Assembly (NCBI GenBank): GCA_023301795.1 | Contig: JALZVU010000091.1 | Coordinates: forward strand, 1 to 44,982 | DNA length: 44,982 nucleotides | Source: Granulosicoccus sp. | GTDB taxonomy: Bacteria; Pseudomonadota; Gammaproteobacteria; Granulosicoccales; Granulosicoccaceae | Reading direction: 5' to 3' | In this document: positions 1 to 44,982 of the stretch, one piece after another | Position numbering within the stretch: position 1 is the stretch's first letter | How the letters are laid out: each line of letters begins with the position of its first letter | Notes under the pieces: generated by a model | What the model was told of the DNA's origin: nothing | The model's input: only the letters and a program-made list of their open reading frames with translations | Database searches by the model: none | Program-made: the position numbers and the translations under genes

Positions 1-281
1 GTTGATACGTCAGACGAATCAGCAACAGCGTCGGTGGATTCTGCTATTACCTCAACAGTTTCGCTGGTTGCCTCTTCAGGTGCATCCGTGTCCGCAGATT
101 GCAACACGTTCACGCTACTTTCAGGCGCTATCGTTGTGTTATCGGCGGTATCTTGCGCACTATCGGTACTTGACGTAGTGGTATCAGTTTCGTTGTCATC
201 TGACCCTGAATCTGTAATCAGATTTAGCGCAACCCACGACAACAGTAGAACGCCTGCAATCGGTAATATTGTTTTCCACAT
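1..281 (-). CDS. Membrane-anchored acidic protein, partial (C-terminus off window)
   Basis: An open frame of 93 codons starts with ATG at 281 and runs off the left edge without a stop. A good ribosome site (GGAGG) lies about 8 bases upstream, which supports the start. The product begins with a short charged residue and a hydrophobic helix (about residues 4-22, rich in Leu/Val), followed by a long low-complexity stretch full of Asp, Glu, Ser and Thr. This looks like a single-pass inner-membrane protein with an acidic, probably disordered periplasmic part. It lies downstream of pqqE in the same direction, 141 bases away, so it may be co-transcribed with the pqq genes. The family is not recognised and the functional domain, if any, is outside the window. 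Confidence 0.7.
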   Translation of the reverse strand, partial: MWKTILPIAGVLLLSWVALNLITDSGSDDNETDTTTSSTDSAQDTADNTTIAPESSVNVLQSADTDAPEEATSETVEVIAESTDAVADSSDVS

Positions 282-312
282 ATTCGTGATCCTCCAAAGT
301 TGTGCGATAGCA

Positions 313-394
313 GATAGCTCCGCTGGACCACGAACGTGCTGCAGCTAGTCTTCGATTTCATGAAGTCTGTGAGGCTGCACTTCGTGGAGCTATC
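313..394. repeat. Long bipartite inverted repeat between pqqE and the next gene
   Basis: The arms are GATAGCT (313-319) plus CCACGAA (328-334) against TTCGTGG plus AGCTATC (381-394). All 14 paired positions match, with an 8-base bulge on the left arm. The hairpin has no T-run on either side, so a simple intrinsic terminator is unlikely. It may be a processing or mRNA-stabilising structure at the 3' end of the pqq transcript. Confidence 0.5.
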
Positions 395-422
395 AGATTA
401 CCACGCAACGACAATAATGCAA

Positions 423-1613
423 TTAGATGGGCTCTTCGGTTTCTGTTGCAATCTGGGTGAGTCGTCTTGACTCTTTTGGATCTCGAAACACCAGCTGATG
501 CTCCACGACGCGCTCATTGTCGGGTATTTGCGCGTGCGCTATAGCCTCGTCTACAACCGAACGATGAGGCGATTTGTCGCAGACTGGGTCTGCAGCAGCC
601 GGATCGTTTGCTAGCATGAAGGCTTGACATCGGCAACCGCCCAAATCAATCTCAGCCTCAGGGCACGATTTACACGGCTCTTTCATCCAGCCCGTACCGC
701 GGTAACGATTAAAGCCTTCGGAGTCGTACCAGATGTGTTCCAGACTGTGCTCATCAACCTTGGGGAATTCCAGACCCGGTAGCATGCGGGCAGTGTGGCA
801 AGGCAGGGCTGTCCCATCAGGTGCAATAGTCAGAAAAACATTGCCCCACCCGTTCATGCATTTTTTAGGACGACTTTCGTAGTAGTCAGGCACCACGAAG
901 ATGATCTTCATACGATCGCCGATACGTTCACGGTACTCGTTAGTGATGCGCTCAGCGGATTCAAGTTGTTCCTTGGATGGCAGCAGCTGATCGCGATTAA
1001 CAACCGCCCAAGAGTAGTACTGAGCATTAGCAAGCTCGAGATACTCAGCGCCTAAATCAAGAGCCATATCGATGATTTTATCGATGTGGTCGATATTCAT
1101 ACGATGAATAACGCAATTGAGAACCATGGGCCACTCATGTTGTTTTATGAGCCCAGCCACACGCTGTTTCAGATCGAAGGTTTTGGTGTTGCTTAAAAAG
1201 TCATTGGACTCTTTGGTGGAGTCTTGAAATGACAGCTGTATATGGGCAAGCCCAGCCTCCTTGAGTGCAAGAGCGCGCTTTTCGGTAAGGCCAACACCAG
1301 TCGTCAGTAGATTGGTATAAAACCCTAGCGAACTCGCTTCTGCAACAAGAACTTCCAGATCATCTCGCAACAACGGCTCGCCACCGGAGAATCCGCACTG
1401 CACACTTCCCATGGCTCGTGCCTCACGCAGTACTTTCAGCCACCCTTCTGTGGAAAGCTCTTGCTCTTGAGTGGCAAAATCTACAGGGTTAAAGCAGAAC
1501 GCGCAGTGCAATGGGCAACGGTACGTGATTTCGGCTAGAAGCCACAAGGGTGGACCTGGCCGTTGATCATCATTTTTACTGGGTAGGCCGTGCTGGAGGA
1601 ATTCGCTACTCAT
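423..1613 (-). CDS. pqqE: PQQ biosynthesis radical SAM enzyme PqqE
   Basis: PqqE makes the first cross-link in PQQ synthesis, joining the Glu and Tyr side chains of the PqqA peptide by radical SAM chemistry while PqqD presents the peptide. The radical SAM cluster motif CxxxCxxC is at residues 33-40 (C33, C37, C40), followed by a GGEPLL motif. The C-terminal third holds the Cys-rich SPASM region (CMNGWGN, PCHTAR, CKSCPE, GGCRCQA) that binds auxiliary Fe-S clusters. A longer frame begins at a TTG at 1637, but the ATG at 1613 overlaps the pqqD stop as ATGA (1610-1613), the usual coupling arrangement, so 1613 (396 aa) is preferred. Length fits the family. It is the last recognisable gene of the pqq operon. 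Confidence 0.97.
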   Translation of the reverse strand: MSSEFLQHGLPSKNDDQRPGPPLWLLAEITYRCPLHCAFCFNPVDFATQEQELSTEGWLKVLREARAMGSVQCGFSGGEPLLRDDLEVLVAEASSLGFYTNLLTTGVGLTEKRALALKEAGLAHIQLSFQDSTKESNDFLSNTKTFDLKQRVAGLIKQHEWPMVLNCVIHRMNIDHIDKIIDMALDLGAEYLELANAQYYSWAVVNRDQLLPSKEQLESAERITNEYRERIGDRMKIIFVVPDYYESRPKKCMNGWGNVFLTIAPDGTALPCHTARMLPGLEFPKVDEHSLEHIWYDSEGFNRYRGTGWMKEPCKSCPEAEIDLGGCRCQAFMLANDPAAADPVCDKSPHRSVVDEAIAHAQIPDNERVVEHQLVFRDPKESRRLTQIATETEEPI

Positions 1614-1897
1614 GAGGACACTTTTATCTTCAGCCAATTTTGTTCGATAGCCACATTGACAAAACCGGTGACGTCACTGACGAGCACGCTGGTTTCAAAG
1701 GCTTTTTCAAGTTCCTCGACAATATTGCCAATAGTTTTCTGACCGTCACAACGCTGCATGATCTCAGCAGCACTCTGATTCAGCTTTACCATGCCTTCGG
1801 GGTACAAAAGTACCCATGATTCCTGAGCTTCCTCATACTGCAATCGAAAAAGCGAATTAAGAGCGGGTACGCTGGATTCGTTCAGTTCCGTACTCAT
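1610..1897 (-). CDS. pqqD: PQQ biosynthesis peptide chaperone PqqD
   Basis: A 95-residue protein that matches the PqqD family in size and pattern ([14 protein letters not shown] core, then a predicted helix with IVEELE). PqqD is the RiPP recognition element: it binds the PqqA precursor and hands it to PqqE. It overlaps pqqC upstream by ATGA (1894-1897) and pqqE downstream by ATGA (1610-1613), so the three proteins are translationally coupled. Its separate existence (not fused to pqqC, as in some methylotrophs) is worth noting. Confidence 0.95.
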
Positions 1898-2712
1898 GCG
1901 TGTTGTGCTCTGGTAGTTTCAGGCTTCGCTGCGGCTTGTTTTGCATCCGTTTCCGGGTCTGCATTTGCGGGCCTGTCTTCTGCTGGTGGCCTGTTCGGTA
2001 AGCCATAGCGGGTTGCCATAGCATCGTTCATCTGCCAAAGCACATCCAGTTTGAAGTTGAGTATTTCCAGTGCGCGTTCCTGCTGCTGGCGCGTCTTGAA
2101 GTAATCTAGAGTGATCACCAGCCCGTGTTCAACATCACGACGTGCCTGTGTGACGCGATTACGAAAGTACTGCAAGCCTTCACTGTCGATCCACGGATAA
2201 TGTTCGGGCCACGTGGCAAGCCTTTGTTTATGGATAGCGGGTGCAAAAAGTTCGGTTAATGATGCGCAAACCGATTCTTGCCAGGGACGGGTACGGGCAA
2301 AATTTACATAAGACTCAACAGCAAAACGCACACCCGGTGTGACGTGCCGTAAGTCAGTGATTTCCTCACGCGATAGTCCAACGGCCAGGCCCAGTCTTAT
2401 CCACGCCTCTATTCCACCTTCATCGGACTGGCCATTCAGGTCCTCAAAACCATCGTGATCCAGCATGCGCTTTATCCATTCACGCCTGATGATCCGATCG
2501 GTGCAGTTGGACATCACTGCCGCATCCTTGATAGGAATGGCAACTTGATAACTGAAACGATTGGCAACCCAGCCACGAATCTGTGCCACCGATGCTTCAC
2601 CCGTGTTCAACATAACGTTGAACGGGTGGTAAATGTGATAAGCCTTACCTTGGTCGCGTAAACGCTCCTCAAACTCTTCCCTTGACCAGGGCTGTTCACT
2701 CGTTTTAGTCAT
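1894..2712 (-). CDS. pqqC: Pyrroloquinoline-quinone synthase PqqC
   Basis: PqqC is the cofactor-free oxidase that performs the final ring closure and eight-electron oxidation giving PQQ. The 272-residue product has the all-helical PqqC/TENA fold signature: [14 protein letters not shown] near residue 26, [11 protein letters not shown] near 45, [11 protein letters not shown] near 60, and the C-terminal [14 protein letters not shown] and [12 protein letters not shown] segments. The last ~35 residues are a Pro/Ala/Asp-rich tail not needed for catalysis. It starts with ATG 18 bases after the pqqB stop and overlaps pqqD by 4 bases. Confidence 0.97.
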
Positions 2713-2730
2713 CTATGCGTTCTCAGGTGT

Positions 2731-3648
2731 TCAAATCTCTATCTCAAGGCCATCCATGGCAACCTCTATTCCGTGCTTTGTCAGTTCCTGGCGCTCTGGG
2801 CTGTCTTCATCGAGGATAGGGTTGGTGTTGTTGATGTGTATTAGTACTTTGCGTGTTTTAGCAGGTAATTTATCGAGCCACTCGATCATGCCACCTGCAC
2901 CGCTTTGCGGCAAGTGGCCCATGGATCTGGCAGTCTTTTGCGATGCACCGCGACTGATCATTTCATCGTCAGTCCACATTGTTCCGTCAACCAGTACCAC
3001 ATCACTCGTTTGCATGGCTTGCCAGACAGAGTCTTCCATCTCGCCAAGTCCTGGCGCGTAGAATAATGTCTTGCCTGATTTTCTGTCGCGCATATGCATA
3101 CCGAGTGTGTCTCCAGCGACGGGTTTGTCGCGGTGTGGAGAGTAGGGAGGCGCGTTGCTTGTCAGTGATAGCGGTGTAAAGGCAACATCTGCTGCGCCGT
3201 CTATCGAGAACTCGTTGGTATCCAGCGTTATTTGCTGCCAGTTGATATCGCAGTAATGACTAAGCACTTTAAATAAGGGATTGCCGACGCTTAAGTCTTC
3301 TCTCACGGGTTGTGTGCAATATAAGTTAAGAGGCTGTTTGTTCTCACGTAGCATCAATAGGCCAGTTGTATGGTCTATTTGTGCGTCCATAAGCACAACA
3401 GAGGCAATCCCTGTGTCGCGTAGATTGCGGGCGGGTTGTAGTACGCCGCATTGCTGGATCTGAGTGAGTATGTCTGGGCTTGCGTTAAATAGAACCCAAT
3501 CGATGCCATCACTGCTGACTGCAATTGATGACTGCGTGCGGGCCTGGGCGTTTATCGTACCGCGCCTGACTCCGTCGCACATCGGGCAGTTACAGTTCCA
3601 TTGTGGGTAACCACCACCGGCTGCTGAGCCAAGTACCTTAAGCTTCAC
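2731..3648 (-). CDS. pqqB: PQQ biosynthesis hydroxylase PqqB (metallo-beta-lactamase fold)
   Basis: PqqB belongs to the metallo-beta-lactamase superfamily and is known as the hydroxylase acting on the cross-linked Glu-Tyr intermediate. The start of the protein (LGSAAGGGYPQWNCNCPMC, residues 6-24) holds the family's Cys-rich metal site, and DAQIDHTTGL is the diagnostic PqqB loop. The length of 305 aa is typical. The start is a GTG at 3648, which restores the usual KLKVLGSAAGGG N-terminus; no strong Shine-Dalgarno is seen. It lies 155 bases downstream of pqqA, behind an intrinsic terminator, so it should be expressed at a lower level than pqqA. Confidence 0.97.
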   Translation of the reverse strand: MKLKVLGSAAGGGYPQWNCNCPMCDGVRRGTINAQARTQSSIAVSSDGIDWVLFNASPDILTQIQQCGVLQPARNLRDTGIASVVLMDAQIDHTTGLLMLRENKQPLNLYCTQPVREDLSVGNPLFKVLSHYCDINWQQITLDTNEFSIDGAADVAFTPLSLTSNAPPYSPHRDKPVAGDTLGMHMRDRKSGKTLFYAPGLGEMEDSVWQAMQTSDVVLVDGTMWTDDEMISRGASQKTARSMGHLPQSGAGGMIEWLDKLPAKTRKVLIHINNTNPILDEDSPERQELTKHGIEVAMDGLEIEI

Positions 3649-3722
3649 TGTTGTGTGTATGTCTCAATTGGGGATCTACGAAAAAAACCTATGCCGGAAA
3701 GGCTGGGTGAGATAAAACAGGC

Positions 3723-3754
3723 AAAAAAAAACCGGACAACATTCGCCCGGTTTT
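3723..3754 (-). terminator. Intrinsic terminator between pqqA and pqqB
   Basis: On the minus strand an AAAACCGG / CCGGTTTT stem (3747-3754 and 3728-3735) is followed directly by a run of T residues (the A-tract at 3723-3731 on the plus strand). This is a typical Rho-independent terminator placed inside the operon. Partial read-through would give abundant pqqA message and less pqqBCDE, which fits the need for a stoichiometric peptide precursor. Confidence 0.85.
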
Positions 3755-3803
3755 CTCAATCTTTGTGTCAATAGCAGCGAGGCTGCCGTTAACAGCAAAT
3801 CAT

Positions 3804-3878
3804 TTAGCGATTCGCGAAATACATTGTGATTTCAAAACCGAACCGTACGTCAATTGCTACTGGTGTTTCCCAAGTCAT
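3804..3878 (-). CDS. pqqA: PQQ precursor peptide PqqA
   Basis: A 24-codon gene, too short for ordinary ORF lists. The peptide starts MTWETPVAID and has the two residues that become PQQ in the conserved spacing: Glu16 and Tyr20 (core EITMY). The ATG at 3878 is preceded by a GAGGA ribosome site about 8 bases away. PqqA is bound by PqqD, cross-linked by PqqE, then trimmed and matured by a protease, PqqB and PqqC. It is the first gene of pqqABCDE. Confidence 0.97.
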   Translation of the reverse strand: MTWETPVAIDVRFGFEITMYFANR

Positions 3879-4121
3879 TTTCGTTATCCTCATTGGTATT
3901 GTGTGTGGTCACGGATAAAACTCCACAAGCTGTTTCGTTAGCAAATACTGAATCAAACACAGACCAGCTAACTAAACACCCTTTGAGTGTACCCTCTGAG
4001 TGGAGTTGGGTCATCAACTAAAGTTCAGTTTTTACTGTACTTTGAGAATCGTAAAAAACGCGTTCTACTATGCAAAATAGCGATTATTCAATTGCTTATG
4101 GTTATATCGTTAATTCGTTAC
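3879..4121. promoter_or_regulatory. Upstream region of pqqA
   Basis: This stretch without a gene lies between pqqA and the terminator of the mxa operon and must hold the pqqA promoter (transcription leftward). No convincing -35/-10 pair with normal spacing was found. An inverted repeat TTTTTAC (4029-4035) / GTAAAAA (4051-4057) with a 15-base spacer could be a regulator site, but it is AT-rich and may be chance. Confidence 0.45.
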
Positions 4122-4165
4122 AAAAAGACCCATGAAATCGGGTACTAATTACCCACTAACATGGG
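4122..4165 (-). terminator. Terminator of the mxaRSACKL operon
   Basis: On the minus strand, CCCATG (4160-4165) pairs with CATGGG (4129-4134) and a second, nested stem GGGTA / TACCC lies inside. A T-run (A-tract 4122-4126 on the plus strand) follows two bases after the stem. The site begins about 78 bases after the mxaL stop, which is the right place to end the mxa transcript. Confidence 0.7.
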
Positions 4166-4242
4166 CTATTCATGAAGCGCGGTAACATCTGGGCTGGGTG
4201 TTCCCTTAACTTCAAGAATAATCCGGGCTTGGGGTTGGCTGG

Positions 4243-5181
4243 TTATTGTGTCTGGCGACTGACATTTATCCGTCGCTGTACCGCTGTAATATCCACGTAG
4301 CGCGGTAGAAAATGCCACAGCAACAGTAGAAGGGCGAGCGACGCTGGTATCCACCGAATGTCAGTTAATGTGTCTCTGCGTGCAGCAAACGAATCACTTT
4401 TAGCTTCGCTAACGAGGTTATCAACTGAATCCAGAACCACAAATTCCAGATTGGTTAGTCGAGCCAATGAGGTCAATCGTTCATCGTCACGTTTGGACAA
4501 CTCCTCGCCGCCGATGCGTGAACCTGCAGTAACGCGTTGCACCACATCAGTCGCACTCCAGAATCCAATTGGATTGCCTGCCGGGTCAGTTTTGGGAATG
4601 GGCACAGGCTTCGAGCCGCCTACGCCCACCAGCATGCCACTTACCTCGAATTTGTCGGTGTTCGGAACGCCGCGCTGGCCTTGTTCCAGAGGTGGTGCTT
4701 CCTGCCCATCTGTCATGAATATAATAGAAGCTGGCGCGCTGAATTCATCGGCTGCACGCATAATCTGGTGAATACCTTTGCCAATGCTGCTACCGTTGTT
4801 CCAACGCATTGAGCCGCTGACACTGGCTAGTGATGACACTAGGCCATCGTAATGTGCGCACACTTCCAGTGGCGTGAGGAGGGTTAATGTACGCCGCCCA
4901 GTGAATACACTCCAACCAACGTGTGATCCACAGGGCAGGCTTTGTAGAAGGCCTGCGGCCATCGTCTTTGCATAATCCAGTCGTGTGGCTAACTCGCCGT
5001 TAGTACGAACATCAGCGACGTTCATGCTTTGCGATATATCAAAGCCGATTTGGAATGTGTATACGTTGCGTTCAATGGTCACCGGTTTTAGCAGCGGTGT
5101 TAGCAATAGTAGCAATGCGGCTAGCAGTACAATGCGGTTAGGGCGGCTGAATAGTTTTTTGATAAACATCAGCGGGTTCAC
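4243..5181 (-). CDS. mxaL: vWA-domain membrane protein MxaL
   Basis: Last gene of the mxaRSACKL operon. The 312-aa product has a first membrane helix at about residues 17-33, a von Willebrand factor A domain with a MIDAS motif DISQS (D48, S50, S52) and a TDGQE loop, and a second membrane helix near residue 285-305. MxaL is known from methylotrophs as one of the proteins needed for metal insertion into periplasmic methanol dehydrogenase; the vWA domain would sit in the periplasm. The start is a GTG overlapping the mxaK stop as GTGA (5178-5181). Assignment rests on the gene order and topology. Confidence 0.85.
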   Translation of the reverse strand: MNPLMFIKKLFSRPNRIVLLAALLLLLTPLLKPVTIERNVYTFQIGFDISQSMNVADVRTNGELATRLDYAKTMAAGLLQSLPCGSHVGWSVFTGRRTLTLLTPLEVCAHYDGLVSSLASVSGSMRWNNGSSIGKGIHQIMRAADEFSAPASIIFMTDGQEAPPLEQGQRGVPNTDKFEVSGMLVGVGGSKPVPIPKTDPAGNPIGFWSATDVVQRVTAGSRIGGEELSKRDDERLTSLARLTNLEFVVLDSVDNLVSEAKSDSFAARRDTLTDIRWIPASLALLLLLWHFLPRYVDITAVQRRINVSRQTQ

Positions 5182-5750
5182 GGCAAGTCCTTTTTCTCAA
5201 ATCCAGGCACAATGACATTCACGCTTTTTACCGGCTCCGATCCGTCATCATCGTCTCGATCAGTGCCCTCTGGTGCCAAACGCAATGCACGTTCAAGGTT
5301 ATACCGAGCTGGCCAATACTCTGGTGCCTCTGACAATAAATCGCGATAGCGCTGTTTGGCTAGCTCCACCATCGGCAATGACTTGCTCGATATTTGCTGT
5401 CCATCCTTAAGCGCTTCTCGCAAATACGCATTGGCAAGATTGTATTGAGCGTCTACACGAAGCGTAGCGTCGTCACTGTCGTTGATCAATGTGGTTAACA
5501 CGCGTTCTGAATCTTCCAGGTTGTCGCCGTTCGCCAAGGCACTACCCAGGTTCAGTTGAACCGCTGGTTTATCAATCATGTTTTTAGAAACGGTTAGCTC
5601 ATCCTCAGTTGCAATGGCATTCGGGATTGAGTTAACAGCACTTCGAAGTTGCTCGTTGTTATAAAGAGCAAATAACTGCCATATCATTAGGCCCACGAGT
5701 GACGCTGCAGCTACTGCGAATAGTTGATGAGCACTACGACGTGTAATCAT
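5178..5750 (-). CDS. mxaK: TPR-type membrane protein MxaK
   Basis: A 190-residue protein with a single N-terminal membrane helix (about 11-30) and a helical region with TPR-like pairs (around residues 75-150, e.g. DAQYNLANAYLREAL and YWPARYNLERAL). Position between mxaC and mxaL and size fit MxaK, part of the methanol dehydrogenase metal-loading set. The longer frame from 5798 would run deep into mxaC; the ATG at 5750 overlaps the mxaC stop as ATGA, so it is preferred. It probably forms a scaffold with the two vWA proteins. Confidence 0.82.
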   Translation of the reverse strand: MITRRSAHQLFAVAAASLVGLMIWQLFALYNNEQLRSAVNSIPNAIATEDELTVSKNMIDKPAVQLNLGSALANGDNLEDSERVLTTLINDSDDATLRVDAQYNLANAYLREALKDGQQISSKSLPMVELAKQRYRDLLSEAPEYWPARYNLERALRLAPEGTDRDDDDGSEPVKSVNVIVPGFEKKDLP

Positions 5751-6757
5751 AATCTGTGAACTCTGATGGTGGTCAGAACCGCCAATACCAGGCAGCAAAT
5801 TGCGGCTGCGATGTAGAACCAGCGGCTGTAATCCACCCTGGGTATTTGCTCAAGATAAGCCAGTGGCAGGTTCTGCTGTTGGTCAATTTCCTGTACCGCC
5901 TCTTTCATGGATTCTGGATCATTGGCTTGAAATACACGATATTCCGTACCTAACTGTTGGAAGAACTGGTGCAAAGCGATTTCTTCAACCACATCCTCGG
6001 CATCAGGCCCGACAGTTTCCAGATCAGGACTGTTCGCGCTACTTTGTATGTAAATAAAGTACAAGCTGATGTTGTTACGCGTAAGCCCTGCGCGTATTTG
6101 CTGCTGCGTTGTGTCATCAAGTCTGGCTCCGCCATCGGATACCAATAAAATGGCTCGGCTACCTGAATAGCTCCGACCATCAAACTGTTCTATCGCCGAT
6201 ACCAGTGCAAGCCCCATGTTGGTCTTGTTGGGGCCTCTGCCGATACCGCTGGCCGCAAGGCCTGCCAGAATAAGGGCTTCATCATCGCTGAAAGGCGCAA
6301 CAGGGATGGCTGAGACATTGAACAGTGTCAACGCGTATCGATTGTCAGGCCGCGTATTAACAAGCCACGATAATGCCTCTTTAACCACTTGGTTCTTCGA
6401 CACACTGGGCCGAGCCTGTTCACCGGGTTTTAATTGATGGCGGCGCACTTCAGCATCCATGCTTGCACTTCTATCCATTAAAACAGACAGTTCAGCGCCA
6501 CGCCCGATGCGTTCTATGTAGTTTTTAGATGTGCCTGGTTGTGCCAATGCAATAATCAGTGTTGCAAGGCAGACGGCCGCGACACACGTGCCCACCTTCC
6601 GCAGCGTCTGTCCTAAGGTGTCCGCAGGGAGCCATACCAACGACGGTATTCCAATGCTGTCTCGTTGTCGTTCAAACAGTGGAGTTAATGCCAGAGGCAG
6701 CAATAAGAGAACCCATGGTAAGCCGAAATCAAGTTGAAAAAGCTCTGGCAGATTCAT
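5747..6757 (-). CDS. mxaC: vWA-domain membrane protein MxaC
   Basis: A 336-aa BatA/BatB-like protein: membrane helices near residues 14-27 and 57-72, then a vWA domain with MIDAS motif DRSAS (D95, S97, S99) and an SDGGA loop, and a C-terminal helix (about 313-331). The layout matches MxaC of the mxaRSACKL set. It overlaps mxaA (ATGA, 6754-6757) and mxaK (ATGA, 5747-5750). MIDAS sites bind divalent cations, which fits a role in metal delivery to the quinoprotein; whether the metal here is calcium or a lanthanide is open. Confidence 0.87.
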   Translation of the reverse strand: MNLPELFQLDFGLPWVLLLLPLALTPLFERQRDSIGIPSLVWLPADTLGQTLRKVGTCVAAVCLATLIIALAQPGTSKNYIERIGRGAELSVLMDRSASMDAEVRRHQLKPGEQARPSVSKNQVVKEALSWLVNTRPDNRYALTLFNVSAIPVAPFSDDEALILAGLAASGIGRGPNKTNMGLALVSAIEQFDGRSYSGSRAILLVSDGGARLDDTTQQQIRAGLTRNNISLYFIYIQSSANSPDLETVGPDAEDVVEEIALHQFFQQLGTEYRVFQANDPESMKEAVQEIDQQQNLPLAYLEQIPRVDYSRWFYIAAAICCLVLAVLTTIRVHRL

Positions 6758-7779
6758 GATGGGCTTTGGCTGGTGTTCTCAGGGCTATTGATGGCGCCGC
6801 CTTGTGTGTCAGCTTGTTTTTTATCATGAGCGGTATTTGAAACAGCGGCTAGACTACTATCAGTATTTGCAGCTTTTGTAGATGACAAGGATGCGTCAGA
6901 GATGCTCGTTGTGTAGCGTTTTTCTGCCTGATAGAGCCGTTTGGAAAAATTAATGATATCGAACGGTTCGTGTTGCGATTCGGGGGCAAAAAAACGGGTA
7001 GACGATAAGGCGAAGAACTGATTTATTTCCGATTCGAAGGGCTTTAGCCATGAGCAGTTGCGACTCAGTTCAATAACCGTACTACTGACAATACTGCGAC
7101 CGGCGCTTTGATTAAACGCATTGTGCATAATTAACCAGCCTTCATTGTTTTTTGCATCATTACCGCGCGCAACGTGGCGGATGGCGTGGTGGGCGTGAGC
7201 AAAGGGTAGTGCTCGGGCTTCTCGCCAGTTTCTCCACAACCACCATGCTAGCCATATTGCCAGCAAGGCAGACAGCACTATTGCCATTATCAACAAGTTG
7301 CGCCATAGAGATTCAGATGCGGGGATGCTTGCCAGCTCGTCAGCTTGAATCGCTGGCAGTAGATTGTTGGTGTCGCTCACAGCCGGTAATAGGGGTGCGA
7401 TGCTGAATGGCCAGGCAGGTACATTAATATCCACCTGAGTCTCGGTTGCAAGTGTCAGAGCAGGCAACGCCACAACGCGCACATCAGGTGGCGCATTGAT
7501 GAGCTGATATTGGATGGTAAGCCATTGTGCGTCGTCGCTAATGGTAGCAGCGCTGCGAGTCACCCAGCGACCCACACGTTGTTCGGCGGGTAGAGATTGC
7601 AGAGTATGTACAGTGTCATCTATGGATAGCGCTATTTTTTGCTCTAGCACATCGCCGAGCGTGTAGCCGAATGCTCTCTGTGGATTCGTAACGGTTGTGT
7701 CGAGGATATCTGCTGCGTGGGTAGCTTGTAGTGCAGATACGGTGATAATAAAAGCAAATAGTCTAACAACGCTGTTCAC
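6754..7779 (-). CDS. mxaA: MxaA-like protein, periplasmic domain plus membrane helix
   Basis: A 341-residue protein with an N-terminal signal peptide (cut near THAA, residue 23), a periplasmic beta-rich domain to about residue 155, one strong membrane helix (161-183, Trp-rich) and a cytoplasmic helical tail with low-complexity end. MxaA has this design and is required for calcium incorporation in the classical enzyme. The start is GTG, overlapping the mxaS stop as GTGA (7776-7779). Sequence conservation in this family is low, so the name rests mainly on synteny and topology. Confidence 0.78.
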   Translation of the reverse strand: MNSVVRLFAFIITVSALQATHAADILDTTVTNPQRAFGYTLGDVLEQKIALSIDDTVHTLQSLPAEQRVGRWVTRSAATISDDAQWLTIQYQLINAPPDVRVVALPALTLATETQVDINVPAWPFSIAPLLPAVSDTNNLLPAIQADELASIPASESLWRNLLIMAIVLSALLAIWLAWWLWRNWREARALPFAHAHHAIRHVARGNDAKNNEGWLIMHNAFNQSAGRSIVSSTVIELSRNCSWLKPFESEINQFFALSSTRFFAPESQHEPFDIINFSKRLYQAEKRYTTSISDASLSSTKAANTDSSLAAVSNTAHDKKQADTQGGAINSPENTSQSPS

Positions 7780-8657
7780 GAGGCGTGCTCCATAAAGTAC
7801 CGCGACAAGCGCTCGGCGTTAAACTCACTCTCAATAAAGAAAGGCTTGCTGTTTCGTTTGGCAAACAGATCAATAAGGTTCTGTCGTTGACTCTGCACGT
7901 TCTCAAGCCACTGTTCGCGCTTGTGCTCGCTTATCCAGAGCTGACGCCTTTGTTGGCTTTCAAGGTCCCTTGCAAATAGCAATTGACCAGCAGCAGGCGG
8001 TACAACTTCAGTTTTATCCCAGATGACGATGGGCACCAGCGTGGTGTTTGAAAGTTTGTCCAAAGTGCTGTCAACAGTATTCAGAGGCCAGTGAAAGTCA
8101 CTGAGTAAAAAGACCAAGCCGTTTGTACCTTCAATCTGATTCACGGCAGTCTGGAAGGCTGAAATTGTTGATTTTTGTGAGCTGGATTTGCCTTGAACTG
8201 GAGTGGCTGGAATAGCATTGTTAAGTGTGTCGGCCATCAGCGATCCGATAGCACGTCCCCGACGCGGTGGCATATACAGGTCTTCGCGAAACTGTTCGTC
8301 AAACGCAAGCATACTTATCGCATCGCCATAGGCATGCGCGCTAATTCCCAGACTTTGCAGAAATTGAGTGGCGACGTTTAACTTACCCGGCTGTCCAAAG
8401 CGCATAGAGGTGGACATGTCGATTAAGACGTGAACTGTGATAGATGCTGGTTGCAAGTAGGTGCGTACCAGCCACTCACCGCGAACATCTGTAATGCTTG
8501 CTCGCAAGTCCAGACGCCTGGGGTCAGGCTGGTCAAACAGTCGGGCATGTGCTGCGAAGCTCATGCCCGATCCCCGGCTGCTTCCTCGATGAGCACCCGG
8601 TCGTGACCCTGCTGTAGAGCCAGGTACACGGTAAACAAACTCTTCGGTTTCGTTCAT
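7776..8657 (-). CDS. mxaS: DUF58-type protein MxaS
   Basis: A 293-aa cytosolic protein of the DUF58 family, which pairs with MoxR AAA+ ATPases. Early arginine/glycine-rich segment (residues 10-31), a conserved DPRRLDLRASI stretch near 45-55, then a vWA-like fold with DMSTS (D80, S82, S84) and a final segment containing the SDFHW motif. The start could be the GTG at 8660 (GTGA overlap) or the ATG at 8657 (TGATG overlap); the ATG is chosen. It lies between mxaR and mxaA as in known methylotroph operons. Confidence 0.87.
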   Translation of the reverse strand: MNETEEFVYRVPGSTAGSRPGAHRGSSRGSGMSFAAHARLFDQPDPRRLDLRASITDVRGEWLVRTYLQPASITVHVLIDMSTSMRFGQPGKLNVATQFLQSLGISAHAYGDAISMLAFDEQFREDLYMPPRRGRAIGSLMADTLNNAIPATPVQGKSSSQKSTISAFQTAVNQIEGTNGLVFLLSDFHWPLNTVDSTLDKLSNTTLVPIVIWDKTEVVPPAAGQLLFARDLESQQRRQLWISEHKREQWLENVQSQRQNLIDLFAKRNSKPFFIESEFNAERLSRYFMEHAS

Positions 8658-9679
8658 CACCGTGGTGAGGCAACTCTATCCATCAGTGCTTTGGTGAAGG
8701 CTGGCGCGATCTCGCTGCGTCTTAGTTCATAGATGGGCGAAAAGAATACGCGGTGGCCAAGTGCCGACGGTAAGACGGCGTGTACATCTTCTGGAGTCAC
8801 GTAGGTTCGTTCGTCAAGCCAGGCGACAACTCTGGCAGCGCGTGTCAGCGCACTCATGCCCCGAGGGCTGGCTCCTGCCAGAACGAGGCGTTTAATATCC
8901 ACGCCTTCGATCTCAATACCGTAGTCAGCAGGTGATGATGTTGCTTTCCAGATGTCCAGTAAATACTGTTCGATGGTGTCGCTGGTGGTCACCATCGTCT
9001 GGATCTGTGCTGCAACGTCGTTGAGTTGATAACCGTCGCAGACACCGCCGTCCAGCGTATCAATCAAGGTGTCGGCATTGTGATATCGGGTTTGTGTCAA
9101 AAGGGCGCGTCGTATATCGGGATCATTGGGGGTGGCCATGTTCAGCTCGAACATGAAACGATCTCTGGCTGCCGCAGCAAGTTCAAAGGTTTCCTCTTTT
9201 TCCACTTTGTTGCGATCGGCAAAGACTGTGAGGTGTGGAAAGTCGTACTGCCGGTTAAACGCTGAAACGGTTCGTTCGGCCATGGCTCTGAGTAGTAGAG
9301 ACTGTACTTGGGGTCGTGCTCTGTTGATTTCGTTAAAAAAGAATGTGGTTAGTTTTTCACCGTGGCGCAGCAGCGGGCCGGGGTCTATTCTGGGCTGACC
9401 ATCGGCATTGACGTAGGTATGGTAGACGAGATCGTTAGGCATAAGATCAATGGTGCCTTCAACCCGCTCAAAGTCACCGCCGACACATTGAGCGAAGGCG
9501 CGCAGCACTGTTGTTTTGCCGACGCCCACATCCCCCTCAAGCAGAACATGACCTCGTGCAAAAAGCGCTACGTTGATCAGTCTGATGAGCGCAGGTTGGC
9601 CGATTACAGTTTTGTCGATTGCCGATTCCATTGATAGCGCTTTAGCGCGCCAGTCGGCATGTTGAGATTCAGTGAACAA
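8657..9679 (-). CDS. mxaR: MoxR-family AAA+ ATPase MxaR
   Basis: First gene of the maturation operon; 340 aa. The MoxR AAA+ core is clear: Walker A GDVGVGKTT (49-57), Walker B region with FFFNEINRA (112-121), and the C-terminal lid with AGASPRGMSALTRAARV. MoxR ATPases act with vWA proteins as metal-insertion chaperones. The usual Walker B aspartate is Asn116 here (NE instead of DE); Glu117, the catalytic base, is kept. The start is a TTG at 9679 with an AGGA ribosome site about 9 bases upstream; the next ATG (9631) would remove a helix usual in the family. Confidence 0.9.
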   Translation of the reverse strand: MFTESQHADWRAKALSMESAIDKTVIGQPALIRLINVALFARGHVLLEGDVGVGKTTVLRAFAQCVGGDFERVEGTIDLMPNDLVYHTYVNADGQPRIDPGPLLRHGEKLTTFFFNEINRARPQVQSLLLRAMAERTVSAFNRQYDFPHLTVFADRNKVEKEETFELAAAARDRFMFELNMATPNDPDIRRALLTQTRYHNADTLIDTLDGGVCDGYQLNDVAAQIQTMVTTSDTIEQYLLDIWKATSSPADYGIEIEGVDIKRLVLAGASPRGMSALTRAARVVAWLDERTYVTPEDVHAVLPSALGHRVFFSPIYELRRSEIAPAFTKALMDRVASPR

Positions 9680-9824
9680 AGGCGTTTATCCTGATTGCGG
9701 TTCAAGTAAAAAATGTCGGATGAATATCAGCGTACATAAGATGGGCAATTTAAGATGCCATACGTAGTACTACTACTGGCTGTGATGTGATTTCTAAGCA
9801 CGGTTAGTAATATGTTGCTTTTGG

Positions 9825-10301
9825 CTAGTTTTTACCGGGAACGAGGGAATGTGGTGCATCGATGAAATTGATATTGGCATCGCGTATCTGAACTTGCTCC
9901 AGATTGCCTAGTTCTTCAATGGCTCCTGCGGTGTTAGCCACTTGCCCGATAACAGGTAGACCTTTGCGTAGCTTACGCGTGGCTTTGTCTACTTTATCGT
10001 GTAGCGCTGGGGAGTAGGGCAGACGATAGGCGCGTGGCTCTGTCTGCCCCAGACCTTGAGTAAATTCTGTACCCCATAAGTAGATGTTGTTAGGTTCGTC
10101 GATATTGACAGCATGCAGAAAAAACTGATCTGGTAGATCACGTTCGGTTGGCCAGCCTTGTATGCCTGGCCAAGAGCTGTATACGGCCCAGAAGTATCCG
10201 ACGACAACTACATTGCACAGAGTTTTCATACTCCAGTGCCAGGATGAATTCAGGTTGAGACCGAGCAGCAATACGGCGAGAGCGATATACGCCAGAATCA
10301 A
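9825..10301 (-). CDS. Conserved small membrane protein, function unknown
   Basis: A 158-aa frame with two likely membrane helices at the N-terminus (about residues 2-18 and 25-42), a GWP motif, and a periplasmic part with IYLW, PRAYRLPYS and LHDKV motifs. I recall the PRAYRLPYS-type motif from uncharacterised envelope proteins, but no function is known to me. The start shown is a TTG; the frame stays open upstream to about 10400 with no ATG/GTG, so the true start is uncertain. It sits between the ExbB/ExbD-like operon and mxaR, in the same direction as both. Its link to either is inference. Confidence 0.6.
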   Translation of the reverse strand: MILAYIALAVLLLGLNLNSSWHWSMKTLCNVVVVGYFWAVYSSWPGIQGWPTERDLPDQFFLHAVNIDEPNNIYLWGTEFTQGLGQTEPRAYRLPYSPALHDKVDKATRKLRKGLPVIGQVANTAGAIEELGNLEQVQIRDANINFIDAPHSLVPGKN

Positions 10302-10679
10302 GGTGTTGACGTCTAGTTCTGAAATAGTGCGTCTCCGTTTTCCAATTCTTGCTCCACAGTGTTGAATGCTGTTTATGCAAAATGGCGGTGATTAGAATTT
10401 AATCGTCGCTGTTGATATCCACAAAACCCCACCCGGCTCGGTCAAAGACAATGATTTAGTGACGACCTCGATAGGCGTCTGCTAGCACATTGGCTTGACG
10501 TTATTTCAGGATGACACGTATTTGTAGCTACCGTTCGGTAAATTGATTTCTGGTTTTTATGTTTAGCTTTTACTTTTATTTTGTTAGTTTGCTAACTAAG
10601 CCGCGCGTGTGACTACCTGTAACTTACATCATAGAGAACAAATGTCCAAGTGGTGCTACAACATGCTTTTGCATCATCA
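10302..10679. other. Gene-free, AT-rich spacer
   Basis: 378 bases with no credible gene on either strand. The right half is AT-rich and holds a short perfect hairpin (GTTAG 10583-10587 / CTAAC 10592-10596) without a T-run. The left 100 bases may encode the true N-terminus of the preceding small membrane protein, because that frame stays open. Confidence 0.5.
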
Positions 10680-11294
10680 CTACCTTGGTACCAGTGTTAG
10701 AGGAAGCTGGTTGACATCTATGATGTCCCCATTAGAAGCTACGCTGAAGCGTACTGCTGTTTTTTCAGTGCCTTTGCTTTCCAGTGTTGTAACGCCATAG
10801 TAGGCTACGGTGTACACGGGATTAACTTTCGAGACCTTGACTGACACTGGTACAGGGTCTGACGTTTCGCTCTCGTAGTAATGAAGGTTCACAACATATT
10901 CACCTGGGACAACGCCTCGTATGGCGGCTATTTCCTGGTTCAGCGGAATCTCCACATCAGTTCCATCGACATTCAGCGTATCGTTTAGCATGCCCCTGTC
11001 GTCTCTGTCGAGATGCACCAGATTGCTACTGCGGTTTCGAAACCAGATAGTGTTGCCTCCTGGATCACGTATCCATGTATCAATATCATCCGGACTACCA
11101 TCTGGCCAGCTAACCGTGATGATGTACTGCGCATCCACATCAATCTTGCCTGTTTTCTCGGCTGGATTAATAAACAGAATGGCAAGAAAAAACAGCAGAA
11201 TAAAACCTAATAGTATATTGAATAGTAAATCAGTGAAGGGGTCGGACCCTGCAACCGTTGTATTTCTGTAATGCCGCTTGAGACGAATACTCAC
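10680..11294 (-). CDS. ExbD-like protein with large periplasmic beta-domain
   Basis: A 204-aa protein. Its single N-terminal helix (about 22-43) is preceded by DPFTDLLFN, which aligns with the ExbD/TolR PFIDV motif and places Asp22 where those proteins have the proton-relay aspartate. The periplasmic part is not a usual ExbD domain: it contains SWPDGSPDDIDTWIRDPGG and LDRDDRG motifs, which resemble the DUF2135/YfaP-type Asp-rich beta-sandwich. The ATG overlaps the upstream channel gene as ATGA (11291-11294), so the two are coupled. Role inferred: a proton-motive-force driven stator that acts on an unknown periplasmic or outer-membrane target. Confidence 0.75.
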   Translation of the reverse strand: MSIRLKRHYRNTTVAGSDPFTDLLFNILLGFILLFFLAILFINPAEKTGKIDVDAQYIITVSWPDGSPDDIDTWIRDPGGNTIWFRNRSSNLVHLDRDDRGMLNDTLNVDGTDVEIPLNQEIAAIRGVVPGEYVVNLHYYESETSDPVPVSVKVSKVNPVYTVAYYGVTTLESKGTEKTAVRFSVASNGDIIDVNQLPLTLVPR

Positions 11295-12022
11295 AAGGCA
11301 ATTGAAACGTCCTGGCTACGTACTCGCTGACGAATACGCAGCATTAATCCCACCAAGTTTTCAGTTTGTCTGCCTAGTACCAGATACTGGAAGCTCAACA
11401 GACTGGCACCAATGAGGCCAGTTAGTGTGGTGTAGAGGGCTGTACCCATACCTCCACTCATGGCAATCAGCAAGTTCTTGAGGTCATCACCGCCCTCAAT
11501 ACTGATGTTGTCTAGTGTTGCAAATATAAGGATGAAGCCAATGATGGTTCCTAACAATCCAAGTCGAACAGTAAGATCTACAAAAAACCAGCCAAGTTCT
11601 GCAGGCGCACGCACGTTGTCTGCATGTATTTCAACAATGGCATCAGAGTCGTCGCTATTATTGTATTGCTCCATTGATATATCACTAATGTAGCGCTGCA
11701 GATAATCTGATTTGCCATCGTCATAATGGTGCAGTTCAGTAAGCCATCGACGAGCACTGCGTGTGTGTTGAAATATATGAAAAATATGCCATCCGCAGTG
11801 CGCTGACATCGCCAAGACCAATGCCATAATCACTGACGCCATATAGCTGGCATCCAAAGTAACGATTTGTGAGAACAACCTGAGATCCCACGCTACGTAG
11901 ACGCCAAATGTCATGAGCGTAACGAGGAGGAACCAGAGTTGCGGGAAAAATCCGCTATGGTCTGGCAAGTTTGATTGCTTTGGAACTATGTGCTTTCTGG
12001 ATAAAGAAGCTTTTTTACTCAT
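11291..12022 (-). CDS. MotA/TolQ/ExbB-type proton channel protein
   Basis: A 243-aa membrane protein. Helices are predicted at about 28-45, 61-78, 146-170 and 185-212; the last two carry the family pattern (VRLGLLGTIIGFI and GMGTALYTTLTGLIGA), with a cytoplasmic loop between. These motifs define the TolQ/MotA/ExbB proton channel. A longer frame starts with TTG at 12058, but ATG at 12022 overlaps the Sel1 gene stop as ATGA (12019-12022) and is chosen. With the ExbD-like partner it should form a stator complex; no TonB, TolA or flagellar gene is nearby. Confidence 0.85.
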   Translation of the reverse strand: MSKKASLSRKHIVPKQSNLPDHSGFFPQLWFLLVTLMTFGVYVAWDLRLFSQIVTLDASYMASVIMALVLAMSAHCGWHIFHIFQHTRSARRWLTELHHYDDGKSDYLQRYISDISMEQYNNSDDSDAIVEIHADNVRAPAELGWFFVDLTVRLGLLGTIIGFILIFATLDNISIEGGDDLKNLLIAMSGGMGTALYTTLTGLIGASLLSFQYLVLGRQTENLVGLMLRIRQRVRSQDVSIAL

Positions 12023-12528
12023 AGTGGTTCGCTTGCTAGAGCACCTAACTTGAGCCAACGGTCTCGAAGTACAGACATTTGCAATGGTGTAAGAACAAGC
12101 TCCACGGATAGCTGGCTGAGATAATTTTCAGCCCATGGGTTGTTAGAAATCTTGGCATGCACATACCAGCCAAACGCCCTTTCAGCGCTTTTGGTGACGC
12201 CTAGCCCTTGCTTGTAGAGATGGCCGAGATTGAGTTGCGCAGCACCGTAACCCTCGCTTGCCGCTTGATGATAAAGCTCTGCAGCTTTATTGTAGTTTTT
12301 TGGGCCACCTAGCCCCAGATAGTTCAGATTGGCCAACGCCGTTAGATACTGTGGATTACCCTCAGCTACCTCAGGCTTCAGAAAAGCACGTGCCTGTTGA
12401 AACTGTCCCTTGGCCATAGCATCAACGTAGTTGCTGGCTGGCCAACGTTCACGGGCGTGAAGGACGCCCAGAGCCAAAACCAACGCAACGAGTACGATAG
12501 CCCCGATCAGTTGGAGGAGTTTCCTCAC
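12019..12528 (-). CDS. Sel1-repeat membrane-anchored protein
   Basis: A 169-aa protein with an N-terminal membrane helix or signal anchor (about 6-22) followed by Sel1/TPR-type repeats (AAELYHQAASEGYGAAQLNLGHLY near 82-105, then a second repeat). Sel1 repeats mediate protein-protein contacts, often in envelope complexes. It is the first solid gene of the three-gene ExbB/ExbD-like operon. The start is a GTG at 12528 without a clear Shine-Dalgarno; an upstream small frame ends in a GTGA overlap, hinting at coupling. Confidence 0.78.
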   Translation of the reverse strand: MRKLLQLIGAIVLVALVLALGVLHARERWPASNYVDAMAKGQFQQARAFLKPEVAEGNPQYLTALANLNYLGLGGPKNYNKAAELYHQAASEGYGAAQLNLGHLYKQGLGVTKSAERAFGWYVHAKISNNPWAENYLSQLSVELVLTPLQMSVLRDRWLKLGALASEPL

Positions 12529-12620
12529 CGCGTTGTTCTGCAGCTTGTGTCAATGGTACTGTGATAGTACTTAATGGCACGCAACAGGCAACGACGTCGT
12601 TGTAACAAGTCAGTATTCAT
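12525..12620 (-). CDS. Possible small ORF coupled to the Sel1 gene
   Basis: A 31-codon frame starts with ATG at 12620 and its stop overlaps the GTG of the Sel1-repeat gene (GTGA, 12525-12528). The peptide is basic (RRR near residue 8, several Arg later). No clear ribosome site is seen. It may be a coupling leader for the GTG start, which itself has no ribosome site, or it may be chance. Confidence 0.25.
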   Translation of the reverse strand: MNTDLLQRRRCLLRAIKYYHSTIDTSCRTTR

Positions 12621-12810
12621 GGTAGTACTCACATAGCGGTGGTAGTCGCTACCGAGTAAACAGTGTCGTGCATGTGTTGCGAAAGTGTCAAGTGTTCTAG
12701 CCTTATGCATGATCGATGTTTATGCATGAAGAGAAGCAATATTTATGTTTCTCTATTAGATGAAATTTTTTGTTTATCAATACGCGTATCGACTGCATAT
12801 CGGAGGTTTT

Positions 12811-13629
12811 ATGACAAAAAAATTGCTAAATCGTCTGTTTTTATTCCAAGGCATGATGGTTTTTTTGCTGTTGACAGCCAGCAGTATTTTGCAGGCTGAG
12901 AGTAGTGAGCGGTGGCCAATGCTTAAGGATGCGTATTTTGGTGATAGCCCTATAGTGGCAGGCGATACTGTAATCAGTCTGCAAGCTCCCAAGCGGGCTC
13001 ATGATGCAGCAACGGTGCCTGTTGTTGTCAATGTTGTGGATAGCGGACGACAAGTGAAAGAGGTTTATCTGTTTGTTGACATGAACCCTCTACCGCTAGC
13101 CGGAATATTCAAATTCACAGAAGAAGCTGGCTTCTGGAGCGCTCTGGAGACACGAATCAGAATTAACGAGTACACCCATGTCCGCGCGGTGGGCGTGCTG
13201 GATAACGGCGAGCTTCACATGAGCGAGCGATTCGTGAAAGCATCTGGTGGATGCAGTACGCCAGCATTGGCGGATATGGATCAGGCAATGGCGCGTGCGG
13301 GGAAGATGAAGTTGTTTCTCAGCGAAGTATACGAATCAAAGGACTATCCCTCGTCAGAAGCTGTAATAAAGATAAGTCACCCGAATAATTCAGGTATGCA
13401 ATTCGATCAGGTATCGAGAAACTATATTCCTGCGTTTTTTGTAAATACCATCACAGCGCAGCTCGATGGAGTGGATATCCTGGATGTGGAAACCAATTTT
13501 TCAATGAGTGAAAACCCTGTTGTGCGAGTTGCTTTCCAGCATGGCGTAGAGGCATCATCTCTTTCAGTTACTGCTAAAGATTCTAAAGGCAACACGTACA
13601 GCCATTCCGCCGACATGCGCGTCGAATAA
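12811..13629 (+). CDS. Quinoprotein dehydrogenase-associated SoxYZ-like carrier
   Basis: A 272-aa secreted protein: signal peptide to about residue 29 (ILQA), a SoxY-like beta-sandwich (about 45-145), a GGC motif at 146-148, and a SoxZ-like beta domain (about 165-272). In SoxYZ a cysteine in a GGC-type swinging arm carries sulfur intermediates. Here C148 is the only cysteine in the whole precursor, which supports a carrier role. The family is named for its co-occurrence with PQQ enzymes; the cargo is unknown. The ATG at 12811 has a strong GGAGG site 5 bases upstream; a longer frame from 12760 lacks one and would spoil the signal peptide. Confidence 0.85.
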   Translation: MTKKLLNRLFLFQGMMVFLLLTASSILQAESSERWPMLKDAYFGDSPIVAGDTVISLQAPKRAHDAATVPVVVNVVDSGRQVKEVYLFVDMNPLPLAGIFKFTEEAGFWSALETRIRINEYTHVRAVGVLDNGELHMSERFVKASGGCSTPALADMDQAMARAGKMKLFLSEVYESKDYPSSEAVIKISHPNNSGMQFDQVSRNYIPAFFVNTITAQLDGVDILDVETNFSMSENPVVRVAFQHGVEASSLSVTAKDSKGNTYSHSADMRVE

Positions 13630-13658
13630 AGCCGCAACTCACGGGTTACGAAAGCGTT

Positions 13659-14027
13659 CTAGAAGCATCGAAGTGTAGATGCTGCCTGTACTTTCTGTAG
13701 CGCCTCAACGCGTGATTTTGCCCAGGTGGAGTCGCGGTAAAAAATGCCGCGTTGCCCTCTATCCATTTGCACCTGCATTATTGTCTGGATTTTTTCGTAA
13801 TCCTCAAAGGGGATTCTCTCTTTGATGTAATCTATGCTGCAAGAGCACTGATGCAGCGACTCACGGCTGTTGCCATTGGCTGCCATACAGCCCAGGACAT
13901 AGTCGGCTATAACAGGCGTTGGGTAAGGGGTCATACCATCAGTGGGTGTACATTCGTCACCGATTGCACTTGTGGACTGTATCAAGGCTGTTAACATTAC
14001 TACTGGAACGAATACCGTGTAATTCAT
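13659..14027 (-). CDS. Secreted Cys-containing protein, function unknown
   Basis: A 122-aa product with a signal peptide (cut near SAIG, about residue 22) and a small helical domain containing VLGCMAANG and HQCSCSIDYI motifs plus a C-terminal RCF. Five cysteines in the mature part suggest disulfides or metal binding in the periplasm. It is convergent with the SoxYZ-like gene (29 bases between stops) and points the same way as the next unknown gene. Not recognised beyond being a plausible conserved partner of quinoprotein loci. Confidence 0.65.
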   Translation of the reverse strand: MNYTVFVPVVMLTALIQSTSAIGDECTPTDGMTPYPTPVIADYVLGCMAANGNSRESLHQCSCSIDYIKERIPFEDYEKIQTIMQVQMDRGQRGIFYRDSTWAKSRVEALQKVQAASTLRCF

Positions 14028-14105
14028 GGTTTTAGATTGATTTAGAGGTGTTGGGGAGAGTTCGCTGGTTGTCGCAATTGAGCAGTGGCTAAAATGTATT
14101 GAGAG

Positions 14106-14783
14106 CTACATAAGCGACAAACTTCGTTCGAACACATCGGAATTTCGTGTGGCTGATACTTGCACACTGAATACGCCTCCGGGTATTTCATCACTTAGTT
14201 CTATGCTGAAGCGCGACTGCCTGAGAACGTTGTCTGTACCCAGATATTCATCATTTAAAAAAGGGTAGAAGGTCAGGCGAGTTCCAGAGTATTCCTTGTC
14301 TGCATACTTCATCGTATGAGCTTCCAGTGCAACATCGCTACCTGCAAGAGAATCACGAATGCGGTTGCGAAAATATAGCGCCCCGCCACCAGATTGTGAA
14401 CTCATGGTTTGTGCAATGTGTTCCAGCATGGCAATAATGACTGGGTTGCCCCGGTATCCTGAAAATGGCGGTAGTGGAAGGTGCCGTTCGCCAGTGAGAA
14501 ACGATATTGTCACGTCTCTGGTTTCGTCATCGCGCTTTGCGACGATGGATAGGCTCGCCTTATCGTTGATGCTGTCAGACACTGCATCTTCGCCTTCATA
14601 GCTATAGTTCAGCGTTTGGCCTGCTGTGGTGTTGCTAAGATGACTTCGGTCGTAAATCCATGACTGGGCTTCATTTAACCCTTCAAAAGCGTTTGACGTT
14701 TGAATTGCGCATACTGAAAAAAACAGTGCACTTGCAAAGAAAAGGCTAGGTCGCAAGCGTGATCGTTTGTGCGCACTTGGCAT
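14106..14783 (-). CDS. Secreted protein of unknown function in the quinoprotein relay cluster
   Basis: A 225-aa product with a cleavable signal (hydrophobic 13-28, cut after SNA). The mature part looks beta-rich (YDRSHL, LNYSYEGED, VTISFLTGER, YFRNRIRDSL), resembling uncharacterised periplasmic proteins found beside PQQ enzyme genes. No cysteine or metal motif stands out in the mature part. It is divergent from the metallohydrolase gene, with 201 bases between starts that must hold both promoters, and precedes the 122-aa secreted protein gene (78-base gap), likely as one operon. Confidence 0.65.
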   Translation of the reverse strand: MPSAHKRSRLRPSLFFASALFFSVCAIQTSNAFEGLNEAQSWIYDRSHLSNTTAGQTLNYSYEGEDAVSDSINDKASLSIVAKRDDETRDVTISFLTGERHLPLPPFSGYRGNPVIIAMLEHIAQTMSSQSGGGALYFRNRIRDSLAGSDVALEAHTMKYADKEYSGTRLTFYPFLNDEYLGTDNVLRQSRFSIELSDEIPGGVFSVQVSATRNSDVFERSLSLM

Positions 14784-14984
14784 GATTTGAATCCGTGTAA
14801 ATGTCGTAAGCGTGTAGCAATGTAGGGCTCAGCGTTCAGTAATGTCAAGGACGAAACTGTTGGCAACGTGCAATTCTATGGCAGCTTTGTGTTGATCGCA
14901 GTCGCTGTCTGATTTGAAAGCTAACAGCGTTTACAGCACGGGCATGCTTCGATAGTGTGGCGTGAAAGCTTGGAGGAGAACGAC

Positions 14985-15917
14985 ATGAGAGCTCTTTATC
15001 GGAAGGTGTGTTTAATCGTTGTGTTAGGTTGTTGGTGGTGTTTACAGGTGGTGGCTGCAAACGGTTTCACGGTTTCAGAAGTCGCTCCCGGAATTTACGT
15101 TCACGAAGGTGTTCATGAGCAAATATCATTAGCAAACCTTGGTGCCATCGGGAACTCGGGTTTTATTGTCGGTTCGAACTCTGTTGCTGTTATAGATCCG
15201 GGGGGAAGTGTGCAAGCAGGCAAGAATCTGAAAGGTGCGATTCGTAAGTTGACTGATCTGCCCATTCGCACGGTCATTCTTACGCACTTTCATGCTGATC
15301 ACGTGGCTGGTGCAATGGCGTTCAAAGAAATTAACAGCATTATTGCGCACGAAAACTATTCAAGCGCTCTCGCCCAGCGTGCCCAGTTCTATCTTGATCG
15401 TTATGACCCGCTCTATCAGGGGAGCGTTGAAGAGGTTTTCAGCCTGCCTACCCAAACGGTGTCAGTGGGGGACTCGCTGAATATTGATCTGGGTGGGCGA
15501 ATGATATCGATAGCAGCTCATCCGCTTGCTCACACCAATAATGATGTGACTATTCATGATCAGAACACCAACAGTCTTTGGGCATCAGACTTGGTATTTG
15601 CTCAACGTACGCCGTCACTGGATGGAAGTCTCAACGGGTGGTTGGACGTTTTGTCACAAATTTCGGCAATGAACTACGCATTGATTATTCCAGGGCACGG
15701 TAGGCCAGGTGCTCCTGCCGAATTGCTGGAGCCTCATATTGGCTACTTACAGCAGCTTAAAGACGAGGTTAACGTGCAGGTGGCAGCAGGGGTGGCGCTG
15801 TCTGTGATGCTTGAACATCATGATGCGACAGTTGACAAAGATTCTCAGTGGAAGCTGTTTTCTGTGCAGCACGGCAGTAATTTGGCTAAGGCCTATACAG
15901 AGCTCGAATGGGAGTAG
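14985..15917 (+). CDS. Quinoprotein relay system zinc metallohydrolase (SoxH-related)
   Basis: A 310-aa secreted metallo-beta-lactamase fold enzyme. Signal peptide to about residue 25 (VVAA). Zinc site: HFHADH (H101, H103, D105, H106), then AHTNND (third-ligand His), SDLVF (bridging Asp) and PGHG (last His). These define an active dinuclear hydrolase. The family is called the quinoprotein relay metallohydrolase because it travels with PQQ dehydrogenases and the SoxYZ-like carrier; it may release a cargo from that carrier (inference). The ATG at 14985 has a GGAGGAG ribosome site 6 bases upstream, so it is preferred over the longer frame from 14955. Confidence 0.85.
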   Translation: MRALYRKVCLIVVLGCWWCLQVVAANGFTVSEVAPGIYVHEGVHEQISLANLGAIGNSGFIVGSNSVAVIDPGGSVQAGKNLKGAIRKLTDLPIRTVILTHFHADHVAGAMAFKEINSIIAHENYSSALAQRAQFYLDRYDPLYQGSVEEVFSLPTQTVSVGDSLNIDLGGRMISIAAHPLAHTNNDVTIHDQNTNSLWASDLVFAQRTPSLDGSLNGWLDVLSQISAMNYALIIPGHGRPGAPAELLEPHIGYLQQLKDEVNVQVAAGVALSVMLEHHDATVDKDSQWKLFSVQHGSNLAKAYTELEWE

Positions 15918-16401
15918 CGAAACTGCCGCAATGACGTTGGGCATGTTATCGCAAGTTATTGATATGAAATAGGACTGAGCTTGGCAGTCGTTCAGATACG
16001 GTAAAAACAGATCGGCGATGAAGTAACGAATAATGTTGGCAACAGATTGTGTGAGCCAAAAGATCAATTGGTTGCTATCAATAAATACTTCGATTTATGT
16101 TGACCAGCATCAGGGTTTCGTTATACGTTTAACCTATCTGATCGTCTAGGGCATAGATCCTAATCGTGAGGGTGGTAAATACAAAGGGAGTATTATGGGC
16201 GGCCGATTGTTGCCGTCAGGTGCCTTGCCTTTTTTCAAGATTTCGCACCCGTGACTACATTGCTTCTCCCTTCGCTCTAACACGCGGATTCAAGCCGAAA
16301 GGTGCCCGCTGTGTCCTTTGAAAGCCGAGTGAATGTTGCACCGCACGTTCCAGCAGCATTTTCACCAGCTCGGATTGTAATTTCAACAAGTGGAGAGAAT
16401 A
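15918..16401 (+). promoter_or_regulatory. xoxF promoter and long leader
   Basis: 484 bases without a large gene. A candidate promoter is TTGACC (16100-16105) with TATACG (16122-16127), spacer 16. That would give a leader of about 265 nt. The leader holds a 19-codon ORF (16195-16254), a GGCGGC/GCCGTC hairpin, a T-run (16230-16235), and four alternating short complementary blocks: GGTGC (16219), GCACC (16245), GGTGC (16301), GCACC (16338). These could form alternative hairpins. The arrangement suggests post-initiation control of xoxF but is unproven. Confidence 0.45.
16195..16254 (+). CDS. Possible leader peptide upstream of xoxF
   Basis: ATG at 16195 with a ribosome site (AAGGGAG, 16184-16190) and a stop after 19 codons at 16252-16254. 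The peptide is MGGRLLPSGALPFFKISHP. It lies inside the proposed xoxF leader and overlaps the first two of the alternating complementary blocks. It has no obvious run of one amino acid as in classical attenuators, so it may be chance. Confidence 0.3.
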   Translation: MGGRLLPSGALPFFKISHP

Positions 16402-18210
16402 ATGAGGAAACCTTTCGCCAGATGTCTGGTGAGTGCAACATTGGGTATGCTAGCCATAGGGCTGTCGCAAGCCCATGCGAACGATGAAGTAAAAGAGTTG
16501 GCAGCTGACCCTGCTAACTGGGCGATGCAGACGGGAGATTACGCAAATACCCGTTACAGCAAGCTGAACGAAATAAACATCGACAATGCTAAAGATCTGC
16601 AACCGGTGTGGACATTTTCAACCGGTGTTTTAAGGGGGCACGAAGGTGGACCCTTGATCATTGGCGACACCATGTTTTTACATACGCCGTTTCCCAACCG
16701 CGTGTACGCCATGGACCTCAACGAAGAGGGGCGAATCAAATGGATGTATGAGCCGAAACAGGATCCATCCGTTATTCCGGTTATGTGCTGTGACACGGTG
16801 AACCGCGGTGTCGCCTACGCTGAGGGCAAAGTATTCTTGCATCAGGCAGATACCACTCTGGTGGCGCTTGATGAGAAAACCGGAGAAGTTATCTGGTCTG
16901 TCAAAAACGGTGATGCAGGTAAAGGGGAGACAGGTACTGCTGCACCGATGGTTTACGGTGATAAGGTTTTTCTTGGTATTTCTGGCGGTGAATTCGGCGT
17001 CCATGGGCACATTACGGCCTACAACATAGCTGACGGTTCTCTTGCTTGGCGTGGGTTTTCGACAGGGCCTGATGACATGACGTTGATGGATCCTGAAAAC
17101 ACAACACACCTTGGCCAACCCGTTGGTAAGGATTCAGGAACCGCTACGTGGGAAGGCGACCAGTGGAAAATCGGTGGTGGCACAACCTGGGGTTGGTTCG
17201 CGTTTGATCCTGAAGAGAACCTGGTTTACTACGGTACGGGGAATCCTAGTACGTGGAATCCGGTACAGCGTCCTGGCGATAACCGTTGGTCAATGACAAT
17301 CTTTGCACGCGATATCGATACGGGCATGACGCGTTGGGTCTATCAAATGACACCGCATGACGAGTGGGACTACGATGGCGTCAACGAGATGATCCTTGTT
17401 GATCAGGAGATGGAAGGTGAGATGCGCAAGACGCTCGTGCATTTTGACCGTAATGGTTTTGGTTACACCATGGACCGAGTCACTGGTGAGCTATTGGTTG
17501 CTGAGAAATACGATCCGGTTGTGAACTGGGCAACTCATGTAGACATGAAGACTGGTCGTCCTCAGGTGGTTGCAGAATTCAGTACTCATCAAAACGGTGA
17601 AGATGTGAATACAACCAATGTTTGCCCGGCAGCTTTGGGTACCAAAGATCAGCAACCTGCTGCGTATTCGCCACAGACTGGACTCTTCTACGTGCCAACG
17701 AATCACGTGTGCATGGATTACGAGCCGTTCGAAGTGGAATATACCGCTGGTCAACCTTATGTAGGTGCCACACTGTCTATGTTCCCTGGAGGTCGTGTGT
17801 CGGGTGACGGTACTGACAACCTTGGAAACTTCATCGCTTGGGACGCTGCCAAAGGTGAAATAAAATGGACCATCCCTGAAGCCTTCTCAGTATGGAGCGG
17901 TGCTTTGGCAACTGCCGGGGACGTGGTGTTCTATGGCACATTGGAAGGTCATCTGAAGGCTGTGAACGCTCATACAGGCGAAGAGCTGTATCGCTTCAAG
18001 ACACCATCGGGCATCATCGGTAATGTCACAACTTGGGAGCACCAGGGTAAGCAGTACATCGGTGTTCTGTCTGGTCTTGGTGGTTGGGCAGGTATTGGAT
18101 TTGCTGCAGGTCTTACAGGTGACACTGATGGCTTAGGTGCAGTTGGCGCCTATAAATCACTATCCAGTTACACCTCACTGGGTGGCGTACTAACGGTGTT
18201 TGCACTTTGA
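16402..18210 (+). CDS. xoxF: Lanthanide-dependent methanol dehydrogenase XoxF
   Basis: A periplasmic PQQ quinoprotein that oxidises methanol (and often formaldehyde or other alcohols), passing electrons to cytochrome cL. 602 aa: signal peptide to about residue 26 (QAHA), then the eight-bladed propeller. The vicinal disulfide is C129-C130 (MCCD). The metal/active site shows E197 (GGEFG), N281 (TGNPS), the catalytic Asp323 and, two residues on, Asp325 (motif DEWDYDG). This second Asp is the hallmark of XoxF; calcium-type MxaF has Ala there. The ATG at 16402 has a GGAG site 7 bases upstream; the GTG at 16390 overlaps that site and is rejected. No mxaI small subunit follows. Confidence 0.97.
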
Positions 18211-18229
18211 TTTAGCAAGCACGCTCATC

Positions 18230-18301
18230 GGCGCATCTCTACTGAACGTTTGGTAGGGATGTGCCTTTGGTTGAGGCGTCATCTGGCACGTTTGGATGAC
18301 G
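18230..18301 (+). other. Two tandem hairpins between xoxF and xoxG
   Basis: The first hairpin pairs GGCGCATCTCTAC (18230-18242) with GTAGGGATGTGCC (18253-18265): 13 pairs with two G-U wobbles and a 10-base loop, followed by TTTGGTT. The second pairs CGTCATC (18277-18283) with GATGACG (18295-18301). Neither has a full T-tract. They probably protect the 3' end of xoxF mRNA or terminate part of the transcription, lowering xoxG relative to xoxF. Confidence 0.65.
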
Positions 18302-18359
18302 GTGTTTCAGCCATACCAGCTTGCGTTTTTCACATCATTGTTTGGAAAAAAATTTTGTC

Positions 18360-18785
18360 ATGACCCGATACTTTGCAATTCTTCCTGCGATTTTCATTGT
18401 TGCGATAGCTTCTTCTTCCAGCCACTCCTCAGAAGCGGCGCCAGAATATGTTGTGCAGGATGGGCAAGTCGATAAAGCCACGTTCAACGGCTATCGTCGT
18501 TTCCACGGTACCTGCCATGCATGCCATGGGCAAGATGCCTTGGGTGGAAGCTTTGCTCCCTCGTTGGTGGAATCCTTGAAAACGATGGACTACGAGGCCT
18601 TTAAACAGACTGTTCTCGAAGGGCGGCAGGTGACAGACGCATCTGGTGCGGTAAACGCTATGCCATCGTTCGGAAACGATAAGAACATTACCAAGCACCT
18701 TGATGATATCTATCGCTACCTGGCAGCGCGTTCTGATGGCGTGCTGGATCCGGGCCGGCCCCCCAAGTTGCCAAAGCCGAAATAG
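18360..18785 (+). CDS. xoxG: c-type cytochrome, XoxG-like electron acceptor
   Basis: A 141-aa precursor with signal peptide (about 1-27) and one haem c motif CHACH (52-56); Met101 in AMPSF is the likely axial ligand. Cytochrome cL is the known electron acceptor of methanol dehydrogenases, and its place 149 bases after xoxF and before xoxJ fits XoxG. It is shorter than many cytochromes cL, so it is a compact form. The ATG at 18360 is chosen over a TTG at 18321 because it begins the signal peptide directly. The tail is rich in Pro and Lys. Confidence 0.87.
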   Translation: MTRYFAILPAIFIVAIASSSSHSSEAAPEYVVQDGQVDKATFNGYRRFHGTCHACHGQDALGGSFAPSLVESLKTMDYEAFKQTVLEGRQVTDASGAVNAMPSFGNDKNITKHLDDIYRYLAARSDGVLDPGRPPKLPKPK

Positions 18786-18840
18786 CGATAAAGACAGTAC
18801 AGACGATGACCATAGCGTTGAACGTTGTCAGAGATATGCA

Positions 18841-19680
18841 ATGAAGGTAGCTCGCACGGTTGTCCCTGGTTTGGTCATAGCGCTGGTTTTGTCGATAGTG
18901 GCGTCTCAAGCGCACGCCGCGGGTTCTAATCGTCAGGCGCTTACCACAGCGCATCTTCGTGTCTGTGCAGATCCCAACAACTTGCCTTTCTCCAATGATT
19001 CTGAGGAGGGGCTGGAAAATCGAGTGATCGATCTACTGGCCAAAGAGCTTGGCAAGGAGGTGCGCTACACCTGGTTTCCACAGTCGGTAGGTTTCGTGAG
19101 AAACACATTGCGGATTCGGCAATGCGATCTTATCTCCGGAATCACAACCACTAGTGAGAAGGTACAAAACACCAATCCTTACTACCACTCGGCTTATGCA
19201 ATTGTTCAGCGCACATCCTTGCAGCCGCCTATTACATCTATGGCCGACGAACGGTTGAAATCTCTAAGGTTGGGAGTCGTCGCTGGCACACCACCAGCCG
19301 ACATTCTTGCTGTGAATCAGCTGTTATCCAACGTCAAGCCCTACCATTTGGTAGCGGACACTCGGCGTGACGCACCAGCGCGTGACGCTGTGATGGATGT
19401 TGCGTCCGGTGAGACCGATGTAGCGTTCATCTGGGGACCCATTGCCGGGTATTTTGCCAAGCAGGCAGAGGAACAGCTGCTCGTTACACCCTTGCTGGAA
19501 GAAGATAATCGTGTGCGGATGAACTACCGCGTCTCAATGGCGGTGAGGTTCAACGAGACTGACTGGAAGCGTACTGTGAACGCGGCGCTAAGTAAAATAC
19601 AACCGCAAATCGATGAGATCCTTCAGGACTATGGTGTGCCGTTACTCAACGACAGGGGAGAGTGGTTGGCGCAGCCTTGA
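18841..19680 (+). CDS. xoxJ: XoxJ-type periplasmic binding protein
   Basis: A 279-aa secreted protein of the family 3 solute-binding fold, annotated elsewhere as quinoprotein dehydrogenase-associated putative substrate-binding protein. Signal peptide cut near AHAAG (about 25). The mature N-terminus LRVCADPNNLPFSN is the diagnostic family motif; a second Cys occurs in RQCDLISG. XoxJ/MxaJ is needed for methanol dehydrogenase activity, with a proposed role in activating the apo-enzyme. The longer frame from 18700 would overlap xoxG, so ATG 18841 is used, although its ribosome site is weak. It follows xoxG by 55 bases. Confidence 0.92.
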   Translation: MKVARTVVPGLVIALVLSIVASQAHAAGSNRQALTTAHLRVCADPNNLPFSNDSEEGLENRVIDLLAKELGKEVRYTWFPQSVGFVRNTLRIRQCDLISGITTTSEKVQNTNPYYHSAYAIVQRTSLQPPITSMADERLKSLRLGVVAGTPPADILAVNQLLSNVKPYHLVADTRRDAPARDAVMDVASGETDVAFIWGPIAGYFAKQAEEQLLVTPLLEEDNRVRMNYRVSMAVRFNETDWKRTVNAALSKIQPQIDEILQDYGVPLLNDRGEWLAQP

Positions 19681-19779
19681 CACTCGTCTGGATTATCGAT
19701 GACGTTATCAGAACCTTGCAAAGAAAAAATTATGTGCAGATGGGCTTCCCTTTATATGATTAATTTCGGTTAGTTGCTC

Positions 19780-20358
19780 ATGACACGCAACAATCGGTTC
19801 AAGCTTAGTGTTTGTCATATTGCATGGATTGTGTGCCTGTTGTCGGTCAATGGTTTGTATGCTTCAGATGAGGTCGATGAACCTACTGGCTACAGACTTG
19901 ACTACTACGACGATACGGTGCCAGAGACACTTAAAGGTGCCACGCGTGTCACTGCAATAGATATCGTCAAGCTTCAGTCAACGCAGGACGTACTGATTGT
20001 TGATGTTATACCAGAGCATCGGCGTCCAGATACGTTACCGGAGGGGCAACTATGGTTTCCAGTGGATCATGAAGGCGTTGCTGGTGCGTTGTGGTTGCCC
20101 GATGTTGGGTATGGTGCCTTGTCCGGAACCACGGAGCAGTATTTCAGAAATCATTTGAAAGCTGCAACCGACTCAAACCTCTCGGCACCGGTGGTTTTCT
20201 ATTGCCGAATAAACTGTTGGATGTCGTGGAACGCAGCCAAGCGCGCTTTGTCTTACGGGTACACGACCGTATTCTGGTTTGCAGATGGAATCGATGACTG
20301 GAGATTTGAAGGACTGGAAACCGCAAACTTAACGCCCGCCCCTGGTGTCAGGCATTAG
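19780..20358 (+). CDS. PQQ-dependent catabolism-associated Cys/Trp-motif protein (rhodanese-like)
   Basis: A 192-aa secreted protein. Signal or anchor at about 10-28, then a rhodanese-like domain whose active-site loop is C142-RIN-C146-W147 followed by MSWNAAKRAL. This signature marks the family named 'PQQ-dependent catabolism-associated CXXCW motif protein'. C142 would be the rhodanese catalytic cysteine; the second Cys could form a redox pair. The role is unknown, perhaps thiol/disulfide or sulfur transfer in the periplasm near XoxF or its cytochrome. Start at ATG 19780; the TTG two codons upstream is less likely. The gene is 99 bases after xoxJ. Confidence 0.87.
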   Translation: MTRNNRFKLSVCHIAWIVCLLSVNGLYASDEVDEPTGYRLDYYDDTVPETLKGATRVTAIDIVKLQSTQDVLIVDVIPEHRRPDTLPEGQLWFPVDHEGVAGALWLPDVGYGALSGTTEQYFRNHLKAATDSNLSAPVVFYCRINCWMSWNAAKRALSYGYTTVFWFADGIDDWRFEGLETANLTPAPGVRH

Positions 20359-20481
20359 ATGCATAAATCGTAAACTACATTGCCAGTATGTCTTTACAGA
20401 GTGTATGTGACGTTGCACAATCGTACGCAGCGTTTCAAATCTACTGTTCTTGACTTAATACATAACGGAGAATAAGTAAGG

Positions 20482-20913
20482 ATGTTTAAAGGTTTATCTA
20501 GTTCGTTTGCCGCAATAGTAATCATGGTTGCTTCTGCAACTTCATACGCACAAGGCAGTGCCGGTTTGCTGAGCGGTGGCGCGCAAACTCTTCCGCCTAT
20601 CACGTTGTCATCGGGTATGCCCTTGGCAGACGAGCCTTATGTTCTGCAATCTGGCGAATACTACGAGATAGATATTGTCTGTGACGGTTCTGCAGAGCTG
20701 GCTATTAGCGGTTCTGAATTTTTCAGAAATGTCTGGGTAGATGAAGTCGTTATTAACGATATAGAAATTCGCCCATTGGGATTGGATAGTCTGGAATTTG
20801 ATGATGAAGGCACAGCAACGATTAAGTTCATTGCCATAAAGCCCGGTCGATACGAAGTACGAATTCCCGGAACGACCGGTGAGACACAGAAAGCTATATT
20901 CACTATTCAATAG
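20482..20913 (+). CDS. Secreted small beta-rich protein, function unknown
   Basis: A 143-aa precursor with a clear signal peptide (about 1-23, ATSYAQ). The mature part has a single Cys (IVCDGS) and ends with KPGRYEVRIPGTTG and KAIFTIQ, a pattern like the last strands of cupredoxin or other Greek-key domains, but copper ligands (His/Met) are not evident. It is acidic (DEVVINDIEIR, LEFDDEG). A GGAG site lies upstream (20466-20469) and an AAGG just before the ATG. It is only 16 bases before the PQQ-associated ABC binding protein, so it is co-transcribed with the xox set. Not recognised; a metal- or cytochrome-interacting role is possible but unproven. Confidence 0.75.
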   Translation: MFKGLSSSFAAIVIMVASATSYAQGSAGLLSGGAQTLPPITLSSGMPLADEPYVLQSGEYYEIDIVCDGSAELAISGSEFFRNVWVDEVVINDIEIRPLGLDSLEFDDEGTATIKFIAIKPGRYEVRIPGTTGETQKAIFTIQ

Positions 20914-20929
20914 CGTTTGGTAACGTGAT

Positions 20930-22171
20930 ATGTGTCGCAACAGCACCAGAGCCGGACGTCTGTTAGTTCTAAGCCCATCCCGAATGGCTTCAGCACTTGG
21001 CGTATTGCTGGGTGTGGTGCTGTTCAGCAATTCAGTGTCGCAGGCCATAGCCGCTGATGTTGAAGCCACCGTTGTCTATGTCACAAGAGACGAAGATCCT
21101 CACATTCCACTGTCTCTGCTAGATCTGCCTGCGGAAAAGGATGGTTTTCTTGGCGTACAGCTAGCGCGAAACGACAACCAGACAACCGGTGATTTTCTTG
21201 GGCACAGCTACGAGCTTGTTGAGCTTAGTGTGGCCGTTGATGAGAACATAGTCAGCGCTGTTTCAGCGATAGTCGGCAAAGAGCCGGCAATCATTCTGGC
21301 TGATCTTCTGGCCGACGATGTCGTGGCGTTGGCAACAGCTTTCTCTTCAAGCCTGATTTTTAACACTCGCGCACAAGATGATCGCCTACGTAACAGCGAT
21401 TGCAACGCCAATGTGCTTCATGTGGCCCCAAGCCGAACCATGCTGAGTGATGGGCTTGTTCAATTCCTTGTATGGAAACGCTGGGAAGATCTGGTATTGG
21501 TCGTTGGCCGACACGATGCCGACAGGTTGTTTGGAGAGGCATTGAAAAATTCAGTGCAGCGGTACGGCCTGAATCTAATAGAAGAAAAGTCATGGACATC
21601 AGTTCCCGGAGCACGCAGAACTGACTCGGGACATCACAATTTACAGCAGGAAATTCCTACGTTCACACGCTTTAAAGAACACGACCTTGTGTTGGTTGCT
21701 GATGAAACCGATGAGTTTGGGGAATATTTTTCTTACCGTACCAGTGAGCCGCGTCCCATAGCTGGTACTCAAGGTCTGATACCAAGTACCTGGCATCGCT
21801 CGCAGGAGCAGTGGGGTGCTACACAAATTCAGCGACGTTTTCTTAAGCTTGCTGGAAGGTACATGACGCCACGCGATTACAGCGGGTGGGCCGCCATGCG
21901 CAGTATTGGAGAGGCGGTGACACAAACTGGAAGTAGTGCACCTGAAGATATACGCCGTTTTTTATTGTCAGATAAATTCACGTTGGCTGGCTTTAAAGGA
22001 GTGCCCTTGACCTATCGCGGATGGAATGGGCAACTACGTCAACCCATCCTGATTGTGGGGCCTCGCATGCTGGTTAGCGTATCACCACAAGATGGATTTT
22101 TACATCCGGTCAGTCTGTTAGACACGCTTGGATTCGATGAGCCTCAATCGTCCTGTCGGCAATTTCGCTAG
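20930..22171 (+). CDS. PQQ-associated ABC-type substrate-binding protein
   Basis: A 413-aa protein of the family described as ABC transporter substrate-binding protein of PQQ-dependent alcohol dehydrogenase systems (branched-chain amino-acid-type fold). A hydrophobic signal lies at about 20-40 (SQAIAAD), followed by VVYVTRDEDPHIPLSLLD and a two-lobe binding-protein body with YSGWAAMRSIGEAV and FKGVPLTYRGWNGQLRQP motifs typical of the family. In other genomes ATP-binding and permease genes follow; none are present here, so it may act alone as a periplasmic sensor or carrier, or its transporter is elsewhere. It is 36 bases before the beta-propeller gene. Confidence 0.85.
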   Translation: MCRNSTRAGRLLVLSPSRMASALGVLLGVVLFSNSVSQAIAADVEATVVYVTRDEDPHIPLSLLDLPAEKDGFLGVQLARNDNQTTGDFLGHSYELVELSVAVDENIVSAVSAIVGKEPAIILADLLADDVVALATAFSSSLIFNTRAQDDRLRNSDCNANVLHVAPSRTMLSDGLVQFLVWKRWEDLVLVVGRHDADRLFGEALKNSVQRYGLNLIEEKSWTSVPGARRTDSGHHNLQQEIPTFTRFKEHDLVLVADETDEFGEYFSYRTSEPRPIAGTQGLIPSTWHRSQEQWGATQIQRRFLKLAGRYMTPRDYSGWAAMRSIGEAVTQTGSSAPEDIRRFLLSDKFTLAGFKGVPLTYRGWNGQLRQPILIVGPRMLVSVSPQDGFLHPVSLLDTLGFDEPQSSCRQFR

Positions 22172-22207
22172 GTTTTTTTACACTGCCTATCGCACAAGGA
22201 ACATGCT

Positions 22208-23179
22208 ATGAAAAAACACTTTGTTTATTTGCTGGGGCTAGTACTGGCATGTTCCAGCACGTCCAGTGTTGCCTATTCAATCTACGTTTCTAATGAAAAG
22301 GACAACACAATTTCTGTGATAGATGGTGAGTCGCTTGAGGTGATCGACACTATCGATGTGGGTCAGCGTCCCCGCGGAATCGTGATGAGCCATGATGGCA
22401 AGTTGTTATACATGTGCACAAGTGATGACAATCATGTGCAAGTGCTTGATGTCGAAACGCGCAAGGTGCTCCATACACTACCATCAGGACCTGATCCGGA
22501 GCTGATGGCGCTGAGCCCGGATGGTAAGTACCTGTACGTCGCGAATGAAGACGATAACCTTGTAACGGTTGTTGATGTAGAAGAGCGTTTAAAGGTAGTG
22601 GAGATTCCCGTAGGCATTGAGCCTGAAGGTATTGGTCTGAGTCCGGACGGAAAGTGGCTTGTCAATACTTCAGAGACCACTAATATGGCTCATTTTATCA
22701 ACACTGAAACGCTGGAAATTGAGGCGAACGTGCTAGTAGACACCAGACCGCGGGTTGCACAATTTACTCAGGATGGTAGTGAGGTTTGGGTGTCCTCAGA
22801 GATCGGTGGTACTGTCGCTGTCATTGATGCCGACACTAAAGATATCAAGACCCGCATTACGTTTGAAGTGCGTGGTCTGCCTCCGGAAACCATTCAGCCG
22901 GTAGGCATCAAGTTATCCACCGATGGTAGTAACAAAGCCTACATTGCGTTGGGACCCTCTGCCCGAGTCGCTGTTGTCGATATGAGTACGTTTGAGGTAG
23001 AGGACTACCTATTGGTTGGACCGCGTGTCTGGAATCTGGAATTTTCTCCGGATCAAAAGCGACTGTTTACCACTAATGGTGTCAGTGGTGATGTATCGGT
23101 TATTGATCTTGAGAAAAGAAGGGTTATCAAATCTGTGAAAGTGGGGCGCCTGCCCTGGGGTGTGGTGGTACGACCATGA
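22208..23179 (+). CDS. PQQ-dependent catabolism-associated beta-propeller protein
   Basis: A 323-aa secreted YVTN-type propeller. Signal peptide to about residue 22 (SVAYS). Repeated units of the form YVSNEKDNTISVID ... GQRPRGIVMSHDGK ... LYVANEDDNLVTVVD run to the end, giving about seven blades. This family regularly neighbours PQQ dehydrogenases; its function is unknown, perhaps docking or assembly. An AAGGA site precedes the ATG. The stop overlaps the next start as ATGA (23176-23179). Confidence 0.92.
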   Translation: MKKHFVYLLGLVLACSSTSSVAYSIYVSNEKDNTISVIDGESLEVIDTIDVGQRPRGIVMSHDGKLLYMCTSDDNHVQVLDVETRKVLHTLPSGPDPELMALSPDGKYLYVANEDDNLVTVVDVEERLKVVEIPVGIEPEGIGLSPDGKWLVNTSETTNMAHFINTETLEIEANVLVDTRPRVAQFTQDGSEVWVSSEIGGTVAVIDADTKDIKTRITFEVRGLPPETIQPVGIKLSTDGSNKAYIALGPSARVAVVDMSTFEVEDYLLVGPRVWNLEFSPDQKRLFTTNGVSGDVSVIDLEKRRVIKSVKVGRLPWGVVVRP

Positions 23180-23808
23180 AGAATCTAAGACAGTCGGCCA
23201 TGGCATCAATGTTAATGGCTGGTGCATTGAGTTGTTTTACAAGTATTTCGCATGCACAGGAGGTTGATCCGGAATGGCCCTGTATTCAACGGCTTATTCT
23301 GAAGGTATCGCCTGCCACCATGTGGCCCATACCCGTTGAGGAGGGAACGGATACCGAATATCGCAACTACCCGGAAATTCGAAAACTCTCTGAACAACTG
23401 GGTGATATAGAGTTATTCACCACGGAACACCAGCAATTGATCACAATGTTTGCTGAAGGTGTGCCTGAAGCCGAACGTGAAACTTCTCTTACTCTACTGG
23501 CAACTGGTGTTGTTGATGTCAGTAATCGTATTCGCGGTAACTATATACGTGGCATCAAGCGCTACACTCGACAACAGATTGTTATATCTGAGCAAATTGA
23601 AAGTACCCTCAATGAGCTGAGCATATTGCAAGATAATGAAACCGCCAGTGATGGCAAAGCCCGTAGAGAAACGGAAGACACATTGCGCTGGCATGAGCGT
23701 GTGTACGACCAGAGAGAGCGCTCCATGCAGCTATTGTGTGAGCAACCTGTAGAGCTGGAACAGCGGCTTAGTGATGTGTTGAGGTATACGGCTCAATATT
23801 TGCCGTAG
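23176..23808 (+). CDS. Secreted helical protein coupled to the beta-propeller gene
   Basis: A 210-aa protein with a signal peptide (about 1-28, SHAQ). The mature N-terminus has DPEWPCIQR and MWPIPVEEG, then a long helical, charged body (heptad-like, residues 60-200) with a second Cys near the end (LLCEQP). Two cysteines could pair. It overlaps the propeller gene by 4 bases, implying a joint role. I recognise it only as the kind of unassigned protein that accompanies the PQQ propeller. Confidence 0.75.
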   Translation: MKNLRQSAMASMLMAGALSCFTSISHAQEVDPEWPCIQRLILKVSPATMWPIPVEEGTDTEYRNYPEIRKLSEQLGDIELFTTEHQQLITMFAEGVPEAERETSLTLLATGVVDVSNRIRGNYIRGIKRYTRQQIVISEQIESTLNELSILQDNETASDGKARRETEDTLRWHERVYDQRERSMQLLCEQPVELEQRLSDVLRYTAQYLP

Positions 23809-23984
23809 AAAGTGTTCTGCTCCTTCTGATAAGTGCATGAGTCTGTAAAAACGGATTTCAAAGTTATTTTTTCAGGACTACTCATAAGGTGCTTCACGCT
23901 CGTTACATGCTTGAGGAAGAATGCCATGAATGTGTCGTGTAGTGTCACTTGAAGGTTTCAGTCTTAGAGGTTTGTGTTCGGGGT

Positions 23985-25001
23985 ATGCAAGTGAATGTGT
24001 TTCATGAATATTCCAGACTCTACAGTTCACATCGCGTGAGATTTGCTCCACTCAGATCTATGCTGATGGTTTGTTTTTTCGTGCTTGCTTATCTACCTGG
24101 CGTTTTGTCAGCCGCCGATGACAAAAAAGCATCGGATGAGCCGCTTGATTTTGCTTTTACCCAGGTTGCTCCCGGGATGAAAATTCCTATTGATCGTTTT
24201 AGTTTGCATGTTGTCTGTATGGGCAGCGGCAAAACCACGGTGTTATTCGAAGCGGGTTTAGGTGGAAACTCAATGGAGTGGATTCCGGTGCAGAAACTGG
24301 TTTCCGGGCGAGCTCGCGCTTGCATATACGACAGGGCAGGTTACGCGTGGAGTGACCCTTCCCCCAACCCAGGTCATGCACACGCTTTGTCACGTGAGGC
24401 CGACGTGATGCTCGATAAAATAGGCGTCAACGGGCCGCTGATTCTGGTTGGGCATTCGTTCGGAGGGTTTGTTGTTCGTGAATTGGCCTTGCGACGACAG
24501 GCCGACATGTTGGGTATGGTGTTGGTTGATGCCTCGCATGAGAAGCAATTGACTAGACTTGAAAAGCTTGTCGGTAGAAACATGATGCCGCGCGGTAACA
24601 GCTTTTTCGTCTCACCTGTCGAGGTTCCTGAGGCGCTTCCTCGCGACCTGCAACGAAAAATAAAAGCATTTTCGCGTATGCGTAAAACGCATGCGGCCTT
24701 GCACAAAGAGATGCGTTATTTTCGCGAGTCTGCAGACCAGGTAAGTCAAGACAGGGTAGACGTCAGCTATCCAGTTATTGTTATCAGCCGCGGACTCGAT
24801 TTGTATACATCAGATGCGTTGGGAAAACAAAAAACGGCCATCTGGGAAGAGCTGCAGGCGGATCTTGCGGCAATCAGCTCACGATCCAAACGTATCATTG
24901 CAACTAATAGCGGGCACCATATTCATACGGAAAACCCAAGGTTGGTTGCTGATGCCATAAACGACATTCTCGATCTGGAGTCATCGTTGGATGATCAGTA
25001 G
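23985..25001 (+). CDS. Alpha/beta hydrolase, probably secreted
   Basis: The frame opens at a TTG (23949); ATG 23985 gives 338 aa and ATG 24060 gives 313 aa starting directly with a signal-like helix (MLMVCFFVLAYLPGVLSA). The catalytic triad is visible: nucleophile Ser in GHSFGG, Asp in VISRGLDLY and His in NSGHHIHTE. An oxyanion-type motif (LFEAGLGGNS) precedes. This is a general esterase/lipase-type hydrolase; it does not resemble S-formylglutathione hydrolase. It lies 176 bases after the xox-linked operon, in the same direction. Substrate unknown; the exact start is uncertain. Confidence 0.8.
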   Translation: MQVNVFHEYSRLYSSHRVRFAPLRSMLMVCFFVLAYLPGVLSAADDKKASDEPLDFAFTQVAPGMKIPIDRFSLHVVCMGSGKTTVLFEAGLGGNSMEWIPVQKLVSGRARACIYDRAGYAWSDPSPNPGHAHALSREADVMLDKIGVNGPLILVGHSFGGFVVRELALRRQADMLGMVLVDASHEKQLTRLEKLVGRNMMPRGNSFFVSPVEVPEALPRDLQRKIKAFSRMRKTHAALHKEMRYFRESADQVSQDRVDVSYPVIVISRGLDLYTSDALGKQKTAIWEELQADLAAISSRSKRIIATNSGHHIHTENPRLVADAINDILDLESSLDDQ

Positions 25002-25093
25002 TGAGCAAGGGCTTGGCCAATCCCAGAACGACAATGCGTGCTGAGGTTGGTAGCTACGAATAGCATATTGCTAAAAGCTGTCTGTGCGGTGGC

Positions 25094-25125
25094 GTAGAAG
25101 GCCTGGATTTTTCCAAGCCTTCTAC
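25094..25125. terminator. Hairpin between convergent hydrolase and formaldehyde dehydrogenase genes
   Basis: A perfect 9-base stem GTAGAAGGC (25094-25102) / GCCTTCTAC (25117-25125) with extra TGG/CCA pairs inside lies between two convergent genes. No strong T-run follows on either strand, so termination efficiency is uncertain. Confidence 0.5.
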
Positions 25126-25136
25126 TTCTCACTAAA

Positions 25137-26246
25137 CTAGAAGAGAACGACGCTACGAATACTCTCACCCGAATGCATCAGGTCAAATGCTTTGTTGATG
25201 TCTTCTAATGGCATGGTATGCGTAATCAGGCTGTCGATATCGATACGCCCGTCCATATACATATCAACGATCTTGGGCACATCAGTACGACCGCGTGCTC
25301 CGCCGAACGCGCTGCCTCGCCAAACGCGCCCTGTTACCAGCTGAAAGGGGCGTGTGCTGATCTCTTTGCCTGCGCCTGCTACGCCGATGATGACACTCTC
25401 TCCCCACCCTTTATGACAACATTCCAGTGCCGAACGCATAACGTCAACGTTACCAATACACTCGAATGAATAGTCAGCGCCGCCGCCGGTGAGTTCTACC
25501 AGATAGTCCACGAGCTTATCGCCGTGATCCTTTGGGTTAACAAAGTGAGTCATGCCAAATTTTTCGGCAATGCCTTTTTTATCTTCGTTAAGATCAACAC
25601 CGACAATCTGCCGTGCTCCAACCATGCGCAACCCTTGGATAACGTTAAGCCCGATACCACCGAGGCCAAAGACGACAGCGGTGGAGTTTGGCTCGACCTT
25701 GGCTGTGAACGTAACCGCCCCTACGCCTGTGGTAACACCACAGCCGATATAGCAAATTTTTTCAAATGAGGCGTCTTTGCGTACCTTAGCCAATGCAATT
25801 TCAGGCAATACCGTGTGGTTGGCAAAGGTTGAGCAACCCATATAGTGCAAGATGGGTTTACCCTTGTAAGAGAATCGTGAGGTGCCATCAGGCATGAGGC
25901 CCTGACCCTGTGTTGAGCGTACTTTCTGGCATAAATTGGTTTTGGGGTTCAGGCAGTATTCGCACTCCCGACATTCCGGTGTGTACAACGGAATGACGTG
26001 ATCTCCTGGCTCGACACTGGTAACACCAGGGCCAACTTCAAGCACGATTCCTGCGCCTTCATGTCCCAGGATGGCAGGAAATGCACCTTCTGGATCAGCA
26101 CCCGAGCGTGTGAATTCATCAGTGTGACAAATGCCTGTCGCCTTGATTTCAACCAAGACCTCTCCAGCTCGTGGTCCATCCAGATCGACTTCTACAATTT
26201 CTAGTGGTTTGCCGGCTTCAAATGCTACAGCTGCGCGAGTTTTCAT
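25137..26246 (-). CDS. frmA: S-(hydroxymethyl)glutathione dehydrogenase / class III alcohol dehydrogenase
   Basis: Oxidises S-hydroxymethylglutathione, the spontaneous adduct of formaldehyde and glutathione, to S-formylglutathione with NAD+. 369 aa, typical length. Catalytic zinc ligands C40, H62 and C169; structural zinc cysteines C92, C95, C98 and C106. Rossmann motif GLGGIGL lies near 194-200. It removes formaldehyde made by XoxF and yields NADH. The partner S-formylglutathione hydrolase and a regulator (FrmR) are not adjacent. Gene names differ (frmA, adhC, flhA, gfa); function is firm. Confidence 0.95.
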
Positions 26247-26412
26247 TCATTCTCCTGTCTGGCTTTGAATAGAGTGCAGCTTTTTTCTCTTCGAGACAGC
26301 CGCGTGTACCTCTAGAGTAAACGTAATTCAGATCTGTTGCAGGCGGTTCGTATAATCCACGCTGAGTTAAGGCATACAATGCCAAGTGTGATAAGACATG
26401 ACCTGAATAGTG

Positions 26413-27537
26413 ATGAGCGTTGATTGCGAGTGCGTTGTTGTCGGCGCCGGTGTGGTCGGCTTGGCCATTGCTGCGGAGTTGGCTCAGCAGGGACGTGAGG
26501 TGCTGGTACTGGATGCTGAAGATAGCGTTGGTAGCGTCACCAGTGCGCGTAATTCCGAGGTTGTCCATGCGGGTATCTACTACGAGCCTGGCAGTTTGAA
26601 AGCGCAGTATTGCGTGCAAGGCAAGCAACTGTTGTACACCTATTGCCAACAACGCCAGATCCCGCACAGTCAATGTGGCAAGCTGATTGTGGCTACAAGT
26701 CCATCTCAACAGGTGCAGCTGACACAGATCAGGCAGCGTGCTGAGATTAACGGCGTACACGACTTGCATCTTTTAAGCGCTGGCGATGCGAAATCCATGG
26801 AGCCACAGCTAGAATGTGTTGCTGCATTGTTGTCGCCTTCCACCGGTATCGTTGACAGCCATGCTCTTATGCTGTCGTTACAAGGTGATGCAGAGAATCA
26901 TGGTGCTACCGTGGTTTGTGGCACAACGGTGGACTCCCTGATTTACAACCCTGAGCAGGGATGCTTTGAGATCAGTACGCTAGGCGAAGATGCCATGACT
27001 TTTACCGCCAGTCTGGTCGTCAACAGTGCAGGGCATGGAGCGTGTGCCTTAGCCAATTCGGCCGGCAATTTGTCACGTGCTATTGCCGAGCCTGTGATGT
27101 ACAAAGGCAATTACTTTTCGCTCGCTGGCAAATCGCCGTTTTCACGTTTAGTGTATCCGGTGCCAGAAGAGGCGGGACTGGGTGTGCACTTGACCATCGA
27201 CCTGGCAGGCAGGGCACGATTCGGGCCTGACGTGGAGCCTGTGGCACAAGAGTGCTATGAGGTCGATCCACAGCGCTCTGAATCATTTTATAGCGCTATT
27301 CGGCGGTACTGGCCAAGCTTGCCAGATAATTCATTGTTTCCAGATTACGCTGGCATTCGCCCACGTGTTCGTTTCAACGATACTCTGCATTCTGATTTTT
27401 TTATCCAGGGCCCGGACTTGCACGGATTACCTGGGCTGATTAACCTTATGGGTATTGAATCGCCAGGTTTAACGGCAAGCATGGCCATTGCTAAAGGCGT
27501 TAGTCATACAGTGAACAGAGCGTCAAAAACACAATGA
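26413..27537 (+). CDS. FAD-dependent oxidoreductase, L-2-hydroxyglutarate oxidase-like
   Basis: A 374-aa DAO-family flavoprotein. The FAD-binding GAGVVGLA motif is at 11-18, followed by the acidic residue closing the beta-alpha-beta unit (VLDAED). SARNSEVVHAGIYYEPGSLKA is diagnostic of the LhgO (L-2-hydroxyglutarate oxidase) group, and the C-terminus has GIRPRV and GIESPGLTAS. LhgO-like enzymes oxidise 2-hydroxy acids to 2-keto acids and feed quinones. Substrate here is not certain. The GTG one codon upstream is possible; ATG 26413 is used. It overlaps the next gene by 4 bases. Confidence 0.85.
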   Translation: MSVDCECVVVGAGVVGLAIAAELAQQGREVLVLDAEDSVGSVTSARNSEVVHAGIYYEPGSLKAQYCVQGKQLLYTYCQQRQIPHSQCGKLIVATSPSQQVQLTQIRQRAEINGVHDLHLLSAGDAKSMEPQLECVAALLSPSTGIVDSHALMLSLQGDAENHGATVVCGTTVDSLIYNPEQGCFEISTLGEDAMTFTASLVVNSAGHGACALANSAGNLSRAIAEPVMYKGNYFSLAGKSPFSRLVYPVPEEAGLGVHLTIDLAGRARFGPDVEPVAQECYEVDPQRSESFYSAIRRYWPSLPDNSLFPDYAGIRPRVRFNDTLHSDFFIQGPDLHGLPGLINLMGIESPGLTASMAIAKGVSHTVNRASKTQ

Positions 27538-28463
27538 ATACGGTCATAAGGCAGTCGATGAACGTGCAGGACTGGTTGATGTTGGTAGCACTTTCGGTGT
27601 TGTGGGGTGGCTCGTTCTTCTTTGTTGGCATTGCTATAGCCGCACTCACGCCCCTGACAATTGTATTGATCAGACTAAGTCTTGCAGCCTTGACGCTATG
27701 GCTTGTTGTCCTTGTGATGCGGGTGCCACCGCCAGCGACGCGCCGTGCATGGGTGTCACTACTGATCATGGGTATTCTCAATAATGTTATTCCGTTTTCT
27801 CTGATCGTCTGGGGACAATCGCATATCGAGTCAGGTCTTGCCTCTATCTTCAATGCTATGACGCCTTTGTTCACCGTACTTGTGGCCGGTGCGTTACTGG
27901 CTGATGAGCGTATCAGCGGCGCAAAGTTATTAGGCGTGATGCTGGGTTTAACCGGAGCTGCTGTGATGGTTGGCGCGGATGCGCTACGAGGTATCAGCAC
28001 CGAGGTGCTGGCGCAATTGGCGGTAATGGGCGCTGCTGTGTCTTACGGTTTTTCCAGTGTTTTTGGCAGGCGTTTTAAAGGCCTGGGTTTAAACCCTATT
28101 GCCATAGCGGCTGGGCAAGTCACGATGTCAGCAATACTGCTGGCCCCCGCAGCGCTGTATGTTGAAAAGCCCTGGCTGCTGCCGATGCCCGGGGGTGAGG
28201 TATGGGCGGCGCTCGCCGCATTAGCTGTGTTCAGTACCGCGCTTGCCTATATTCTGTTCTTTCGGGTTCTGGCATCTGCCGGTGCCACGAACGTGTCTCT
28301 AGTAACATTTCTAGTGCCAGTATCAGCGATACTCTTGGGTACGGTGTTTCTGGGAGAGCGCCTTGAACTTACGCATCTGGTGGGTATGTTGCTCATCGCG
28401 TTGGGCTTGTGCGCAATTGATGGCAGGCTTTGGCGACGATTTTCCAACAGAGGATTGCGCTGA
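27534..28463 (+). CDS. EamA/DMT-family transporter
   Basis: A 309-aa integral membrane protein with ten predicted helices in two EamA halves (first about 12-150, second about 160-300). Typical motifs are SVLWGGSFFFVGIAI in helix 1 and the FLVPVSAILLGTVFLGE segment before helix 9. Such transporters export amino acids, metabolites or drugs. It overlaps the flavoprotein gene (ATGA, 27534-27537), suggesting a linked function. Confidence 0.9.
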   Translation: MNTVIRQSMNVQDWLMLVALSVLWGGSFFFVGIAIAALTPLTIVLIRLSLAALTLWLVVLVMRVPPPATRRAWVSLLIMGILNNVIPFSLIVWGQSHIESGLASIFNAMTPLFTVLVAGALLADERISGAKLLGVMLGLTGAAVMVGADALRGISTEVLAQLAVMGAAVSYGFSSVFGRRFKGLGLNPIAIAAGQVTMSAILLAPAALYVEKPWLLPMPGGEVWAALAALAVFSTALAYILFFRVLASAGATNVSLVTFLVPVSAILLGTVFLGERLELTHLVGMLLIALGLCAIDGRLWRRFSNRGLR

Positions 28464-28533
28464 CAGGATGCAAGCTCAGAGCTAGTCCAGACAAGAAGTC
28501 TACACAGCCAGTTTATTTGTGTAGCGCAGGTTT

Positions 28534-29586
28534 CTAAGCTTCTTCGCGATCAAAAATAACCAGATGATCAAGCTGTAGTCTGATCCCGAACTGCTCGCCC
28601 ACATGATGATTGTGGTGCGACGGCGCAAGGCACAGTAGACGCGTATTGCCCGGCATACGCAGGGTATACAAGTGATCTGCACCTCGAAAATCACGCGCAA
28701 TAACCGTTGCCTTGTTCGGGCTGCTATCGTCATGAATGATGTCATCAGGCCGAACTAGCAACTCTATCAATGTACCTGAGGGTACTTGAGCATTAAGCTC
28801 GCCGTGGATAGTGCCCAGCTCAGTCTGGATGATGTTGTCTTCAAGCGTGTTACCGCAAAGGAACACACCTTCGCCAATAAAGTCAGCAACAAACCGATCT
28901 GCTGGTGTGTGATACAAGCAATAGGCATCATCCCACTGCCGTAACTGACCCTTTGACACCACACCGATATGATCGGCCAGTGCAAACGCCTCATATTGAT
29001 CGTGTGTAACCAGCACGGCAGTGATACCGTCGCGTTTGAGTATTTCGCGCACCTCATGTGCCAGTTGTACCCGCCGCTCGGTATCCTGACTGCTGAAAGG
29101 TTCGTCCAGTAGCAAGACCGGTGGGCGTGGTGCCATGGCCCGAATCAACGCCACACGTTGCTGTTGTCCACCGGAGAGTTGGTGAGGATAGCTGTCGGCA
29201 TAGCGGTTCATGCCCACCAGGTCCAGAAGCTCATCCACTCGCGCTTTTATGACCTGACGAGACTGCCCGGCAATGCCGAAGGCTACGTTCTTGCGCACAG
29301 TCATGTGTGGGAATAGCGCCAGATCCTGAAACACCATGCCTACCCGGCGTTGTTCGGGTGATACTTGGCTGTTACTGTCGGCAACTCGTTTGCCAGCAAT
29401 TCTGAGTTCTCCACTGGAGGGTTGCTGGAAGCCTCCAATGGCTCGGAGTAATGTGGTTTTACCGCAGCCACTGGGTCCGAGCAGACAGCCTATATCCCCC
29501 GATTCTAACGAAAACGACACATCCTCAATGATGCGAGTGCCATCAATATCGACGTAAACGTGGTCCAATTCAAGCTGCAATGTCAT
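28534..29586 (-). CDS. ABC transporter ATP-binding protein, FbpC-like
   Basis: A 350-aa ABC ATPase with Walker A GPSGCGKTT, Q-loop VFQDLALFPH, signature LSGGQQQR, Walker B VLLLDEPFSSQD, and H-loop VLVTHDQYEA, followed by a C-terminal TOBE-like domain (about 240-350). This is the ferric iron / thiosulfate / polyamine importer subclass (FbpC, PotA, CysA type). No permease or binding protein gene lies next to it, so it is an orphan and the substrate is unknown. The start is ATG 29586; the frame from the TTG at 29613 would overlap the divergent glnE. Confidence 0.9.
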   Translation of the reverse strand: MTLQLELDHVYVDIDGTRIIEDVSFSLESGDIGCLLGPSGCGKTTLLRAIGGFQQPSSGELRIAGKRVADSNSQVSPEQRRVGMVFQDLALFPHMTVRKNVAFGIAGQSRQVIKARVDELLDLVGMNRYADSYPHQLSGGQQQRVALIRAMAPRPPVLLLDEPFSSQDTERRVQLAHEVREILKRDGITAVLVTHDQYEAFALADHIGVVSKGQLRQWDDAYCLYHTPADRFVADFIGEGVFLCGNTLEDNIIQTELGTIHGELNAQVPSGTLIELLVRPDDIIHDDSSPNKATVIARDFRGADHLYTLRMPGNTRLLCLAPSHHNHHVGEQFGIRLQLDHLVIFDREEA

Positions 29587-29602
29587 ACCCCAATGATACC
29601 TG

Positions 29603-32600
29603 ATGACATGCAATCTGGTGCGTGAGGAAGTATGCTTAAGTCAATGGTTTGTCCACACTAATTCAGATTTTTACCAGGAGGCTCTGTTGCAGAGGCAATG
29701 TCCGGAAAGCCTGCAAACTCAAGCGTTAAGCGAGCAGGTCACAGCTATACGCCGAGCGTGTGATGCAGCCTGTACAGCGCATGACGATGCCGTAGAGGCC
29801 CTGCTAGATGCATGGTTATTGCCGATTTGTGCGGTCAGCCCTTACATTGCCAGAACATTGAGTCAGTTCCCGGATATTCTGCCCCATCTTCTCAGTGGTG
29901 GCAGGCTGTCTGATACATCTGATACTGATATACCCAGCGAGCATGACACTGATGTAGATGCGTCGGTAGAATTGTTGCGCGAAGAGCTTGAGCGGGACTA
30001 TCAGCAGGCTGTAGAAGCATCCTCTTCAAGCGACGCCAATGCGGTAGAGGCGCTACAACAAAAAGTTCTCAGGCAATTTCGTCATCGCCACATGGTGCGC
30101 ATTCTCTGGCGTGATCTAACGCACGTCAGCCTGCTTGAGCAGACACTCACCGAACTGTCGTTGCTCGCTCAATGTTGCATCATGGTGGCTGATCAATGGA
30201 GCTACGATGCGCTGGTTATTCGCTACGGTGTACCGTGTGACCCCGACGGTCGGGAGCAAAGGCTCATCGTCATTGGCATGGGCAAGCTGGGAGGGTACGA
30301 GCTAAATGTCTCGTCCGATGTTGATCTCATCTACGTGTTCAGATCATCCGGCAACACCGTCGCTGATGGCGAGCGCCAGAAATCGTTGGACAACGCTGAC
30401 TTTTTTCGCCGATCCGCGCAACGCATCGGCAAACTACTACACAAGGTAACAGCGGAAGGCTTTGTCTACCGTGTGGACACACGATTACGTCCATTTGGTG
30501 AAAGCGGTCCACTGGTCATGAATCTGGATGGGCTTGAAAACTATTACCTGACTCAGGCTCGCGACTGGGAACGCTACGCGATGATCAAAGCTCGTGCCTT
30601 ATGCGGCATCCCGGACGATATCAAAGCGCTTGAACAGCTTGTTCAGCCCTTTGTTTATCGTCGCTATATGGACTACAGCGCCTTTGAGTCCCTGCGGGAT
30701 TTGAAACGTAAAATTGCACTATCGCTTTTACAAAAAGCCATGGTGGATAACATCAAGCTTGGCCCTGGCGGTATTCGTGAAATCGAGTTTATCGGTCAAG
30801 CTTTTCAGTTGGTAAGAGGCGGCCGAGAGAGCCGTTTACGCATCCGGCCCATCATGCAGGTTCTTAGACAAATTGTGCATCTCCAACTGATGAGTGCACA
30901 CGAGGTGGATGGATTGCTGGAAGCTTATCACTACCTTCGTATTGTTGAAAACGCGGTGCAGATGATGCGTGATGAACAAGTACATTGCTTGCCTGACGAT
31001 GATGTGGATCGGCAACGTCTACTGTGCATTGTTGATGAAAAAGATTGGACAGTATTCAAAGATAAACTTGCAGTGCATCAATCTTGCGTATCACGCTGCT
31101 TTACAGATTTGTTTGAGAACAATGAAGATGAGTCTGGCAGCACTAATGCTCACGATACTGCGAAGCTTGATGCTGCGCGCGATATCTGGGCTGCACTGTG
31201 TGCAGAGGCCGTTAGCGATGATGACAAGCAAGCCATGCTAGGCAGCCTGGGTTATGAATCAGACGAGTCGTTGCTGGTCATCATCAATTCGTTAACGGCG
31301 GGTGGTTTTTATCAGCGACTGGCTGCAGAAAGCCAGCAAAGAGTCGATCGCGTTGTGCCCTATATTCTGAATCTTGCAAAAGATACCGAGGCACCAGGTG
31401 TGACCTTGGGCAGAATGCTTGTGCTGGTAAAAGCTGTTGCCGGGCGCAGTGGATACCTTCAGGTGTTATGCGATCACCCCGATACGCTTAAACATCTTGT
31501 CAGTTTGTTTTCCCGAAGTTCCTGGTTGGCGAAGTTTGTTGCCAGTCAGCCCATGGTCATAGATGAGCTGCTAACAAACGCTACACTGCATTCGGATGCG
31601 CGCGGCGTGTCCACAGAGACGCAGGAGCTTGTTGAACGACTACGCGACAGTGAGCTGGACATACAAATGGACTCGATGCGCCACTATCGTCAGGCGCGCG
31701 AGATGCGCATTGCCTGCGCACAGCTTGATGGCAGCATGACGTTAATGCAGGTGAGTGACCAGCTTAGCTGGTTGGCAGAATCCATTATCGCTGGTGTGAT
31801 ATCACTGGTGAGTGCGCCTTTGGATGAGCGCTTTGGGCGCCCAGGCTTTAGCGAAGACGATGTTCGCAAACCTGGTCATGTAGGCGTGCTGGCTTATGGA
31901 AAACTGGGTGGTCTGGAGCTGGGCTTCAGTTCCGATCTGGATCTTGTATTTGTGCATGACAGCACGGGTACCAAACAGCAAACGGACGGTGACAAGCCGG
32001 TAGACAACGGGCTTTATTACGCCAAGCTGGCGCAAAAATTCGTTCACTTCATGAGCACCAACACACCGGCTGGCATGCTGTACGAAGTCGATTTTCGCTT
32101 ACGCCCCAACGGCAGCTCTGGCGTGCTGGTTATAGGTATTGGCACGTTCGCGGATTATCAGCAAAGTGATGCCTGGACGTGGGAGCATCAAGCGTTGATG
32201 CGAGCACGGCTTGTGTACGGTATCGATAGCTTGCGCACACGATTTGATGCTATCCGACAGCATGTACTGGCCCGGCAACGCCCGGTGGACGAGTTGCGAC
32301 ACGAGGTGTCCGCGATGCGTGAGCGCATGCGCAGCGCCTTGGGCAACACACAGCCGGGTCAGATGCACTTGAAACAGGACGCAGGCGGTGTGGCTGATAT
32401 CGAATTTATCGTGCAGTACCTTGTATTGGCTTACTCTCGTGAGCATCCTGTGCTGTTGGAATTTACCGATAATATCCGCGTGCTGGAGGCGGTTGAAGAG
32501 CTGCACTTGATCCCCGGAGCAGATGCCAGTGATTTGCGTATCAGTTACCTGAGCCTACGGGAGCGCCTGCATCGTCGTGCACTTGATGAAGCATCTGCAG

Positions 32601-32674
32601 TTGTGCCGTTGGATGCTGAGCTTGAGGCTTTATGTGAGGTGGTGAAGGGTATCAGGGTACGTATTCTGGGCTGA
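29603..32674 (+). CDS. glnE: Bifunctional glutamine synthetase adenylyltransferase / adenylyl-removing enzyme
   Basis: GlnE adenylylates and deadenylylates glutamine synthetase in response to the PII protein and glutamine. 1023 aa, slightly longer than the E. coli enzyme (946). Two nucleotidyltransferase domains are complete: an N-terminal one with GMGKLGGYELNVSSDVDL (about 225-242) and a C-terminal one with AYGKLGGLELGFSSDLDL (about 763-780). Acidic pairs needed for metal binding are present in both. Start 29603 is the first ATG and is only 16 bases from the divergent ABC gene start; a slightly later start is possible. Confidence 0.95.
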   Translation: MTCNLVREEVCLSQWFVHTNSDFYQEALLQRQCPESLQTQALSEQVTAIRRACDAACTAHDDAVEALLDAWLLPICAVSPYIARTLSQFPDILPHLLSGGRLSDTSDTDIPSEHDTDVDASVELLREELERDYQQAVEASSSSDANAVEALQQKVLRQFRHRHMVRILWRDLTHVSLLEQTLTELSLLAQCCIMVADQWSYDALVIRYGVPCDPDGREQRLIVIGMGKLGGYELNVSSDVDLIYVFRSSGNTVADGERQKSLDNADFFRRSAQRIGKLLHKVTAEGFVYRVDTRLRPFGESGPLVMNLDGLENYYLTQARDWERYAMIKARALCGIPDDIKALEQLVQPFVYRRYMDYSAFESLRDLKRKIALSLLQKAMVDNIKLGPGGIREIEFIGQAFQLVRGGRESRLRIRPIMQVLRQIVHLQLMSAHEVDGLLEAYHYLRIVENAVQMMRDEQVHCLPDDDVDRQRLLCIVDEKDWTVFKDKLAVHQSCVSRCFTDLFENNEDESGSTNAHDTAKLDAARDIWAALCAEAVSDDDKQAMLGSLGYESDESLLVIINSLTAGGFYQRLAAESQQRVDRVVPYILNLAKDTEAPGVTLGRMLVLVKAVAGRSGYLQVLCDHPDTLKHLVSLFSRSSWLAKFVASQPMVIDELLTNATLHSDARGVSTETQELVERLRDSELDIQMDSMRHYRQAREMRIACAQLDGSMTLMQVSDQLSWLAESIIAGVISLVSAPLDERFGRPGFSEDDVRKPGHVGVLAYGKLGGLELGFSSDLDLVFVHDSTGTKQQTDGDKPVDNGLYYAKLAQKFVHFMSTNTPAGMLYEVDFRLRPNGSSGVLVIGIGTFADYQQSDAWTWEHQALMRARLVYGIDSLRTRFDAIRQHVLARQRPVDELRHEVSAMRERMRSALGNTQPGQMHLKQDAGGVADIEFIVQYLVLAYSREHPVLLEFTDNIRVLEAVEELHLIPGADASDLRISYLSLRERLHRRALDEASAVVPLDAELEALCEVVKGIRVRILG

Positions 32675-32697
32675 TTGGCCAGAATATGTCATCTTGC

Positions 32698-32720
32698 CCC
32701 GACAATCGGGTTACGTTTTT
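32698..32720 (+). terminator. Weak terminator after glnE
   Basis: A short CCCGA / TCGGG stem (32698-32702, 32706-32710) with a three-base loop is followed by TTACGTTTTT. It lies 23 bases after the glnE stop. The stem is short, so efficiency is doubtful. Confidence 0.4.
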
Positions 32721-32798
32721 AAGCTTTAATCCGCCACCTGCTGGCCAGAGCCAGTAAACTGCGCAAACGATCCGACACAAACAAGAAAGGCTGCCCTC

Positions 32799-32990
32799 AT
32801 GGACCAACCAAACGCTCAGTCACTCGTGGAAGTTACGCGCGACGAGTTGCCTATTCACTGCCCTACACCTAACAGCTCCCTGTGGGATAGTCATCCCCGC
32901 GTCTACATCCCTCTCGAGGACTCGCCTGAGGCGACGTGTTCGTACTGCGGAACTGTCTACCGCCTGGTAAAAGATAAGGCAGCAAGCTGA
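32799..32990 (+). CDS. Small CHCC-type zinc-finger protein
   Basis: A 63-aa protein with metal-binding residues C21, H32, C47 and C50 (CSYCGTVY), the pattern of the zf-CHCC family related to the NDUFS6 accessory subunit of respiratory complex I. It is common as a single short gene in proteobacteria, function unknown. A ribosome site (AAAGG) precedes the ATG. Confidence 0.85.
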   Translation: MDQPNAQSLVEVTRDELPIHCPTPNSSLWDSHPRVYIPLEDSPEATCSYCGTVYRLVKDKAAS

Positions 32991-33070
32991 TAACGGATCT
33001 GGTGCGCCTCACAGCAGGCTAGCCTTTACCTGTTTTAATCAGCTCAGAACTGTATAAGCCGTTTTTGTCT

Positions 33071-33856
33071 ATGCAACCCATGCACATAACGACTCAGCAG
33101 ATCACCGATCCATCTCCGGGGGTTATGCGGTACGTTAGCTCTCCTACTGGCGTTTTTGACGCAAAATGCTTTGATCCCGTGGCCTTGGAAAAGCAAGGTC
33201 TTACAGACGGTATGGCATTGGCGGGTCGAGGTAATACCGTATTTTTTACGCTGCTCAATCAGGCGTTGGTGTTGCGCGAATACCGACGCGGTGGTCTGGC
33301 TCGGCATATCAGCAAAATGCACTACGCGTATTTGGGTATGCACCGCACGCGCGCACTACGCGAGTTCGACATGCTGGTTTATCTTCATGAGCAGGGATTG
33401 CCAGCACCTCAGCCTTTCGCCTGTCGTGTACTGCGCAAAGGTTTGTTCTACACCGCCAGTCTTGTTACCCACAGGCTACCCGGTAGTACGCTGGCTGAAC
33501 ACCTGCTCAGCATAGATGATCTGAGCAGTAGTCAAGTTGACAGCGATGAGTTATGGCGTGACATTGGACGACAGATCGCGCGTTTTCACGCCGCTGGGAT
33601 ATATCACGCCGACCTCAACGCGCATAACATCATGTTGGACAAGAGCGCTGGCGTGTTTCTGATCGATTTTGATCGAAGTGGGTTACGAGCGGTACCTGCA
33701 GACCCAACATGTAGTGGTTGGTGTCTGGATAATATGAACCGCCTTGAACGTTCGTTGATGAAGATTGCAGCGTCGAGCCCTGAGCCAATTCGCTTGGCTG
33801 AGGTATGCAAGCGCGGCATTGCTCTATGTAAAACTGCATGGGCTGAGTCGTCCTAG
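33071..33856 (+). CDS. kdkA: 3-deoxy-D-manno-octulosonic acid kinase KdkA
   Basis: Phosphorylates Kdo at O-4 in lipopolysaccharide when one Kdo is attached to lipid A. 261 aa with a kinase-like fold: GRGNTVFF loop (52-59), LVLREYRRGG (67-75), catalytic HADLNAHN (179-186) and metal-binding DFDRS (199-203). Start ATG 33071; the frame opens at TTG 33065. It is convergent with waaA (Kdo transferase), which supports the assignment and predicts a mono-Kdo, phosphorylated inner core. Confidence 0.92.
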   Translation: MQPMHITTQQITDPSPGVMRYVSSPTGVFDAKCFDPVALEKQGLTDGMALAGRGNTVFFTLLNQALVLREYRRGGLARHISKMHYAYLGMHRTRALREFDMLVYLHEQGLPAPQPFACRVLRKGLFYTASLVTHRLPGSTLAEHLLSIDDLSSSQVDSDELWRDIGRQIARFHAAGIYHADLNAHNIMLDKSAGVFLIDFDRSGLRAVPADPTCSGWCLDNMNRLERSLMKIAASSPEPIRLAEVCKRGIALCKTAWAESS

Positions 33857-33983
33857 TAGATACTCGTTAACAGATACGTGCCAGCGTTCGACTTTGAGCT
33901 CAGGCAAAGTACCGTAGTCTCGCTGGATCAGTCTGTTTTTGTGCAATCTCCTAACCGTCATTGGGTTACACAAGAGCCGTATG

Positions 33984-35222
33984 TTATTTCCCGGGATGTG
34001 TAGATATCTCACTACGGGTCAATGCCTCCAGATAGACCGTTAATACCGCTTCACTTTTCTGAGCATGCAAGCGTGCTCGTTGAGCCATTGCCTGCAAGGT
34101 GTTTTGATCAGTGATGGCATTGTGCATAAATTCAATAACCTGCGCAGCATCGTCCAGTATCACTAACGCATCGTTTTTTGAAAACGTATCGATAACATCC
34201 GCAAAGTTAGATGTGTGAGGTCCAACGGCCACCGGACAGCCTAATCTGGCAGGTTCCAGAATATTATGGCCTCCGCGCTCAATCAGAGAGCCACCCACAA
34301 AGCAGGCGAGGGCATAGCTGTACCATGCTTGTAATTCACCTAGTGTGTCTGCAATGTAAATAGAACACCCGCTGTTTACCGTCTCGTTGCTACTGCGTAA
34401 AGCTGCCTGAATGCCCATGCCAGCGAGCTGCTTCTGAATTGTAGCCCCACGCTCTGCATGTCTTGGAACAATGACCAGTAGCGGATCATCTCTCGCCTCA
34501 ACCGCTTGCGCTGAATCGGTAGGCCTCGAAGACCAGGCCACGGCTAGTTGCTGCTCTTCATCATCATGCGTGGATGCTGCTAGAACGTAGGGGCGATTTA
34601 TCAGTACCGCAGGTTTCTCATCGCTTTGCCCTGCATCGGGATGTGCATATTTTAAATTCCCGGTAACCGATACCAGCGAGTGTGACGCTCCCAGATTTAC
34701 AAAACGAGTGGCATCGTCTTCGGAGCGAGCCAGAACCGCTACCCCCTGTAGCGCACGACGAAAGGTTGTAGCCAGAAGTCCATTGGCTTGGGAGCTGGTT
34801 TTTGGAGATAACCGTCCGTTAATGATGGTTAAGCCAGCGTCGTTCTGGTTAGCACATGCATAAAGCCAGGGCCAGATTTCAGTTTCAACAATCCAGCCTT
34901 CACGTATGGCGTGATGCTTGAAGAATCTCTGGCAGGCACCTGGCAGATCCACAGGAAGGTAACAATGCTCGACATGAGCAAGACGCTTATCGCTAAGTAC
35001 CTTAGCGCCGGTGGGGGTGGTTGTTGTGACGAGTAATTTTGTATTGACAGCCTTTATCAGCGGCAATACCGTAAACACTTCGCCGACCGAAGCGGCGTGA
35101 ATCCAGATGACACCATCAGTAGAGATGCTGTTGGGGTGTGACTGTGGATATAGGCCAAACCGTTCATAGAGGTAGGATCTGCCGCCGTCTTTGCGCGCTC
35201 TCAATAAGGTGTAGAGCGCCAC
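33984..35222 (-). CDS. waaA: 3-deoxy-D-manno-octulosonic acid transferase WaaA (KdtA)
   Basis: Transfers Kdo from CMP-Kdo to lipid A. The first half shows RSYLYERFG, WIHAASVGEV, ETEIWPW and NGRLSPKT; the second half shows RHAERG, ADTLGELQAWY and GGSLIERGGHNILEPA, all WaaA signatures. The best start codon is a GTG at 35222 (412 aa), but the frame upstream stays open to the tolC stop and encodes IRLLSPLV, which resembles the normal N-terminal membrane anchor. No ATG, GTG or TTG is available there, so the real start may be a rare codon (for example a CTG near 35246). It is downstream of tolC in the same direction. Confidence 0.93.
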   Translation of the reverse strand: MALYTLLRARKDGGRSYLYERFGLYPQSHPNSISTDGVIWIHAASVGEVFTVLPLIKAVNTKLLVTTTTPTGAKVLSDKRLAHVEHCYLPVDLPGACQRFFKHHAIREGWIVETEIWPWLYACANQNDAGLTIINGRLSPKTSSQANGLLATTFRRALQGVAVLARSEDDATRFVNLGASHSLVSVTGNLKYAHPDAGQSDEKPAVLINRPYVLAASTHDDEEQQLAVAWSSRPTDSAQAVEARDDPLLVIVPRHAERGATIQKQLAGMGIQAALRSSNETVNSGCSIYIADTLGELQAWYSYALACFVGGSLIERGGHNILEPARLGCPVAVGPHTSNFADVIDTFSKNDALVILDDAAQVIEFMHNAITDQNTLQAMAQRARLHAQKSEAVLTVYLEALTRSEISTHPGK

Positions 35223-35324
35223 AAGCGGCGACAGTAGCCTGATCAGTATTCGATATCGCCACGTGGGCGATTGATGTCTGATTGGTGTGTCTATAGCGTT
35301 AAACGGGCCGGTAACAGTCGAGTC

Positions 35325-36761
35325 TTACGCGTCGTCGTCTTCGGGTATCGCCAGAAAGCGATTGATAGCAAACAGATCTTCTTCATTAAGCGAGCCTGAT
35401 GCCGCCTTTAGATTCAACGTGTTGATGACGTAATCATACCGCGCACTTAAATAGTCAGATTGTGCTCTGAATGTATCGCGCAATGCTTGCAATACTTCCA
35501 CCGAGGTTCGTGTGCCAGCCCGAAATCCGGCATCAGTGGCTTCTGCTGATTGTTGTGTTGAGACCAGCGCCTGCTGCAGGGCATTAACCCGACTAATGGA
35601 TGCCAGTACACCACGATAGGCATCGCGTGTTTGCTGTGTTGTAGTACGGTCCTGTGTCAGCAATTGTTGTTCTGAGGCACGAGCCAGAGCCTTTGCTTGT
35701 GCAACTTGTGCATTTATTCTTCCACCGGTAAAGATAGGCAGACGTAGTTGTAATGTGATGTCGACAATATCAATGTCATCGCCACGAAGTTCTGATCTAG
35801 ACGTGCCTTTTGAGGCAAGTCCGACAAGGTCGAGTGTGGGAAAACTGGCGGCCCGCTCGATGGCTATCTGCGTCGAGCTGCTAAGACTAGCCAGTTGAGC
35901 AATAACGAGTTCCAGATTTTGTTGCTGGGCAACTTCCACCCATTTGTCGATATTGGCAGGCTCTGGTGGCGTCAACGGTAAGTCATCCGCTAATGGCTTC
36001 AACAGCTCGGCATCTATGCCGCTGATGCGCAGCAATGCTTCACGTGCTGTGGATAGCTGATTGGATGCGTCAATCTCCTGCGCTACCGCCAAGTCGGCCT
36101 GTGCCTGAGCGGAGCGCACATCGGTGATGGGTACCAAGCCCACATCGAACCTGCGTTCAGCCTGTTCAAGTTGTCGGCTGATGGCTTCCAGTTCTGACTG
36201 GCTAAATTCGACATTGTCTCGCGCACGAAGCACATCGAAGTAGGCAGTAGCTACGCGTAAGATAAGAGTCTGGCCGACGGCCGCATATTGTGCTTCTGCC
36301 TGTTGTTCACCTAACTTGGCCTGATAAAGCAATCTGCCGTTAGCACGGTTGTAGATTGTCTGGCTCAGGGACAGTGACAGGGATGTCTCATCAGTAGAGC
36401 CTTGATTATCACCCGATACACTGGTGAATCCCGTTTCGGCGATGATAGAGGCCTGAGGAAGAAGCGGTGAGCGCGCCAAAGGCACCTGCTCTCTGGCAGC
36501 TTCCAGTTCGAATTGAGCTGCCTGGAATTCGGCATCGTAGTCGCGGGCGCTTTCGTATGCCGTGCGCAGATCAGCCGCAGGTGTTTGAGGTTGAGCTGAC
36601 GCCACGCTGGATAAGGTAGCAACAGCCAACGCTGCTGCCAGTGGCATAAGACGCCAATGGCTCGCGCTCGTTGATGTCTTCTCAGACGGGCAGGCGTTAC
36701 CAGTTGATCGACTCAGGAACGTGAACATATTTTCAAGCATGTTAATTTTCAGATGGGTCAT
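35325..36761 (-). CDS. tolC: TolC-family outer-membrane channel protein
   Basis: A 478-aa TolC-type protein. Signal peptide ends near SVASAQ (about residue 56), after an unusually long N-terminal extension. The two-fold repeat of the family is clear: DLRTAYESARDYDAEFQAA ... LSQTIYNRA in the first half, and FRAGTRTSVEVLQALRDTF in the second. TolC trimers form the outer exit duct for efflux pumps and type I secretion. The ATG overlaps the pcm stop by one base (TGATG). A start at a later ATG (for example MLENMF) is possible and would shorten the extension. Confidence 0.9.
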   Translation of the reverse strand: MTHLKINMLENMFTFLSRSTGNACPSEKTSTSASHWRLMPLAAALAVATLSSVASAQPQTPAADLRTAYESARDYDAEFQAAQFELEAAREQVPLARSPLLPQASIIAETGFTSVSGDNQGSTDETSLSLSLSQTIYNRANGRLLYQAKLGEQQAEAQYAAVGQTLILRVATAYFDVLRARDNVEFSQSELEAISRQLEQAERRFDVGLVPITDVRSAQAQADLAVAQEIDASNQLSTAREALLRISGIDAELLKPLADDLPLTPPEPANIDKWVEVAQQQNLELVIAQLASLSSSTQIAIERAASFPTLDLVGLASKGTSRSELRGDDIDIVDITLQLRLPIFTGGRINAQVAQAKALARASEQQLLTQDRTTTQQTRDAYRGVLASISRVNALQQALVSTQQSAEATDAGFRAGTRTSVEVLQALRDTFRAQSDYLSARYDYVINTLNLKAASGSLNEEDLFAINRFLAIPEDDDA

Positions 36762-37423
36762 CAGAATACAAAGTTGGGCGAGATGGAGTCGAAGTTGACG
36801 AGAGGATCAACACTGGCCTCGAAAAGGCTCTCTTTGCTCCACTCATCATCCCGTACCCGTGTTACTAATACGGCTTCCATTGTAGGTTTGGACGGCTCGC
36901 CGACCATGGCAAACAATCTGCCACCCACATTCATCTTGTTTCGGTAGTAATCGGGGATAGCGGGTATGGCGCCAGAGAACGCGATGGCGTCGTAGCCATC
37001 TTTTGCGTCCCACACATCAGAAGCATCCTGTTCCAGCAGCGAGACATTCGTAACACCCATGTCCAGTAACCGCGCTTTGGCTGATGATGCGAGCTCCGGT
37101 ACTATCTCTATGCTCTCCACGTGGGCGCTGAGGCGTGCCAGACAAGCAGTCAAGTAACCACTGCCTGTGCCGATTTCAAGCACGTTGTCGGTGAGTCTGA
37201 GTAACAGTGCCTGCAACAGGCGGCCATCGATAGTCGGCTTGAGCATGTGTTGGCCATGCCCGATAGGCAGCTGGAAGTCACTGTAAGCCACACCTTTATG
37301 CTGTGGCTCTAGAAAAGCCTCTCGTGGAACTTCTGCAAGAACATCTAGAACACGTTGGTCAAGGACGTCCCAGGGGCGCACTTGTTGTTCGATCATGTTA
37401 CTGCGGGCTAATTGTAGATCCAT
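36761..37423 (-). CDS. pcm: Protein-L-isoaspartate O-methyltransferase
   Basis: Repairs damaged proteins by methylating L-isoaspartyl residues with SAM. 220 aa, usual size. Motif I for SAM binding is VLEIGTGSGYLTA (about 80-92); the N-terminus MIEQQVRPWDVLD and the FLEPQHKGVAYSD stretch are family features of the gamma/alphaproteobacterial branch next to tolC. First gene of the pcm-tolC-waaA operon. Confidence 0.92.
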   Translation of the reverse strand: MDLQLARSNMIEQQVRPWDVLDQRVLDVLAEVPREAFLEPQHKGVAYSDFQLPIGHGQHMLKPTIDGRLLQALLLRLTDNVLEIGTGSGYLTACLARLSAHVESIEIVPELASSAKARLLDMGVTNVSLLEQDASDVWDAKDGYDAIAFSGAIPAIPDYYRNKMNVGGRLFAMVGEPSKPTMEAVLVTRVRDDEWSKESLFEASVDPLVNFDSISPNFVF

Positions 37424-37851
37424 GGCAAGGTCACTGACTGAAGAGGTGTGTAGAGCATCAGATAAGCACTGACCCTCTCGAAGGCTACCCGAAAATAGCC
37501 TTAATGATGACTAGTCTCGGGCAGCCTCCTGAAAGATAAATCGGATGGGCGACTAATTATGCTGCCGATTATAAGCCAAGCGACGCCTGTTGATGCCATA
37601 TCGCATCTTTACGTGTCGTCTGACCTTGCTTCGGCTATGCAGTGAGCGTGCCTTGGACGCGCAATCAGTTGATCGTAGCTCACCTTGCTAAGTATTCATC
37701 TGGCAGTTTACCGGATAGCTTCCGCGGAGTTCTGATCGTCAGAGGGGGGCTGTGCCCAGCCTTGATCCCTATACGCATTGGCTCACCGGTTGAGCGAGTG
37801 CCAGTTTGTAAAGACTCATACACAGGGTGTGGCCTTTTGCTGGGTGCCTTG
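37424..37851. promoter_or_regulatory. pcm promoter and leader; spacer to the cold-shock gene
   Basis: 428 bases without a gene. On the minus strand a perfect -10 box TATAAT lies at 37568-37573 (no good -35 seen), giving pcm a leader of about 135 nt with a hairpin AAGGCTA/TAGCCTT (37481-37502) close to the start codon. The part near the cold-shock gene contains an inverted repeat GTGAGC/GCTCAC and a GGCTG/CAGCC hairpin, but no clear T-run terminator. No tRNA or known riboswitch was recognised. Confidence 0.45.
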
Positions 37852-38055
37852 TTACGTGGACACGACGCTTGTCGCCTGCAGGCCTTTTGCGCCGTCTTCC
37901 ACATCGAAGGTGACTTTCTGTCCTTCTGTTAATGTTTTGAAGCCCTCAGATTTTATGGCTGAGAAGTGAACAAAGACATCTTCACCGCCATTATCTTGCG
38001 CTAAGAAGCCAAAACCTTTTGCCTCATTGAACCACTTGACTGTACCTGTCGCCAT
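37852..38055 (-). CDS. Cold-shock domain protein, CspA family
   Basis: A 67-aa single cold-shock domain with RNP1 KGFGFL and RNP2 DVFVHF, which bind single-stranded RNA and DNA. The longer frame from 38136 is not needed: ATG 38055 gives the standard [10 protein letters not shown] start with an AGAGG site upstream. The 188 bases between rhlB's end and this start hold its promoter and leader. Whether it is cold-induced cannot be told. Confidence 0.95.
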
Positions 38056-38243
38056 CGTTCCAACCTCTACCTGTTCGGATGATAGTTGGCGCAATGGCGT
38101 TTTCACGTGCCTGTCCAAGTACACGGTGAATTCCACTGCGCGGACCTCCAGACTACTGTTTTTTTGTGATGTAAGCCACGATTTTGTGTTTCTTACATTA
38201 TCTTTGAGTCTGTACGCTCTTTGCAGAGGGCAGCTTTGGGCAG

Positions 38244-39842
38244 CTATTTGGTGCTACTGCTGTCATTCCTATTAGTCTCTCCAGTCCCACCATCATTAGC
38301 AGCGCCTTCAGCAGAGATGCCTGTAGCGGTGCCTTCGGCCGGCTTGCGTCTTCTTCTGCGGCGCTTTTTCTTGGGTGCTACCCCTTCCGGGCTGCTAGCG
38401 TGGGCAACATTGTCGTTGCTTGAAGACGCTCTATCCGCTTTGGAATTAGTTGGGGTTGGGGCGCTGGCAGCGTCTGTCTGTGAGGTAGGCGGCTGCGTTG
38501 CTGGCGTATCTGTAACTGTTCGCCTTGGCTTTCCACGACCGGGGCCATTGCTCCGGTTGCGCGAGTTACCACCGGCTGAACGGCCACCGCCTGGTTTTCG
38601 ACCTTGGCCAGGCTGATCGGGACGATCGCGCTCAACGCGTACCCGCGGTTTAGGTTTGACGAGCAGCTCATCGGTGATCATTTCCAACGGGATGCTCTGA
38701 CCGATGTATTCCTGAATCTCAGGTAACGAGAAGGAATAGTTTTCGCACGCAAAGCTTACGGCCATGCCTTCGGTGCCTGCACGCGCAGTTCTGCCGATGC
38801 GATGTACATAATCTTCGGCCTGTTGCGGCAGGTCGTAGTTAAAGACGTGACTGACATCGTCCACATGTAACCCTCGAGCGGCAACATCGGTGGCGATGAG
38901 CACTGGCAAATTGCCTGATGTGAATTCCGCCAGAATTTTCTGTCGTTTGCTTTGGCGAACATCGCCTGACAATGTGCCACAGGCAACATCATTGCCTAGT
39001 AAGTAACCTTCGATTTTCTCTGCTGCCCGTTTTGTATTAACAAAGACAATGGAGCGGGGCGGTTTGAGCAGATCCAGCAAACCCAGCAGCAACGGAACCT
39101 TTTCATCATCGGCGGGTTGATAAAGGCTCTGACGCACGCCTTTGGCGGTAACGCCTGTACTCTCTGTTTTGATGGGCTCCGGGTTGTCCATGTGCTCGTA
39201 GGCAAGCTCCATAACCCGGTGCGACAAAGTGGCAGAAAACAGCATGCTTAACCGGTTTCCAGGTTCTGGCATGCGTCGTAACAAAAACCGGATATCGGCG
39301 ATAAAGCCAAGATCGAACATACGATCGGCCTCGTCCAGCACAATGATTTCCAGTTTGCTCAGATCAAACACTTTCTGCTTGAAGTAGTCAATTAACCGTC
39401 CGGGTGTGCCGATTAGCACATCGACGCCAGCGGCAAGTTGTTTTCGCTGCTTCTCGTAGTCGATTCCACCATAGACAACGGCGGTGCTCAGACCAGAATA
39501 CTTGCCCAGCGAATCGGCATCTTTTGCGATCTGAATGGCCAGTTCGCGTGTGGGCGCTATGACCAACATTCGCGGTTGATCTTTTCGGGTAGCGACGGGC
39601 TCCTGGCTTAACAGCCTGGCGAAGCTGCCGAGTAGAAAAGCGGCGGTTTTGCCAGTACCTGTTTGCGCTTGTGCTGCAATATCTCGCCCTTGAGCGATAA
39701 CGGGTAAGGAGAGTCCCTGTATTTCAGTGCAGTGCTCAAAGCCAAGTTCATCAGTGGCCTTTAATAGAGAATCTGGTAGGCCAAGTGCCTTGAATGTCGG
39801 CGTGGAACTTGTTTGGCTTGGGTCTGTCAAGGTATCTGTCAT
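38244..39842 (-). CDS. rhlB: DEAD-box ATP-dependent RNA helicase RhlB
   Basis: A 532-aa RNA helicase; in enterobacteria RhlB is the helicase of the RNA degradosome. All motifs are present: Q motif near 17-42, Walker A AQTGTGKT (59-66), [34 protein letters not shown] and [10 protein letters not shown]. The C-terminus (about 130 residues) is a long disordered tail with Arg/Gly-rich and a run of Lys/Arg ([10 protein letters not shown]), much longer than in E. coli. The frame opens at a TTG (39860); ATG 39842 is used. It is divergent from trxA, in the conserved rhlB / trxA / rho neighbourhood. Confidence 0.93.
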
Positions 39843-40037
39843 CCGGTCTGTGGTATGCAATCTGGTAGAATATGACCACGCTTGAATGCGCAGTTCCAGT
39901 CCCTAATATATACAACATTGGGTACAACACCTTACTGCATATGGTGCCGTGTCAGTAGTTTACATTGTCCCAAGCCCTGCACGGCCTGCCTGACAGGCTG
40001 CCACGAAGATATCTGTAGAACCAAGAGATTCACGTAG

Positions 40038-40364
40038 ATGAGCGAACACATTACTCCTGTATCCGATTCCACTTTTGAGGAAGAGGTGCTCAAGTCTGAC
40101 ACGCCGGTACTGGTAGATTACTGGGCTGAATGGTGTGGACCTTGTAAAGCGATTGCCCCAGTACTTGAGGACGTAGCGCCTGGCTATTCGGGTAAGGTAA
40201 AGATTGTGAAAATGAATATCGACGACAACCCGAACACACCACCCAAGTATGGCATTCGCAGCATCCCCACACTTATGTTGTTCAAGAACGGTGTGGTAGA
40301 AGGCACAAAAGTGGGCGGTTTGAACAAATCTCAACTGACAGAATTTCTCGATCAGAATTCCTAA
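40038..40364 (+). CDS. trxA: Thioredoxin 1
   Basis: A 108-aa thioredoxin with the active-site WCGPC (C33, C36), the buried Asp in LVDYW and the cis-proline IPTLM. It reduces cytosolic disulfides and serves ribonucleotide reductase and other enzymes. Length and motifs match E. coli TrxA. It is followed by rho, a conserved gene order. Confidence 0.97.
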
Positions 40365-40390
40365 GGCCTGATCAGATGTAGTAGCTATAA

Positions 40391-40437
40391 TGCCGGTGTC
40401 TCCTTTTGTTTGAGAAGGAGATGGCGGCAGTAGTTTT
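40391..40437 (+). terminator. Terminator after trxA
   Basis: TCTCCTT (40399-40405) pairs with AAGGAGA (40415-40421), extended by TGCCG / CGGCA outside, followed shortly by TAGTTTTG. It begins 27 bases after the trxA stop. The T-run is short but the stem is strong. Confidence 0.6.
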
Positions 40438-40710
40438 GCGGCGCACACTGATTTCATCCCCTTTAGTGTTGTGCCTGGTTAGTGTTGAAAAACTCAAAAG
40501 GTAGACACGCAGCATGTTGCGTGGTACCTTTTACACATCGCACCTATTGCAGCCCGCTCTTCCGCAGCGCGCTCCGTGCACCCACTATCTCAAACTTCAT
40601 CTTTTTATATCCCGATATCTTCGGATTACAAAAGCCTCCCTCAGCATTGGCTGTAATGGGCGCTTCCCTTCCTCTTGGCGAATTTCGCCTACCCTTGCGC
40701 ACTAACGTGT
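40438..40710 (+). promoter_or_regulatory. C-rich leader of rho
   Basis: About 270 bases between the trxA terminator and rho. The stretch from about 40530 to 40700 is rich in C and poor in G, with repeated YC dinucleotides, which resembles a rut-type Rho loading region. In E. coli rho is autoregulated by Rho-dependent attenuation in its leader, so a similar control is likely. Small frames in this stretch have no ribosome site and are not called. Confidence 0.4.
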
Positions 40711-41967
40711 ATGAACCTGACCGATCTTAAGAAAAAGAATCCCGCAGAACTTATCGAGCTGGCTGAGTCCATCGGCGTCGAAAGTGTTGCCCGACAGCGT
40801 AAACAGGAGATCATTTTTTCGATCCTGAAAGCGCAGTCACGTAAGGGCGAAGACATACTCGGTAGCGGTGTTCTTGAAATTTTGCAAGATGGCTTCGGCT
40901 TTTTGCGTTCAGCAGACAGCTCCTACCTTGCAGGGCCTGACGATATTTATGTGTCGCCTAGCCAGGTAAGACGCTTCGCTCTGCGAACCGGCGACAGCAT
41001 CTCAGGCAAGATTCGACCACCTAAAGAAGGTGAGCGGTATTTTGCATTGTTGAAAGTGGATGAGATCAACTTCAGTCCACCAGAAGAAGCCAAGAACAAA
41101 GTTCTGTTTGAAAACCTGACGCCATTGCATGCCAATCAACGCATGAATATGGAACGCGGCAACGGCAGTACCGAAGACATCACAGCGCGCATTATCGATT
41201 TTGCAGCGCCGATAGGCCGCGGCCAGCGCGGTCTTATTGTCTCGCCTCCCAAAGCGGGTAAGACTCTGATGCTGCAGAACATTGCACAAAGTGTGGCTGC
41301 CAATTCGCCTGACTCGCATCTTATTGTTCTGCTTATTGACGAACGCCCGGAAGAAGTTACCGAGATGCAGCGCATGGTGCAGGGCGAGGTTATTTCAAGT
41401 ACGTTTGACGAGCCTGCTGCCAGGCACGTTCAAGTTGCCGAGATGGTTATAGAGAAAGCCAAGCGATTGGTCGAACACAAGAAAGATGTCGTTATCTTGC
41501 TGGATTCCATTACACGCTTGGCGCGTGCCTACAACACCGTGGTGCCTTCATCCGGCAAAGTACTGACTGGTGGTGTCGATGCCAACGCATTGCATCGCCC
41601 TAAACGTTTCTTTGGTGCAGCAAGAAATATTGAAGAAGGCGGAAGTCTGACAATCATAGCCACGGCACTGGTGGATACCGGCTCCAAAATGGATGAAGTT
41701 ATCTACGAGGAATTCAAGGGCACAGGTAACATGGAATTGCACCTTGACCGGCGAATCGCTGAAAAGCGTGTCTTCCCTGCAATTAACATCAACCGCTCGG
41801 GTACGCGTCGAGAGGAACTCATGATGGATCCTGAAGAGCTGCAGAAGACTTGGATACTGCGCAAGTTTATCCACTCTATGGATGAGATTGAAGCGGTTGA
41901 GTTTCTGCTGGGACGATTGCAGCAATCCAAGACCAATAACGAATTCTTTGATTCGATGAAGCGCTAG
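40711..41967 (+). CDS. rho: Transcription termination factor Rho
   Basis: A 418-aa hexameric RNA helicase, nearly identical in layout to E. coli Rho (419 aa). RNA-binding cold-shock domain with [13 protein letters not shown] (61-73), Walker A SPPKAGKT (178-185), Walker B VVILLDS, Q-loop and R-loop regions (GKVLTGGVD), and C-terminal secondary RNA site. ATG 40711 gives the expected MNLTDLKK start; the frame open from 40675 is not part of the protein. Confidence 0.98.
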
Positions 41968-41996
41968 TCGCTTTATTAAAATTAGCTGCTGCAAAC

Positions 41997-42023
41997 AAAA
42001 AGCGCTCTTTGTGAGCGCTTTTT
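41997..42023. terminator. Bidirectional terminator between rho and purD
   Basis: A perfect 11-base stem AAAAAGCGCTC (41997-42007) / GAGCGCTTTTT (42013-42023) with a five-base loop. Poly-A and poly-T flanks serve both strands, ending rho from the left and purD from the right. Confidence 0.9.
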
Positions 42024-42083
42024 GCGTTTCAGGCTAGATGATTTGTTTCGTAGCCCAGAGGGCTCACTGGGTAACGTAGACTC

Positions 42084-43367
42084 CTAAGAACCTAAGCGCT
42101 TGATAGCCCGATGGCCAATATCAGTGCGGTAACGTACCCCTGTCCATTGAATACACGCAGCACCAGTGTCAGCCTTGTCTTTTGCCTCCTGCAAAGTGTC
42201 CCCAGTTGCGGTGGCGCACAGCACGCGTCCGCCCTGGGTAACCAGTTGTCCATCAATAAGCGCTGTGCCTGCATGAAATACCTTGCAACCGTTCGCTTGA
42301 GCAGCATTGATTCCGCTAATGGGTTCTCCCTTGCTACCACTGGCAGGATAGTCTCCAGCCGCAAGTACAATTCCTATGCTGTAGCCGTCCAGCCAATCCA
42401 CTGTTGCCTGGCTTAGTGTGCCGTCCACGGCATGGTCCAGTAGTGGCAAGAGCTCACTTTGCATCCGCATCATGAGTGGCTGTGTTTCCGGATCACCAAG
42501 GCGGACATTGAACTCCACCACTTTGGCTTGCCCATCCGGGTCAATCATCAGACCCACATACAGGTAGCCCGTAAACGGCATGCCATCATCAGCCAGCGCA
42601 TCTATGGTGGGCTGAACGATATCTTTCATGACATGTTCGTGAACGGTTTGTGTCACCACAGGTGCTGGAGAATATGCTCCCATGCCACCGGTATTAGGTC
42701 CGGTGTCGCCATTGTTGCGCGCTTTGTGATCCTGGCTGGTGGCCAGAGCTAGACATTCTCGGCCTGAGACCACCACGATAAAGCTTGCCTCCTCCCCCGG
42801 CAGGAATTCTTCCACAACAACCTGCGAACCAGCTGCCCCGAACTGGCCATCAAACATAGATGTAATGGCACTGGAGGCTTCATCAACGCTCTGGGCGACC
42901 ACCACGCCTTTGCCGGCAGCCAGGCCATCAGCCTTGATCACAATAGGCGCACCTTTTTCCTGTACCCAGGTGATTGCCTCAGATGCGTTGTCAAAGGTGG
43001 CGTGAAGGGCTGTCGGGATGTTGTGTCTTGCCATGAAATCCTTGGCAAACGCCTTACTGCCTTCCAGTTGGGCAGCTTGTTTTCTAGGGCCGAACACTCT
43101 GAGTCCTCTTGACTCGAATTCATCAACAATGCCTGCGACAAGAGGTGCCTCAGGTCCAATAATACTCAAATGAACGTTTTCGTCGCTGGCAAATTGGGCA
43201 AGTGCTGGAATATCGTCAGGCGCAATATCGATGCAGTGCACCTTGTCTTCTTCAGCCATGCCCGGGTTGCCGGGGGCCACGCTGATGCGGGTAACGTTCG
43301 CTGCTTGCGCCAGTTTCCACGCCATGGCGTGTTCACGTCCGCCACTGCCGATAAGTAAAAGATGCAT
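42084..43367 (-). CDS. purD: Phosphoribosylamine-glycine ligase PurD
   Basis: Second step of purine synthesis: joins glycine to phosphoribosylamine with ATP. 427 aa, typical. N-terminal MHLLLIGSGGREHA, then an ATP-grasp domain with IVIKADGLAAGKGV, EEFLPGEEAS, the NTGGMGAYSPAP loop and FNVRLGDPETQ. ATG 43367 is chosen over the frame open from 43445. It is not linked to purH here; an inverted arrangement next to a BenE gene follows. Confidence 0.96.
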   Translation of the reverse strand: MHLLLIGSGGREHAMAWKLAQAANVTRISVAPGNPGMAEEDKVHCIDIAPDDIPALAQFASDENVHLSIIGPEAPLVAGIVDEFESRGLRVFGPRKQAAQLEGSKAFAKDFMARHNIPTALHATFDNASEAITWVQEKGAPIVIKADGLAAGKGVVVAQSVDEASSAITSMFDGQFGAAGSQVVVEEFLPGEEASFIVVVSGRECLALATSQDHKARNNGDTGPNTGGMGAYSPAPVVTQTVHEHVMKDIVQPTIDALADDGMPFTGYLYVGLMIDPDGQAKVVEFNVRLGDPETQPLMMRMQSELLPLLDHAVDGTLSQATVDWLDGYSIGIVLAAGDYPASGSKGEPISGINAAQANGCKVFHAGTALIDGQLVTQGGRVLCATATGDTLQEAKDKADTGAACIQWTGVRYRTDIGHRAIKRLGS

Positions 43368-43438
43368 GAAATGCAGGTAGCCAGTATTTGTGGTGGGCGG
43401 TATTCTAACGCACCTTTGCAATCCGCTTGATTCGCTGT

Positions 43439-44674
43439 ATGGCAAGTCCCCCAGATTCGCCCACCATGATCAATACCGCCAAGCACTCGTACGTCAAGGA
43501 TCTCTCGGGTTCGGCTATCGGTATGGGGGTGCTTGCGGCTGTGGTGGGCTTTACCAGCTCGTTTGCCATTGTGCTTCAGGGGCTCACAGCAGCAGGTGCT
43601 ACGCCTGCTCAGGCAACGTCGGGGCTTATAGCACTAACCGTTGGCATGGGGTTGTCCGGCATTGTGTTGTCGTTGAGATATCGCATGCCTATCGGTGTTG
43701 CCTGGTCAACCCCCGGGGCAGCTTTACTCATATCATCAGGCGACACACTGGCAAGTGTTAACGAGGCCATCGGCGCTTATATATTCAGCTCAGTGTTGCT
43801 GTTGATTGCTGGCTGGTTCAGGCCTCTGGGGCGGTTAATTGAATCCATACCCACAACACTTGCGAATGCCATGCTGGCAGGCGTGCTCTTGAGCTTATGC
43901 ATTGCCCCGGTACAAGCGCTCGCGTTTGATGCTTACATCACAGCCCCGTTATTACTCACGTGGTGGGTAGTAGGGCGAGTTAACCGGTTTTTTGCAGTAC
44001 CAGCAGCACTTGTCATGCTGATTATCATGGTCTGGTGGCGAATTGGGTTGCCTGAAGATTTTGCACAGCAATTACAGGCTAGCCTGGTACCCGCACTGCT
44101 ATGGATACCACCGGTGTTTGATGCAGGAGCTATGGTCAGTTTGGGTATTCCTTTGTTCATAGTGACCATGGCCTCGCAAAATGTGCCCGGCGTGGCTGTA
44201 CTTAAAGCGGCTAACTATCAGCCAAAAGCCGGACCGCTGATCGCCAACACAGGTTTTTTCTCGCTGATAGCGTCTCCGTTTGGTTCTCACGCCATCAACC
44301 TGGCAGCCATCACGGCTGCGATGTTCTCCAGTGAGGATGCCCACCCCGATCCGAACCGGCGCTACTGGTCAGCGACTGTGGCTGGTATAAGCTATGTTGT
44401 TATCGGATTGTTGGCCGGCGCTGCCGGGCTGCTGGTTACGTTAATTCCCAGCGTACTGGTCGAAGCTATTGCCGGGCTTGCATTATTAGGTGCATTTTCG
44501 GCAGCTATTGTTTCAGCATTGTCCGATGTCAAGCATCGAGACGCTGCTGCTATTACGTTTCTATTCTCAGGGTCTGGGCTGGCGTTTTTTGGTATCGGCG
44601 GTGCTTTCTGGGGATTGTTGGTCGGCGGCGCCATGTATGCCGTATCCAACCTTAAGACAAGAGGCAATACCTGA
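43439..44674 (+). CDS. BenE-family (benzoate/H+ symporter-like) transporter
   Basis: A 411-aa membrane protein with about twelve helices. Family features include FTSSFAIVLQGL in the first helix, PIGVAWSTPGAALL, and LFIVTMASQNVPGVAVL followed by FGSHAINLAAITAA, all typical of BenE. Substrate is often given as benzoate but is not proven for most members. The frame opens at a TTG (43427); ATG 43439 is used, ATG 43466 is an alternative. It is 54 bases before the CitE-like gene, so the pair may share an operon. Confidence 0.88.
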   Translation: MASPPDSPTMINTAKHSYVKDLSGSAIGMGVLAAVVGFTSSFAIVLQGLTAAGATPAQATSGLIALTVGMGLSGIVLSLRYRMPIGVAWSTPGAALLISSGDTLASVNEAIGAYIFSSVLLLIAGWFRPLGRLIESIPTTLANAMLAGVLLSLCIAPVQALAFDAYITAPLLLTWWVVGRVNRFFAVPAALVMLIIMVWWRIGLPEDFAQQLQASLVPALLWIPPVFDAGAMVSLGIPLFIVTMASQNVPGVAVLKAANYQPKAGPLIANTGFFSLIASPFGSHAINLAAITAAMFSSEDAHPDPNRRYWSATVAGISYVVIGLLAGAAGLLVTLIPSVLVEAIAGLALLGAFSAAIVSALSDVKHRDAAAITFLFSGSGLAFFGIGGAFWGLLVGGAMYAVSNLKTRGNT

Positions 44675-44728
44675 CGTGTGCGCATCCATTCAATTACCTT
44701 CAAGGCCCTTTAGTGAGGTGTCATCACC

Positions 44729-44982
44729 GTGTCCATAGATTGTCGATCAGCTTTATACATGCCTGCCAGCAACGAACGTGCGTTGGCTAAGGGACCCACG
44801 CTGCATGCGGATGCCATCATTGTCGACCTTGAAGACTCTGTTGCCCCTGAGTTAAAAGCGGTATCTCGTGATCGAGCAGTACGAGCATTGCAGCAACACG
44901 ACTATGGATATCGCCTTAAAGCCCTTCGAGTGAACGCACCGAACACGCCGTGGTATCAGGATGATATTGCCGCGGCCGCGGC
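44729..44982 (+). CDS. CitE/HpcH-family CoA ester lyase, partial (runs off window)
   Basis: A GTG start at 44729 with a GAGGTG ribosome site upstream opens a frame of 84 codons to the window end. The product has RSALYMPASNERAL (7-20), IIVDLEDSVAPE (33-44) and LRVNAPNTPW, the N-terminal motifs of the HpcH/HpaI-CitE superfamily (malyl-, citramalyl- or citryl-CoA lyase-like). The acidic pair in DLEDSV is at the active-site strand. Substrate cannot be told from this part. Confidence 0.88.
   Translation, partial: MSIDCRSALYMPASNERALAKGPTLHADAIIVDLEDSVAPELKAVSRDRAVRALQQHDYGYRLKALRVNAPNTPWYQDDIAAAA

Follow-up and report, generated by a model that had tools for sequence, protein, structure and literature searches.

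The mxaRSACKL genes are classically tied to MxaFI, the calcium methanol dehydrogenase. What, then, does a complete set of them do beside a gene for XoxF, the lanthanide-type enzyme? The set in question is found in a 44,982-nucleotide stretch of DNA from Granulosicoccus sp. (contig JALZVU010000091.1), the whole of which is termed the window. According to the portion of PMC7391723 cited here, the site of metal release before insertion into XoxF is not known.

Gene content of the locus

A preliminary description, made from the sequence alone, had placed six overlapping mxaRSACKL genes next to xoxF-xoxG-xoxJ, and this is borne out by open reading frames and profile matches. Its range, positions 4243–18785, covers mxaRSACKL, xoxF and xoxG, but ends before xoxJ. 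The six mxa genes are all on the minus strand, in the order R-S-A-C-K-L between 9679 and 4243. Each shares 4 bases with the next, given an mxaK start at the ATG at 5750 (the longest open reading frame begins at 5798). The pqqABCDE genes lie on one side of the operon and xoxF-xoxG-xoxJ on the other:

423–3648, minus strand: pqqB, pqqC, pqqD and pqqE (TIGR02108, TIGR02111, TIGR03859 and TIGR02109, all above cut-off)
3804–3878, minus strand: pqqA, 24-residue PQQ precursor peptide (translation)
4243–5181, minus strand: mxaL, vWA membrane protein (VWA_2, 2.2e-6)
5178–5750, minus strand: mxaK, small TPR-like membrane protein (place in operon; weak TPR match, E 0.026)
5747–6757, minus strand: mxaC, BatA-like vWA membrane protein with full MIDAS (VWA_2, 8.9e-8)
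6754–7779, minus strand: mxaA, membrane protein (place in operon; alignment with 44 others)
7776–8660, minus strand: mxaS, DUF58/vWA protein (DUF58, 5.9e-15)
8657–9679, minus strand: mxaR, MoxR-type AAA+ ATPase (AAA_3, 2e-26; AAA_lid_2)
9825–12528, minus strand: four-gene cassette in the interval from mxaR to the xox genes
12760–13629, plus strand: quinoprotein-associated SoxYZ-like carrier (TIGR04557, 4.6e-70)
14955–15917, plus strand: quinoprotein relay zinc metallohydrolase (TIGR04559, 1.9e-89)
16402–18210, plus strand: xoxF, lanthanide-type methanol dehydrogenase (TIGR03075, 2e-226)
about 18360–18785, plus strand: xoxG, c-type cytochrome (TIGR03874, 2.5e-34, under cut-off)
about 18841–19680, plus strand: xoxJ, MoxJ-like periplasmic protein (TIGR03871, 5.3e-90)
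19774–23179, plus strand: PQQ-associated CXXCW rhodanese, 143-residue protein, ABC-type binding protein and beta-propeller (profile matches TIGR03865, TIGR03863 and TIGR03866)

The ATG starts of xoxG and xoxJ were picked by eye, and the short peptide is presumably pqqA, given its position and an E-x3-Y pattern. A scan for promoters and terminators yielded a site count no higher than in shuffles.

The nearest solved structures to the window's XoxF are the XoxF enzymes 6oc5 and 6dam (E about 1e-289). The start at 16402 has a Met in 13 of 13 aligned rows; counted from this ATG, the alignment gives the DYD motif as Asp323-Tyr-Asp325, and the Asp325 reported earlier is thus correct. Judged by this metal-site motif and by the closest structures, the protein is a lanthanide-type methanol dehydrogenase.

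The preliminary description also saw in the operon one MoxR ATPase and MIDAS-type vWA proteins, with which domains and conserved residues agree. MxaR has a Walker A G-K-T and an FFFNEIN stretch; MxaS has a conserved D-x-S-x-S and MxaL a conserved D-x-S/T-x-S. In MxaC the MIDAS residues D95, S97, S99, T179 and D208 are invariant in 20 aligned rows. MxaA and MxaK gave no Pfam match at E 0.001. The former combines an N-terminal beta-sandwich with a single long helix in the membrane and a C-terminal part made of helices; its predicted structure (pLDDT 86) matches only generic Ig-like sandwiches in the PDB (best Foldseek E 0.028, best Z 6.8) and therefore offers no functional clue.

The four-gene cassette encodes a Sel1 protein, a MotA/TolQ/ExbB protein, a single-helix protein and a small membrane protein. 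The single-helix protein (204 residues, 10680–11294) gave a single-sequence model of pLDDT 46, which was set aside. The cassette is near mxaR or the xox genes in four relatives (loci L049, L050, L055 and L059) and, among the loci examined, is confined to the family of the window. Perhaps it is accessory.

MxaI and the phylogeny of the operons

The genome-wide check for mxaF and mxaI that had been proposed found neither in the operon or elsewhere in the genome. The MxaI profile (PF02315) had no match in the window's genome or in 56 relatives (0/57), a set with no positive control of its own; the same profile matches 9 of 78 named genomes, including Methylococcus capsulatus. A second search, in which the profile did match elsewhere, again found no MxaI in the window's genome or in a single-contig genome of the same genus (G024), which has xoxF and mxaRSACKL. 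As the window's genome is 97% complete, the absence is not absolute. The sole PQQ dehydrogenases matched there are XoxF and two others, at 42% and 39%; the first carries a DYD motif and therefore looks unlike MxaF, and a pattern search of the second found no DYD-type motif.

The classical operons of Methylorubrum extorquens AM1 and M. capsulatus have the same six genes, order and domain classes as the window's operon, and the Walker A and MIDAS residues are common to both groups, as is the FFFNEIN stretch of MxaR. In the classical methylotrophs the six genes come after mxaI and a DYA/DFA enzyme, whereas that of the window adjoins pqq and xox genes. According to the parts of published accounts used here, lanthanides lower the mxaI-linked mxaRSACKL of M. 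extorquens AM1, the MxaFI 'accessory genes' of M. capsulatus (here taken as mxaRSACKL), MxaR and MxaS in M. silvestris, and MxaA, C and K in M. trichosporium.

Bat (BatA/MoxR) operons share the logic of a MoxR, a DUF58/vWA protein and a membrane vWA protein, and MxaC matches the BatA model weakly (3.1e-10, under the model's cut-off). However, other vWA proteins, taken as BatA-type, reach at most about 100 bits on the MxaC profile, and true MxaC proteins at least 336. A MoxR near BatA-type genes, present in six of seven stretches, is 31–36% identical to the window's MxaR. This gap in bit score and an MxaR tree with an outgroup show orthology with mxaI-linked operons rather than with MoxR/Bat systems in general.

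In a joined tree of 69 operons, the window's operon falls in a branch of 35 rows (SH-aLRT 100) with no mxaI-adjacent member, and the mxaI-adjacent operons cluster together. Grouping the window's operon with the latter was rejected (AU p=0.0009), and so was moving ten members of its group there (p=7.5e-7; the ten were picked after the tree was seen). That the mxaI-adjacent operons arose only once is neither supported nor rejected by the joined tree (2 changes; AU p=0.085). Paraburkholderia, Burkholderia, Variovorax and Methyloversatilis have xoxF-linked operons of the window's branch and gene order.

These trees bear on the proposal that the operon is left over from service to MxaFI, the mxaFI genes themselves having been lost. 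The classical tie of the genes to MxaFI speaks for it, and a 2026 study of Sphaerotilus (PMC13300288), in the part cited, reads mxa genes without mxaFI in this way. In addition, MxaI-less operons of Piscinibacter caeni and genome G434 (both with xoxF nearby), of Methylophilaceae and of Ferrovum are placed by the tree on the side of the mxaI-linked ones; for such operons retention after MxaFI loss may apply. The operon of Sphaerotilus mobilis (L120), however, falls within the window's branch. Three genomes (G119, G120 and G124) each hold both a window-like and an mxaI-linked operon, the window-like ones being assigned by the 69-operon tree (L077), by the MxaR tree (L073) and by identity alone (L072). 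The genes and key residues are also retained in deeply diverged members. With a separate branch, coexisting operons and the co-occurrence with XoxF described below, a relic of lost MxaF is very improbable for the window's operon; this half of the earlier interpretation is disfavoured.

Association with XoxF

All six mxa genes and xoxF are on one contig in six other genomes of the family (G017, G019, G024, G029, G057 and G066), and the arrangement is therefore neither chance nor an assembly artefact. Among 48 genomes of the family, MxaC is present in all nine with a full or nearly full XoxF and in 2 of the 39 others (Fisher 3.3e-8). When XoxF fragments in two genomes without MxaC (G023 and G067) are counted as XoxF, the association has p=1.6e-6.

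The pattern extends beyond the family. The survey suggested earlier, for mxaRSACKL and xoxF without mxaF, covered 55 named genomes that carry window-like operons. It found XoxF (at least 57% identity) in 53 of them and MxaI in 3, each of which 3 holds a second, mxaI-linked operon. Within 57 window-like loci, xoxF occurs in 20 (one as a fragment only) and mxaI in none. The placing varies: in the window's family xoxF is on the opposite strand or 12–13 kb away, in Variovorax and Paraburkholderia it shares the strand of the operon and is upstream of it, and in Methyloversatilis it is directly downstream. In these last three genera and in Burkholderia, xoxF and mxaR are on one strand and 3.4–4.9 kb apart, an arrangement that differs from that of the window. 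Metal-site motifs follow the same division. DYD/DFD is found in 26 of 26 readable xoxF-linked, mxaI-less cases (two more are fragments), and the calcium-type DYA/DFA in all 18 cases next to mxaI that could be read (two more have no MxaF in the stretch).

The operon might instead serve a different PQQ dehydrogenase, or some unrelated process in the envelope, with xoxF nearby by chance or shared regulation. The two further PQQ dehydrogenases of the genome, one with DYD, would fit this, as would a PQQ protein, 31% identical, that lies immediately downstream of the P. xenovorans operon (L087). Likewise, G060 and G030 have operon genes with XoxF not found, both assemblies being fragmented. However, within the family the presence of MxaC is not associated with that of the other, roughly 40%-identical PQQ dehydrogenases (p=1.0), and this speaks against service to them. 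With XoxF so constant among the searched genomes, and xoxF linkage recurring in differing arrangements, another client is improbable. Thus the part of the preliminary description that tied the machinery to XoxF is upheld, the link being supported in sequence comparisons by varied and recurrent linkage, co-occurrence and phylogeny.

The link has limits. An even sample of 398 genomes, with the best five candidates per genome scored so that a few could be missed, gave no true MxaC in 25 of 36 XoxF genomes, including four of eight in the window's class; the operon is therefore no general requirement of XoxF. A 2024 review (PMC11845868), in the section cited, states that XoxF needs neither mxaACKLD nor mxaRSEH. 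A transposon screen for La-dependent XoxF function in M. extorquens AM1, in the excerpt of PMC7391723 used, gives 28 genes recovered at least four times, with none of mxaRSACKL among them. The machine is best explained as an aid for some XoxF lineages.

Possible function of the XoxF-linked operon

The products of the operon probably form a MoxR-vWA machine, tethered to the membrane and dedicated to the maturation of XoxF, on a branch apart from the mxaRSACKL that serve calcium-MxaFI. MxaR in the cytoplasm would use ATP to remodel membrane-bound MxaC and MxaL, together with MxaS, MxaA and MxaK. The remodelled proteins may then assist XoxF, just after its export, in acquiring its PQQ-metal cofactor or in staying competent for uptake. 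Least certain in this scheme is that the inserted metal would be a lanthanide, and a 'lanthanide-insertion chaperone' is a putative role.

A maturation role for XoxF with a cargo other than a lanthanide is possible, though short of probable: PQQ insertion, a stop-gap Ca, or folding or protection of the apoenzyme. The sequence comparisons fit these roles and metal insertion alike. MoxR ATPases have chaperone-like roles in maturing dedicated complexes, as the part of PMC3893208 cited here describes, and for the mxaI-linked homologues the client is a Ca enzyme. No lanthanide-specific site was identified. The dedicated XoxF machine could also be more specific and older. An ATP-driven (PQQ-)lanthanide inserter for XoxF that forms an mxaRSACKL branch of its own across many beta- and gammaproteobacteria, and from which the MxaFI calcium machine arose, is rather unlikely. 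In the outgroup-rooted MxaR tree, all 19 of 19 mxaI-adjacent copies are nested inside others, but the root is on branches of length 5, and derivation of the calcium branch is therefore only a suggestion.

The pairing of XoxF and mxaRSACKL without mxaFI is not new. Methylotenera JLW8 and 301 were described in 2014 as having XoxF and complete mxaRSACKL but no mxaFJGI (PMC4109929, in the part cited). Methylophilaceae copies in the present tree, from other strains, are outside the window's branch and show no xoxF in the flanks fetched. What is new here, as far as sequence comparison goes, is the phylogeny, i.e. a separate operon branch that goes with XoxF. Should common plant-associated and marine bacteria keep this separate branch for XoxF, mxa accessory genes found where XoxF is the only such enzyme ought not to be taken by default for relics of MxaFI, and their role could be tested in hosts with XoxF and the operon but without MxaFI.

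Gene arrangement around xoxF

The pairing of XoxF with mxaRSACKL is a correct observation and is already known in kind. The six mxa genes proposed to lie near xoxFGJ are borne out as minus-strand genes at 4243-9679, each overlapping its neighbour by 4 bases (given an mxaK start at the ATG at 5750), with xoxFGJ on the plus strand from 16402. The XoxF metal site reads HDEWDYDG, which confirms Asp325 (counting from the ATG at 16402) as the extra aspartate of a DYD motif; the closest solved structures are XoxF 6oc5 and 6dam.

Gene layout of the window
423-3878, minus, pqqE-D-C-B-A
4243-9679, minus, mxaL-K-C-A-S-R
9825-12528, minus, four-gene cassette
12760-13629, plus, SoxYZ-like carrier
between the carrier and the metallohydrolase, minus, two small genes
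14955-15917, plus, quinoprotein-associated metallohydrolase
16402-23179, plus, xoxF-xoxG-xoxJ and more quinoprotein-associated genes

The cassette encodes a Sel1 protein, a MotA/TolQ/ExbB protein, a single-helix protein and a small membrane protein; family matches were limited to MotA_ExbB and Sel1. The single-helix protein has, by eye, an ExbD/TolR-like appearance, and the cassette is possibly a proton-driven partner. It adjoins mxaR and/or xox in four fetched loci (L049, L050, L055 and L059). L055, from genome G068, has an extra mxaC copy within its operon, between mxaK and mxaL (10339-11280). The window also encodes an unnamed 225-residue protein (14106-14783) without a family. Loci of Paraburkholderia, Variovorax and Methyloversatilis have relatives of it (24-28% identity) directly downstream of xoxFGJ, and by these matches the protein would be a conserved XoxF neighbour. 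A class III S-(hydroxymethyl)glutathione dehydrogenase adjoining the xox cluster (25137-26246) is a likely formaldehyde outlet.

Distribution of MxaI, MxaC and XoxF

The window is contig 91 of its genome (5.78 Mb in 313 contigs, 97% complete, 2.95% contamination). The PF02315 profile found no MxaI in this genome or in 56 relatives; a repeat search alongside an even sample of the phylum also found none in the window genome. The single-contig genome G024, from the window's genus, shares the order of mxaRSACKL, cassette and xoxFGJ, and no MxaI was found there. The profile does work: it matched MxaI in 3/48 and 6/30 named genomes (from the best 80 of 382 relatives), including Methylococcus capsulatus, Methylobacillus and Hyphomicrobium. 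Contig 8 of the window genome (locus L002) carries a second PQQ alcohol dehydrogenase, 42% identical to XoxF and also with a DYD motif; dehydrogenases like it occur widely in the family in the absence of MxaC.

Named genomes were surveyed by an MxaR-alignment scan, keeping the best 80 of 382 relatives, a set skewed towards the window's kin. Among the named genomes closest by MxaR are those of a Chromatiales bacterium from Bugula neritina and of an uncultured Granulosicoccaceae bacterium, which puts the window's genome in or near Granulosicoccaceae. With at least 63% identity to the window MxaR as the threshold, 57 of the 80 loci are window-like; hosts are Granulosicoccaceae, Methyloversatilis, Paraburkholderia, Caballeronia, Burkholderia, Variovorax, Sphaerotilus, Steroidobacter, Nevskia and others. 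In the fetched DNA all six genes are present at 53/57 of these loci, xoxF at 20/57 and mxaI at 0/57. Genome-wide, among the 55 searchable window-like cases, 53 carry XoxF (identity at least 57%; E limits 1e-150 for one set, 1e-120 for the other) and three carry MxaI. One of the two cases without XoxF (L078) has a xoxF fragment at its contig's end. The remaining 23 loci include 18 with XoxF and six with MxaI.

In the even sample (398 genomes, XoxF threshold at least 57%), XoxF is found in 36, true MxaC in 13 and both in 11. MxaC was scored on the best five candidates per genome, so that a few copies may be missed; a score gap separates true MxaC (weakest 336 bits) from the next group (from 100). 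MxaI is found in 10 of the 13 MxaC genomes, and the three others (the window's genome, G434 and G437) all have XoxF. Among the 36 XoxF genomes, 25 showed no MxaC in their best five candidates. Of these 25, 21 lie outside the window's class, in which 4/8 XoxF genomes have MxaC. The machine goes with XoxF in some lineages and looks dispensable in others.

Within the window's family (48 genomes among 115 relatives; XoxF full or nearly full, identity at least 82%), nine genomes have XoxF, 11 have MxaC and nine have both (Fisher p=3.3e-8, or 1.6e-6 when XoxF fragments in G023 and G067 are counted), p values that overstate independence, given the kinship among the genomes and the incompleteness of many. 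For the other PQQ dehydrogenases (∼40% identity) no link to MxaC is seen in the family (p=1.0). Genome G030, of the same family, has a divergent operon end (L067, 8351-12597: SoxH-like, mxaL, mxaC, mxaK, mxaA) whose MxaC takes no settled position in the MxaC tree; no XoxF was found in this genome.

Two branches of the mxaRSACKL operon

The large subunit beside mxaI-adjacent operons has DYA/DFA in 18/18 readable cases, and the enzyme motif is DYD/DFD in 26/26 readable xoxF-linked cases without mxaI. In a joined MxaR, MxaS and MxaC tree of 69 of the 111 operons, the 19 mxaI-adjacent operons require two label changes, and the window falls in a 35-row branch (SH-aLRT 100) that holds none of them. 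A separate MxaC tree again sets the window's group apart. Trees that force ten window-group operons together with the mxaI-adjacent ones are rejected (AU test, p=7.5e-7), although the ten were chosen after the tree was seen and the test makes no correction for this.

These data bear on the suggestion that the window operon is a relic kept after loss of MxaFI, a reading akin to that of Sphaerotilus mxa genes without mxaFI, which are interpreted as remnants in the cited passage of a 2026 report (PMC13300288). For the window operon this is disfavoured: its branch holds no mxaI-adjacent operon, trees that force it to join them are rejected at p=0.0009, and window-like and mxaI-linked operons coexist in each of three Methyloversatilis-like genomes (G119, G120, G124). 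The deepest (midpoint) split places with the mxaI-linked operons several that lack a local mxaI, namely those of Methylophilaceae, Methylococcus, Ferrovum, Piscinibacter caeni and G434. The last two have xoxF nearby, and therefore xoxF linkage extends beyond the window's branch; a relic origin may apply to these two. Methylococcus capsulatus Texas combines an mxaI-linked mxaRSACKL set (L229) with another set whose 10 kb flanks showed neither mxaF nor mxaI (L129).

Rooting with MoxR taken from other vWA loci nests the mxaI-adjacent MxaR inside the others, but the rooting branch is very long. A tree built from 55 XoxF requires three changes of the operon label. XoxF of the window's family do not group with betaproteobacterial XoxF, though the operons do (modest support); this disagreement hints that operon and XoxF may have been paired more than once.

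Probable client of the MoxR-vWA machine

Published passages report that La3+ strongly lowers mxaRSACKL and raises xoxFGJ in M. extorquens AM1 (PMC6414531), that Ce lowers MCA0776-0789 in M. capsulatus (PMC10728633), and, in the portion cited, an AM1 transposon screen for XoxF function that lists no mxaRSACKL gene (PMC7391723). Together these suggest that XoxF there does not use the calcium-branch machine; the window's branch is outside these passages. The cited part of a 2024 review states that XoxF does not require mxaACKLD or mxaRSEH (PMC11845868). Passages on Methylophilaceae describe Methylotenera mobilis JLW8 and M. versatilis 301 as having XoxF and two mxaRSACKL sets without mxaFJGI, and name XoxF, XoxJG and MxaRSACKL among the core genes (PMC4109929). 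A literature search of partial, open-access coverage, and hence no proof of none, found no publication separating two mxaRSACKL branches, and no match for Granulosicoccus with xoxF or for xoxF with Paraburkholderia and mxa.

Alignment of 101 to 111 operons, depending on the protein, shows the MxaR Walker A, the MxaC MIDAS residues and the D-x-S/T-x-S of MxaS and MxaL to be conserved across both groups. At one position near the MxaL MIDAS, 97% of the non-mxaI group have Q, and the most frequent residue of the mxaI group is G (55%); a D is fixed in the mxaI group and variable in the other. These differences might reflect client specificity, as a lead and not as evidence. The predicted MxaA structure combines a beta-sandwich with a long membrane helix and a further helical part. 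The protein families support an ATP-driven MoxR-vWA machine that would sit in the inner membrane. Linkage, co-occurrence and phylogeny support XoxF as its client, into which it may insert the lanthanide. Beyond the known pairing, the relic reading is disfavoured for the window operon, and an XoxF-associated mxaRSACKL branch across beta- and gammaproteobacteria is supported.
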